Assembly: GCA_015063685.1 (NCBI GenBank)
Contig: SVTR01000027.1
Span: forward strand, 1-50,968
Source: Oscillospiraceae bacterium
GTDB lineage: Bacteria > Bacillota > Clostridia > Oscillospirales > CAG-272
Length of the DNA: 50,968 nt
Direction of reading: 5' to 3'
Shown here in pieces: positions 1 through 50,968 of the stretch; positions within the stretch are counted from its first letter, which is position 1, and the number at the start of each line of letters is the position of its first letter. The translations under genes and the position numbers were made by a program. The notes below the pieces were generated by a model, which worked only from the letters and a program-made list of their open reading frames with translations, did not search any database and was not told where the DNA came from.

Positions 1-108
1 CCATTTGGAGATGGCCTGGGGGGAAAGGCTCAGGGCGGTAGCCAACTGCTCTTGGGTCAGCCCCTTGTTCACCCGCAGCTCGCGGATCTTGTTTCCCAAA
101 TTGATCAT
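1..108 (-). CDS. XRE-family helix-turn-helix regulator, N-terminal part
   Basis: Reading the minus strand from an ATG at 106-108 gives 36 codons before the window edge: MINLGNKIRELR, then a segment with GLTQEQLA and SPQAISKW. This is the classic N-terminal half of a Cro/C1-type (XRE) DNA-binding domain: helix 1 with IRELR, the T-Q-E-Q-L-A turn of helix 2, and the recognition-helix start QAISKW. The gene runs off the left edge, so its effector or sensor domain is unknown. A sigma-A-like promoter lies upstream at 154-182. The family usually represses transcription; the target cannot be told. The HTH assignment is firm, the role is not. Confidence 0.8.
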   Translation of the reverse strand, partial: MINLGNKIRELRVNKGLTQEQLATALSLSPQAISKW

Positions 109-153
109 ATCATATCTCACTTTCGTTATATTTCGGCGGCCTCCGTTGTCTGT

Positions 154-182
154 ATTATAGCACACCGTCTCGCGGATTGCAA
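154..182 (-). promoter_or_regulatory. Promoter of the XRE regulator gene
   Basis: On the minus strand a -35 box TTGCAA (177-182) and a -10 box TATAAT (154-159) are separated by 17 nt, about 45 nt upstream of the XRE start codon. Confidence 0.6.
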
Positions 183-242
183 GCAACGCTTTTTGGGACA
201 GATCCCACGAATGGTTGAGAGGGTGGAGTTGGGCTGTAAAAG

Positions 243-346
243 GATGCCGTAGGGGCGCATTCCATATGCGCCCGTTACCCTGACGATGAAAAATATCTCG
301 GGCGGATCGCCGAGCAAGCTCGGCAGGAATCCGCCCCTACGGCATC
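243..346. repeat. Inverted-repeat element with GTAGGGGCG/CGCCCCTAC ends
   Basis: Perfect 15-bp inverted arms lie at 243-257 and 332-346 (GATGCCGTAGGGGCG and its complement). Each arm is followed inward by its own smaller palindrome: GGCGCAT/ATGCGCC on the left, and a GCCGAG/CTCGGC hairpin inside GGCGGAT/ATCCGCC on the right. The GTAGGGGCG...CGCCCCTAC core recurs inside the elements at 27657, 44640 and, in altered form, 46465. It has no open reading frame. It could act as a bidirectional hairpin in RNA or be a non-autonomous mobile palindrome. Confidence 0.7.
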
Positions 347-410
347 ATAGAATCAGCCTCGGCAGGGAATGATCCCAGCCGAGGTTTTTTGTTCTTTTCT
401 TTCGTACTTA

Positions 411-439
411 TTGACAAAAAATCCACACTGTGTTATAAT
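411..439 (+). promoter_or_regulatory. Promoter of the DUF4838 gene
   Basis: TTGACA (411-416) and TATAAT (434-439) with a 17-nt spacer, about 45 nt upstream of the chosen start codon at 485. Confidence 0.8.
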
Positions 440-484
440 CATCTCGACACATTTTGTACAAATTCCCATAAAGGAGACTATACC

Positions 485-2251
485 ATGCTCATCGCCAACA
501 CCCCCCTGGATTCCTACCGAATCATCCTCCCCGCCGCCGCCCTGGAGGGAGAGCGCGACGCCGCCGAGGTGCTTCGCGATACCCTCGCCCGCGCCACGGG
601 AGTGACCCTTTCCATCGACACCGACGCCACCCCCGCCGTCGACTGGGAGATTGTGATCGGCCAGACTAACCGCGACACCGGTAAGGTCATCGCCGCCCGC
701 GCCGAGATCCAAAACGACGGCTACGCCATGGTGATGGACGGCACCCGCCTCTATATCACGGGCAACCTCCCCCGCGGCGGTGTCTACGGCGTCTACACCT
801 TCATGGAGGACTACCTGGGCGCGCGCTTTTATTCTGACACATACATGACCGTACACGACGGGGAAGTGAAGGATGTCCCCGCCGACCTGTGCCGCGTGGA
901 TTCCCCCTACTTCTTCTCCCGCGATACCTACTGGTACCATATCCTCCATCCCCGCCGTCCCACCAAAATGAATATCCGCAACGCCGTCAAGTCCAACCAT
1001 TGGACCATGCCCGATCTGGGCGGCGGCGTCACCTACGCAGGCCCCTTCGTCCACAGCATCTGGGCTCTGGCTGAGATTCCCCACGAGATCGGCCGCCAGC
1101 CCTGTTTGACTGACGAAAAAGTGTATGAAACCGTTCGCAAGAACGTCCGCCGAGTCCTTCAGGAGAACCCCTCTGCCACCATCGTCTCGGTCTCCCAGGT
1201 GGATTCCTACCCCGACCAGCTGGGCTGTCAGTGCGAGAAATGCAAGGCCATCGACGACAGGGAAGGAACGCCTATGGGGTCGCTTCTGACTTTCGTTAAC
1301 CGCATCGCCGACGATATCAAGGACGACTACCCAAATGTTTTCGTAGATACCCTTGCCTACCGCTACACCCGCAAGGCGCCGAAGACCATCAAGCCCCGGG
1401 ACAATGTCATCATCCGCCTCTGCTCCATCGAGTGCTGCTTCTGCCACCCCCTGGACGATCCGAATTGCCCCCACAACGTGGAATTCAAGAAGGATATCGA
1501 GGAATGGGCGGCCATCTGTAACAACCTCTACATCTGGGACTACACCACCGACTTTCTCTGCTACCTCTCCCCGTTCCCCAACCTGGCCGTCCTGCAAAGG
1601 AATGTCAAATTCTTCAAGGATCACCACGTCATCGGTATGTTCGAGCAGGGCAACTACCAGTCCCTCTCGGGCGAGTTCGGCGAGCTCCGCGGCTACCTGC
1701 TGGCCAAGCTCCTCTGGAACCCCGACATGACCGAGGCCGAGTACTACGCCCACATGGACGAGTTCCTGCGGGACTACTACGGCGCGGGCTGGAAGTACAT
1801 CCGTGAGTACATCGACGTCACCTCAAAGAAGGCCGCCGAACGCCACCTCTTCATCTACGATACCCCCAACCGCATATTCCCCTTCGCCAAGAAGGACACC
1901 GAGGATCCCGATCTGGACATTCTCGACCCCGAGAAGATCGAAGCGTGGAGCCACGCGCTGAAGAATACCACCGTTGCCGCCATCACCGACGAGACCGCCT
2001 TTGCCGAATACCTCCTTGACCTTTGGAACAAGGCGCTGGATGCCGCCGAGTGCGACGACCACCGCGCCCATGTGAGACAGTCCCGCGTGCAGGCTCTCTA
2101 CTATGCCCAGTTCGTCCTCCCGACCGATCACTTTGAGGGCTTGAACAAAACCATGCTGGACGACATCCGCGCCTCGGGTATCACCCGCTACCGCGAGACC
2201 GCCGATATTCCCCATTTGGATGATCTGAGCGCCTATCCCGATTTGCGGTGA
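485..2251 (+). CDS. DUF4838 / alpha-glucuronidase-N-like glycan protein
   Basis: Predicted 588-aa cytosolic protein. The start at 485 (MLIANTPLD) is chosen because AAAGGAG sits at 470-476; the frame is open further upstream but through the promoter. The N-terminal 150 residues resemble the beta-alpha domain found in front of alpha-glucuronidases and DUF4838 proteins (IVIGQTNRDTG, GGVYGVYTFMEDYLGARFY). The central part has the DUF4838 signature: W-Y-H after the N-domain, VSQVDS, and a CQCEKCKAID cysteine cluster that could bind metal. No signal peptide is seen, which is unusual for an enzyme acting on polymers, so imported oligosaccharides are a more likely substrate. The exact reaction is unknown. 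It is transcribed alone, with its own promoter and the terminator at 2290-2320. Confidence 0.75.
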   Translation: MLIANTPLDSYRIILPAAALEGERDAAEVLRDTLARATGVTLSIDTDATPAVDWEIVIGQTNRDTGKVIAARAEIQNDGYAMVMDGTRLYITGNLPRGGVYGVYTFMEDYLGARFYSDTYMTVHDGEVKDVPADLCRVDSPYFFSRDTYWYHILHPRRPTKMNIRNAVKSNHWTMPDLGGGVTYAGPFVHSIWALAEIPHEIGRQPCLTDEKVYETVRKNVRRVLQENPSATIVSVSQVDSYPDQLGCQCEKCKAIDDREGTPMGSLLTFVNRIADDIKDDYPNVFVDTLAYRYTRKAPKTIKPRDNVIIRLCSIECCFCHPLDDPNCPHNVEFKKDIEEWAAICNNLYIWDYTTDFLCYLSPFPNLAVLQRNVKFFKDHHVIGMFEQGNYQSLSGEFGELRGYLLAKLLWNPDMTEAEYYAHMDEFLRDYYGAGWKYIREYIDVTSKKAAERHLFIYDTPNRIFPFAKKDTEDPDLDILDPEKIEAWSHALKNTTVAAITDETAFAEYLLDLWNKALDAAECDDHRAHVRQSRVQALYYAQFVLPTDHFEGLNKTMLDDIRASGITRYRETADIPHLDDLSAYPDLR

Positions 2252-2289
2252 GAGATTCCAAGGATTAAAATCCAATTACCCTATGAATC

Positions 2290-2320
2290 AAAAAGGACGA
2301 GATGCTTTCTCGTCCTTTTT
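2290..2320. terminator. Bidirectional intrinsic terminator
   Basis: Stem AAAGGACGAGA / TCTCGTCCTTT with a short loop, A-run on the left and T-run on the right. It lies between the convergent DUF4838 gene and radC and can serve both strands. Confidence 0.85.
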
Positions 2321-2342
2321 GTGTAACCGTGCAATCGCTTAT

Positions 2343-3182
2343 TTACTGTATTTCTCCATAAAATGCCTTGAGTGACGCCTGCGTGACCGATGTACCTGTC
2401 AGGGTGGGGCGGTCAATGCCCTTGTGACGGTAGATCAGGGGAACAGCAACGGAATTGGCCACAAGCACGTGCTCCAGAAGGGGAATTTCAAAGAGCGCTA
2501 AAGCCGCTTCCACCGTGTCGGTCATGGCAAGATCCTCGGCAGAGGGAAGCGCCAGGCCGTTGGGATGATTGTGGGTGATCACCGCACAGGCGGCGTGCTT
2601 TTCCAAGGCTCTTTCTGCGATCTTTCGGGTCATGAGCGGCACTTGATTGACCGTTCCGTGGGCCAGAAGGGTACAATCCAGGATGTGCATACTGTTATCA
2701 AAAAGCAAAAGATATGCCTGCTCCTCGGTGGCACCCACGAAAAGAGAACGGCAGTAGCCGCTCAGCCGGGTCATGGAATCAAAGGTTTCCCGACAGGTCT
2801 CCTTTTCCATGCTGTACCGCTTGAATAGCTGCGGGAAAAGGCTGATCAGGGTAGCGCTGGCCTCTCCCACGTTAGAGACGCTCTTCAACTCGTCATAAGA
2901 GGCCTCGAAAACACCGGGTAAGGATCCAAAGGCTTCTATGAGCGCATGGGCGATTTCGTTGGTATTGCACCGCGGCTGAGCAAAAAACAGTAAAAATTCC
3001 AAAACCTCATGTGAGGCAAAGCCCTCGATGCCCGTGGCGAAAAATCGCTGACGCATTCTTTCTCTGTGCCCCGAATGGGGATTTTTCTTTTGGCTTTTCG
3101 ATGTAGGGCTTGCCTGATTTACTTTCTCTTGATTTTTCGACGTAGAGCTTGCCTGATGTACTTGTGTCATCGGATTATCCAT
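2343..3182 (-). CDS. radC: RadC-family JAB-domain protein
   Basis: 279 aa when started at the ATG at 3182, which has GGAGATT just upstream; a longer reading to 3215 would run into the glyS terminator. The C-terminal half is a JAB/MPN domain with the metalloprotease-type motif H-x-H ... S-x2-D (HNHPNGLALPSAED, about residues 204-217). The middle carries the helix-hairpin-helix-like UPF0758 N-domain (ERMRQRFF, HEVLEFLLFFAQPR, LPGVFEAS, VGEASATLI). RadC was once called a DNA repair protein, but its biochemical role is unsettled. The N-terminus is odd: a 13-residue segment is duplicated in tandem (residues 10-22 QASSTSKNQEKVN and 23-35 QASPTSKSQKKNP), a polar low-complexity tail. It lies downstream of glyS on the same strand but behind a terminator. 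Confidence 0.88.
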   Translation of the reverse strand: MDNPMTQVHQASSTSKNQEKVNQASPTSKSQKKNPHSGHRERMRQRFFATGIEGFASHEVLEFLLFFAQPRCNTNEIAHALIEAFGSLPGVFEASYDELKSVSNVGEASATLISLFPQLFKRYSMEKETCRETFDSMTRLSGYCRSLFVGATEEQAYLLLFDNSMHILDCTLLAHGTVNQVPLMTRKIAERALEKHAACAVITHNHPNGLALPSAEDLAMTDTVEAALALFEIPLLEHVLVANSVAVPLIYRHKGIDRPTLTGTSVTQASLKAFYGEIQ

Positions 3183-3194
3183 ATGTAATCTCCA

Positions 3195-3228
3195 TAAAAA
3201 AGGGACTGCCGTCAAAACAACAGTCCCC
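3195..3228 (-). terminator. Intrinsic terminator of glyS
   Basis: On the minus strand GGGACTG ... CAGTCCC is followed by TTTTTT. It ends the glyS transcript about 30 nt after its stop codon and just before the radC ribosome binding site. Confidence 0.75.
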
Positions 3229-3256
3229 TGTATTTTGTATGCGCGATTCGCGGTGA

Positions 3257-4654
3257 TCAGAACGCGATGGTCTTCTCAATATAAGCCTTCAGCTGGTCGA
3301 TAGGCAGTCTCACCTGCTCCATGGTGTCGCGGTCACGGACGGTTACGCAGCCGTCGGTCTCGGACTCGAAGTCGTAGGTGATGCAAAGGGGAGTACCGAT
3401 TTCGTCCTGGCGGCGGTAGCGCTTACCGATGGAGCCGGTCTCGTCAAATTCCATGTTGAAGTACTTGGCCAGCTCGTCGTAAACCTCGCCTGCCTTCTCG
3501 GACAGCTTCTTGGACAGAGGCAGAACGGCTGCCTTAACGGGGGCCAGCGCGGGATGCAGGTGAAGCACCACGCGAACGTCGTTCTTCTCGGGATCTACGA
3601 TCTCCTCGTCGTAAGCGTCACAGAGGAAGGCCAGAGCAACACGGTCTGCACCCAGGGAAGGCTCAATAACGTAGGGGATATACTTTTCGTTGGTCTCAGC
3701 GTCGAAAAATTCCATAGACTCTCCCGAAACGGTCTGATGCTGGGTCAGATCGTAGTCGGTACGGTCAGCGATGCCCCAAAGCTCGCCCCAGCCGAAGGGG
3801 AACAGGAACTCGATGTCGGTGGTACCCTTGGAGTAGAAGCAAAGCTCCTCGGGGCTGTGGTCGCGCAGACGGAGGTTTTCCTTGCGCATACCCAGGTTGT
3901 AGAGCCACTCCTCGCAGAAGCCTCTCCAATACTGGAACCATTCCAGGTCGGTGCCGGGCTTGCAGAAGAACTCCAGCTCCATCTGCTCGAACTCACGGGT
4001 ACGGAACACGAAGTTACCGGGGGTGATCTCGTTTCTGAAGGACTTACCAATCTGACCTACGCCGAAGGGCATCTTGCGGCGGGTGGAGCGGGCTACGTTC
4101 TTGAACTGAACGAAAATACCCTGTGCGGTCTCGGGGCGGAGATATACGGTGTTGGAGGACTCCTCGGTGACACCGATGAAGGTCTTGAACATCAGATTGA
4201 ACTTACGGATGGAGGTGAAGTCACCGCTACCGCAATCGGGACAGGTGATGTGCTTTTCCTTGATGTAAGCCATCATTTCGTCATCAGTCCAGCCGGCGGG
4301 GTTGTCCTCAAGACCGTTCTGGAAGGCGTAATCCTCGATGAGCTTGTCAGCTCTGTGACGGGAACGGCAGACCTTGCAGTCCATGAGAGGGTCGGAGAAG
4401 CCGCCCAGGTGACCGGATGCGACCCAGGTCTGGGGGTTCATGATGATGGCAGAGTCCAGACCTACGTTGTACTTGCATTCCTGCACGAACTTCTTCCACC
4501 AAGCGCGCTTGACGTTATTTTTGAATTCCACACCCAGGGGGCCGTAGTCCCAGGAGTTAGCCAGACCGCCGTAGATCTCGGAGCCGGGATAAATGAAGCC
4601 GCGGTTCTTGCAAAGAGCGACGATCTTGTCCATTGTTTTTGCAGAATTATCCAT
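3257..4654 (-). CDS. glyS: Glycyl-tRNA synthetase, single-chain alpha2 type
   Basis: 465 aa, the usual length of the class II, eukaryote-like GlyRS of Firmicutes (one gene replaces the glyQ/glyS pair). It charges tRNA-Gly with glycine using ATP. Visible marks: N-terminal [26 protein letters not shown]; a zinc-binding-like CxxC pair ([13 protein letters not shown] and CPDCGSGDF); class II motif 2 region [25 protein letters not shown]; motif 3 region [14 protein letters not shown]; and the anticodon-binding domain at the C-terminus with [21 protein letters not shown]. The ATG at 4654 has AAAGG upstream. It has its own promoter at 4697-4725; no T-box leader fits in the short leader. Confidence 0.97.
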
Positions 4655-4696
4655 GATATGACCAACCTTTCTTTCAGTCGTAAAAAATCACCATAC

Positions 4697-4725
4697 ATTT
4701 TACCATAGGTGATGAATTTTGTCAA
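4697..4725 (-). promoter_or_regulatory. Promoter of glyS
   Basis: Minus strand: TTGACA (4720-4725), 17-nt spacer, TAAAAT (4697-4702). It sits in the 86-nt gap after the FAD-oxidoreductase stop codon. Confidence 0.75.
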
Positions 4726-4740
4726 GTGGAATAAGAGATT

Positions 4741-6522
4741 TTATTTGAAATCAAAGGAAAACACACGGGTTTTCTCCGTCCCGCCCCAGTTCGCGAGGGG
4801 GATCAACCGCAAAGCCTTGACGTCTCTTCCCAAATGTATGTGATGCGCCCGTCGGAGATTGTTTTCCGTGCGGTATAGCTCTACCGTTCCGTCCTCTGTC
4901 TCAGCCTCCAGAACAAAGGCTTTACACAAGGTTTTGGGAACGTAGGCCTGAGGACTGTCCAGGAGGACGTTGCTCCGCATGGTGTGGGTACGCTCGCATA
5001 CGTCTCCGGGCAGCGTGTTTCTGTCAAGATCGCTGTCAAAGACCATATGCACCGCCTCCACCCTGTGGCATCGGTCAAAACGGTAGATAAGGGGGGTCCC
5101 ATTGGAAACGTCCATGCCGCAAGTGTCAGTGCCGTACAAAGCGTTGGGCCTGTCCTGTCCGTTTTTCAGGTTTGCGTCGCCGTTTTCAATGGCGGTTTCC
5201 AGGCAAAGGGAGCTGATCTTGCGCGTTTTTTCGGGTAAGAAGCAATCTGCCTCCATGAGCTTCTCCTGTACCTCGGCGATTCTTTCAAGGTATACACCGT
5301 GAGGCGTCAGTCCATAGGCAGAAGCCACCGCCGCGGCCGTGCCCACGGCCTGTCCCAGTAGCGAGCAGGTCGCCATGACGCGGATGCTGCTCATGGCCAT
5401 GTGGGTCATGCTGATGTTGCGCCCCGCGAAAAACAGATTGGATACGTTTTTGGAATAAAGGCAACGATACGGAATCTGGTAGGGATATTCAGGCAAAATG
5501 TTGGTGTTGGGTCGCCCCTTGTGATAAAAGCCGTCGGGGAAATGATCGTCGATGGGCCAACCGCCAAAGGCTACCACGTCATCAAACTGCGTGTTGTTCA
5601 GTACGTCGTTGGCCGTGATGATATACTCACCCACCATACGGCGGGACTCCCGTTTGCCGGGGAGAAATCCCAAAAAGTCAAGCTCCCAGTTGTCAGCCTT
5701 GTGTTCTCCCGAATTTTTAATGTGATCCCACGTGCCCAAGGCCAAGGGGATCAGCTCCTTGGCGATTTCCTCGGTATCACGGATGGTGTCGCGGTTGCCG
5801 CCCAATTCCAGATACCAGTAGTTTTCCCAAGTCTTATAAATGTTGAGATTTCTGTCCTTGAAATTTTCCGCGGTGAGCTTGGTGGACCAAGTGGGCGGCG
5901 TGAATTTGACAGGCTTATTCGTCTCTCGCCCCTGCATCAGACAGCTCATGCCCATGGTCAGGTCATCCTTGACCTCCACATGGGTGGGCTCGCCGTGATC
6001 ATTCTTGCCCTCCCGTCCCATACGGAATTCAGCGCCCGTCAGGGGAGCCAGGATGCTGTCTCCGGAGCAATCCGCGAAGTAGTCGGCCTCAACGTCAATG
6101 AAGGTCTGGGTGGTCATTTGATATCCTGTGACCTTGACGATTCGCTTGTCTCGCCCAAAAGGGAAGTTCCCTTGTTCAGTTTCCGCATCCATGCAGGCGC
6201 AGTTCATCAGAAGGGTCAGGTTCTTCTCACGAATGGCGAAATCGTACAGTACCGTATCCCAAATAAAGTAATTCTTGGTGGGGTTTCGGTAGTAGTTTTC
6301 CAGGGAAATCTCCTCGATGATACCCGTCTCCCGATTGTTGTCTCCGTGAGCGCCGCAGACCCACATACGGATCTCTGAGGATGCGTTGCCGCCCAGGACG
6401 GGACGCTCCTGCATGAGCACTACCGAAAGACCGTTTCGCGCGGCAGAGATGGCGGCGCAAAGTCCCGAAAGGCCACCGCCGATCACACAAAATTGTGTAC
6501 GGATCACACGTCTTTCAAGCAT
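4741..6522 (-). CDS. FAD-dependent oxidoreductase (FAD_oxidored family)
   Basis: 593 aa, preceded by AAGGAGG. The N-terminus has the Rossmann dinucleotide motif VIGGGLSGLCAAISAARNG followed by LGGNASSEIRMWVCGAHG, the signature of the FAD_oxidored (PF12831) group found in polysaccharide-degrading gut bacteria. A second FAD contact region is ADCSGDSILAPLTGAEFRMGREG, and a third is LFFAGRNISMTHMAMSSIRVMATC near residue 380. The last 150 residues form a separate beta-rich domain (galactose-binding-like by appearance). The substrate is unknown; relatives are often placed among rhamnose or other sugar genes. It lies 61 nt downstream of the ECF-S-like gene and is probably cotranscribed with it. No signal peptide. 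Confidence 0.85.
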   Translation of the reverse strand: MLERRVIRTQFCVIGGGLSGLCAAISAARNGLSVVLMQERPVLGGNASSEIRMWVCGAHGDNNRETGIIEEISLENYYRNPTKNYFIWDTVLYDFAIREKNLTLLMNCACMDAETEQGNFPFGRDKRIVKVTGYQMTTQTFIDVEADYFADCSGDSILAPLTGAEFRMGREGKNDHGEPTHVEVKDDLTMGMSCLMQGRETNKPVKFTPPTWSTKLTAENFKDRNLNIYKTWENYWYLELGGNRDTIRDTEEIAKELIPLALGTWDHIKNSGEHKADNWELDFLGFLPGKRESRRMVGEYIITANDVLNNTQFDDVVAFGGWPIDDHFPDGFYHKGRPNTNILPEYPYQIPYRCLYSKNVSNLFFAGRNISMTHMAMSSIRVMATCSLLGQAVGTAAAVASAYGLTPHGVYLERIAEVQEKLMEADCFLPEKTRKISSLCLETAIENGDANLKNGQDRPNALYGTDTCGMDVSNGTPLIYRFDRCHRVEAVHMVFDSDLDRNTLPGDVCERTHTMRSNVLLDSPQAYVPKTLCKAFVLEAETEDGTVELYRTENNLRRAHHIHLGRDVKALRLIPLANWGGTEKTRVFSFDFK

Positions 6523-6583
6523 GATAACCTCCTTGAATTGCGAAAAAATGAAGATGAAGAATACGGAAGGTCACCTCTAAAAA

Positions 6584-7177
6584 TCATTTCATCCATTTTT
6601 CCACCCGCTGCTGCCATCTGTAGCGATACAGAACCAACAGGCGGTCGATGAGCAGATCATAGGCGAAGAAGGCAATAAACGCCAAAGCTACCGCCGTCCA
6701 GCCGAGCCAGGATTGATCGCCCTCCTCGCCAAAGGCCAGGATGAAGGCGTCGCTCAACGAGCCCGCGCCGTGCATCATGATGAGATAAAAGGCAATGAAG
6801 TATACCACCAGTGCCGCCAGCACCAAAAGCACCTTGAGCAGAATGGCGAGAACCTTGGGAAGACGGTCGAATTGCTTTTTGACCATAGGATAATACCCCG
6901 CGAGCCCCAGGTACATCCAGGGGGCAAAGCTGTGAGGCATGAGAATGACCGAGAGCACTCCGGTGACGGCGTAAGCCATAAAAGCGTAGCCGTTGCCGTA
7001 GCACAGAATGATGGGAAGAAGGAGCAGGGAGGCCAGCATGGTGGTGGTAATATCCATGACCTCCAGAACTGCACCAAAGCCCAGAATAACAACACTCAAA
7101 GCGCAAAGCACCGCAGATAAGGCCAGGCGCTTGGTTTTGAATGAACCGGATCTTCTGTTGTAACCGCGTGGGGACAT
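6584..7177 (-). CDS. Membrane protein resembling an ECF transporter S component
   Basis: 197 aa with five or six hydrophobic segments: LALSAVLCALSVVILGFG, MLASLLLLPIILCYG, AFMAYAVTGVLSVILMP, the MYLGLAGYY region, VLLVLAALVVYFIAFYLIMM, and LGWTAVALAFIAFFAYDLLI. The basic start KTKRLALSAVLCAL and the overall plan resemble substrate-binding (S) subunits of energy-coupling factor vitamin transporters. AAAGGAG precedes the ATG. It lies 45 nt after ribF on the same strand, so a flavin or other vitamin is a possible substrate; that is inference from position only. It could also be a general membrane protein of unknown role. The last 15 bases before the stop codon, in plus-strand terms 6569-6583, match the end of the 162-bp MITE at 39875. 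Confidence 0.5.
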   Translation of the reverse strand: MSPRGYNRRSGSFKTKRLALSAVLCALSVVILGFGAVLEVMDITTTMLASLLLLPIILCYGNGYAFMAYAVTGVLSVILMPHSFAPWMYLGLAGYYPMVKKQFDRLPKVLAILLKVLLVLAALVVYFIAFYLIMMHGAGSLSDAFILAFGEEGDQSWLGWTAVALAFIAFFAYDLLIDRLLVLYRYRWQQRVEKWMK

Positions 7178-7222
7178 CGGGATCTCCTTTCATGAGATTG
7201 TATGTATATGGGGAAGGGGGAA

Positions 7223-8287
7223 TCAAAGACTCCCCCATGGTGATGTGTCCTTTATCAGTCCTTTGACGTAAGCCTCGGCAGCCGCCGCGTCCCGACGGAT
7301 AGCCTTTGTCAGCGCTTCTACGGAAGAAAACCTTTCCTCTGCCCGCAGACGGCTGAGAAAAGCAACTCTCATACGGTAACCGTACAGATCTTGGGCAGGG
7401 CCGATGATATACGTCTCACAATTGACGGCAGCGTGGGTATCCACTGTAGGATGAGAACCCACGTTGGCCACGCCCGGAAAGATACCCGCAGGAGTAGAGC
7501 AAAGCACAGCATAGACCCCGTGAGCAGGTACCAGACTTTCGGGAAGAAAATACTGGTTGGCGGTGGGAAAGCCCAGCTTTCGCCCCAACTGCTTACCCTT
7601 TACAACCTTGGCCTCCAAGGTGTAGGGATGCCCCAGGTGGCGTAGTGCCACGTCGGCATGACCCTCGGTGAGAAGCTTTCGTATACGGGTGGAGCTGACG
7701 GTGTCGCCGTCAAGACAGAAGGGAGGGGCTACAACACAGGCACGGCCTGCGTCCGGACGGTCAAAATGTGCTTGCAAGGTCTCGGATGACCCCAGACCCC
7801 CTGCGCCAAAATGAAAATTGTAGCCGCAAACCGCCCCGCGGATCATCAGCTTGTCGGTCAGGAGACCCAAAAACGCCTCGGGGGAGAGGCTACTGATCCT
7901 TGGAAAATCACAGAGACAGGCAAAATCTATCCCATGCCGCGCCATGAGACGAAGCTTTTCCTTTAAGGTGGTCAGATGCCGTTGCTGAGTGGTTTTTTGA
8001 AGAATGGAGGGAAGGGAAGAGCCCTTTGGAGAGTCGACGGCGCAGGGTTCCTCAGGAAAATAGTCGGACGAAGGGTGAAAAAAGGTGAAGACTCCGCAGA
8101 GTCCCTCGGGGAACGCCCGATCTCTGAGAGTGCGCCCGGCCTCAAACAGGGCGGCGTGCGCCAGATGGACACCGTCAAAATTGCCGAGGCATACGATCAT
8201 GGGCAGCACAGGTCGGGGCATTGGTTTGATGTGCCCGCCTCTCAGATCCAAAAAGACAGGGGAAATCTCCCTCAAGTGGAGAGACAT
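7223..8287 (-). CDS. ribF: Bifunctional riboflavin kinase / FAD synthetase
   Basis: 354 aa. It makes FMN from riboflavin and ATP, then FAD from FMN and ATP. The N-terminal nucleotidyltransferase domain has GNFDGVHLAH (about residues 35-44) and the STRIRKLL motif. The C-terminal kinase domain has GRKLGFPTAN (about 235-245) and NVGSHPTVDTHAAVNCETYI. The start at 8287 has GGAGG and begins 3 nt after the ireB stop, so translation is probably coupled. A 35-residue insertion relative to short RibF proteins (ending with the KTTQQRHLTTLKEK stretch) follows the first motif. The neighbours downstream are an ECF-S-like protein and an FAD enzyme. Confidence 0.93.
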   Translation of the reverse strand: MSLHLREISPVFLDLRGGHIKPMPRPVLPMIVCLGNFDGVHLAHAALFEAGRTLRDRAFPEGLCGVFTFFHPSSDYFPEEPCAVDSPKGSSLPSILQKTTQQRHLTTLKEKLRLMARHGIDFACLCDFPRISSLSPEAFLGLLTDKLMIRGAVCGYNFHFGAGGLGSSETLQAHFDRPDAGRACVVAPPFCLDGDTVSSTRIRKLLTEGHADVALRHLGHPYTLEAKVVKGKQLGRKLGFPTANQYFLPESLVPAHGVYAVLCSTPAGIFPGVANVGSHPTVDTHAAVNCETYIIGPAQDLYGYRMRVAFLSRLRAEERFSSVEALTKAIRRDAAAAEAYVKGLIKDTSPWGSL

Positions 8288-8290
8288 ATG

Positions 8291-8560
8291 TCAGTCCTCC
8301 TCCGATACATCACAGGCTCCGGATACCGCAAGCACACGGGCAAGGATCAGACGAAGCAGCCTGTCGCGTCCCAGCGTGCGGATCATCATCTTGATTTCAG
8401 TATCCTCCGGCAAATAGGTGGGATCCTCTGTCACCAAATACCCGGCCAAGCCCTCTACGGGATCGTCCACCGCGGCGGACAATAGAGTCAGCAGCTCAGA
8501 CAAATGCGTCTCCTCAGCGAGGATCTCTGTCCGATCGTTTGTTACCTTGTAATCTTGCAT
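8291..8560 (-). CDS. ireB: IreB-family regulatory phosphoprotein (UPF0297)
   Basis: 89 aa from the ATG at 8558-8560, which has AAAGGA upstream; the frame is open to 8623 but that stretch overlaps the promoter. The core DPVEGLAGYLVTEDPTYLPED...MIRTLGRDRLLRLILARVL matches the UPF0297/IreB pattern (GYL-x2-x-DPTYI ... R-x-L-x-RD). In Enterococcus faecalis, IreB is a small cytosolic protein phosphorylated by the PASTA kinase IreK on N-terminal threonines and affects cephalosporin resistance. A threonine at position 7 (KVTND) is a candidate site here. In most Firmicutes ireB sits next to ruvX and a DUF1292 gene; here it leads ribF instead, with 3 nt between the genes. Confidence 0.75.
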   Translation of the reverse strand: MQDYKVTNDRTEILAEETHLSELLTLLSAAVDDPVEGLAGYLVTEDPTYLPEDTEIKMMIRTLGRDRLLRLILARVLAVSGACDVSEED

Positions 8561-8611
8561 ATGACCATTATCCTTTCTCACTTTAAGCGAACGTAATCCA
8601 TTATGCCTACC

Positions 8612-8640
8612 ATTATACACCAATTTTTCTCTGAATGCAA
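8612..8640 (-). promoter_or_regulatory. Promoter of ireB-ribF
   Basis: Minus strand: TTGCAT (8635-8640), 17-nt spacer, TATAAT (8612-8617), about 50 nt from the ireB start. Confidence 0.7.
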
Positions 8641-8740
8641 GACGAAAATGGAAAATTTATGAATTTATCACCCGAAATGTTCAGCCGAAGGGGAGAAGCT
8701 TTGAATTCCGCAGGAAATATAAAAAATTTCTCACCCCGAC

Positions 8741-8769
8741 TTGACAAAAGAAATACTTTGTGATATAAT
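8741..8769 (+). promoter_or_regulatory. Promoter of tRNA-Ser
   Basis: TTGACA (8741-8746), 17-nt spacer, TATAAT (8764-8769), 44 nt upstream of the mature tRNA end. Confidence 0.85.
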
Positions 8770-8813
8770 CAACCCTGTTCGGAAAATGTGCCCGAAGATA
8801 TGTTTTTGTATCC

Positions 8814-8900
8814 GGAGGGTTATCGAAGTGGTCATAACGAGGCGGTCTTGAAAACCGTTTGCCGTCAGGCACGTGGGTTCGAATCCCACACCCTCCGCCA
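8814..8900 (+). tRNA. tRNA-Ser (anticodon UGA)
   Basis: 87 nt including encoded CCA. The acceptor GGAGGGT (8814-8820) pairs with ACCCTCC (8890-8896); discriminator G then CCA. The anticodon arm CGGTC-TTGAAAA-CCG exposes TGA. A long variable arm (TTGCCGTCAGGCA region) is present as expected for a class II tRNA, and the T-arm contains GGTTCGAATCC. Confidence 0.96.
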
Positions 8901-8905
8901 AAACA

Positions 8906-8939
8906 AGAAACCAAGCTCAAAGCTGGTTTCTTTTTTTTT
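8906..8939 (+). terminator. Intrinsic terminator of tRNA-Ser
   Basis: GAAACC-a-AGCT / AGCTGGTTTC hairpin followed by nine T, 6 nt after the tRNA. Confidence 0.85.
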
Positions 8940-9046
8940 CGAAAGTGTAAGATGAACAACCTATTTTCAACTGCGAATACATCTCATTTCAAGCATACTT
9001 CGACGGCAGGAGTAGCCAACGTCTTTTAAGTCGTGCCTAAAAGATA

Positions 9047-9075
9047 TTGTTTTTTGTCCTCGTATGTGGTACAAT
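9047..9075 (+). promoter_or_regulatory. Promoter of the AraC-type gene
   Basis: TTGTTT (9047-9052), 17-nt spacer, TACAAT (9070-9075); weaker than most promoters in this window. GGAGG follows at 9097. Confidence 0.55.
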
Positions 9076-9107
9076 AAAAATGAAACTATAAAATACGGAG
9101 GTATATT

Positions 9108-10082
9108 ATGCAGCTTGCGCGCACCTCTGATAAGCTTAGAAAAACCATCCTCTTTAACGCCGAAAGAAGTACTGCTCCAGTGACAGCCCCGGCAACATCC
9201 GCTTATTTTTCCCTTTTGTTCTTGAAAAGCGGTCATGGATCTGTGACCTTGCGTACCGGGAGAGAAGCGTCGATCACCATGGCCCTCAGAGCTCCTGTGG
9301 CTATTTGCCTCAGGGATCAAGAAACAGCAACCTTTTCTATCACGGATGGTGACGTATATAACCTGGTATTCTCTCCCACCTTTATCAATGTTAATATGCG
9401 TCCTGCCATGATGGAAGAAGATGTATACATGATGCTGGCCGAGACCTACCGCCTCTTTCGCCTGGCCCCCTTCATGGAGACCCATGCAGAGCTCAAGCTG
9501 ATCGAAATGAGCGACGAGCAGATGCAGAATTATTTTTCCCTTTGCGACGCCGCCGTCAGGGCTATGGAGGATCCCGATCCCGATCATTGCTGGTCCTGCA
9601 GGATCCGCGCTTCTCTTATGGATATCCTTGTGGGTCTGGAGACTCAATATGCCTGCCGCATCCGAGAAACGGGAGATGACTCCCTGACCTTCAAGACCTA
9701 TCGAGATATCGTACTGAGAATCCACGGTGATCTTGCGGCGCCTTGCCGTATCGAGGATGTCTGCCGTGCCTTTGGTATCAATAAAAACAAGCTTCAGCAC
9801 ATTTTTCGTTTGTATAGCGGTTTGTCCTATTACGAGTTTATCAAAAAAGCCCGTTTGGAGCGTGCCGAAAGATATCTGGCCTTTACGGGCCTTAAGCTCT
9901 CGGAAATCTCTTGTCGTCTGGGATTTAGCACGGAACAACATTTTTACCGTTTTTTCAGACGTGAAACGGGAATAGCCCCTATGATCTTTCGGCGTACTAC
10001 CGTGGCTCAACGGAAGGCTGCCTTTTCCGGAGTTTGCGCCTCGGGAACAGGAGATCCCGGGTGTGTTATCCATGAAGCATAG
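9108..10082 (+). CDS. AraC-family transcriptional regulator
   Basis: 324 aa. The C-terminal hundred residues (about 215-310) form the double helix-turn-helix: IEDVCRAFGINKNKLQHIFRLYSGLSYYEFIKKARLERAERYL and LKLSEISCRLGFSTEQHFYRFFRRETGIAPMIFRR. The N-terminal part is a cupin-like effector domain (LKSGHGSVTLRTG, then a string of beta segments), consistent with sensing a sugar or other small ligand. SD GGAGG lies 6 nt before the ATG. It stands alone between tRNA-Ser and a terminator. Possible targets are the DUF6259 gene or the giant lipoprotein gene nearby; no site is proven. Confidence 0.9.
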   Translation: MQLARTSDKLRKTILFNAERSTAPVTAPATSAYFSLLFLKSGHGSVTLRTGREASITMALRAPVAICLRDQETATFSITDGDVYNLVFSPTFINVNMRPAMMEEDVYMMLAETYRLFRLAPFMETHAELKLIEMSDEQMQNYFSLCDAAVRAMEDPDPDHCWSCRIRASLMDILVGLETQYACRIRETGDDSLTFKTYRDIVLRIHGDLAAPCRIEDVCRAFGINKNKLQHIFRLYSGLSYYEFIKKARLERAERYLAFTGLKLSEISCRLGFSTEQHFYRFFRRETGIAPMIFRRTTVAQRKAAFSGVCASGTGDPGCVIHEA

Positions 10083-10108
10083 CCATTATTCATACATGCC
10101 TACATCGG

Positions 10109-10147
10109 CAAAAGCCCGCATTTCTATGTGAGAAATGCGGGCTTTTC
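10109..10147. terminator. Terminator between araC-type gene and yccF, usable from both sides
   Basis: AAAAGCCCGCATTTCT / AGAAATGCGGGCTTTT, a 16-bp perfect stem with T-runs on both strands. Confidence 0.88.
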
Positions 10148-10241
10148 ATATTTGTAAAATTTGCCGGTCAAGAGCTGAAATCATCTCCGGGTGCTTTTTA
10201 TGAGGAAACCATAGGCATGAATAAAATGTCGGATCCTTGCG

Positions 10242-10619
10242 TCAGCGTTGAGAGGCACCTGCTTTTTTGACAACAGCGCCGAAGGGGAAGAAGGAAAGCT
10301 TCATCATTTTGAAGCATTGAAGTCCTCCGGGGATGCCGATGATGGTCACGCAGTTTAGTACACCGAGAACCAGGCAGACAAGCGCAATCTCCCAGCCGCC
10401 GAGGACTGCCCAGATCACGTTAGCCACGGGGTGCTTTGCATAGTTCAGCTCCACTCGTTTTCCAAAGGGGAAGAGGAATAGCTTGGCTACCTTGAAGCAT
10501 TGAAGGCCTAAGGGAATACCGATGATAGTAATGCATAAAACGATTCCGCTGATGCTCCAAAGCAACGCCAGCCATAAACCGCCCAGCAGGAACCAGATAA
10601 TGTTAGCAAGGGTACGCAT
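10242..10619 (-). CDS. YccF-family membrane protein, two YccF domains
   Basis: 125 aa with AAAGGAG upstream. The protein is an internal duplication: ANIIWFLLGG...CITIIGIPLGLQCFKVAKLFLFPFG and ANVIWAVLGG...CVTIIGIPGGLQCFKMMKLSFFPFG. Each half is one YccF (DUF307) domain with a hydrophobic hairpin and the TIIGIPxGLQCFK motif. It is an inner-membrane protein of unknown function in all bacteria that carry it. No promoter box is obvious upstream. The last bases before the terminator hold nothing else. Confidence 0.85.
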   Translation of the reverse strand: MRTLANIIWFLLGGLWLALLWSISGIVLCITIIGIPLGLQCFKVAKLFLFPFGKRVELNYAKHPVANVIWAVLGGWEIALVCLVLGVLNCVTIIGIPGGLQCFKMMKLSFFPFGAVVKKAGASQR

Positions 10620-10670
10620 GATAATTCTCCTTTCAGATCAGCCCGAATCGACGGGCAGTATTCCTACGGT

Positions 10671-12749
10671 TTAGAGGGGACCTTCTATAAGCAGGGCGTC
10701 CAACGCGGGAACGGTAACGGATGCACCGTCCACGGTACAGGCTATGTCCTTCGTCTGGGGATTGACCAGGATCTGTGCGCGGCGGCCATCCTCAGTTTCC
10801 CATGCGGAGGTGTGAACCGCAGGCATGGTAAAGCGGTGATCCACATAGTTGCAGAAGAAGGGATGTGCCTCGCATTCTACGGGCAAGGCGGGGATCATAC
10901 GCCCGGCGTGCAGGAAGGGCTTGGCTTTTTCACGATAGAAACGGGTGAGATTGGCGATAAGGGTGAGCACTACATCCTTATCGGGAAGCTTGCTGAAGTC
11001 ACGGGCTCCCCAATAGGGAAGGAGCTTGCCTTCCGGTGTCAGCACGACGGTCATACAATCACCTGCGGCGAAGGCGTAGGCAATGCGGTATGGCAGGGTG
11101 TCCTTCTCGGCCATCAAATGACAAGAGACCTGATTGCCCATGAAATTGCGGACGTACTCGTGGTAGAGATAAGCGTATAGGGGAACGGGCCTACCGGTCA
11201 TATAGTTCAGCTCAAAGCGGTTGTCGCTGAACAAAAGATTACCGATGAAGGGCTCGGCGGCGGCGGATTCACAGCCAAAGAGTATGTTGGGTGCCTGATC
11301 ATTCCACTCGGAAAGCATGGTCTGCATGTGCTCGGTCATCCAGGCACCGGGCGCGGGGGGATGCCCATGATCACGGCTATAGCAGAAATACTGTCCGCCA
11401 CCGTGGTTCTGATCCAGGATCTGTACGTAATCCAGTCCGCTTTCAAAGAGGGGGGCGTATGCCTCGGCCAGCAGATCGTGACCAACAGGGGAGGCGGGGC
11501 AGATATCGTAACCCTTACGCTGACCCGTACAGATCTTGCTGATGGCTACCTTGCCGTCGGGGCCGGCGCACATACCTGCCTCAAGACGCCTTGCATCATA
11601 TTCTGCTTGGCAGTTGTAATCCGCGATCAGATTGCTTTGGATGGTGTAGCCAAAGCCGGAGCAGTAGACGCCCAGCAGATCCCGCTTCTCGTGAAGGGCT
11701 TCCTTGAAGGCGTTGAAATTCTCGGTGCCGCCAAAGGGAGGCCAGACGTAGGGCGGTGCCCAGGGGGCTGTACCCTCCCAATGCATGAGCAGTACCATCA
11801 GGCGGCTTTCCGTGACTGCCCGCAGCTCGTCCAGAAGGGGCAGGGCATTGGTGTAGGGGAACAAGGCGTTGGGGGACATTTCGTCCATGTCGTGTACGCC
11901 GCGGACAGGATAGGACACCACCAGGGGAGAGTCCTCATACCAGTCGGGTAGGGCGGGATTGTCCTTGATCTTTGTGACCTTGGGGGGCAGGGAAGACGCA
12001 AACCACGCGCGGTAGATCTCTGCCGCGGATTCCCAGCGGTTATCTGTGACAGACCAAAGGATGTCGTAGTCCATGCTGAAGGATTCACCAAAGTCTGTAC
12101 CGCAGAAGAGACGCATCAGCATGGTAATGCCGTTCTCGTCCCCGTAGAAATCGATACCCTTAACGGCTCGGCGGGGATCGTGGGCACCGAGATAAAGCCC
12201 TGCGTCATCCCAAAGATAAGCCATCATTTGGGCGCTGATCATGTTGGGAAACAGGGAATAGCAGCCCAGGGAGGGATATACATAGTCGAAATGGCGAAAA
12301 TCTGTCTGCCTCCGCAGAAGCTCATCCGAGATGAGCGCGCCCTCGTTGTAGGGAAGCAGTACGGAACCGCCGTTCCCGATTTTATTGTTATCGGCAAGGG
12401 CGGGAAGGGTGACGAGGGGGAAGTCTACCCATTCCGCAAAGGTATCCTTCGGGGGGGTGACCCGGATTCTCCAGGCGGCATCTCCCTTCTTTTCTGTGAT
12501 ATACACCTGAACCTCCATCCCCGGACGGTCTTGAAAATCAGTGTATATGGCACCGTCAGCGGTTTCGGTGCAGCTGATAGCGTCCCATGCGTTGATAGTG
12601 ACGGGTTCTCCATAGATATCCCGCAGCCGAATGCGGAACAGGGGCGTATTCTGCACGATGCGTTCCGTACCGTTGACGGTGAGAGACGCGATATGCGCAC
12701 CCTGAAGATCAATGGCGAGGGTCATATGATGACACGTTAAGGTATACAA
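10671..12749 (-). CDS. DUF6259-type glycoside-hydrolase-like protein
   Basis: 692 aa. The start is a TTG at 12747-12749 with AGGAGGG about 7 nt upstream; an ATG eight codons later lacks its own site. The N-terminal 250 residues are beta-rich and resemble a galactose-mutarotase-like sandwich (LAIDLQGAHIASLTVNG, WRIRVTPPKDTF). The following part looks like a TIM barrel (LMVLLMHWEGTAPWAPPYVWPPFGG, DLLGVYCSGFGYT, LDYVQILDQNHGGGQYFCYSRDHGHPPAPG), with acidic residues that could be catalytic. A C-terminal beta domain ends the protein. No signal peptide. Proteins of this type occur in gut bacteria beside glycan genes; the substrate is unknown. It has its own promoter at 12783-12811, back to back with that of the giant gene. 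Confidence 0.65.
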   Translation of the reverse strand: MYTLTCHHMTLAIDLQGAHIASLTVNGTERIVQNTPLFRIRLRDIYGEPVTINAWDAISCTETADGAIYTDFQDRPGMEVQVYITEKKGDAAWRIRVTPPKDTFAEWVDFPLVTLPALADNNKIGNGGSVLLPYNEGALISDELLRRQTDFRHFDYVYPSLGCYSLFPNMISAQMMAYLWDDAGLYLGAHDPRRAVKGIDFYGDENGITMLMRLFCGTDFGESFSMDYDILWSVTDNRWESAAEIYRAWFASSLPPKVTKIKDNPALPDWYEDSPLVVSYPVRGVHDMDEMSPNALFPYTNALPLLDELRAVTESRLMVLLMHWEGTAPWAPPYVWPPFGGTENFNAFKEALHEKRDLLGVYCSGFGYTIQSNLIADYNCQAEYDARRLEAGMCAGPDGKVAISKICTGQRKGYDICPASPVGHDLLAEAYAPLFESGLDYVQILDQNHGGGQYFCYSRDHGHPPAPGAWMTEHMQTMLSEWNDQAPNILFGCESAAAEPFIGNLLFSDNRFELNYMTGRPVPLYAYLYHEYVRNFMGNQVSCHLMAEKDTLPYRIAYAFAAGDCMTVVLTPEGKLLPYWGARDFSKLPDKDVVLTLIANLTRFYREKAKPFLHAGRMIPALPVECEAHPFFCNYVDHRFTMPAVHTSAWETEDGRRAQILVNPQTKDIACTVDGASVTVPALDALLIEGPL

Positions 12750-12782
12750 AGGGAGCCCTCCTTCAAGTATTAAGATTGTCTT

Positions 12783-12811
12783 ATTATAACAGACTTTCAG
12801 GGTGATGTCAA
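12783..12811 (-). promoter_or_regulatory. Promoter of the DUF6259 gene
   Basis: Minus strand: TTGACA (12806-12811), 17-nt spacer, TATAAT (12783-12788). Confidence 0.85.
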
Positions 12812-12833
12812 GAGCTTTTACCTATGGGTCAGG

Positions 12834-12862
12834 TTGACAGGTTGTGATTTTTGTGCTATAAT
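12834..12862 (+). promoter_or_regulatory. Promoter of the giant lipoprotein gene
   Basis: TTGACA (12834-12839), 17-nt spacer, TATAAT (12857-12862). Its -35 box is 22 nt from the -35 box of the divergent DUF6259 promoter, so one regulator could control both. The leader to the ATG at 12970 is about 100 nt. Confidence 0.85.
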
Positions 12863-12969
12863 CATTTGGTATAGTATTTATACTGTGTGTATATTTGCCG
12901 GATCTGAACATTTCAATCATATTTGCACCCTTACATCATCACCATAGGATGCAGAATCGGAGGCCTCAA

Positions 12970-15900
12970 ATGAAGAGAATGCTGCGATTGCTTTTGCCCT
13001 TGACACTTATCATGCTGGTGCTTTTGACGTCCTGTCTTGACGGAGATAAGCCTGCCGAAAGTGCGCCTCATACGGACACCGTTGCGGCTCAACCGGGAGG
13101 GAGTGAGTATTTGCCGGAGGTAACGGCACCCTCGGAGCCGGAGACCATTCCTGCGGAGACTATCCCTGCGGAGACCATCCCTGCGGAGACAATCCCCGCG
13201 GAGACTATCCCTGCGGAGACCATCCCCGGGGAGACCATCCCTGCGGAGACCATCCCTGCGGAGACTATCCCTGCGGAGACCATCCCTGCGGAGACCATCC
13301 CTGCGGAGACTATCCCTGCGGAGACAATCCCCACGGAGACTATCCCTGTGGAGACAATCCCCACGGAGACTATCCCTGTGGAGACAATCCCCACGGAGAC
13401 TATCCCTGCAGAGACCGTCCCCGGGGAGACTCAACCCATGGAAACGGAGCCTGCCGAAACCGAGACTGCTCCTGAGGAGACAAAGCCTGGCGAAACGCAG
13501 CCCTGCACACATGACTTCGGAGATTGGAAAACTACCAAAGAAGCTACCTGTCAAGCTGAGGGCGAGGCCATTCGTACGTGTGCTGACTGCGGAGCTACCG
13601 AAAAGGATGTTCTTTCCAAGCTGAATCACGCTCCGGAGACCATCCCCGGTAAAAAGCCGACCTGCACGATAGAGGGCAAAACAGAGGGAAAGCGTTGCTC
13701 TGTTTGCTTTGAAATGATCGTGGTGCCTGGCCCTATCCCGCCGAAGGGGCATCAGTTTGAGGACGGCATGTGCGCGGTCTGCGGCGAAGCGTGTGACCAT
13801 GCCTTCGGCGGTTGGTCGGTGACCAAACCCGCAGATTGTACCGAGGCGGGAGAAGAGACACGAACCTGCGCAAGCTGCCGTATGGTTCAGTCCCGCACGG
13901 TGTCTTCGCTGGGACACAGTGGTGTGGTTTTAGAGATCGTTTCCGCCACCTGTACCACCGATGGATATACTGTCGCTACCTGCGCCCGTTGCACCGAAAC
14001 CTTCTACACGGGACATGAGCCCGCCAAGGGGCATCATTTCAGTGACTATTATACGGTAACCGAGTTGACCTGTACGCAGGATGGCCTTTATCGTCGGGAT
14101 TGCGATAACTGCGATGTGTCCGAGGAGATCGTCGAGACCACGAACGGTCACCAGTATAACCCTCTGTCGGAGGACGAGGAGGGTACGATCATCTACGTTT
14201 GCGTCATATGTCAGCAGCAAAAGAAGTTTAAAACCGCACAAGAGGCCCACAAGGAGGATGAATATCTGAGGGATTGTTCCCCCACCTTCACATTTGACGT
14301 GATGGTCGACGGTACCGAGGAGGAGGTCAGAAGCCTTTTGACGCTTTCCGATCTTTACCTCAAGGAAAGCGGTGAGGGCTACGCTGAGTACGCAAGCGTC
14401 CCCTACGTTCTGACCTCTTTGGGCGATGGTATCTGGCGTGTGACCCCTGAACGCGCTTATGAGGCCGGCTATACATACGAGGTGATCCTTTCGGGAGATG
14501 CCTCCTTTGTCAAGTACGCGGGCAATACCCTTACCTTTACCATCACCGACGAGGCCAGTGATGAGAGAGATTTTGCCGACGATATTATTTTCGTGATTCT
14601 GCCCGACGAGGAAGACGCTCTGTACGGGTATTTCGATCTGTGGTACGACGAGAGCGCGGATCGCCTGTATTTCCAGATGCCCACCCGTGGCCGCTTTGAT
14701 GACGATCACGTGGGTCGCCTTGTTTGCATCGGTGATTATACCTCCACCGAGGAGATCCTGAATGAGCCCGGAAGAGAATGCAATTTCGGCAAGATCGAAG
14801 CCATTCGTGAGAGCTATGACGGCTCCTGTATCCTGGTGCTGACGTGCCCTACCATGGGAGAAATTTATGAGGAGCTGGATCTCTATACTCAGGAAAAACT
14901 GCAGATCTCCGAGGAGGATATTCCGGAGGAGTATGAGGAGTATGTGGTCCGCAGCTTCAGAGAAGGGGATGATTTGGCCGAGTTCGCCGCTGAATTCAGC
15001 CTGGCGGCAGAGCGCTACGCCACGGATAACGGATTGATGACCGTGGGCACCGCGGACGGTTCCTTCATGGATAATCTGAAGCTGACGCCGGATGTTTCTG
15101 TCAAGGATAACAAGATCAAGGCAGCTATCACGGGCAAGCTGAGCATCGACCTCAAAACCAAAGCGGGGAAAAAATTCGGCACTTTGTCGGCCTCCTTTGT
15201 CTCTGAGTGCTACATTTCCTATGACGTGACAGCCCAATATGAGATTACCAAACACTGGTATGGCCAAAAGATGGAGCGCTTTGATCTGGACGTTGCCCAG
15301 ACCACGGGATATGATTTCAAGTTCAACGTCACCCTGGAATCAGAGTATTCCTTGGGAGAGCTGACCCCTGACACCCTGAAGGATGTGTACATGACCCAGA
15401 CGAGCAAGCTGCACCTGAGCAGCTGCCATCAGCTCAAGAACTACGACGCGACCACCCTGACCAAGGTGAGTCCCGCGGAGCTGGATGAGCTGTTCCGCGC
15501 CACCGAGGGAGGCTGTCTCATCAGCGAATGCCCCATCTGCCGTCCCATGACCACCTATATGCAGAAGCGTGTGTACATCGTGAACAATACCGACAAGTCG
15601 GTGCATGCCTACCATAGCTTCTGTCCCGCCCGCCTTTCCGAGGATACAAAGATGACCTGCGAGCTGCCTCGCCAGGCTGACGGATATACTTATTGCGCCG
15701 TGTGCGGCCCCGAGAAGGTCTTGGAAAACACCTTCAAAAACTATTATTTCAGAAATCTGGACGTCACCAATTGGGACGAGACTGTTTCCAAGGTCAAGGA
15801 GGTACTGAAACAAAAGGGCGCGACCCAGCCAAAGGATACGGGTCGTACCCTGCTGAAAAAGCCCTTTATACTTCTTGCTATTGTCGAGATCGATCTGGAG

Positions 15901-18900
15901 CTGGATCTGACCATGCATTTCAAGATGGAGGGCTCTGTGGAGTACCACTATTCCGTCCAAAACACCAACCGTTACGGCCTCCGCATGAACGCGCAGAAAA
16001 CCTTGACGCCCTACTTTGAAAAGGGCGGCACCTCGTCCACCAGCAGTCTGGAGCTTTTGGGTAAGGTGGAGGTGAAAATGGGCCTGGAGGTGTCTATTTC
16101 CGTGACCTTGACGGGCTTCCACTCCTTTGTTCACATAGGCTTTTCCGCCGAGGGAGGTATATATTCGAACCTGACGGGTATTTACCACGTGGACTTCAAG
16201 ACAGCGTTCGGAGGCGAGGATGAGCGGTACGACGCCATCTATCTGGAGGTGGGCCTGTACTACGATATGGATTTCTTCTATAAGCTGTTCTTTATCAGCG
16301 GAAGAAACGATGTGGATGAGGGCAAACGCCCCCTTTTAGCCGTGGGCTATAACAAGGTGTATTACGGCTACGGAACCAACTGCGAGGAAAAGACAGTCTA
16401 CGGAAGCAGCTTCAGCATGGATCCCTACGATACCTTAAATGTCCTTTACTTTGATGTGCGGTCAATGACCACGGGCAAGGATACCCTCAGCATATACGGC
16501 GAGGAAGGGAAGTATCGGGTGGTGGTCACTGTCTGCGATGAAAACGGCAACGTGTCTCCCCATGCCCGCATCAGAAACGGACGCATCGTCATGGACGATC
16601 AGTCACCTTGTGAGGTGGATCTGTATGTGGTCTACCGCGTGATCGGCGTGGACGACGGTATACAGACCGCCGATGAGCTTTGGAGAAAATCCTATTCACC
16701 CCAAAGCGTCGCCTACACCATGGAGGACTATGTCATGTGCCTCCATGTGGTTAATCATCGGTACGCTCCCTATGTAACCGTCGTTGAGCCTAAGTGCAAC
16801 GAGGAGGGATTGGAGGTCTCCTACGCCTCCTGCGGATGTACTGACGAGCAGGGAGAGCTTTTGAAAATCGAGCAAGCCATCCCGGCCACAGGTATTCACG
16901 CCTATTCGGATTGGGAGGTGACCATTCCCAGCACCTGTACCGAAAAGGGACTTGAAAGCCGTTTTGCGACTTGTAATTGCAAAAACGAGGACGGGACACC
17001 TAAGGTGCAAACTCGTGTCACCGCGGCGCTGGATCACGATACCGTAATCGTGGACGCGATTCCCGTGACCTGTACTACCGACGGCTACACCGAAGGCCGT
17101 TATTGTGACCGCTGCAAGGTGGTATTTTTGGAAATTGAGCGGATTCCCGCTCCGGGACATCGGTTTGAGGATGAATTTACCTGCCATGACAGAAAATGTC
17201 TCAACACCCATCTCAAGTGTACCTACGTTTCTTATGCGACTACCCCTCACAGACTCGGCGATGAGCTGATCTTTGATATCCCCGATCACGAGGGACTTTT
17301 CTTCACGGCAAAGATCTGTCTCGATTGCGCAACCATGGTGGACCAGAGCGATAACGCCTTTACCCACAACTGGAATTGGGAAGAAATGATCTACGTCTTG
17401 CCCACTTGTACAAAGAAGGGCTATGTGACACTGACCTGCCGTGACGAGGGGTGCGGTCTGGAGGTTACCGAGTCCCTGGCCATGCTCCCTCACACCTTCG
17501 TTGTGGAGGATATGGACAAGCCCGGCGCCAGAAAATCCCCGGCTACCTGTACGGCGTCCTCGGTCTATTATCTTTCCTGCATTGACTGTGGCGGTCTGTC
17601 AGAAGATGCCGACGAAGCCTTCTTCTATCCGCATCCCCCTCTGGGACATCAGTGGGAGGAGGCGTGGTCCAAGGACGGCAAAGCAGGCACCCACTACCAT
17701 GCTTGCGAAAACAATTGCGGCACGCGCATGGATGAGGCTTTCCACGTTTACGATCAAACGAGTCGCCCGATTCTCAAGTCCACCGCGACCTGCTATGCCC
17801 CCGCATACTACTATTACACCTGCATTTGCGGCCATTACGAGAGAAACGGCGTGGCATACGCCGTGGGCAGCCCCCTGGAGCATGAGTGGTCTTCCGTATG
17901 GTCAAAGGACTCCGACAAGGGCACTCACTACCACGCCTGCGAGAACGATTGTGACGAACGTCGGGACGAGCGTGTTCATGTCTATGATCAAATGACCGAC
18001 ACAGTCCTCAAATCTCCCGCTACCTGTCATGAACCCGCATACTATTACTATACTTGCGTCTGCGGATATTATGAAAAGGATGGAGAGACCTATGCCAAGG
18101 GCGGTCCCCTGGAGCATGAGTGGTCTTTGGATTGGTCAAGAGATCCCGTCAAGGGCACTCACTACCACGCCTGCCGGAAGGGATGCGGTGATCGTCGTGA
18201 CGAGGCGCTTCACGTCTACGACCAAATGACCGACGCTGTCCTCAAATCCCCCGCCACCTGTAAGGCGCCCGCATATTACTATTATACGTGTGTTTGCGGC
18301 CATCATTCCAAGTATGGCGAGACCTATGCCAAGGGCAGTCCTCTGGAGCATGATTGGTCTTCCGCTTGGACAAAGGATCCCGTTAGCGGCACTCATTACC
18401 ACACTTGTAAAAACGGGTGCGATGCACGTCGTGATGAAACTCCCCATACTTATGATCAGGCGACCGACGTTGCCCTTAAGTCTCCCGCTACCTGTGAAGA
18501 ACCCGCCTATTATTACTACACCTGTATCTGCGGTCACTATGAAAAGGGCGGCGAGACTTACCCTAAGGGCGCACCGCTGGATCACGATTGGTCATCTGCA
18601 TGGACAAAGGATCTTTCCAAGGGTACGCACTACCACGCTTGTATGAACGGCTGTGGCGAACGAAGCGGTGAAGCCCGCCATGTTTACGATGGGACAACCG
18701 ACACCGCCCTCAAATCCCCTGCCACCTGCTACGCGCCCGCATACTACCACTATACCTGTATCTGCGGTCACTACGAAAAGAACGGCGAGACCTACGCCAA
18801 GGGTGATCCTTTGGAGCACGTGTGGTCCGAGGAATGGTCGAAGGATTATGTCAAGGACACCCACTACCATGCCTGCGAGAACGGCTGTAACGAACGAGCT

Positions 18901-21900
18901 GACGAAGCTGCTCATACCACAGAGACACCGATTTGCGGCAGCCGTTCCGTATGCGACGTCTGTTGCGTGGCTTACGGAGAGGTGATCTACCATCAGCCCG
19001 ACGGAGAGTGGCATACGGACGAGGCGTCCCACTGGCAGATCTGTCAACGTTCCACTTGCGGTCAGCGGATCAAGGAGTCGCGGCACAGCGGCGGCGCAGC
19101 TCCCACTTGCCGACAGGGAAGCGAATGCGAGATTTGCGGATATCTCTATCTTGAAGCGGTTGATCATGATCCCGCAACCACCTGGACCCGGACCGATGGA
19201 GAGCATTATCGCACCTGCCGATTTGATTGCGGCTACGTATTCGAGGATACCCGAAGCAACCACGTAGGCGGCATAGCTACCTGCACCGTGGGTAAGCTCT
19301 GTGTGATCTGCGGGTATGAGTATACGCCCCCTCGGGATCATGATTGGGACGAAACCGGTTGGCTTTATGACAAGACACACCATTACCGTATCTGCGTTGA
19401 TTGCGGTGCCGAGTCTACCGGCGAAAAGCATCTTTATGACCAACGCATCATCTCCTCCGAGTACTTCTACGGAGAAGCTGATTGCGAGCATGCGACGCGA
19501 TACTATAAATCCTGTGTTTGCGGTCAGGGCAGTTCCCGTGACACGGATCTTTTCGATGTGGGCGAGCCTCTGGGACATCTGTGGGATGACGAGCTGCACT
19601 ACAATACGGTAGGGCACTATTATCAATGCCTCCGCGACGGTTGTGACGGTAAGGATTTCGCCATCCATACCCTGGATCAAAAAATCGTAGAGGACGAATA
19701 TTTGAAGGCCGTGGTCACCTGCACGAAGCCTGCGGAGTATTACTATGTGTGCGTGTGCGGTTATTGTGCCAGAACCGCCTACTACCAAAACGGTGAGCCC
19801 ATGGGCCATGCCCTGTTTGAGGATAGCTGGGAAATTTCCGAGAACGGCATGACTCACTATCACAAGTGCCTGAACCAGGGCTGTGACGCTCGTTTCGACG
19901 AAGCACCCCATAGTGGCGTCCCCGCTACCTGTACAGAGGCCGCTGTATGTGACGCCTGCGGTGCCGAATATCAAGAGCCCTTGGGACATAGGACTGACTG
20001 GGAGCAGGGCTGGTTGGCGGATCCCGTCACGGATACCCACTACCATGCTTGCGTCAGATGCTTGGAGCATCTGGACGTGACGGCTCACGCGTATACCAAG
20101 AAGAACACCGATATCCGTTACCGCGCTACCAAGGCGACCTGTACCGAAAAGGCGACCTACTATTATTCCTGCGAATGCGGACTGACGGATCCTCTCAAGG
20201 CGACCTTCGAAAACGGTAATCCCAAGGGTCATACCTACGGCTGGGCATACACCGAAGCCGAGCACTACCGTCAATGCACCACGGAGGATTGTCTGTATGT
20301 GGATGAGACTACCCGTAAGCCTCACCGCGGCGGCACGGTAACCTGTGAAAAGCCCGCCGTTTGTACAGATTGTAAATACGAATATATCGCCGCTTGGGGT
20401 CACAAAATGAGCACCGAGTGGTCCGCGGATGAACGCAAGCATTGGCACGCCTGCGAAAATCCGGGATGTGATTATCGTGAGGACACCCGCAATCATACCT
20501 TCGGCGCCTACGTTCAGACACTTCCGCCCACCTGCGCGGAGGAGGGAAGAGAGATCCGCACCTGCTCGGTCTGCCTCTACGAGGATGGCCGTACCATTGA
20601 AAAGCTGCCTCACGTCTGGGACGATGAAAAGCGCTACGTCAAAACCGAGGTAGACGAGAGCAGATCCACCGAGGAAACTACCTATTATATCCACTATATC
20701 ATGCAGCCCTGCATGAATTGTGACGAGGAACGGGAGGTCAATCGGACGGACAGCGTTCTTTACAATACCTTTGATACCGAGTTCCGAGCACCCACTTGTA
20801 CCGAGAACGGTTATCTCAGGATCATACCGCCGACCGATGCGGTCAACGGTGAGATCTTTGAGGAGACAATTCCCGCCCTGGGGCACGACCGGGTGAAGGG
20901 AAAGGTGATCTCCCCCACCTGTACCGAGGAAGGCTACACCGAATATAGGTGTCTCCGTTGTGGGGATATCGAGAAGCGAGAGCTTGTGCCTCCCACGGGA
21001 CACAGGGGTTACGTGTATACCATTTCCGCCACATGCACCGAAGAAGGATACGAGGTGACGGCGTGTGAAGTCTGCGGGGAAGAGCTCGGCCGAATGACCA
21101 TTTCTCCCCTGGGGCACGACTACGGAGAGGACGGCTATTGTCGGAGGTGTAAAGAACAAAAAACCAGCGAAGGTTTGGAATTTGTTTCCAACGGCGACGG
21201 CACCTGCTACGTCAGCGGTAGCGGTACCTGTAAAGATCTTAACTTGGTTATTCCGGCGGTTTCACCCGAAGGAGACACCGTAACAAGTGTCGGTTACAGG
21301 GCATTTTATAGCGATGCCCTGACGAGTGTCACGATTCCCGATTCTGTGAAGCATATTGAGGGATTCGCATTTGCTTATTGCAGAAGCTTGAAAAATATCG
21401 TTTTTTCTGAGAATTTGAGAAGAATCAATGGCTGGGCCTTTGCGTATTGCGAAGGTCTAACAAGCATTGAGATCCCTGAGAAAATGATATCCATAGATGC
21501 CTCCTCCTTTAGCTCCTGTAAGAACCTCACCAGTATTACAATTCATAAAACTACGAAAAATATTGATAGTTCGGCATTTTCCGGTTGTTATGCTATCACG
21601 GATATTTATTATCAGGGCAGCAGAATTGATTGGCTCACCGTAACGGTAGGTGAAAGCAATGGAAGCCTGCTGGACGCTACCATTCACTTTGCGGAAACCG
21701 AACACGGCGAATCCCAAGGACTTGAATTCGTTTCTAACGGCGACGGCACCTGCTATGTCAGCGGTATCGGTACCTGTACAGACGTTGATTTGGTGATTCC
21801 CTCGATGTCTCCGGACGGAGATATTGTGACTGCCATTGGAGAATATGCGCTTTATCAATGTTCATTGGAGTTCAGAAGCATTGTCATTCCGGATAGTGTA

Positions 21901-24900
21901 AAGCGAATCGAGGATTATGCTATCGGCCACGGTATGGGACAGAGCAAACTGGAGGTTGTTATTATCTCCGGTGGCGTAACCCATATCGGCCAATGGGCCT
22001 TCGTTGGCCATTTCAATCTTAAGTATGTTGAGCTTCCGAATACTTTGATCAGCATCGGTCAACATGCTTTCAGCAGTTCCAAAAATTTGCGGTCTATTGA
22101 GCTTCCCGATGGCTTGACGGAAATCCAACACTATGCTTTTTCTTATTGCGAAAGCTTGCAAAGCATGGTGATTCCCGATAGTGTTACGAGTCTCGGATAT
22201 AGTATTTTTGACGGTTGTGAAAGCTTGGAAAGTGTTACGCTTGGTAAAGGTATCACCGAGATTGGTGACTATCTGTTTAGCAATTGCACCGGCTTGACGA
22301 GCTTTGTGGTGCCGGATTTTATTACTTACATAGGTAAGAACGCCTTTGAAGACTGCTATTCTCTACGGAATATTGTGATTCCGGATAGCGTGACGAGCAT
22401 CGGCAACTACGTATTTTGGAATTGCAGCGGACTTGAAAGTATCGTTTTCCCGGATAGTGTGACAAGCATTGGAGATATGCTGTTTATGGGGTGCTATTCT
22501 TTGAAGAGTATTACCTTCCCCCACATAGTGACTGATATGGGCGATAGCCAGTTCGATGGTTGTGATAAATTAGAAACAGTGGTTCTGCCCTCCAATCTGA
22601 CGAGCATTTCCGGTCTTATGTTCTCAAATTGTCGCTCATTGAAAGCTTTGGAAATTCCTGCGAGTGTGACGAGTATTGGAGATCACGCTTTCGACGGCTG
22701 CGGTAGTCTGGAAAGCATCGTCATTCCCGATCAAGTTATCCATATTGGCATAGGTGCGTTCTACGCTTGCCATAGCTTGACCGAAATCTCCATCCCCCAT
22801 GGCGTGACGACAATTGAACAACATACTTTCTCGAATTGCACCACTCTTGCCGTGATCACCATCCCCGACAGTGTGAAGCAGATCGATTCTTATGCTTTCC
22901 ATAATTGTTCCGCCCTCACCGACGTTTACTACGATGGAACCGAGCGCCAATGGAATTTCATCACGATTCAACCCGACAATGATGATCTCCTGAACGCCAC
23001 CATCCACTTCTTGGAACCCGATACCGCCGGCTCCCAAGGACTTGCCTACACCCCCAACGGTGACGGCACCTGCTACGTCAGCGGTATCGGTGAATGCACG
23101 GATACGGAAATCGTCATCCCGCGCTATTCCCCCGAAGGGGATCAAGTGACAGGTATTGCCCCGGGAGCCTTTATGGAGTGCGCTCAGATCACCGACCTGG
23201 TAATTCCCGACGGTATTACCACCATCGGAGACGCCGCCTTTTCATACTGCGTCAGCTTGAAGCGGATCACCATCCCCGCCAGCGTGGAGACCATTGGTTA
23301 TGCCGTTCTGGGGATGTGCAGTAGCTTGGAAAGTGTCGTCATTGATCCTGCTAATCCAAGATTCGTCTTCGAAGGTAATTGCCTCATTGATCTGGAAACC
23401 AAAACCCTGCTCTCCGGTTTCGCGAACAGCGTTATCCCCGCAGACGGAAGCGTTGCGCATATCGGCATGGGTGCCTTTATCATGTGTACGGAGCTGGCCG
23501 ATTTGGTAATCCCCGAGGGCGTCCTCACCATTGGTGATATGGCCTTTGTCTATTGCATCTCTCTGACAGAGATCAGCCTGCCGCAGAGCTTGCAAACCAT
23601 TGGTACGATGGCTTTCTCGGAATGCGAAAATCTGGTACGCGCCGATCTTCCCGCAGGGTTGACGAGTATTGGTGCTGAGGCATTCTCCTATTGCTCCGCC
23701 TTGGAGAGCGTGACGATTCCGGGCGGTGTGCAAAGTATTGCTGAATATACGTTCCGAGAATGTATCGGTATCAAGACGTTGATCATTTCCGAAGGCGTGA
23801 CAAGCATTGGGAAAACAGCATTCTATCGTTGTAGGGCTTTGAGGAGCGTATCGCTTCCCGATAGTCTGACGAGCATCGGCGCGTCTGCCTTCTGCGATTG
23901 CTATGCCTTGACGGACATCATTCTGTCCGAAAACCTTGCGTATATTGGTGATTCGGCCTTCGATGGCTGCACCGCCTTGACTGAGCTTGTCATTCCTCAA
24001 AATGTGATAAGCATAGGCACCGGCGCATTTAGCGGATGCAAGGGCCTGGAGAAGGTCACCATTCTTGCATCGCTGACAGAGATCCCCGAGGCGTGCTTCT
24101 CGGGTTGCGGTAAGCTGACCCAATTGGTGCTGCCCGATAACCTGACAAGCATAGGGGACCGCTCGTTCAGCGGCACGGGACTTTTGGAGGTCGTGATTCC
24201 CGAGAACGTAGAGAGTATCGGAGAGCGAGCCTTCAGCAGCACCCCGCTCTTGCGGATCGTGATCCCCAAGAATGTGGTATCTGTGGGTGATATGGCCTTC
24301 AGAAACTGCTCAGGTCTTACAGAGCTTGTGATTTCCGGTTCCAAAACATCCTTTGGGGAAAGGGCTTTTGCCGGATGCGAATCCCTGAGTGAAGTGACCT
24401 TTGCCCCGGGAATGACGGATATTTCGCTATATATGTTTGCCGACTGTACGGGTCTTGTCTCCGTTGCGCTTCCCGATGGCTTGAATTTGGTAGGGACGGG
24501 CGCGTTCACGGGCTGCACCGCCCTCACCGCCCTCACCATTCCGGGAAGTGTCAAAACCATCAATCCGGCTGCCTTCGAAGGCTGTGAAAGTCTTGCGGAC
24601 GTGTATTACGGCGGAGATCGTCATGAGTGGCTGAATATCAATATTTGTATTGAAAACGAGCCTCTCCTGAACGCAACCATACATTATGGCGAGATTGCCG
24701 GTAATACGTCTGTCGGCTTGGAATACACCTCCAACGGTGACGGCACCTGCTTCGTCAGCGGGCTCGGGACTTGTACGGATGTGAGTATCGTGATCCCCGG
24801 GGTATCTCCCGACGGTGAAACCGTAACAGGTATCGGCGCGTATGCCTTTGAAGGCTACGCCGGCATCCTGCGCGTTGTGATCCCCGAGGGCGTGACGAGC

Positions 24901-26142
24901 ATCGGCGATCGGGCCTTCAACGGATGCGAGCTTCTTGAAACGGTGGAGATCCCCTATGGCGTGCTCAGCATCGGAGAGAGTGCTTTCTCGGGTTGCGTAA
25001 GCCTTGAAGTGATGAACCTTCCTGAAAGCATAGTCAGCATTGGGGAGGCCGCCTTGGCCGACTGTGATAGCCTTTCGCACGTCACTCTACCAAGTGGTCT
25101 TACCGCCGTAGCGGACAGACTTTTCCAATATTGTGACAATCTGAAGAGTGTGAAGCTTCCCGATGATATCACGAGCATTGGCGAGTGGTCTTTCGAGGAG
25201 TGTATCAGCCTGACGAGCTTGGATTTGCCTGACGGTGTGACTCATATCGGTGATTTCGCCTTCAGAAATTGCAGCGCACTTACCGAGATAAGGATTCCCG
25301 ACGGCGTGACCGTTATCGGTATGGAAACCTTCTGGGGGTGTGACAGCTTGGAGTCTGTTGAGATCCCGGGGAGCGTGACTGCTATTGAGCAGGGAGCTTT
25401 TGAAGGGTGCATTTCCCTCCAAAGTATAGTGATCCCCGAGGGCGTAGGCTATATCAGCTACAGGGCTTTCGAAAATTGTGCCAATCTCCAAAGTATCACC
25501 CTGCCCGAAAGTCTTTGGCGCATTCTGGACGCGGCCTTTAACGAATGTGTGAGCCTTTCCGACGTCTACTATGCCGGTACGCCGTCTCAATGGAATGACA
25601 TGGAGATCTACGATGAAAACGAGCCTCTCCTGGATGCCACCGTTTATTTTGCCAAGTCCGATTCCATGGGAGTTCAAGGTCTTATTTACACCTCCAACGG
25701 TGACGGTACCTGTGTCGTCGGTGGGATGATCGCGTATCAATATGGAGATTTGATTATACCCACCGTGTCTCCCCTGGGAGACACGGTGACGGGGATTGCT
25801 GAGAATGGTTTCTTGAACAATGAATACCTTTTGAACGTAGAGATACCCGATAGCGTTACTTGCATTGGACAAGGCGCATTCGCCGGTTGTGCGATCCTCT
25901 CGAGCGTTTGTATCTCTGATGGTATTACCGAAATTGCAGATTTCGCTTTCAGCGGATGTATGGAGCTCATGTCAATTGAAATCCCTGCCAGTGTTACTCG
26001 AATCGGTGATTATGCCTTTGATCAATGCGATTCTCTTGCCCGTGTTTTCTATATGGGCACCGAATCCGGCTGGGGATGTATCGCTATTGGAGGTTGCAAT
26101 GAGTGCCTCTCCCTGGCAACTATCTACTTTTTGCTTCGGTGA
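12970..26142 (+). CDS. Giant surface lipoprotein: ETIPA linker, Cys/His repeats, BspA-type leucine-rich repeats
   Basis: 4390 aa, one unbroken frame. The ATG at 12970 is chosen: GGAGG ends 6 nt before it and a signal peptide follows at once (MKRMLRLLLPL...LLTSC), with lipobox L19-T-S-C22; an upstream TTG would mask it. Residues 58-152: nineteen pentapeptides, mostly ETIPA, a rigid acidic stalk. Residues 179-424: Cys-rich repeats (ATC-x-x-x-G ... C-x2-CG). Residues 425-1274: a unique region of unknown fold. Residues 1275-2730: more Cys/His repeats, including six units of exactly 78 residues from residue 1560. Residues 2735-4390: five modules of BspA/LRR_5 repeats (IPDSVTSIGxxAFxxC), each headed by a G-L-x-F/Y-x-x-NGDGTCYVSG motif and mostly closed by DVYYxG...W...LLxATIHF. 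No LPxTG, dockerin or S-layer domain is seen. Likely role: membrane-anchored adhesin or glycan/host-binding scaffold; the ligand is unknown. Confidence 0.9.
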   Translation: MKRMLRLLLPLTLIMLVLLTSCLDGDKPAESAPHTDTVAAQPGGSEYLPEVTAPSEPETIPAETIPAETIPAETIPAETIPAETIPGETIPAETIPAETIPAETIPAETIPAETIPAETIPTETIPVETIPTETIPVETIPTETIPAETVPGETQPMETEPAETETAPEETKPGETQPCTHDFGDWKTTKEATCQAEGEAIRTCADCGATEKDVLSKLNHAPETIPGKKPTCTIEGKTEGKRCSVCFEMIVVPGPIPPKGHQFEDGMCAVCGEACDHAFGGWSVTKPADCTEAGEETRTCASCRMVQSRTVSSLGHSGVVLEIVSATCTTDGYTVATCARCTETFYTGHEPAKGHHFSDYYTVTELTCTQDGLYRRDCDNCDVSEEIVETTNGHQYNPLSEDEEGTIIYVCVICQQQKKFKTAQEAHKEDEYLRDCSPTFTFDVMVDGTEEEVRSLLTLSDLYLKESGEGYAEYASVPYVLTSLGDGIWRVTPERAYEAGYTYEVILSGDASFVKYAGNTLTFTITDEASDERDFADDIIFVILPDEEDALYGYFDLWYDESADRLYFQMPTRGRFDDDHVGRLVCIGDYTSTEEILNEPGRECNFGKIEAIRESYDGSCILVLTCPTMGEIYEELDLYTQEKLQISEEDIPEEYEEYVVRSFREGDDLAEFAAEFSLAAERYATDNGLMTVGTADGSFMDNLKLTPDVSVKDNKIKAAITGKLSIDLKTKAGKKFGTLSASFVSECYISYDVTAQYEITKHWYGQKMERFDLDVAQTTGYDFKFNVTLESEYSLGELTPDTLKDVYMTQTSKLHLSSCHQLKNYDATTLTKVSPAELDELFRATEGGCLISECPICRPMTTYMQKRVYIVNNTDKSVHAYHSFCPARLSEDTKMTCELPRQADGYTYCAVCGPEKVLENTFKNYYFRNLDVTNWDETVSKVKEVLKQKGATQPKDTGRTLLKKPFILLAIVEIDLELDLTMHFKMEGSVEYHYSVQNTNRYGLRMNAQKTLTPYFEKGGTSSTSSLELLGKVEVKMGLEVSISVTLTGFHSFVHIGFSAEGGIYSNLTGIYHVDFKTAFGGEDERYDAIYLEVGLYYDMDFFYKLFFISGRNDVDEGKRPLLAVGYNKVYYGYGTNCEEKTVYGSSFSMDPYDTLNVLYFDVRSMTTGKDTLSIYGEEGKYRVVVTVCDENGNVSPHARIRNGRIVMDDQSPCEVDLYVVYRVIGVDDGIQTADELWRKSYSPQSVAYTMEDYVMCLHVVNHRYAPYVTVVEPKCNEEGLEVSYASCGCTDEQGELLKIEQAIPATGIHAYSDWEVTIPSTCTEKGLESRFATCNCKNEDGTPKVQTRVTAALDHDTVIVDAIPVTCTTDGYTEGRYCDRCKVVFLEIERIPAPGHRFEDEFTCHDRKCLNTHLKCTYVSYATTPHRLGDELIFDIPDHEGLFFTAKICLDCATMVDQSDNAFTHNWNWEEMIYVLPTCTKKGYVTLTCRDEGCGLEVTESLAMLPHTFVVEDMDKPGARKSPATCTASSVYYLSCIDCGGLSEDADEAFFYPHPPLGHQWEEAWSKDGKAGTHYHACENNCGTRMDEAFHVYDQTSRPILKSTATCYAPAYYYYTCICGHYERNGVAYAVGSPLEHEWSSVWSKDSDKGTHYHACENDCDERRDERVHVYDQMTDTVLKSPATCHEPAYYYYTCVCGYYEKDGETYAKGGPLEHEWSLDWSRDPVKGTHYHACRKGCGDRRDEALHVYDQMTDAVLKSPATCKAPAYYYYTCVCGHHSKYGETYAKGSPLEHDWSSAWTKDPVSGTHYHTCKNGCDARRDETPHTYDQATDVALKSPATCEEPAYYYYTCICGHYEKGGETYPKGAPLDHDWSSAWTKDLSKGTHYHACMNGCGERSGEARHVYDGTTDTALKSPATCYAPAYYHYTCICGHYEKNGETYAKGDPLEHVWSEEWSKDYVKDTHYHACENGCNERADEAAHTTETPICGSRSVCDVCCVAYGEVIYHQPDGEWHTDEASHWQICQRSTCGQRIKESRHSGGAAPTCRQGSECEICGYLYLEAVDHDPATTWTRTDGEHYRTCRFDCGYVFEDTRSNHVGGIATCTVGKLCVICGYEYTPPRDHDWDETGWLYDKTHHYRICVDCGAESTGEKHLYDQRIISSEYFYGEADCEHATRYYKSCVCGQGSSRDTDLFDVGEPLGHLWDDELHYNTVGHYYQCLRDGCDGKDFAIHTLDQKIVEDEYLKAVVTCTKPAEYYYVCVCGYCARTAYYQNGEPMGHALFEDSWEISENGMTHYHKCLNQGCDARFDEAPHSGVPATCTEAAVCDACGAEYQEPLGHRTDWEQGWLADPVTDTHYHACVRCLEHLDVTAHAYTKKNTDIRYRATKATCTEKATYYYSCECGLTDPLKATFENGNPKGHTYGWAYTEAEHYRQCTTEDCLYVDETTRKPHRGGTVTCEKPAVCTDCKYEYIAAWGHKMSTEWSADERKHWHACENPGCDYREDTRNHTFGAYVQTLPPTCAEEGREIRTCSVCLYEDGRTIEKLPHVWDDEKRYVKTEVDESRSTEETTYYIHYIMQPCMNCDEEREVNRTDSVLYNTFDTEFRAPTCTENGYLRIIPPTDAVNGEIFEETIPALGHDRVKGKVISPTCTEEGYTEYRCLRCGDIEKRELVPPTGHRGYVYTISATCTEEGYEVTACEVCGEELGRMTISPLGHDYGEDGYCRRCKEQKTSEGLEFVSNGDGTCYVSGSGTCKDLNLVIPAVSPEGDTVTSVGYRAFYSDALTSVTIPDSVKHIEGFAFAYCRSLKNIVFSENLRRINGWAFAYCEGLTSIEIPEKMISIDASSFSSCKNLTSITIHKTTKNIDSSAFSGCYAITDIYYQGSRIDWLTVTVGESNGSLLDATIHFAETEHGESQGLEFVSNGDGTCYVSGIGTCTDVDLVIPSMSPDGDIVTAIGEYALYQCSLEFRSIVIPDSVKRIEDYAIGHGMGQSKLEVVIISGGVTHIGQWAFVGHFNLKYVELPNTLISIGQHAFSSSKNLRSIELPDGLTEIQHYAFSYCESLQSMVIPDSVTSLGYSIFDGCESLESVTLGKGITEIGDYLFSNCTGLTSFVVPDFITYIGKNAFEDCYSLRNIVIPDSVTSIGNYVFWNCSGLESIVFPDSVTSIGDMLFMGCYSLKSITFPHIVTDMGDSQFDGCDKLETVVLPSNLTSISGLMFSNCRSLKALEIPASVTSIGDHAFDGCGSLESIVIPDQVIHIGIGAFYACHSLTEISIPHGVTTIEQHTFSNCTTLAVITIPDSVKQIDSYAFHNCSALTDVYYDGTERQWNFITIQPDNDDLLNATIHFLEPDTAGSQGLAYTPNGDGTCYVSGIGECTDTEIVIPRYSPEGDQVTGIAPGAFMECAQITDLVIPDGITTIGDAAFSYCVSLKRITIPASVETIGYAVLGMCSSLESVVIDPANPRFVFEGNCLIDLETKTLLSGFANSVIPADGSVAHIGMGAFIMCTELADLVIPEGVLTIGDMAFVYCISLTEISLPQSLQTIGTMAFSECENLVRADLPAGLTSIGAEAFSYCSALESVTIPGGVQSIAEYTFRECIGIKTLIISEGVTSIGKTAFYRCRALRSVSLPDSLTSIGASAFCDCYALTDIILSENLAYIGDSAFDGCTALTELVIPQNVISIGTGAFSGCKGLEKVTILASLTEIPEACFSGCGKLTQLVLPDNLTSIGDRSFSGTGLLEVVIPENVESIGERAFSSTPLLRIVIPKNVVSVGDMAFRNCSGLTELVISGSKTSFGERAFAGCESLSEVTFAPGMTDISLYMFADCTGLVSVALPDGLNLVGTGAFTGCTALTALTIPGSVKTINPAAFEGCESLADVYYGGDRHEWLNINICIENEPLLNATIHYGEIAGNTSVGLEYTSNGDGTCFVSGLGTCTDVSIVIPGVSPDGETVTGIGAYAFEGYAGILRVVIPEGVTSIGDRAFNGCELLETVEIPYGVLSIGESAFSGCVSLEVMNLPESIVSIGEAALADCDSLSHVTLPSGLTAVADRLFQYCDNLKSVKLPDDITSIGEWSFEECISLTSLDLPDGVTHIGDFAFRNCSALTEIRIPDGVTVIGMETFWGCDSLESVEIPGSVTAIEQGAFEGCISLQSIVIPEGVGYISYRAFENCANLQSITLPESLWRILDAAFNECVSLSDVYYAGTPSQWNDMEIYDENEPLLDATVYFAKSDSMGVQGLIYTSNGDGTCVVGGMIAYQYGDLIIPTVSPLGDTVTGIAENGFLNNEYLLNVEIPDSVTCIGQGAFAGCAILSSVCISDGITEIADFAFSGCMELMSIEIPASVTRIGDYAFDQCDSLARVFYMGTESGWGCIAIGGCNECLSLATIYFLLR
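13141..13425 (+). repeat. Nineteen tandem 15-bp repeats encoding ETIPx
   Basis: An uninterrupted run of GAGAC-(C/T/A)ATCCC-(T/C)GCG units, exactly 15 bp each, giving ETIPA, ETIPG, ETIPT and ETIPV. Because the unit is a multiple of three, slippage would change stalk length without breaking the frame. Confidence 0.95.
17647..19050 (+). repeat. Six tandem 234-bp repeats (78 aa) in the giant gene
   Basis: The H-x-W marker codons start at 17647, 17881, 18115, 18349, 18583 and 18817, exactly 234 bp apart. Each unit holds THYHACxxxC, HVYDQ, LKSPATC, PAYYYYTCxCG and ETYAKG. The Cys and His are positioned like metal ligands. The last unit degenerates after about 40 residues. Confidence 0.92.
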
Positions 26143-26199
26143 TTTTCCTGTCGTCACCCGGCCGTACCCACGGTTGAATCACCTTCAACTAACGGTTGC

Positions 26200-26228
26200 T
26201 TGACTTTGTTCCACCGTCGTGATATACT
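26200..26228 (+). promoter_or_regulatory. Promoter of the two-TM protein gene
   Basis: TTGACT (26200-26205), 17-nt spacer, TATACT (26223-26228). Confidence 0.7.
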
Positions 26229-26267
26229 GAATCCATCCTGAATAAGCAACAAGAAAGGAATCAGTAT

Positions 26268-26987
26268 ATGAGCAAAAATTCAATGAAAAAGGATAGTAGC
26301 CGTTACTATCGCCAAACCGATTTTTGGCGGTTGCTGGGCGCGGGACTGATGATCGTCGGCGTGGTCTGGTTTTATTTTGGCTGGTCGATGGCCTCTTATT
26401 ACGTCCCCTGCGTGATTACTCCTGCGGGCCTCATCCTGTTTTTGATCTTCAGCAGCCGTCACGTCAGCGACAGCGATATGGAGGAGGAGCGCGGACACCG
26501 ATTGGAGGGTTATGACACCTCCGTGACCGAGCGAAGCGACTATAGCCGCTTCGTTCTCAAGCAGCCGGCCGACGTGGAGACCGAGGCTTACCACATGGGT
26601 GAGCGGGCCGCCTTTTTCAAGCACGGCAAGAACGGCTCGCTTGTCTCCGATCGCTTTGTCAAGTCTCATTTTTTCTTCACGGCGAACGCCCTTGTCGTTT
26701 GCTCACGGGAGCTTTCCATGACCCTCTCCCGCGACGAGGAGGGAGCCTTGGTCGATACCGAGCTGGTGTTGCCTTACGATGATCTTTTGCTTGCACAGCT
26801 TTGTGAAAACAGCACGCAGATCACTTTGACCAACACCAAAAAGGCGGCAACGGCCAAGTGGTTTGAGCTGGTCATCACAGGCAGGGAAGGAGAACTGCTC
26901 CGCCTGCCGGTGAAGAACGATATGGACGTATCCGGCTTGTGTGACGAGTTGAACCGTAAGATCGCCCAGATCGCCAAAGAAGCGTGA
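26268..26987 (+). CDS. Unknown two-TM membrane protein with cytosolic domain
   Basis: 239 aa, with AAAGGA 9 nt upstream of the ATG. Residues 20-63 form two hydrophobic helices (FWRLLGAGLMIVGVVWFYFGW and YVPCVITPAGLILFLIFSS) with a tight turn. The remaining 175 residues are polar and mostly beta-like (FFFTANALVVCSRELSMTLSRD, STQITLTNTKKAATAKWFELVITG, LLRLPVKNDMDVSGLCDELN), reminiscent of a PH-like or YcxB-type cytosolic domain, but no family is recognised. It is monocistronic, with its own promoter and a strong terminator at 27011. The plan resembles that of the protein at 31186, which also has two TM helices and a short beta domain; relation is not shown. Confidence 0.75.
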   Translation: MSKNSMKKDSSRYYRQTDFWRLLGAGLMIVGVVWFYFGWSMASYYVPCVITPAGLILFLIFSSRHVSDSDMEEERGHRLEGYDTSVTERSDYSRFVLKQPADVETEAYHMGERAAFFKHGKNGSLVSDRFVKSHFFFTANALVVCSRELSMTLSRDEEGALVDTELVLPYDDLLLAQLCENSTQITLTNTKKAATAKWFELVITGREGELLRLPVKNDMDVSGLCDELNRKIAQIAKEA

Positions 26988-27010
26988 TCATCCCCCCCCT
27001 ATTTTCTCTC

Positions 27011-27039
27011 CGCCCCCGCCGAAAGGCGGGGGTATTTTT
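27011..27039 (+). terminator. Intrinsic terminator
   Basis: CCCCCGCC-GAAA-GGCGGGGG followed by TATTTTTG, 25 nt after the stop codon of the two-TM gene. Confidence 0.9.
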
Positions 27040-27058
27040 GTTGGGAGGATAAATTGTT

Positions 27059-27219
27059 GGGCATCTCTAAATACTCAGCGTGCGGAGAGATGCGAGGGAT
27101 TTTTTCGTCAGACTAAACAAAAATCTGCACGCATAGTTGGCCCTATGCGAAAGAATTTTGTGACGTATGACGGAAAAAGCACCGTCATATCGGCGTGCGA
27201 TGAGTTTTTAGAGATGCCC
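27059..27219 (+). mobile_element. 161-bp MITE, copy 1
   Basis: Ends GGGCATCTCTAAATACTC and GAGTTTTTAGAGATGCCC form the terminal inverted repeat. A 4-bp direct repeat TGTT flanks it (27055-27058 and 27220-27223). A central hairpin CGCATAG...CTATGCG lies around 27130-27150. It carries no ORF, so it needs a transposase elsewhere. Its insertion site is the TAAATTGTTGTTT end of another repeat element, which it splits. Confidence 0.9.
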
Positions 27220-27220
27220 T

Positions 27221-27490
27221 GTTGTTTAGCGGAGCTAAACAACGTGATGTATGCCTGCGGCAAGTGATGAGCTCGCCAAGCGAGCGTGATGATTGCCTGC
27301 GGCAAGTGATGTTCGTCCTGCGGACGAGTTAAGGTTCAAATCCTGCGGATTTGTCCATTCGACTTTTTAAATTGAAACACGAAGTGTTTCTTCCTTCACT
27401 TGCCGCAGGCAAGCATCACGTGACCGAAGGTCACTCATCACTCGCCGCAGGCGAACATATCGCTTGCTCTGCAAGCTCATCACTTTGTTG
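27221..27490. repeat. Array of varied hairpins joined by GTGATG / CATCAC
   Basis: Short palindromes of different sequence follow each other: GTTTAGC/GCTAAAC, GCC-TGC-GGC, GCTCGC/GCGAGC, TTGCC/GGCAA, TCGTCC/GGACGA, AAATCC/GGATTT, GAAACAC/GTGTTTC, CTTGCC/GGCAAG, TGACC/GGTCA, CGCC-GCA-GGCG, GCTT-GC/GCAAGC. In the left half many are separated by GTGATG, and in the right half by CATCAC, so the array is also one large inverted repeat centred near 27370. No ORF. Confidence 0.85.
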
Positions 27491-27656
27491 TTTACCACCT
27501 GCGGTGGGGCTTTGACTCGGGGATGTTCAACCTATGCGAACCGTGTCCCGCGATGGGGGGTAGGCCTGTAAATTATTGTTTGCCGCAGTGCGGCGGCCAT
27601 CGCTCGGGGATGCGCAACTCATGCGAGCTGCATACCGCGATGGGTAGTTGGGCAGG
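27485..27656 (-). repeat. Two tandem ~88-bp M3-type modules, minus orientation
   Basis: I use M3 for a module of about 88 bp that in plus orientation reads from CCTGCCTAACTACCCATCGC to AAACAACAATTTA. Here it appears twice in reverse: 27485-27568 (with CCACC-TGC-GGTGG) and 27569-27656 (starting TAAATTATTGTTT). They share CGCGATGGG and the CTCGGGGAT segment. Confidence 0.8.
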
Positions 27657-27816
27657 TAAATTGTTGTTTGCGTGGGCTTACTATGAACCCGTAGGGGCGA
27701 ACTGCGTTCGCCCGCTGTTCCCCAAAAGCCTTTGCTTATCAATATACTTTTTATTACGGGCGAACACAGTTCGCCCCTACGACCATGTTGCTCAGAAAAC
27801 CGTAAACAACAATTTA
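27657..27816. repeat. 160-bp M2-type palindromic element, copy 1
   Basis: Ends TAAATTGTTGTTT (27657-27669) and AAACAACAATTTA (27804-27816). Inside, GTAGGGGCGAAC...GTTCGCCCG and CGGGCGAACA...GTTCGCCCCTAC face each other. It matches the copy at 44640-44799 at 159 of 160 positions by eye. TA at both ends suggests a TA target duplication. Confidence 0.9.
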
Positions 27817-27904
27817 TCGTTGTACCGCCCCTCGCGGGATGTTCGTGGCACGGGATGCACTACCCCGAGCCAGAGCCCCACCGCAGGTGGTAAACAACAA
27901 TTTA
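27817..27904 (+). repeat. M3-type module, plus orientation
   Basis: About 88 bp ending CCACCGCAGGTGG-TAAACAACAATTTA; it contains CCCCGAGCCAGAGCCC. It mirrors the reversed M3 copies on the other side of the 160-bp element. From here to the promoter at 27985 nothing else is seen. Confidence 0.8.
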
Positions 27905-27984
27905 TCTGCTTAATTTATTTGCCCACCCCTTCCTTTTGAACCGCTATAAACAGACAATATTTTTTCAATATTTTTTTAAAAGCC

Positions 27985-28013
27985 TTGCTATCTTTCTGCC
28001 TTTGTGTTATAAT
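27985..28013 (+). promoter_or_regulatory. Promoter of uvrB
   Basis: TTGCTA (27985-27990), 17-nt spacer, TATAAT (28008-28013). No LexA (Cheo-box) palindrome is evident near it. Confidence 0.75.
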
Positions 28014-28058
28014 AATACTGAATAATTATATGTACCTATCAAAACGAAAGGAGGCACC

Positions 28059-30065
28059 ATGGAACCCATCTTCAAGCTCGTCAGCGACTATACCCCCACG
28101 GGGGATCAGCCTGCCGCCATTGACGCATTGGTGGAGGGCATCAACCGCGGAGATCCCATGCAGACCCTCCTCGGTGTCACCGGCTCGGGCAAGACCTTTA
28201 CCATGGCCAACGTCATTGCCCGATGTAACCGTCCTGTCCTTATCCTGGAGCCCAACAAGATTCTGGCCGCCCAGCTCTGCACGGAATTTCGCGCCTTTTT
28301 TCCCGATGCGGCGGTGGAGTATTTTGTCTCTTATTACGACTATTACCAGCCCGAGGCTTACATCCCGGGCAAGGATATGTATATCGAAAAGGACGCCCTC
28401 ATCAACGACGAGATCGACCGCCTCCGCCACTCGGCTACCTCGGCCCTCTTTGAGCGCAGAGACGTGATCATCGTGGCCTCGGTGTCCTGCATCTACTCTC
28501 TCGGTGACCCCTCGGAGTACAAGGATCTGGTGATCCCCCTGCGCCCCGGCATGACCATGAGCCGAGAAGAATTTATCCGCAAACTGGTGTTCAACAGCTA
28601 CACCCGCAACGATATGCAGCTCGTCCGCGACAGCTTTCGCGTGCGCGGGGACACTGTAGAAGTGATTCCCGCTAACCAGTCCGAGACCGCCATCCGCGTG
28701 GAGTTTTTTGACGACGAGATCGACCGCCTGTCCGAGATCAACATCGTCACGGGGGAGCTGATCCGCCTGCTTTCCTATGCCGCCGTCTATCCCGCTACCC
28801 ACTACGCCGTGTCCGACGAAAAAAGGGAAGCGGCTCTTGCCGAGATCGTTCACGAGATGGAGGATCGGGAGGCATGGTTCAAATCTCAAAATAAATTGAT
28901 CGAAGCCCAACGCATCCGTGAGCGGGTGCTTTACGACCTGGAAATGCTCCGCGAGGTAGGCTTCTGCTCGGGCGTGGAGAACTATTCCCGTATTCTCACA
29001 GGTCGTGAGCCCGGGGCAACTCCCTATACTCTGCTGAACTATTTCCCTGACGACTACCTCATGTTCATCGACGAGTCCCACGTCACCGTCCCCCAGGTGC
29101 GAGGCATGAGCGGCGGCGACACGGCACGAAAAAAGAACCTTATCGACTACGGCTTCCGTCTTCCCTCGGCCTACGACAACCGTCCCCTGTACTTCGAGGA
29201 ATTTGAGGAGCGCATGGGGCAGACGGTGTTTGTCTCGGCCACCCCGGGAGACTATGAAAACGAGTATTCAAACAACACCGTGGAGCAGATCATCCGTCCC
29301 ACAGGACTCCTTGACCCCATCATCCACGTCCGTCCCATTGAGGGGCAGGTGGACGACCTCATGGGGGAGATCAAGATACGCACCGATAAGGGAGAGCGGG
29401 TGCTGGTCACCACGCTCACCAAGAAAATGGCCGAGGATCTCACTGACTATCTGGACGAAAACGGCATCAAGGTGCGCTACCTCCACCACGACGTAGATAC
29501 CTTGGAGCGAATGCAGATCGTCCGTGACCTGCGCCTTGGCGTGTTCGACGTGCTGGTGGGTATCAACCTGCTCCGCGAGGGACTTGACCTGCCCGAGGTC
29601 TCCCTCGTCGCTATCCTGGACGCTGACAAGGAGGGCTTCCTCCGCGCCGAGCGCTCCCTCATCCAGACCATCGGCCGCGCCGCGCGAAACGAGAACGGCA
29701 CCGTCATCATGTACGCCGACAAGATCACCCGCTCCATGGAGGTGGCCATCAGCGAGACCGCCCGCCGTCGCGCCATCCAGGACGCTTATAACAAGAAGCA
29801 TGGCATCACCCCCCATACCGTCATCAAGGATATCCGTGATGTCATTGAGATCGGCGCCAAGGAGGAGGACACCCGCCACAAGCGCAAGGGTACCGGCATT
29901 GACATGGTGGAGGACAAGTCCCCGAAGAAAAAGCTTTCTGCCAAGGAGCGTGAGGCCATGATCGAAAAGCTGACCCGTGAGATGAAGCAGGCCGCCAAAG
30001 AGCTGGAATTCGAAAAGGCGGCGTTTATCCGCGACGAGATCGCAAGGATCAGGAGCGGGAAGTAA
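28059..30065 (+). CDS. uvrB: Excinuclease ABC subunit B
   Basis: 668 aa, usual length, SD AAAGGAGG. UvrB verifies DNA damage handed over by UvrA and then recruits UvrC for dual incision in nucleotide excision repair. Walker A GVTGSGKT at residues 39-46; the damage-probing beta-hairpin [21 protein letters not shown]; the DEAD-like box FIDESHVT; helicase motifs [24 protein letters not shown] and QTIGRAARN; and the C-terminal UVR motif [22 protein letters not shown] that binds UvrC. It leads a run uvrB - PHP gene - membrane gene - uvrA. Confidence 0.98.
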
Positions 30066-30082
30066 ATTTCACCTATACTGTA

Positions 30083-30113
30083 AGATACGAAGATACGAGA
30101 TACGAAGATACGA
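30083..30113 (+). repeat. Short GATACGA direct repeats
   Basis: Four GATACGA units (30084-, 30092-, 30099-, 30107-), two of them preceded by AA. They lie between uvrB and the PHP gene, and resemble the GATACAA linker of the array at 50649-50752. Confidence 0.8.
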
Positions 30114-30146
30114 CATGAAAGTCCCCACAAAGAAAGGAGCATCACC

Positions 30147-31181
30147 ATGACTCACTACCTCATTCCTCAAAACGGCCGCTTCTACAAGGCCAACCTCCAC
30201 ACCCACACCATCATTTCCGATGGCTCCTATACCCCCGAGCAGATCAAGGAGCATTACAAGGCTCACGGCTACAGCGTCGTTGCCTATACCGATCACGACG
30301 TTATGATCGACCACTCTGATCTCAACGACGAGGATTTCCTTGCCATCACCTCCCACGAGGTGGAGACCAACGGCCCCTCCGTGGGGAACTCCTTCACGGC
30401 TACCCCCTGCTATCATCTGAATTTCTACGCTAAGAACCCCCACGAGACCAGCTACGTCTGCCCCAACCCCAACTACTGCTTCGCCAACGCGCCCAAGTAC
30501 GCCGCCGAGCAGGACTACTACAAGGGGGACTATGTCCGCCGCTACTCGGTGGAAGGGCAGAACGAAATGATCGCCGAGGCCAAAGCCAAGGGCTATCTCG
30601 TCAGCTACAACCACCCCGACTGGTCGCTCCAATCCTATCCCGACTACATAGGTTTGGAGGGTGTTACCGCTGTGGAGGTTTACAACACGGGCTGTGTGGT
30701 GGCAGGCTGGGTGTTGGACGAGGGCGACCACGTCCTTGACCACTTCCTCAAGGCGGGCAAGCGGGTCTATCCCGTGGCCACCGACGACAACCACGGTGCC
30801 CACGATATGTGCGGCGGCTGGGTACGCTTCAAGGCCCCCGAGCTGTCCTACGATGCCATCATGACAGCCTATGAGAAGGGGGATTTCTACGCCTCCTGGG
30901 GACCCGAATTTGAATCCTTATATCTTGAGGACGGTGTCCTTAAGATGGATTTTCCCGCCGACTCCCGCGTGGTCTCCGCCGAGATCCACACCGCCGTTCG
31001 TTGCTGTGACGTGCGGAGGGGCACCGACATGACCCACGCCGAGTTTGACATGAACCCCTTCATGGCCGAGATCAAGAATATCGGCTACCCCCTGGACCGC
31101 GCCTATTTCCGCGTGGTGCTGACCGATGCGGTCGGCAACCGCGCCCTGACCCGCGGCTATTTCCTGGATGAATTGGAGTAA
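30147..31181 (+). CDS. PHP-domain metal-dependent phosphoesterase
   Basis: 344 aa, AAAGGAG 10 nt upstream. PHP motifs: NLHTHTIISDG (motif I, H-x-H), YTDHDVMIDH (motif II), SYNHPDW (motif III), and the ATDDNHGAHD metal site near residue 215. These residues bind two or three metal ions and hydrolyse phosphoester bonds. The C-terminal part (PEFESLYLEDGVLKMDFPADS) is a beta domain common in PHP proteins found with sugar genes. Substrate unknown: a nucleotide or a sugar phosphate. It sits 81 nt after uvrB and ends 5 nt before the next start codon, so it is probably in the uvr transcript. Confidence 0.88.
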   Translation: MTHYLIPQNGRFYKANLHTHTIISDGSYTPEQIKEHYKAHGYSVVAYTDHDVMIDHSDLNDEDFLAITSHEVETNGPSVGNSFTATPCYHLNFYAKNPHETSYVCPNPNYCFANAPKYAAEQDYYKGDYVRRYSVEGQNEMIAEAKAKGYLVSYNHPDWSLQSYPDYIGLEGVTAVEVYNTGCVVAGWVLDEGDHVLDHFLKAGKRVYPVATDDNHGAHDMCGGWVRFKAPELSYDAIMTAYEKGDFYASWGPEFESLYLEDGVLKMDFPADSRVVSAEIHTAVRCCDVRRGTDMTHAEFDMNPFMAEIKNIGYPLDRAYFRVVLTDAVGNRALTRGYFLDELE

Positions 31182-31185
31182 GATT

Positions 31186-31668
31186 ATGAGTAAAAAGCAA
31201 AAGAACCTCACCCGCATTCCCGTCATTGACTGGCTATCCTTTTGGCTGACCCTGGGCCTTGTGGTCATCCTGATGGGTGCCATGGTGGCCATATATTATC
31301 TCGGCTGGGACGGTCATATCATCGGAAACGTGGTGACCATCATCATGGCGCTCTTTTTCTGCATGCTGTTTGTGGATCTGGGCTTCCTTCTGTCGGCTTG
31401 CGTCACCGTAGGTGAAGGCGCTGTCAATATGGGAAAGGACGAGCAGGGAAATCTCATGGTCTTCCACGCCGATAAGGTGGAGCGCATCGAGGTGCGTGAT
31501 CTGGCCTGCCACATCCTGCCTGAGGATCGTAAGGTATACAAGCGCGTCAAGCTCACCTTTGTCATGGAGAGCGGACGTGTCCACGAGCGCAAGCTTAACC
31601 GCCTGACCGAAAAACAGCTTGCCCGTATCCGCGAAGCGGTGGCGGCAGAGGCTAAGAAATCAACCTAA
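31186..31668 (+). CDS. Unknown small membrane protein
   Basis: 160 aa from the ATG at 31186; GGAG at 31175 overlaps the end of the PHP gene, so translation is probably coupled. Two TM helices ([26 protein letters not shown] and [26 protein letters not shown]) precede a small beta domain ([34 protein letters not shown]) and a basic helical tail ([21 protein letters not shown]). No family recognised. It lies 17 nt before uvrA. Confidence 0.8.
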
Positions 31669-31685
31669 AAGGAACCCATATACCT

Positions 31686-34514
31686 ATGCAAAAATCCATT
31701 GTAATCAAGGGCGCGCGCGTCCACAACCTCAAAAATATCGACGTGGAGATCCCCCGTGACAAGCTGGTGGTCATGACGGGACTGTCCGGCTCGGGCAAGT
31801 CCTCCCTGGCCTTTGACACCGTCTACGCCGAGGGACACCGAAGATTCGTGGAGTCCCTGTCCTCCTACGCCCGTATGTTCCTGGGACAGATGGACAAGCC
31901 CGACGTGGACATGATCGAGGGTCTGTCCCCCGCCATCTCCATTGATCAGAAGACCACCTCCAAGAACCCCCGCTCCACCGTGGGTACGGTCACCGAAATT
32001 TACGATTACCTCCGTCTGCTCTACGCCCGTGTGGGTACGCCCCATTGTCCCGTATGCGGCAAGGAGATCAAGCAACAGACCGTGGACCAGATCATCGACA
32101 AGATCCAGACCCTCCCCGAGGGCACCCGCTTCATGGTGCTGTCCCCCGTGGTGCGTGCCCAGAAGGGTATGCACGAAAAGGTGCTGGCCGACGCCAAGAA
32201 GAAGGGCTACGTCCGTGTCCGCGTGGACGGCAGCATCTACGATCTCTCAGAGGAGATCAAGCTGGATAAAAACAAAAAGCATACCATCGAGATTGTGGTG
32301 GACCGTCTGGTCATGCGGGAGGGCATCCGCGCCCGTCTGTCCGACTCGGTGGAGAACGCCCTGGCCGCCGCCGACGGATATCTCATGGTGCTGACCGTCC
32401 CCCGTGATGGAGAAATCGAGCAGGAGATGGTCTTCTCTCAGCACTACGCCTGCGAGGAGCACGGTATCTCCTTCGGCGAGCTGGAGCCTCGGATGTTCTC
32501 TTTCAACAACCCCGTGGGTGCCTGCCCTCATTGCGCGGGCATCGGTGATATGCAACGGGTCGCCGTCCATAAGCTCATCCCCCACCCCGAAATGACTCTG
32601 TGGGAGGGTGCCATCCAGGTCAACGGCTTCAAGACCCTTGACCCCCAAAGCTGGAACGGCCCCCTCTTTGAGGCTGTGGGCAAAAAGCACGGCTTCCGCA
32701 TGGATCAGCCCATCAGCACCTTCACCAAAGAAGCCTTGAACGTCCTGTATTATGGCTCGGGAGAGGACACCTACACCATCACCCGCCATTTCGGTGACCG
32801 CGCCACCCACCAGACAGTCAAATTTGAGGGCGTGGTGGGTATCATGGAAAACCGCATGCGCCAGGGCGGTTGGGGCACAGACAGCTACGAGGAATTCGTG
32901 GAGGACGCGCCCTGTCCCGAGTGCCACGGCAAACGCCTCAACCCCATGGTGCTGGCCGTTACCGTGGGTGGCAAAAACATCGACGATTTTTGCGGTCTTT
33001 CGGTGAAAGAAGCCTTTGACTTCATCGTGAGTCTCCGACTGGAAGGCAGTGAAGCGGTCATCGCCAAAGAGATCGTCAAGGAGATCAAGGCGCGGCTGGG
33101 CTTCCTTGTCAGCGTAGGTCTTGATTACCTGACCCTCTCCCGCAAGGCAGGTACTCTGTCGGGCGGCGAGGCACAGCGCATCCGTCTGGCCACCCAGATC
33201 GGCTCGGCTTTGGTGGGCGTGCTCTATATTCTGGACGAGCCCTCCATCGGTCTGCATCAGAGGGACAACACCAAGCTTATCTCCACCCTCAAAAAGCTCC
33301 GTGATCTTGGCAACACCGTCATCGTGGTGGAGCATGACGAGGAGACCATGGAGGAGTCTGACTATATCATTGACATCGGCCCGGGGGCTGGTATCCACGG
33401 CGGCCGCGTGGTTGCCGCGGGGACGCCCGCCGAGGTGGGGAAGGATCCCAACTCAATCACGGGCGCGTACCTGTCGGGGCGCAAGTCCATCGACGTGCCC
33501 GAAACGAGACGGGCAGGGAACGGACACACCCTGACGGTCTATGGTGCCGCCGAGCATAATCTGCGTCACATCCGGGTGGATATCCCCTTGGGTAAGTTTG
33601 TCTGCGTGACGGGCGTGTCGGGCTCGGGCAAGTCCTCTTTGGTCAACGGTATCATCTACCCCGTATTGGCCAAGCAGTTGAACCGTGCCTCCACCTATCC
33701 CGGTCATCACGACCGCATGGAGGGCGTGGAGCACCTGGATAAGGTCATTGCCATTGATCAGTCTCCCATCGGACGCACCCCCCGCTCTAACCCGGCCACC
33801 TATACGTCGCTTTTCAACGACATCCGCGATCTGTTCGCCAAGACCCGCGATGCCAACGCCAAGGGCTTTGGCCCAGGGCGGTTCTCCTTCAACGTCAAAG
33901 GCGGCCGCTGTGAGGCCTGCGAGGGCGACGGCGTCAAGAAGATCGAAATGCACTTTTTGCCCGACGTGTACGTCACCTGCGACGTGTGCAAGGGCAAGCG
34001 ATACAACCGTGACACCCTGGATGTCAAGTACAACGGCAAGAATATTTTTGACGTACTGGACATGACCGTGGAGGAAGGTCTGACCTTCTTCGAAGGCCTG
34101 CCTAAGATCCGCAGAAAGCTCCAGACCCTCTACGACGTGGGTCTCGGATACGTCAAGATCGGTCAGTCATCCACTACCTTATCGGGCGGTGAGGCACAAC
34201 GTGTCAAGCTGGCGGCAGAGCTGGCTAAGCGGGACACGGGCAAGACCATCTATATCCTGGACGAGCCCACCACGGGTCTGCACACCGACGACGTTGCCCG
34301 CCTGCTGGAGGTGCTGCAACGCTTGGTGGACGCGGGCAATACCGTCCTCGTCATCGAGCACAACCTGGACGTGATTAAGTGTGCCGACCATATCATCGAC
34401 CTGGGTCCCGAAGGGGGCAGCGGTGGCGGTACGGTGGTGGCCACGGGTACGCCCGAGGAGGTGGCAGAGGTAGCCGGATCTTATACGGGGCAGTTCTTGA
34501 AGAAGAAACTGTAA
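31686..34514 (+). CDS. uvrA: Excinuclease ABC subunit A
   Basis: 942 aa, normal length; SD AAAGGAA. UvrA is the dimeric ATPase that first recognises bulky DNA damage. Two ABC cassettes: Walker A GLSGSGKS (32-39) and GVSGSGKS (643-650), with signatures [15 protein letters not shown] and [15 protein letters not shown] and Walker [12 protein letters not shown] and [11 protein letters not shown]. Zinc modules: [13 protein letters not shown] and CEACEGDG ... [10 protein letters not shown]. All elements are intact. It ends the uvrB-PHP-membrane protein-uvrA run. Confidence 0.98.
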
Positions 34515-34529
34515 ATTCTACTCCGCTCA

Positions 34530-34715
34530 CATCTCGCGCGAAGCGCATATCGAGTCCCACAGGGACATATCGAGTGCCGCAAGGCACATATCGAGTCCCA
34601 TAGGGACATATCGACCGTACCCTTTCCGTCGATATGCCCCCTGGAGGGGGCTCGATATACCTTCGGTTCGATATGTCGCTTGCGCGACTCGATATGCGCC
34701 CTTTGGGCGCGAGGG
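34530..34715. repeat. Array of varied hairpins joined by ATATCGA / TCGATAT
   Basis: Left half: GCGC-gaa-GCGC, GTCCC-aca-GGGAC, GTGCC-gcaa-GGCAC, GTCCC-ata-GGGAC, each followed by ATATCGA. Centre near 34615-34632: ATATCGAC...GTCGATAT. Right half: GCCCCCT/AGGGGGC, ACC-ttc-GGT, GTCGC-ttgc-GCGAC, GCGCCC/GGGCGC, joined by TCGATAT. The linker is constant and the palindromes differ. It fills the gap between uvrA and the GH35 gene; no ORF of its own. Confidence 0.93.
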
Positions 34716-34753
34716 AATACGTCCCTCTATTATTTCTCCAAGGAGCAAACACC

Positions 34754-36517
34754 ATGAACAAATCCTTCACCTACCGCGACGGGAGCTTCTATATGAATGA
34801 CCAACCCTACACGGTCATCTCGGGCGCCATTCACTACTTCCGCACCCTCCCCGATTGCTGGGAGGATCGCCTGACCAAGCTCAAGGCCTGCGGATTTAAC
34901 ACCGTGGAGACCTACACCTGCTGGAATCTCCACGAGAGACGTGAGGGGCAGTTCGACTTTTCGGGCCTTCTGGATATCGAGCGCTTTATCGAGACGGCAG
35001 AAAAACTGGACCTCAATGTCATCGTCCGTCCCGGCCCCTACATCTGCGCCGAGTGGGATTTTGGCGGTCTGCCCTCCTGGCTTTTGAAATACCCCAATAT
35101 TGCCCTCCGCTGTGACGATCCCCTCTACCTCGAGAAGGTGAGGCCCTACTACCGTGAGCTTCTGTCCCGCCTCCGTCCTCACCTTTGCATCAACGGAGGA
35201 AACGTCATCATGGTGCAGGTGGAAAACGAGTACGGCAGCTATGGCGACGACAAGATATACCTCCAAAAGGTGGTGGACATCTACCGCGAGAACGGCATTG
35301 ACTGCACTCTGTTCACCTCCGACGGTACTGCCCGTTGGATGCTCAGCGGCGGTACGCTCCCCGATATCCTGGCGGTGGCCAACTTCGGTTCCTATGTGGA
35401 TCAGATCCTTACTCTCAATGAATTCCAGAAGGATCGCCCCCTCATGTGCGGCGAATTCTGGTGCGGGTGGTTCGACCATTGGTACGAGGAGGGCCGCAGT
35501 CAGCGGACATCGGAGGATATTGCGGGAGAGCTGAACCGTTTCTTTGATCTGAACGCCTCCTTCAATATCTATATGTTCCACGGCGGCACCAACTTCGCCT
35601 TCTGGAACGGTGCTAACCACACGGGTGAGCAGTATCAGCCCACCGTTACCAGCTACGACTACGCCGCCTTTCTCACCGAGGCGGGGGACATCACCCCGCT
35701 GTACGAGACCGCCAAACGGGTCATTGAGGAGCGGACGGGGGTCAAGGCACCCGATATTTCTGTAAAGAACTCCCCAAAGAAGTCTTACGGCAAGGTCAAG
35801 CTCACCGAGTCCGCGCCCTTGTTTGACAATTTAACAGCCCTGTCTGCCCCCATCAGCGCCGCCTTCCCCAAGACCATGGAGGAGGTGGGGCAGGACTTCG
35901 GCTACATCCTCTACCGCACCGAGCTGAAGGGTCCCTTTGAGGAGCTGGAGCTGTTCTGTGGGGACATCCATGACCGCGCCATCTTCTATATCAATGACAA
36001 GCCGGTGGGCATCAAGGAGCGGAGCCGCCGTAACGAACCCATCCGCATGAGTCTGGGCTTCGGAGAGACAGCTACCTTGGACATCCTGGTGGAAAACATG
36101 GGGCGCGTGAATTACGGCGTCAAGCTCCTGGATCGTAAGGGCATCCTGGGCGGTGTGCGCCTGGGTCAGCGGTTCCACTACGGCTGGGAGATGTACCCCA
36201 TGACCATGGATGACCTGGGCGGGCTGACCTACGGCGCGGTTTCGCAGAGCGGTACGGTTCCCGCCTTCCTGCGAGGGACTCTGACAGTAGAGGGTGCGCC
36301 TTGCGACACCTACATCAAGCTGGATGGCTTTACCAAGGGCTTTGTGACCGTCAACGGCTTCAACGTCGGCCGTTACTTCAATCCTGCGGGACCTCAGAAG
36401 ACCCTGTATATCCCCGCTCCTTTGCTCAAAGAGGGCGAGAATGAGATCGTGGTGTTTGAGGGCGACGGTTATGAAACCCCTGAGGTCATTTTTAGGGACA
36501 CCCCCGTGCTTCGCTGA
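34754..36517 (+). CDS. Beta-galactosidase, glycoside hydrolase family 35
   Basis: 587 aa. The start at 34754 has AAGGAG 8 nt upstream; a longer in-frame reading would be translated through the hairpin array. GH35 TIM barrel in the N-terminal half: SGAIHYFRTLPDCWEDRL, GPYICAEWDFGGLPSWLL, VQVENEYGSYG with acid/base Glu159, and LMCGEFWCGWFDHW with nucleophile Glu234, then MFHGGTNFAFWNGA. Two beta-jelly-roll domains follow (GYILYRTEL, DGFTKGFVTVNGFNVGRYF). It releases terminal beta-galactose. No signal peptide, so it should act on imported oligosaccharides. Next to a Gfo/Idh/MocA dehydrogenase gene, 48 nt downstream. Confidence 0.94.
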   Translation: MNKSFTYRDGSFYMNDQPYTVISGAIHYFRTLPDCWEDRLTKLKACGFNTVETYTCWNLHERREGQFDFSGLLDIERFIETAEKLDLNVIVRPGPYICAEWDFGGLPSWLLKYPNIALRCDDPLYLEKVRPYYRELLSRLRPHLCINGGNVIMVQVENEYGSYGDDKIYLQKVVDIYRENGIDCTLFTSDGTARWMLSGGTLPDILAVANFGSYVDQILTLNEFQKDRPLMCGEFWCGWFDHWYEEGRSQRTSEDIAGELNRFFDLNASFNIYMFHGGTNFAFWNGANHTGEQYQPTVTSYDYAAFLTEAGDITPLYETAKRVIEERTGVKAPDISVKNSPKKSYGKVKLTESAPLFDNLTALSAPISAAFPKTMEEVGQDFGYILYRTELKGPFEELELFCGDIHDRAIFYINDKPVGIKERSRRNEPIRMSLGFGETATLDILVENMGRVNYGVKLLDRKGILGGVRLGQRFHYGWEMYPMTMDDLGGLTYGAVSQSGTVPAFLRGTLTVEGAPCDTYIKLDGFTKGFVTVNGFNVGRYFNPAGPQKTLYIPAPLLKEGENEIVVFEGDGYETPEVIFRDTPVLR

Positions 36518-36565
36518 AGCACAAGCTTACCATCATACATACTTACCGACAGTGAGGATATCGTT

Positions 36566-37615
36566 ATGAATCATAAAAATATTGGATACGCCGTGCTGGG
36601 TCTGGGTATCGGTATGGCTCATGCCGATGCCGCCTGGGCATCCCCCGACGCCGATCTTGTGGCTGTTTGCGATATTAACCCCGTACGCCTGCAAAAAGCC
36701 GCTGCCAAATATCCCGGGGTCACCCTGTATGATCAGTTTGATCAGCTGATTGCCGATCCTCGTGTGGATATCATCAGCATTTGTCTCCCCAGCGCCATGC
36801 ACGCAGACTTTGCTGTTCGCGCCATGGAGGCAGGGAAGCATGTGCTCATCGAAAAGCCCATCGACATTACCCCCGAGAGAGCCATCCTTATTGAAGAGGT
36901 TCGGATCCGCACGGGACGCAAGGCGGGCGTGGTGCATCAGAACCGCTTCAATGCCAATATGTACCCCATCCGCGATGCCATCGACAGCGGCAAGCTGGGA
37001 AAGCTTATCCTGGGTACCTTTGGTGTCAAATGGTACCGCGAGCAGTCTTACTATGATAACGGCGGCTGGCGAGGCACCTGGGAGATGGACGGCGGCGGAT
37101 CTCTGATGAACCAGGCCGTGCATACCGTTGATCTGATGCAATGGCTCATGGGAGACGTGGCTTCCGTCACCTCTACCATGGGGATCTATAACCACGATAT
37201 CAAAACCGAGGATATGACTGCCTCTCTCATCCAATTCAAAAACGGCGCGGCGGCTACCTTTGTCAGTACGACCTGCGCCTATCCCGGGATCTCTACCGAG
37301 ATCATGCTCTACGGAACCGGGGGTTCTGTAGAGGCTGACGCCGATACCTTGAAGATCTGGAAAATAAAAAATGCCCCCGATGAGGAGGCAGAAGAGCAGA
37401 AAATGCTGGAGCTGTACGGAGAGGGCAATCTGGCTTGCATGATGCGAGAGCCTGATCGACTTTTCGGTCACGCCCATGTGGTGGCGGATATGATCGCCGC
37501 CGTGCGTGATGACCGAGACCCTGAGGTCATGCCTGCCGAGGCCATCAAAAGCGTGGCCATTGTGAATGCGGTGTACCGCTCGGCCAGAACAGGGAAGACG
37601 GTGTATTTTTCCTGA
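36566..37615 (+). CDS. Gfo/Idh/MocA-family NAD(P)-dependent dehydrogenase
   Basis: 349 aa. N-terminal Rossmann fold YAVLGLGIGMAHADAA...DLVAVCDI, catalytic EKP at residues 96-98 (HVLIEKPIDI), and the C-terminal alpha/beta domain with GGGSLMNQAVHTVDLMQWLMG (the conserved His-x2-Asp). Members oxidise or epimerise sugars, inositols or their derivatives. SD is GAGGAT, weak. The gap of 48 nt to the GH35 gene and no visible promoter suggest cotranscription, which fits stepwise use of galactosides. Exact substrate unknown. Confidence 0.9.
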   Translation: MNHKNIGYAVLGLGIGMAHADAAWASPDADLVAVCDINPVRLQKAAAKYPGVTLYDQFDQLIADPRVDIISICLPSAMHADFAVRAMEAGKHVLIEKPIDITPERAILIEEVRIRTGRKAGVVHQNRFNANMYPIRDAIDSGKLGKLILGTFGVKWYREQSYYDNGGWRGTWEMDGGGSLMNQAVHTVDLMQWLMGDVASVTSTMGIYNHDIKTEDMTASLIQFKNGAAATFVSTTCAYPGISTEIMLYGTGGSVEADADTLKIWKIKNAPDEEAEEQKMLELYGEGNLACMMREPDRLFGHAHVVADMIAAVRDDRDPEVMPAEAIKSVAIVNAVYRSARTGKTVYFS

Positions 37616-37629
37616 AGCTTGCAAAAGCA

Positions 37630-37756
37630 AATAAAAAAGCACACCTGTGACTCCAGTTGCGCGCTGATATCATAAGGTTGATACTCCGCAAGATGAAGAA
37701 GACAGCTGTGCTGTGTGGGAAAAACGAGAACCTGTTTGGGGCAGGTTCTCAAGCGC
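37630..37756 (-). ncRNA. Candidate small RNA, possibly 6S-like
   Basis: A minus-strand promoter (37763-37791) points into a 127-nt stretch with no ORF that ends at a T-run (complement of 37633-37638). The RNA would begin near CTTGCGC, form a strong hairpin GAGAACCTG...CAGGTTCTC (37728-37752), then a TCTTCATCTTGCGG stretch, a small GTATCA/TGATAT hairpin, and GCGCAA that can pair with the 5' TTGCGC to close a long rod with a large internal loop. That layout recalls 6S RNA, but it is shorter than usual and the identity is a guess. Function unknown otherwise. It is convergent with the Gfo/Idh/MocA gene. Confidence 0.5.
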
Positions 37757-37762
37757 AAGTAT

Positions 37763-37791
37763 ATTATACTACAAACCGATCGTTTTGTAAA
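37763..37791 (-). promoter_or_regulatory. Promoter of the candidate small RNA
   Basis: Minus strand: TTTACA (37786-37791), 17-nt spacer, TATAAT (37763-37768). No coding start follows within 130 nt on that strand. Confidence 0.65.
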
Positions 37792-37951
37792 TATCCAAAA
37801 TAACCAAAATATTCGCAATATTTTCTTTTTTACGAGCAACGATGGACGGTGCTAACTGGTCTCTTGATTGGCTGAGACAGAGGCGGACCGAAGCTATAGG
37901 GCATTTCTGAATAAGCAAGGTCGGCAAATTTCGAAAAAAATGATAAAACCA

Positions 37952-37980
37952 TTGACTTTTATCAAACCCTGTGCTATAAT
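37952..37980 (+). promoter_or_regulatory. Promoter of the 103-aa protein gene
   Basis: TTGACT (37952-37957), 17-nt spacer, TATAAT (37975-37980). Confidence 0.8.
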
Positions 37981-38032
37981 ATACTTTAATTATGAATGAA
38001 TGCGGTGCTTTTGCGCCGGAAAGGAGTTTCGA

Positions 38033-38344
38033 ATGAGTGAGTTGAATGCAAGCGGTAGCCCCTTGGTGGGCGGAAAATATCTGATGTACAAGGATCGCCC
38101 CTTAGTTCGTGAGGGTGATACCATTTGCTACGGTGATATGACCGAAAAATATATTCTCGTCATGGAGATCATGAGCTATAAGGAAGAGGAGGGCGAGCGC
38201 CTGCCTGATCAGATCCTGGTACAGGTGCTGGAAAGCCGCGATCAGAGCAAGATCGTCCGTCAGGGCTTCCACAAGGGACTTTACGAGGCCTTTGGATATG
38301 GCATGATTTGGCTGGAGCATGCGCTGGCACAGGACGAGGCCTGA
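38033..38344 (+). CDS. Unknown small cytosolic protein
   Basis: 103 aa from the ATG at 38033, which has AAAGGAG 7 nt upstream. Sequence MSELNASGSPLVGGKYLMYK, then alternating strands (YILVMEIMSYKEE, DQILVQVLES) and a helix (HKGLYEAFGYGMIWLEHALAQ). Acidic, no TM helix and no Cys. No known family recognised. It has a strong promoter and is followed after 81 nt by the serine hydrolase gene, which may be cotranscribed. Confidence 0.75.
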   Translation: MSELNASGSPLVGGKYLMYKDRPLVREGDTICYGDMTEKYILVMEIMSYKEEEGERLPDQILVQVLESRDQSKIVRQGFHKGLYEAFGYGMIWLEHALAQDEA

Positions 38345-38425
38345 TCTTTCAATCTGTACAAAAATAAGCGGCAGACCGTGGCTCCCGGTGGATCACGCGT
38401 CTGCCCCTTTGTATCAGGAGGCAAT

Positions 38426-39496
38426 ATGAAAATCTGTCATTGCATAAACGTGCTGAGCCGTGGCTTGGCTGAAAACGCCTTCCCTTCTGCGGCGGTTGCC
38501 GTGGGGCGGGGCAGAGAGGTATATTTGAGAGAGGTCATGGGCCATCGAACAACTTCTCCCGACCTCGTGCCTGCCGATTTCGATACCCTGTACGACCTGG
38601 CATCCCTGACCAAGCTGGTGGCGACCACCATGGTCACCTTGAAGCTTTTGGAAGAGGGCAGGCTTCTTTTGACCCATACCCTTGGACGTTATTTTACGGA
38701 AGATGAGTTAAAGGATGCCCCCGAGGGGCGAAGAAACGTCACGGTGTTTCAGCTGATGACCCATACCTCGGGCATCACTCCCCATATCCCTCTGCATCTG
38801 CGGCTTACAGACCCCGAGGATGCGGTGAAGACCATTCTGGCCTCTCCCCCTGTATGCCCGCCCGGCACTCAGGTTTACTATTCCTGTATGGGTTATATCC
38901 TGCTTGCCAAGATACTGGAGCGTATCACGGGAAGCTCCTTGGACGCTCTGGCACGCCGGCGAGTTTTCGAGCCTCTGGGAATGACCCATACCACCTATTG
39001 TCCCACTTCACGCAATGTGGCGGCCACCGAATTTTCCACCCTGCGCGGTTGCTATATCAGCGGGGAAGTCCATGACGAAAATGCCCATTTCTTGGGCGGT
39101 GTCTCGGGAAACGCAGGGGTCTTTTCCACCTTGGACGATATGAGCACCTTTGCCATGATGCTCTCTGAGCGCGGGCGTATTCCGAGCGGAAGATTCCTTG
39201 CAGCTTCTACCTTTGATCTGGCTGTTCGTAATTTTACCCCCGGCCTTGCTGAGTGTCGCGGCCTGGGCTTCCAGCTCAAGCCACCCGTGCCGGCGTTGTC
39301 GGCCATGGGAGACCTCATGAGCGAGGGAAGCTACGGCCACACGGGATTTACGGGGACGTCCCTGTATGTGGACGCCCAAACCGGCTTGTGGGGGGTATTG
39401 CTGACCAATGCCGTGCATTTTGGCCGAGACAAAACCGCATTCCTGGATCTGCGCCGTGCTTTCCACAATGCCATGGTGGGAGATTTTGAGTCATGA
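38426..39496 (+). CDS. Serine hydrolase, beta-lactamase / esterase EstB family
   Basis: 356 aa from the ATG at 38426 (AGGAGG 6 nt upstream). Class C beta-lactamase-like fold: catalytic SxxK is S60-L-T-K63 (YDLASLTK), and the HTGFTG motif near the end stands where KTG or HxG is expected. The second motif is Y152-S-C rather than Y-x-N (VYYSCMGYILLAKILERITG), so the usual Asn is replaced by Cys. No signal peptide, so a cytosolic peptidase or esterase is more likely than a beta-lactamase. Substrate unknown. Confidence 0.88.
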   Translation: MKICHCINVLSRGLAENAFPSAAVAVGRGREVYLREVMGHRTTSPDLVPADFDTLYDLASLTKLVATTMVTLKLLEEGRLLLTHTLGRYFTEDELKDAPEGRRNVTVFQLMTHTSGITPHIPLHLRLTDPEDAVKTILASPPVCPPGTQVYYSCMGYILLAKILERITGSSLDALARRRVFEPLGMTHTTYCPTSRNVAATEFSTLRGCYISGEVHDENAHFLGGVSGNAGVFSTLDDMSTFAMMLSERGRIPSGRFLAASTFDLAVRNFTPGLAECRGLGFQLKPPVPALSAMGDLMSEGSYGHTGFTGTSLYVDAQTGLWGVLLTNAVHFGRDKTAFLDLRRAFHNAMVGDFES

Positions 39497-39557
39497 AAGA
39501 CTCGTTTCAGCAAAGAAAAATATCTGTAAAAAACCACAAAAAAATTGTAAAAACCTC

Positions 39558-39586
39558 TTGACAAACGTCAAAGGGTGTGATATAAT
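39558..39586 (+). promoter_or_regulatory. Promoter of the tRNA-Thr pair
   Basis: TTGACA (39558-39563), 17-nt spacer, TATAAT (39581-39586). Confidence 0.9.
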
Positions 39587-39612
39587 AGTCAAGTCTTGAG
39601 CGCCTTATGCTT

Positions 39613-39688
39613 GCTGGTATAGCTCAGTCGGTAGAGCACGTCATTGGTAATGACGAGGTCATCAGTTCGAATCTGATTACCAGCTCCA
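39613..39688 (+). tRNA. tRNA-Thr (anticodon GGU), copy 1
   Basis: 76 nt with encoded CCA. Acceptor GCTGGTA pairs with TACCAGC; discriminator T. Anticodon arm CGTCA-TTGGTAA-TGACG, anticodon GGT. T-arm GTTCGAATC. Confidence 0.96.
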
Positions 39689-39704
39689 AAGACGCTCAGG
39701 ATAT

Positions 39705-39780
39705 GCTGGTATAGCTCAGTCGGTAGAGCACGTCATTGGTAATGACGAGGTCATCAGTTCGAATCTGATTACCAGCTCCA
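39705..39780 (+). tRNA. tRNA-Thr (anticodon GGU), copy 2
   Basis: Identical in sequence to the copy at 39613-39688 and 16 nt downstream of it; both should come from one transcript. Confidence 0.96.
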
Positions 39781-39809
39781 AAAAGCACTGCATCCGCAGT
39801 GCTTTTTTG
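39780..39809 (+). terminator. Intrinsic terminator of the tRNA-Thr pair
   Basis: AAAAGCACTGC-atcc-GCAGTGCTTTTTT directly after the second tRNA. Confidence 0.9.
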
Positions 39810-39815
39810 ATTGTT

Positions 39816-40142
39816 GGGCATCTCTAAATACTCAGTGTGCGGCGAGATGCGAGGGATTTTTTCGTCAGACTAAAGGTCACCTCTAAAAACTCTCTTGACG
39901 GCGAAGCCGTAGTGATTTTTCCGTCATATTTCACAGATTTTTCTTCGCGTAGCTCTACTACGCGTGCGAAAAATTGTATCATCTGACGCAAAACTCCCTT
40001 GCGGCTCGCTCGCCAATAGAGTTTTTAGAGGTTCCCTAAACAAAAATCTGCGCGCATAGTCGTCCCTATGCGAAAGAATTTTGTGACGTATGACGGAAAA
40101 AGCACCGCCATATCGGCGTGCGATGAGTTTTTAGAGATGCCC
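39816..40142 (+). mobile_element. 161-bp MITE, copy 2, split by another MITE
   Basis: Outer ends GGGCATCTCTAAATACTC and GAGTTTTTAGAGATGCCC, flanked by TGTT at 39812-39815 and 40143-40146. Removing 39875-40040 (inner element and one TAAA) leaves exactly 161 bp, the length of copies 1 and 3. Same orientation as copy 1. Confidence 0.93.
39875..40036 (+). mobile_element. 162-bp MITE of a second subfamily, nested in copy 2
   Basis: Ends GGTCACCTCTAAAAACTC and GAGTTTTTAGAGGTTCCC; flanking TAAA at 39871-39874 and 40037-40040. The ends differ from those of the 161-bp MITE mainly in the first positions, and the centre also holds a hairpin (CGCGTAG...CTACGCG), so the two are related. No ORF. Confidence 0.92.
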
Positions 40143-40199
40143 TGTTGTCCGATATAGGTAAAAAATACTGAAATTTCTCGTGAAATTTTCATTTACCTA

Positions 40200-40228
40200 T
40201 TGACAAATCCAATATTTTGGAGTATAAT
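40200..40228 (+). promoter_or_regulatory. Promoter of rpsU
   Basis: TTGACA (40200-40205), 17-nt spacer, TATAAT (40223-40228). It begins 58 nt after the MITE. Confidence 0.9.
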
Positions 40229-40234
40229 AGGCAA

Positions 40235-40345
40235 AGAGTTTGCCGATAGTGGCCTTATGCCGCTTTTCGGTGGTCTGCACCGAAAGAAGCGGAGGGTCGT
40301 GTCGGCGGCTATCTCCGGCGTTAAGCGAGGGGAGGGAAAACAGAA
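40235..40345 (+). promoter_or_regulatory. Structured leader of rpsU
   Basis: About 110 nt of untranslated RNA. It can form CCGCTT-TTCGGTG / CACCGAA-AGAAGCGG at 40260-40292 with a GTCTG loop, and a second GC-rich hairpin region near 40300-40320. The GGGAGGG ribosome site lies at 40330-40336. Autoregulation by S21 is possible, not shown. Confidence 0.45.
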
Positions 40346-40522
40346 ATGGCAGAGGTTAAAGTCAAAGAGGGCGAGTCCTTGGACAGTGCTCTTCGCCGCT
40401 TTAAGCGTCAGGTCGCCCGCTCTGGGACCTTGGCAGAGCTCCGTAAGAGAGAGTGCTATGAGAAGCCCAGCGTTAAGCGTAAGAAAAAGTCTGAAGCTGC
40501 ACGCAAGAGAAAGTACAAGTAA
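40346..40522 (+). CDS. rpsU: 30S ribosomal protein S21
   Basis: 58 aa: starts [20 protein letters not shown], then [20 protein letters not shown] and a basic tail ending RKRKYK. This is the typical bS21 length and sequence: a small, highly basic protein of the 30S platform near the 3' end of 16S rRNA, involved in initiation. ATG at 40346 with GGGAGGG upstream. It has its own promoter and terminator and stands ahead of prmC, unlike the rpsU-yqeY arrangement common in Firmicutes. Confidence 0.95.
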
Positions 40523-40540
40523 TAGATAGCTATTACCTTC

Positions 40541-40571
40541 AAAAAGCGAGTCGGAAACGGCTCGCTTTTTG
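40541..40571 (+). terminator. Intrinsic terminator of rpsU
   Basis: AAAAAGCGAG-tCGgaaaCGg-CTCGCTTTTT, 18 nt after the stop codon. Confidence 0.9.
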
Positions 40572-40622
40572 ATTTTCCTGAAAATGTTACAAAATCCCCT
40601 ATCATTTTTTTGAAAACCGTGT

Positions 40623-40628
40623 TATAAT
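40623..40628 (+). promoter_or_regulatory. Possible -10 box of prmC
   Basis: TATAAT preceded by a G+T stretch; the hexamer 17 nt upstream (TATCAT) is a poor -35 box, so the promoter is weak or needs an activator. Confidence 0.4.
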
Positions 40629-40656
40629 AAACTGTTATCTTATTTGGGAGGTAGGT

Positions 40657-41505
40657 ATGCCATATTCTTATCATAGTCTCAGCGCTTGTCTTGAAGCGGC
40701 AGGTCTCTCTCCCGAATCGGCCAAGGAGGAGGCACTTCTCCTTATGGAAGCCTTTGCGGACGTGAGCCGTGTGTCGCTCCTCTGTGACCGACACAGAGTA
40801 TACCATGTCCCGACCCTCGATGCCGCCGTGGAAAAGCGCCTTGCCCGCTATCCCCTCCAGTATATTTTGGGACAGTGGGACTTTTTCGGGTGTACCTTTA
40901 AGGTGAACGAGCATTGCCTCATCCCAAGACCGGACACCGAGCTTCTGGTAGAAACGGCCATCAAAATCCTGCCTCAGGGCGGTGTTTTCGCTGACCTCTG
41001 TACGGGGAGCGGTTGTATCGCCGTGTCTGTCTTGAAGCATCGTCCGGATCTTTGCGCCGTGTCGTTGGAGCTTTACCCCGATACCTTGGCATTGGCCGTA
41101 GAAAATGCCGAGGTCAACGGAGTCGCTCAAAGATTTATTCCTGTCTGCGCCGATCTGTTGACTGACGGAAAAGATGCCCTCCTTTCCCACGCACCCTTAT
41201 GCGGCATTCTTTCCAATCCCCCCTACATCCCCCGCGCGGTGGTGGACGAGCTGGCTCCGGAGCTGTTTTTCGAGCCTCGCGCTGCCCTGGACGGCGGTGA
41301 GGACGGTTTGGTGTTTTATCGCAAGATTTTGGCGGATTACCCGGATCTTTTGGATAGTCAAGCCCCCCTTCTTCTTGAGATCGGCTACGATCAGGCAGAT
41401 GCGCTGCTGTCCTTGGGACGTACCTATTGTCCCCACAGGTCAGCGGAGATCCTCACGGATTTGGGCGGTAATCCCCGTGTGGCTGCTTTTCGGCACGAAA
41501 TTTGA
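40657..41505 (+). CDS. prmC: Peptide chain release factor N5-glutamine methyltransferase
   Basis: 282 aa, SD GGGAGG. It methylates the Gln of the GGQ motif in release factors RF1 and RF2 using S-adenosylmethionine. N-terminal helical domain (LSACLEAAGLSPESAKEEALLLMEA), then PLQYILGQWDFFG and CLIPRPDTELLVE; SAM-binding DLCTGSGCIAVS from residue 113; catalytic NPPY at 187-190; and EPRAALDGGEDGLVFYRKI. All expected motifs are present. In many Firmicutes it follows prfA; here it stands between rpsU and ddl. Confidence 0.94.
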   Translation: MPYSYHSLSACLEAAGLSPESAKEEALLLMEAFADVSRVSLLCDRHRVYHVPTLDAAVEKRLARYPLQYILGQWDFFGCTFKVNEHCLIPRPDTELLVETAIKILPQGGVFADLCTGSGCIAVSVLKHRPDLCAVSLELYPDTLALAVENAEVNGVAQRFIPVCADLLTDGKDALLSHAPLCGILSNPPYIPRAVVDELAPELFFEPRAALDGGEDGLVFYRKILADYPDLLDSQAPLLLEIGYDQADALLSLGRTYCPHRSAEILTDLGGNPRVAAFRHEI

Positions 41506-41575
41506 AAAAAGCACATATGATGACATTGACCGCCACCGTCGGCGGTCCAATTCAAGTCTACGAGGAGCTACAGAT

Positions 41576-42616
41576 ATGAAAATATTGGTTTTAGCCGGGG
41601 GACTTTCTCCGGAACGGGACGTGTCTCTGACGTCGGGCAGCTTGATTGCGGGCGCTCTTGCCAGAAAAGGACATGCGGTTTGCACGGCTGATCTCTACAC
41701 CGGCAGATCCATCCATGGCGATATCCCCGCATATAGCGAGACCCCCATCCCACCCTATACCGTAGGCAAGCAGGTACCGGATTTGGCCGCTTTAATGGCC
41801 GAAACGGGTTACGGATACCGCCGTATCGCCCCCAATGTTCCCGCTTTGTGGCGAGAGGCTGACGTGGTATTCATTGCCCTTCACGGAGACGTGGGAGAGA
41901 ACGGTCAGCTCCAGGCAGCGCTGGATATGGAATGCATTCCTTACACGGGTACGGGATATGCGGGAAGTCTTTTGGCTATGGATAAAGACCTGTCCAAGCA
42001 GCTTTTGTCCCGCGCAGATATTCCCACCCCCCCATGGGTTACCTGTAAGCTGTCTCGGGGCATTGATCCTGTTATGGAACAGATTGAGACCGAGATTGGT
42101 TATCCCTGCGTTATCAAGCCCTGCTCCTGCGGTTCCAGCGTGGGTGTGTCCCTGGTGTCGGATCGCGCAAGCCTGGCCGGAGCTCTTGAAGCAGCGGCAG
42201 CCTATGAGGATACCATCCTGGCTGAGCGCATGATCAAGGGCAGGGAATTGACCGTGGGTATCCTCGACGGACGGGTTCTGCCCCCCGTGGAGATCATTCC
42301 CAAGACCGGCTTTTACGATTATCATAATAAGTACCAGGCGGGCTGTACCGAAGAGGTGTGTCCCGCGGCGCTTTCGGAAGAAACGGTTTGCCGATTGAAT
42401 CAGCTCGCCCTCCGTGCCTTTGAGGTGCTTCGTTTGGGTGGATATGCTCGTTTTGACTACATACTGGACGCCGACGGCACTCCCTGGTGCCTGGAGGCCA
42501 ATACCCTTCCGGGGATGACGCCTCTGAGCCTTTTGCCCTTGTCCGCCAAGGCCGCAGGTGTGGATTACGATACCCTTTGCGAAACCATGGTGCTCATGGC
42601 GCGTCGGGATGCTTGA
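41576..42616 (+). CDS. ddl: D-alanine--D-alanine ligase
   Basis: 346 aa from the ATG at 41576 (GAGGAG 10 nt upstream). It is an ATP-grasp enzyme that joins two D-Ala for peptidoglycan precursors. Motifs: LAGGLSPERDVSLTSG at the N-terminus, ALHGDVGENGQLQAALDMECIPYTGTGY, the ATP-grasp lysine region YPCVIKPCSCGSSVGVSLV, LEANTLPGMTPLSLLP at the C-terminus. Between prmC and ddl lies a small hairpin CCGCC-accgtc-GGCGG (41531-41546). No separate promoter is seen, so cotranscription with prmC is likely. Confidence 0.93.
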   Translation: MKILVLAGGLSPERDVSLTSGSLIAGALARKGHAVCTADLYTGRSIHGDIPAYSETPIPPYTVGKQVPDLAALMAETGYGYRRIAPNVPALWREADVVFIALHGDVGENGQLQAALDMECIPYTGTGYAGSLLAMDKDLSKQLLSRADIPTPPWVTCKLSRGIDPVMEQIETEIGYPCVIKPCSCGSSVGVSLVSDRASLAGALEAAAAYEDTILAERMIKGRELTVGILDGRVLPPVEIIPKTGFYDYHNKYQAGCTEEVCPAALSEETVCRLNQLALRAFEVLRLGGYARFDYILDADGTPWCLEANTLPGMTPLSLLPLSAKAAGVDYDTLCETMVLMARRDA

Positions 42617-42631
42617 TATACCGAATGATCG

Positions 42632-42692
42632 AGGGACTGAGTCAAAAGCTTTTACGGAAGCAAATGACTCAGTCCCTTCTTTGTGCTTTTTT
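42632..42692 (+). terminator. Intrinsic terminator of prmC-ddl
   Basis: AGGGACTGAGTCA (42632-42644) pairs with TGACTCAGTCCCT (42665-42677), followed by a T-rich tail. Confidence 0.85.
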
Positions 42693-42732
42693 TGTGTGAA
42701 AACAATTTATTTTCAGGGAATCCCCAAAATCC

Positions 42733-42761
42733 TTGACAATCGACCGGATGTATGGTAAAAT
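42733..42761 (+). promoter_or_regulatory. Promoter of the TerB cassette
   Basis: TTGACA (42733-42738), 17-nt spacer, TAAAAT (42756-42761). It is the only clear promoter in front of the three cassette genes. Confidence 0.8.
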
Positions 42762-42797
42762 AATATATTACCAACCTACAGAGGAAAGGAGGATACC

Positions 42798-44642
42798 ATG
42801 AGCCGGGATGAAAAGCAAAACACACGGGAGGAGATCAACCGCAGAGACCGGGATCTGGACGAATTCTGGGATATTGACCGCCTTTTACCCCAGCAGAAAA
42901 GCGCTCCGAAGTATACGCCTGTCACGACACGGAAAACGCCGGAGGCCATAGAGATCGAGGTGCCTTCCCCGAAGGAACCGAAGAAGCCCGTGATCAGAAC
43001 CGTGACTGTCCCGCCAACAGGCTCGTCTCCCTTGTCATTTTCCCATGAGGAAAAGCCTGTGGCCGATGATATCCCCCCGGATAGAAGGGAATCTGTCGTT
43101 GGAGAGAAGGCGGGCCCGATACCCGTACTGCTGTGTGAGTATGCGCCGGACAATCTTCTTTTGCACAATGTAAAGGTGTATGAATGGCATTCCAATTACC
43201 ATTATTTTGACCAGTTCATCAAGGATGCCGTGGCCTATGCCCGGGTCGGCGGCAAGGAGACCAAGGCAGAGCCCTTCTTCTCCTACTTCCCTCAATATGC
43301 CCAACTGAACCGCCGCCAACGTGCCTGGTATTTGTACTGGCGCGATCAGGTGCGTGCGGAGATTTACCCCCAAACAGACTATGCCTACATTCTTCTGTAT
43401 CTTTTCGAGCTGATCAATCTTCCTGTCGAGGAAGACATGGCCGAGGAGCACAGGGATCTTATGGCAAAGGTTTGGATGGCCTATCGCAAAACCTACCCTC
43501 AACTGGATCACTACGCCTGCGAGTGGCTTTGCGATTATTGTCTGATCCATCGCCTGAGTGCCCCCATTCTTCATCTTTTGCCCGCCTTGGGTCAGATCAT
43601 ATCCATGGCGCGACTGAAGGAGTTTTATCTTTCAGCCATGATTTCGGTAGGAAATGACAAGGTCAACGTAGCGTCCGCTAAGGTGCTGCTATCCTACTCC
43701 TGCCAGTATGATTATCGAAAGAGCAAATTCTACAGCGGCGAGCATAAGGCGTTGTTTGACGACGTGATCCCCCGCGCCTTGGCGGAAGTCTTTCCCATGC
43801 TGATCGCCAGAGGACAGCCCGTTGCCGGATTACATGGGGGACAAAGCTATATGCAGGATTCTGTGGTGAGCCGCGACGCTTTCGTTGGCGCCTTGTGCGC
43901 GTATAGCTGTAAGCGTCGGATCGAGTTATCCTATGCTTCCTTTTCACGCTCCCATGACCTTCGCTTTTTGGTGGGAGATATGGTCAAGCATGTGGAAAAT
44001 CGCATCCGCGCCGCTATCCTGGTGCGTTCCAAGCTGACCACCCATTTTCTCACTGTCCCCCTGCGTCAGGCATTGGATACCTGGCTGGATGATCATCTTC
44101 CATCTCCCGAGGTAGCCAAGAGACGGGCAGAGATGAACAAGCCCCGCCCCGAGTACGAGGCTCTGTATGATCTCCCCCATACCGCAGTCTCCATTGAATC
44201 CGCCGATGCCATCGAGCAATCCTCTTGGGAGACTACCAAAATTTTGGTGGAGGCCTTTGTCGACGAGGAGCTGAGTCCCGTGCCCGAAGAAGGGATGGAT
44301 GATATCACTTCTGTACCCATATCTTCTCCCCCGTTGGAGGAATCTGCTCCGGCTGCCGAAACCGCACCGTCCTGTGAGTCGCCCGAGGATGTGGATTCCC
44401 CCCTTCTCCAAGCTCTCGGTGATCGTGCCGAATTTGTCCTCGCTGTCCTTCGCCGTGACAGGGCAGGGCAGAAGGCCTATTGCGCGGTCCATAAAAAGCT
44501 ACCCGACGCCGTGGTGGATGAGATCAATGACCTGACTGTGGAGCATGAGATTTTCGATATGATTATCGAAGAGAATGGTTGCGGCGGCTATCAGATTATT
44601 GAAGATTATCGGGACATGATCAAAGAAATATTGAACGTGTAA
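42798..44642 (+). CDS. TerB-N / TerB-C domain protein
   Basis: 614 aa; SD AAAGGAGG 6 nt before the ATG. The first 105 residues are polar and disordered-looking. TerB-N spans about 111-315: NLLLHNVKVYEWHSNYHYFDQF, FFSYFPQYAQLNRRQRAWYLYWRDQVR, YAYILLYLFELINLP. TerB-C spans about 370-612 and ends EHEIFDMIIEENGCGGYQIIEDYRDMIKEIL. The tellurite-resistance TerB core between them is not evident. Anantharaman, Iyer and Aravind linked TerB-N/C proteins with helicases and ATPases in predicted DNA-processing systems. Here the next two genes are exactly such enzymes. The stop codon TAA is formed by the first bases of a 160-bp repeat. Confidence 0.85.
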   Translation: MSRDEKQNTREEINRRDRDLDEFWDIDRLLPQQKSAPKYTPVTTRKTPEAIEIEVPSPKEPKKPVIRTVTVPPTGSSPLSFSHEEKPVADDIPPDRRESVVGEKAGPIPVLLCEYAPDNLLLHNVKVYEWHSNYHYFDQFIKDAVAYARVGGKETKAEPFFSYFPQYAQLNRRQRAWYLYWRDQVRAEIYPQTDYAYILLYLFELINLPVEEDMAEEHRDLMAKVWMAYRKTYPQLDHYACEWLCDYCLIHRLSAPILHLLPALGQIISMARLKEFYLSAMISVGNDKVNVASAKVLLSYSCQYDYRKSKFYSGEHKALFDDVIPRALAEVFPMLIARGQPVAGLHGGQSYMQDSVVSRDAFVGALCAYSCKRRIELSYASFSRSHDLRFLVGDMVKHVENRIRAAILVRSKLTTHFLTVPLRQALDTWLDDHLPSPEVAKRRAEMNKPRPEYEALYDLPHTAVSIESADAIEQSSWETTKILVEAFVDEELSPVPEEGMDDITSVPISSPPLEESAPAAETAPSCESPEDVDSPLLQALGDRAEFVLAVLRRDRAGQKAYCAVHKKLPDAVVDEINDLTVEHEIFDMIIEENGCGGYQIIEDYRDMIKEILNV

Positions 44643-44799
44643 ATTGTTGTTTGCGTGGGCTTACTATGAACCCGTAGGGGCGAACTGCGTTCGCCCGCCG
44701 TTCCCCAAAAGCCTTTGCTTATCAATATACTTTTTATTACGGGCGAACACAGTTCGCCCCTACGACCATGTTGCTCAGAAAACCGTAAACAACAATTTA
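44640..44799. repeat. 160-bp M2-type palindromic element, copy 2
   Basis: Ends TAAATTGTTGTTT (44640-44652) and AAACAACAATTTA (44787-44799), core GTAGGGGCGAAC ... GTTCGCCCCTAC. Differs from the copy at 27657 at one base (C for T at 44699). It begins inside the stop codon of the TerB gene. Confidence 0.92.
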
Positions 44800-44991
44800 C
44801 CTGCCTAACTACCCATCGCGGGATGTAGTTCGCATGGGTTGAATAACCCCGAGCCAGAGCCCCACCGCAGGTGGTAAACAACAATTTACCTGCCTAACTA
44901 CCCATCGCGGGATGCAGTTCGCATGGGTTAAACATCCCCGGCGTTGGCAGGCGGCACGGCCGCCCCCACCGCAGGTGGTAAAAAACATTTA
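44800..44991 (+). repeat. Two tandem M3-type modules
   Basis: 44800-44888 and 44889-44991 both begin CCTGCCTAACTACCCATCGC and share CGCATGGGTT and CCACCGCAGGTGG-TAAA. The second has GGCGGCACGGCCGCC in place of the GAGCCAGAGCC segment and a degenerate end AAAAACATTTA. Confidence 0.88.
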
Positions 44992-45002
44992 CCGTAAACC
45001 AA

Positions 45003-45038
45003 AGAAAGGATCTTCGCGTTGCGAAGCCGGAATAAACC
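45003..45038 (+). promoter_or_regulatory. Ribosome binding site separated from start by a hairpin
   Basis: AAAGGA at 45006-45011 lies about 27 nt before the ATG at 45039. Between them CTTCGC-gtt-GCGAAG (45012-45026) can fold and shorten the distance. No closer strong site is seen; GGAA at 45028 is weak. Confidence 0.5.
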
Positions 45039-46457
45039 ATGAGTGATATGAATAACCAATCTTCCCGTGAGGTTGCTATCCCCCGCCGCGTGCTGGGATC
45101 TCTGATCTCCTCTACCATGGCGGGTGTCGTCCCCCGGGCGGGAGCACCCTATATCGCCATCGGCAGAAAGGACGAGATCGCCGCGTTTCTCTCGGATCTG
45201 GAGCAGATCAACGAGGGCGGCGGTGCCATGCGCTTCCTCATCGGCCGCTACGGCAGCGGTAAGAGCTTTCTGATCCAGCTCATCCGAGGCTACGCCCTGG
45301 AGCGGGATTTCATCACCGCCGATGCCGACCTGTCCCCCGAACGCCGTCTCTACGGCAGTAACGGATCCGGCGTGGCCACCTACCGCGAGCTGATGAAAAA
45401 CCTGGCCTCTAAATCCTCTCCCGACGGCGGCGCGCTCCCCAAGCTCATCGCCCGCTGGATCAATACCCTGCAGGACGAGCTGATGGAGGAGGGTCTGTCC
45501 CCCGATGCCCCCGAATTTACCACCGCCCTGGGACGTAAGATCAACGCCACCATGCGAGAGCTTGAATTTTTAGTGGGCGGCTTCGACTTCGCCCGTGTCA
45601 TCACAGCCTACTACACCGCCTACCTGTCGGGAGACGAGAACGCCCAGCTCCGCATGAGTGCCTGCCTCCGCTGGCTCCGCGGTGAGTACGCCACCAAAGG
45701 CGAGGCGCGGCGAGATCTCGGTATCCCCGTGTCGGTCATCATTGACGATAACAACTGGTACGATTTCCTCAAGCTTTGGGCGGCGCTCGTCAAGCATCTC
45801 GGGTACCGAGGCCTGGTGGTGTTCATCGACGAATGTGTGAACCTCTATAAGATCACCCACCGCGTCAGCCGAGAGAACAACTACGAGAAGATCCTCGCCA
45901 TGTTCAACGATACCCTTCAAGGCCGCGCTCCGGGATTGGGCATCGTCTTTGGCGGCACCCCCCAGTTTTTGGAGGATCCTCGACGCGGACTCTTCAGCTA
46001 CGAGGCTCTCCGCTCCCGTCTCTGCGACAGCCGCTTTGCCATCGAAGGCGTCAAAAACCTCATCGGCCCCGTCATCCGCCTCCGCCGTCTGTCTGACGAC
46101 GAGCTGTTGGCTCTCGTCCGCCGTATGACCCAGCTCTACGGCAAATACTACAGCTGGGCGCCCCGCATCACCGACGAACAGCAGGTGGATTTCCTCAACC
46201 ATTGTCTCGCCCGCGCGGGTGCTGACAGCATGATCACACCCCGCGAGATGCTCCGCGACTATATGACCGTCCTCTCCACCCTCATGCAGAATCCCGAGGT
46301 CACCTTTGCCCACGTCATGGGGAAGGTCACCCTGAAGCCCGCCGACGGCGACGATGACGACGATCCTTGGGCACCGTCCAAGGACGAAAAGGCCGCAAGA
46401 GGGATGGATACAGAGGGGGAGAAGAAAAAGTTTGACCTTGAGGATCTGGATTTTTGA
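45039..46457 (+). CDS. BrxD-like ATP-binding protein (DUF2791)
   Basis: 472 aa. P-loop ATPase of the DUF2791/BrxD group: Walker A GRYGSGKS at residues 69-76, Walker B LVVFIDE at 259-265 (Asp264-Glu265), a sensor-like IVFGGTPQFLEDPRRG, and RLRRLSDDELLALVRRMTQLYG in the C-terminal helical part, which is followed by TPREMLRDYMTVL and an acidic tail (DGDDDDDP). BrxD is known from type 2 BREX (Pgl) phage-defence loci, where it accompanies BrxHI. Here it sits between a TerB-N/C gene and an Lhr-like helicase gene. Start: ATG at 45039; a second in-frame ATG at 45048 is possible. It is separated from its neighbours by repeats only. Confidence 0.87.
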   Translation: MSDMNNQSSREVAIPRRVLGSLISSTMAGVVPRAGAPYIAIGRKDEIAAFLSDLEQINEGGGAMRFLIGRYGSGKSFLIQLIRGYALERDFITADADLSPERRLYGSNGSGVATYRELMKNLASKSSPDGGALPKLIARWINTLQDELMEEGLSPDAPEFTTALGRKINATMRELEFLVGGFDFARVITAYYTAYLSGDENAQLRMSACLRWLRGEYATKGEARRDLGIPVSVIIDDNNWYDFLKLWAALVKHLGYRGLVVFIDECVNLYKITHRVSRENNYEKILAMFNDTLQGRAPGLGIVFGGTPQFLEDPRRGLFSYEALRSRLCDSRFAIEGVKNLIGPVIRLRRLSDDELLALVRRMTQLYGKYYSWAPRITDEQQVDFLNHCLARAGADSMITPREMLRDYMTVLSTLMQNPEVTFAHVMGKVTLKPADGDDDDDPWAPSKDEKAARGMDTEGEKKKFDLEDLDF

Positions 46458-46464
46458 GGAGAGA

Positions 46465-46633
46465 TAAATTGTTGTTTACGGGCGTATGACCAACATGGCC
46501 GTAGGGGAGGCCCTATGTGGCCTCCCGCCCAAAAGATTGTTGACCAACAAGGGTTTTGACGAGTTTAGACGACGGGCGACCACACAGGGTCGCCCCTACG
46601 GTGTAAAATATTAAATCCGCAAACAACAATTTA
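46465..46633. repeat. 169-bp M2-type element with a different core
   Basis: Same ends (46465-46477 and 46621-46633) but the core is CCGTAGGGGAGGCC...GGCCTCCCGCCC and GGGCGACC...GGTCGCCCCTACGG. It starts 8 nt after the ATPase stop codon. Confidence 0.85.
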
Positions 46634-46723
46634 CCTGTCCAACGCCCCATCGTGTGATATGGTAGGCACAGGATGCACTCCCCCCGAGCCAGAGCCCCAC
46701 CGCAGGTGGTAAACAACAATTTT
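46634..46723 (+). repeat. M3-type module
   Basis: Begins CCTGTCCAACGCCCCATCG and ends CCACCGCAGGTGG-TAAACAACAATTT. The helicase ribosome site starts 20 nt later. Confidence 0.8.
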
Positions 46724-46757
46724 TATGATTACTTCATCCTCAGGAAAGGAGCCCCAC

Positions 46758-49091
46758 ATGACCGAAGCCGATCGCATCTTTTCCCGCTTCCCCGAATTTA
46801 TCCGTGAATATATCTTCACCCACCGCTGGGAGTCTTTGCGGGCGGTGCAGGTAGCGGCGGCGAGGACTCTGTTCCTCACCGACCACCACCTCCTGCTCAC
46901 CTCGTCTACCGCCAGCGGCAAGACCGAGGCGGCCTTTTTCCCCATCCTGTCGGAGCTGTACCAAAGTCCGCCCGAGAGCGTGGGTGCCTTGTATATCGCC
47001 CCCTTGAAATCCCTCATCAACGACCAGTTTGGCCGCATGGAGGAGCTGCTTGATCTCACGGGCATTCCCGTGACGAGATGGCACGGAGACGTGGCGCAAT
47101 CCCATAAGAAAAAACTGCTGACCACCCCCCGCGGCATCCTCCAGATCACCCCCGAATCCCTGGAGGCCATGCTGATCAATCGCTCCAACGATATGCTCCG
47201 CCTCTTTGGCGACCTGCGCTATATCGTCATCGACGAGATCCATACCCTCACGGGCACCGACCGAGGCAACCAGATCATCTGCCAACTGGCGAGACTCGGC
47301 CACCTCATCGGCCGTAACCCCCGCCGCGTGGGTCTGTCGGCTACCATCGGTGACCCCACCTCTGCCGCCGAATGGCTGGCAGGCGGCACCGATATCCCCG
47401 TAGACGTCCCCACCTTCGACGAGGGCAAGATCCGCTGGCGGCTGGGCCTGGAGCATTTCTATATCCAAAACACCAAGACCGATCAGGCCTCCCAGCCCCA
47501 CGATCTCGAAGAGCAGGGAAGCGAGGACGATGCCGACATGACCCCCGAGGAGCTTGCCGCCCGTGATGCTGCCCTCAGCGACGTGGCACAGGCCATGGCC
47601 GACGGTGCGCTCCCTCATGTGCAATCTAACGCCCTGGACGCAGGCTACGAATATATGTACGATTGCGTCAAGAGCAAAAAATCTCTGGTCTTTGCCAACT
47701 CCCGCGAGGAGACCGAATACCTCTGCGCCACCTTCCGTCAGATCGCCAAGAACCGTGGCGAGCCCGATGTGTTCCTCATCCACCACGGCAATCTGTCCGC
47801 ATCTCTGCGCGAGGAGGCCGAGGCCAAGATGAAGGACGAGGAGATGTTCGCCGTCACCTGCGCCACCGTCACCATGGAGCTGGGCATCGACATCGGACGG
47901 TTGGAGCGTGTCCTGCAAAGCCAAGCCCCAAACGCCGTCACCAGCTTTCTGCAACGGCTGGGCCGCTCAGGCAGACGGGGCGAGCCCCCCGAGATGATGA
48001 TGGTCTTCCGCGAGGAGGATCCCCTGCCCAATACCCCTCTGCCCCAACTGATCCCGTGGGAGTTGCTACGGGGCATCGCTATCATCCAACTTTACATTGA
48101 GGAACGCTTCATCGAGCCGCCGTGGCGCAAAAAAATGCCCATGAGTCTTTTGTTCCACCAGACCTTGTCCATCCTGGCCGCCTCGGGCGAGCTGACCCCC
48201 AAACGATTGGCCGAGCGTGTCTTATCTCTGCCGCCCTTTGCGCAGATCACCAAGGAGGATTACCGCACCCTTATGGTGTCCATGTTAGAGCATGATTTCC
48301 TGGAGATGACCGAGGAAAAGGGGCTGATCGTTGGCATGGCGGGAGAAAGACTTCTCAAGAGCTTCAAGTTCTACGCCGTGTTCAAGGACAGCGAGGATTT
48401 CACCGTCCGCGCCGGATCGGACGAGATTGGCACCATCACCACCCCGCCCCCTGTGGGCGACCGCTTTGCCCTGGCGGGCCGCGTGTGGGAGGTGGAGGAA
48501 TTGGACATCCAGCGCAAGCTGATCTATGTCAAGCAGGTGGACGGCAAAATGGAGGTCTCCTGGCCGGGCGACTTCGGAGAGATCCACACGAGGATTGTTC
48601 AGCGGATGCGCCGTATTTTGGAAGAAGATACGGTCTACCCTTACCTCAAGCCCAACGCGCAGAAGCGCATTGAGGTGGCTCGCCACGTGGCTCGCAACAC
48701 GGGGATGTTGGAGCATTCGTTGGTTTCCCTCGGAGGCTACTCCTGGTGTCTGTTTCCCTGGCTGGGAACCCGCTCCTTCCGCACGTTGAGAAAGTTCCTT
48801 GCCCGTAACGCGGGGATGTTCAAGATCAGCCATATTGAGTTTGAAGGCTGTTATTACATGACCTTCCGTATGGAGCGGGGCAACGATTACGATCTTATCT
48901 CCCATCTTCATGGCATCGCCTCCACCGACGGCATTGATTGCCGCGCCCTGGTGGAAAGCGGGGAGCTGCCCCTCTTTGAAAAGTACGACGAGCATATCCC
49001 CGGGGAGCTGCTCCGTGCCGCCTACGCCGCCGACAGACTCCGCGCGGACGAGGCAGAGGCAAGGCTTCAGGAGATCCTCGGCGAATATTGA
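46758..49091 (+). CDS. Lhr/BrxHI-like DEAD/DEAH-box helicase
   Basis: 777 aa from the ATG at 46758 (AAAGGAG 7 nt upstream). Superfamily 2 helicase: motif I TASGKT (51-56), Ia APLKSLINDQFGRMEE, motif II DEIH (159-162), motif III GLSATIGD, motif V ATVTMELGIDIGRLERV, motif VI QRLGRSGRRG (399-408). The C-terminal 350 residues are Lhr-like (winged helix and a beta domain; VGDRFALAGRVWEVEELD, SLGGYSWCLFPWLGTRSFRTL). Lhr-type helicases move 3'-5' on DNA. BrxHI of type 2 BREX belongs to this group. It ends the cassette. In the 5' region an acidic insertion (EEQGSEDDADMTPEELAARD) separates the two RecA domains. Confidence 0.9.
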   Translation: MTEADRIFSRFPEFIREYIFTHRWESLRAVQVAAARTLFLTDHHLLLTSSTASGKTEAAFFPILSELYQSPPESVGALYIAPLKSLINDQFGRMEELLDLTGIPVTRWHGDVAQSHKKKLLTTPRGILQITPESLEAMLINRSNDMLRLFGDLRYIVIDEIHTLTGTDRGNQIICQLARLGHLIGRNPRRVGLSATIGDPTSAAEWLAGGTDIPVDVPTFDEGKIRWRLGLEHFYIQNTKTDQASQPHDLEEQGSEDDADMTPEELAARDAALSDVAQAMADGALPHVQSNALDAGYEYMYDCVKSKKSLVFANSREETEYLCATFRQIAKNRGEPDVFLIHHGNLSASLREEAEAKMKDEEMFAVTCATVTMELGIDIGRLERVLQSQAPNAVTSFLQRLGRSGRRGEPPEMMMVFREEDPLPNTPLPQLIPWELLRGIAIIQLYIEERFIEPPWRKKMPMSLLFHQTLSILAASGELTPKRLAERVLSLPPFAQITKEDYRTLMVSMLEHDFLEMTEEKGLIVGMAGERLLKSFKFYAVFKDSEDFTVRAGSDEIGTITTPPPVGDRFALAGRVWEVEELDIQRKLIYVKQVDGKMEVSWPGDFGEIHTRIVQRMRRILEEDTVYPYLKPNAQKRIEVARHVARNTGMLEHSLVSLGGYSWCLFPWLGTRSFRTLRKFLARNAGMFKISHIEFEGCYYMTFRMERGNDYDLISHLHGIASTDGIDCRALVESGELPLFEKYDEHIPGELLRAAYAADRLRADEAEARLQEILGEY

Positions 49092-49100
49092 TATTTTAAC

Positions 49101-49261
49101 GGGCATCTCTAAAAACTCATCGCACGTCGATATGACGGTGCTTTTTCCGTCATACGTCACAAAATTCTTTCGCATAGGGTCAACTATGCGTGCAGATTTT
49201 TGTTTAGTCTGACGAAAAAATCTCTCGCCTCTCGCCGCACGCTGAGTATTTAGAGATGCCC
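49101..49261 (-). mobile_element. 161-bp MITE, copy 3, inverted
   Basis: GGGCATCTCTAAAAACTC ... GAGTATTTAGAGATGCCC, flanked by TAAC at 49097-49100 and 49262-49265. It lies in the opposite orientation to copies 1 and 2, between the helicase stop codon and its terminator. Confidence 0.93.
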
Positions 49262-49268
49262 TAACGTT

Positions 49269-49296
49269 AAACGCTCCTCCTATGGGGGAGCGTTTT
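49269..49296 (+). terminator. Intrinsic terminator of the helicase gene
   Basis: AACGCTCCTCC-tat-GGGGGAGCGTT followed by TTG. It would lie about 16 nt after the stop codon if the MITE and one TAAC were removed. Confidence 0.8.
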
Positions 49297-49302
49297 GAAT
49301 GG

Positions 49303-49390
49303 CAAATCGTTGTTTGCCGCAGTGCGGCGGCCATCGCTCGGGGTAGTGCATCCTGTGTGTACCGCATCTCGCGATGGGCGATTAGGCAGA
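49303..49390 (-). repeat. M3-type module, minus orientation
   Basis: Starts CAAATCGTTGTTTGCCGC (degenerate end), contains GCGGCGGCCATCGCTCGGGG and CGCGATGGGCGATTAGGC. Confidence 0.75.
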
Positions 49391-49593
49391 TAAATTGTTG
49401 TTTAGCGTTGTTGTGCCCCGCCTTGAGACAGTCATCCTGAGCGAGGGCGATGCCCGAGTCGAAGGATCCCACAGGAAGCAAAACCTTTTTATGACAATGG
49501 TTTTTTACAGGTATAAAGAGATCCTTCGGCGCAGCCAGCGGCCTTGCTCAGGATGACCGCGTTGGTCAGTAAACGCCCATAAACAACAATTTA
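49391..49593. repeat. 203-bp M2-type element with a third kind of core
   Basis: Ends TAAATTGTTGTTT (49391-49403) and AAACAACAATTTA (49581-49593). The core is GTCATCCTGAGC ... GAAGGATCC and GATCCTTCGG ... GCTCAGGATGAC, unrelated to the GTAGGGG cores of the other copies. Confidence 0.88.
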
Positions 49594-49680
49594 TCTAATC
49601 AACTGCCCATCGCGGGATGTAGTTCGCATGGGTTGAATAACCCCGAGCCAGAGCCGCCCCGCAGGGGCAACAACAATTTA
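49594..49680 (+). repeat. M3-type module, plus orientation
   Basis: Contains CCCATCGCGGGATG, CGCATGGGTTGAATAACCCC and ends GCCCCGCAGGGGC-AACAACAATTTA; the terminal hairpin has been replaced by GCCCC/GGGGC. Confidence 0.8.
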
Positions 49681-49700
49681 GCATTCCTATCAAAATCTTC

Positions 49701-49729
49701 TTGACAATTCCCCCGCTTTCGTGTAAAAT
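49701..49729 (+). promoter_or_regulatory. Promoter of the sugar-isomerase-like gene
   Basis: TTGACA (49701-49706), 17-nt spacer, TAAAAT (49724-49729), 20 nt after the last repeat. Confidence 0.82.
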
Positions 49730-49790
49730 ATAACCAGTAGAGTTGCTACTTATGCTTGCTTGTAATTTGAATCCCGAAAGGAGAATTATC

Positions 49791-50648
49791 ATGTATCAAT
49801 TTCCCATTGGCGCAATGCTTGAATCCTTCCGTCTGCCCACCGCTGAAGCCCTCGCGACTGCCGAAAAGATCGGTGTCAAGGGGATTCAGATGTATTCCAC
49901 CAACGGTGAGCACGCTCCCGAAAATATGACCCCTGCCAAGTGCGCTGAGCTCCTTGATATGCTCAAGTCTCACGGCCTGGTTTTCTCCGCCCTCTGCGGC
50001 GATCTTGGCCATGGCTTCGGCAATGCCGAGCTGAATCCCCAGCTCATCGAGAAGTCCAAGCGCATTGTGGATCTGTCTCTGACCCTGGAAACAGGCATCG
50101 TTACTACCCACATCGGCGTGGTGCCCACCGATCCCAACCACGACCGCTACAAGATCATGCAGGACGCCTGCTATCAGCTGGCCGAGTACGCTGACTCGGT
50201 GGGCGCACGCTTTGCCGTGGAGACCGGCCCTGAGACCTCGGCAGACCTCAAGAGGTTCCTGGATTCCCTGGGCGGCACCAAGGGCGTGGGTGTCAACCTG
50301 GACCCCGCCAACCTGGTCATGGTCACGGGGGACGATCCCGTGGCGGCTGTCCATAACCTGAAGGATTACATCGTCCACACCCACGCCAAGGACGGCGTCA
50401 TGCTCCACCGCGGCAACCCCGAGTACATCTACGGCGTGGTCCATCCCGTTCCCGAGGAGTTCCAGGGCATCCAGTACTTCGCCGAGGTGCCTCTGGGTCA
50501 GGGCAACGTCCACTTCGATACCTACCTGGCCGCTCTGGACGACATCGGCTACAAGGGCTTCCTCACCATCGAGCGGGAGTGCGGTGACACCCCCGAGGCG
50601 GATATCCGTCTGGCGGTGGAGCACTTGAACGCTGTAATGGCAAAGTAA
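49791..50648 (+). CDS. Sugar phosphate isomerase/epimerase-like TIM-barrel protein
   Basis: 285 aa from the ATG at 49791 (AAAGGAG 8 nt upstream). Xylose-isomerase-like TIM barrel (AP endonuclease 2 superfamily): [53 protein letters not shown] (metal-site Glu), [11 protein letters not shown] (metal-site Asp), [11 protein letters not shown] (His), and [10 protein letters not shown] (Glu). The four metal ligands look complete. Likely a ketose or inosose isomerase or epimerase; exact substrate unknown. Followed by a second, related TIM-barrel gene. Confidence 0.88.
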
Positions 50649-50752
50649 GAGATACGAGATACAAAGATACAAGATACAAGATAGGACATCGGTCGCGTAT
50701 ATCTTGTATCTTGTATCGGCCGAGTTTACTCGGCGTGTATCTTGTATCTTTC
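50649..50752. repeat. Hairpin array with GATACAA / TTGTATC linkers
   Basis: GATACGAGATACAAAGATAC and more GATACAA units on the left face TATCTTGTATCTTGTATC on the right, then a hairpin GGCCGAG-ttta-CTCGGC, then TGTATCTTGTATC again. It lies between the two TIM-barrel genes. Confidence 0.85.
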
Positions 50753-50780
50753 CACACACAACGAAAGGAATGTATACGTC

Positions 50781-50968
50781 ATGAAGATCTCCGTCAGCTC
50801 CTACTCCTTCCAGCAGTATATCAACGCGGGCAAGCTCGCCCACTTCGACGTCATCCAAAAGGCCCACGATATGGGCTTTGAGGCCATTGAGTTCATCGAC
50901 CTCCCCGCGCCCTCCTACGAGGAGCAGGTGGCCTACGCCCATAAGCTCCGCGCCGAGGCCGACCGCCT
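50781..50968 (+). CDS. Sugar phosphate isomerase/epimerase-like protein, N-terminal part
   Basis: 62 complete codons from the ATG at 50781 to the window end (AAAGGAA 11 nt upstream): MKISVSSYSFQQYINAGKL, then AHDMGFEAIEFIDLPAPSYEEQ. The SSYSF start and the GFEAIEFID strand are typical of TIM-barrel sugar isomerases. It is distinct in sequence from its upstream neighbour. The active site lies beyond the window. Confidence 0.8.
   Translation, partial: MKISVSSYSFQQYINAGKLAHFDVIQKAHDMGFEAIEFIDLPAPSYEEQVAYAHKLRAEADR

Follow-up and report, generated by a model that had tools for sequence, protein, structure and literature searches.

A likely Shango (SngABC) locus in an Oscillospiraceae genome, and the co-retained, often dispersed sng genes of its family

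The window (the whole 50,968-nucleotide stretch of DNA analysed here) carries three long forward-strand open reading frames (ORFs) between 42798 and 49091, adjacent and in the order A-B-C, which we name after the system whose profiles they match (Table 1). The original prediction of three consecutive same-strand genes for a TerB-N/TerB-C protein, a BrxD-like, BrxC/D-family ATPase and an Lhr-type, BrxHI-like helicase agrees with both the ORFs and Pfam. In SngA, Pfam finds TerB_N (7.1e-21, 75.3 bits, cut-off 25) and a sub-threshold TerB_C (2.8e-4, 21.6 bits, cut-off 26.3), and the TerB core domain PF05099 is unmatched in the window protein at E up to 1; in the predicted model the middle of the protein appears helical and the C-terminal domain resembles a winged helix. 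SngB matches BrxC_BrxD at 3.2e-154 and has a Walker A (GRYGSGKS) and a Walker B (DE) motif, while SngC matches DEAD (5.9e-27) and Helicase_C (7.3e-15), with a weak Lhr winged-helix match. The catalytic motifs of the SngB ATPase and the SngC superfamily 2 (SF2) helicase are intact, and the motif residues are conserved in homologues, a count that leaves out G334 and G410 of the phylum-wide set, which are distant and may not be Shango. No nuclease domain was recognised in SngA, SngB or SngC. The longest ORF for sngC is 46725-49091 (788 aa), but translation probably starts at the ATG at 46758, which lies behind a good ribosome-binding site, AGGAAAGGAG, and gives 777 aa.

Table 1 Coordinates of the sng genes and of associated sequence features in the window.
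Feature	Position	Strand	Description	Basis or detail
sngA	42798..44642	+	TerB_N/TerB_C protein, 614 aa	Pfam, PADLOC SngA 1.2e-48, predicted model
sngB	45039..46457	+	BrxC/D-family AAA+ ATPase, 472 aa	Pfam, PADLOC SngB 1.8e-165, motifs
sngC	46758..49091	+	SF2 helicase, Lhr/BrxHI-like, 777 aa	Pfam, PADLOC SngC 4.4e-242, motifs
Promoter-like site	42733..42761	+	TTGACA-17-TAAAAT, TG before second hexamer	11/12 consensus bases
Terminator-like hairpin	49269..49295	+	Folded stretch	-22.8 kcal/mol, z -4.4
Repeat copies, A-B gap	44640..44990		Dispersed repeat	Ends TAAATTGTTGT / ACAACAATTTA
Repeat copies, B-C gap	46465..46721		89-nt dispersed repeat	
Repeat copies downstream of sngC	49391..49680		89-nt dispersed repeat	

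All three proteins are best matched by their own Shango profiles in the PADLOC library, for which no curated cut-offs are given: SngB scores 549 bits with the Shango profile against 161 with BrxD, and SngC scores 804 bits against 418 with BrxHI. Judged by these matches, the trio is almost certainly Shango (SngA, SngB, SngC), an anti-phage system that has already been described, and therefore not the undescribed trio that had been proposed. Its portrayal as a self-contained, BREX-related defence candidate, with the TerB protein as the third partner, holds up better, as neither BrxC nor any second BrxC/BrxD-family gene was found in the genome (57 contigs, about 93% complete), where sngB is the sole match. 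Shango itself reportedly goes back to Millman et al. 2022, cited in Johnson et al. 2023.

The gaps between the genes (396 nt for A-B, 267 nt to the first ATG for B-C) are both occupied by copies of an 89-nt repeat that is dispersed through the genome, with 72 matches in all. The repeat has TAAATTGTTGT / ACAACAATTTA ends and may be an element of the MITE or REP type; one copy extends over the sngA stop codon, and the family is also found at 27657-27904. A single transcript for sngA-sngB-sngC is plausible, and so is the single promoter and single terminator that had been claimed. However, the gaps are full of repeat copies, promoter-like and terminator-like sites in the region are near chance in number (6 found against 4.8 expected, and 10 against 7.2), and the hairpin, although strongly folded, has a poor T tail.

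Upstream of sngA lie genes for a beta-lactamase-family protein, two tRNA-Thr, a PrmC-like methyltransferase and a D-Ala-D-Ala ligase, and downstream of sngC lies one for a xylose-isomerase-like protein. PADLOC found no other defence genes at 1e-10 in nine of the about 28 other window ORFs, and BREX families were absent from the other ORFs scanned (nine with Pfam and nine with PADLOC, three in both). The tandem tRNA-Thr (GGT) genes at 39613-39780, 3 kb upstream of sngA, are a possible integration site; no integrase was found among the neighbouring ORFs scanned. Elsewhere, the window carries uvrB and uvrA (28059-34514) and, at 12895-26142 on the forward strand, a 4415-aa ORF with a lipoprotein-like start and an ETIPA-type repeat run near its N-terminus, by appearance a giant surface protein.

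Across 196 genomes of the family, 129 have all three genes, 55 have none and only 12 are partial (A+B in six, B+C in three, A only in one, C only in two); counted singly, SngB is found in 138, SngC in 134 and TerB_N in 136. Completeness is below 90% in nine of these 12, and the other three, G049 (A+B) and G030 and G173 (C only), are 94-96% complete. These three are natural partial systems, with SngC alone in the congeners G030 (L170) and G173, and SngA-SngB without SngC in G049 (L053). A set of 97 genomes (the window's own plus 96 relatives), from which weak SngC matches (E 7e-7 or worse) were dropped, gave 47 genomes with all three genes, 44 with none and six with part. The presence of SngB in 138/196 family genomes compares with 25/398 phylum-wide, the window's own genome included. 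The closest named relative is a Clostridia assembly from roe-deer caecum (RGIG3848).

Co-retention does not imply adjacency in this family. In 125 of 135 genomes SngA and SngB share a contig and are no more than 8 kb apart. Linkage of SngB and SngC, always within 6 kb, is seen in 77 of 132, and the other 55 have them on different contigs. When the sequence after SngB was examined in 33 of those 55, the contig continued without SngC in 27 and reached its edge in six. The B-C arrangement goes largely by genus: among the 35 genera with at least two scored species, the two genes are linked in every species of 16, unlinked in every species of 13 and mixed in six, so that 29 of 35 are uniform, against a mean of 9.3 and a maximum of 19 in 20,000 shuffles. 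The expectation that the three genes would be neighbours in other genomes is thus borne out as strong co-retention, but not as proximity in the 13 genera in which no scored species has SngB and SngC on one contig. Dispersal can go further, as in genus g17, where A was found in three species and in none of them is linked to B, and in g85, where all three genes are on different contigs in three of four species. Phylum-wide, SngC directly follows SngB in all 20 loci fetched (of 24 matches), with SngA recognised in 14 and an unrecognised ORF before SngB in the other six; SngC also directly follows SngB on a Paenibacillus plasmid.

The genes next to the family's sng genes are often core genes. Directly downstream of SngB lies alaS in nine genomes (one of them partial) and, in two genomes of another family, rny together with what we take to be a YmdB-like gene; truB and nrnA are upstream in four genomes, joined by rbfA in three of these, and hrcA and dnaK are downstream in one. 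We compared one example of each with NCBIfam, and alaS, rny, rbfA, truB, ribF, hrcA, dnaK and uvrA scored over the cut-off, nrnA and the YmdB-like gene under it. In addition, uvrA directly follows SngC in G033 and G051 and SngB in G176 (L065, L067, L219). A separate housekeeping context for each gene would have spoken against the original prediction, and one does exist for SngA-SngB in several relatives, beside alaS, rny-ymdB or rbfA-nrnA-truB, but the genes are still co-retained. From the high prevalence and the core-gene neighbours, vertical inheritance seems to be the main route for Shango across much of this large family of uncultured Clostridia. We tentatively read it there as a dispersed, near-core chromosomal immune or genome-guard machine, with A-B beside alaS, rny or hrcA and SngC elsewhere, acting in trans, lost only as a unit and no longer a travelling cassette; as a full package, this reading falls a little short of probable. 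That Shango is family-core, dispersed and trans-acting is close to an even call.

The evidence from descent bears on this reading and on its main competitor. In trees of SngB and SngC (without the fragments G005, G011 and G053 for SngB, G001 and G052 for SngC, and G006 and G041 for RpoB), most family sequences form a core type that groups with a few other families of the order and stands away from most phylum-wide sequences; the types in G016 and G018 are non-core and group with distant lineages. With RpoB as the sole housekeeping yardstick, distances among core-type family members correlate with those of RpoB for SngB (r 0.69) and SngC (r 0.71) and with each other (0.83), and outside the window's genus these values are 0.44, 0.54 and 0.68. 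In split genomes (n 10) the SngC-RpoB correlation is 0.92 and the B-C correlation is gone once RpoB is allowed for, which points to plain shared descent there. Two observations argue against a purely vertical history: the RpoB tree implies 14 presence/absence changes of sng genes, and the misplacement of G003 marks a within-genus transfer. The RpoB set covers 70 of the 97 genomes; 60 of them (including G000) came via searches and stretches chosen for the family and for Sng carriers; of the remaining RpoB genomes six serve as outgroup only, and G011 and G014 gave no RpoB match.

The strongest competitor holds that this is an ordinary mobile Shango cassette that is often acquired, its prevalence reflecting repeated transfer and its scattered sites independent insertions. 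The window's own genus offers it most: prmC-ddl is conserved in 11/11 congeners, yet none of the eight with at least 2.5 kb of sequence past ddl has sng genes there, and the flanks of the sng genes are unshared even within the genus. The position is not conserved, and therefore relocation or transfer is continuing within this genus. The distant affinities of G016 and G018 and the transfer in G003 point the same way, as do BrxD/SngB-like ATPase genes (BrxD and SngB counted together) on 692 of 72,556 plasmid records, with a conjugative type assigned to 542 of the 692. A cassette, however, should not become unlinked between B and C in a genus-consistent manner and still be co-retained, nor does it readily account for one large core-type group that tracks RpoB in part, or for core-gene neighbours in several relatives, including alaS in nine genomes. 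We consider it unlikely as the general explanation for the family, though a serious one.

A second alternative is that this family has co-opted the system for genome maintenance (helicase-driven repair or the clearing of stalled forks, for example), with phage defence not its main role. Its near-core prevalence, its core-gene neighbours and the adjacent uvrA genes would fit, and the solved structures nearest to SngC are two entries named 'ATP-dependent DNA helicase', both of which we take to be Lhr proteins, and YprA. YprA acts in repair. On the other hand, 55/196 genomes do without the trio, so the family can dispense with it; SngA evolves quickly, and Shango elsewhere is anti-phage. We regard this alternative as improbable. 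The speed of SngA is evident from its pairwise distances, which are about 2.6 times those of SngB. Compared with the close relative G004 (L034 5454-11630 against window 42798-49091), for which 9% contamination is listed and two rpoB matches were found, SngA is 67% identical, with the divergence spread evenly along the protein, SngB 97% and SngC 96%. SngA may have been swapped or may be under strong diversifying selection.

Returning to the dispersed, near-core machine, a genome of this family mostly has either the whole trio or none of it, also where the genes lie apart, and we therefore find it on balance probable that the three proteins work as one complex, assembled from separate loci, with SngB loading SngC under the direction of SngA. 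SngB would form an ORC/Cdc6-like ring or clamp and set the translocase SngC on DNA, a role modelled on BrxD, which has been proposed as the loader for BrxHI in type 2 BREX (PMC12839542). This loader-helicase mechanism, drawn by analogy, is possible, though we hold it with some doubt. SngA, with its predicted helical scaffold and winged-helix-like C-terminus, could be an adaptor or sensor that recognises the invader or a stalled fork, and its fast change would suit a contact surface under arms-race pressure. Phage DNA would then be unwound or stripped by SngC, with phage replication blocked as a result. Shango of P. aeruginosa PA14, from a hotspot, has anti-phage activity that is described as modest in plate assays but mostly strong in liquid culture; the system is also reported in E. 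coli (PMC10250203). Since Shango is anti-phage elsewhere, we infer that it may act on phages in the window's host as well. How Shango works is given as unknown in a 2026 review (PMC12926258).

Searches for multi-gene defence systems usually look for genes that lie side by side and score them on that basis, and those that rely on islands or linkage would therefore miss a dispersed but co-retained Shango; no earlier report of such a dispersed, family-core arrangement was found in the literature searched. If true, it would show clearly that an immune system can become a core-genome component across an entire bacterial family. The split genomes separate SngA-SngB from SngC by natural genetics, so that what each of the three proteins does can be tested, and the rapid change of SngA singles it out as the likely recognition subunit.

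Among known systems, tellurite-resistance TerB proteins have TerB_N and TerB_C domains in common with SngA, but the window protein differs in its lack of a TerB core match at E up to 1. Lhr/YprA-type helicases share with SngC the SF2 core and the weak Lhr winged-helix match, while SngC is below every NCBIfam cut-off among the helicase families listed (best 25 against 27); it has been grouped with BrxHI, DruE and DpdJ in a defence clade that may be distinct (PMC12278908). The BrxD-BrxHI pair of type 2 BREX is described as an ATPase-helicase dyad (PMC12839542) homologous to SngB-SngC, and by analogy the two pairs likely share a loader-helicase logic; the window's genome differs in having no BrxC, and SngB, at 161.9 bits, is far below the NCBIfam cut-off of 350 for BrxD. 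That the locus is a remnant of type 2 BREX retaining only BrxD and BrxHI, to which SngB and SngC are indeed related, is very improbable given the far better fit of the Shango profiles, the missing BrxC and the B-C adjacency in all 20 phylum-wide loci, 14 with a recognised SngA. The closest match is Shango as described by Johnson et al. 2023 (PMC10250203), with the same three families in the same A-B-C order. Pfam TerB (PF05099) is listed for Shango (PMC10952713) and is unmatched in the SngA of the window and likewise in that of the Paenibacillus plasmid. The window locus differs in the weak TerB_C of its SngA and in its long, repeat-filled gaps, and in its family the genes are near-core and non-adjacent in many genera. 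The kind of system is known, and what may be new is its proposed family-core, dispersed arrangement.
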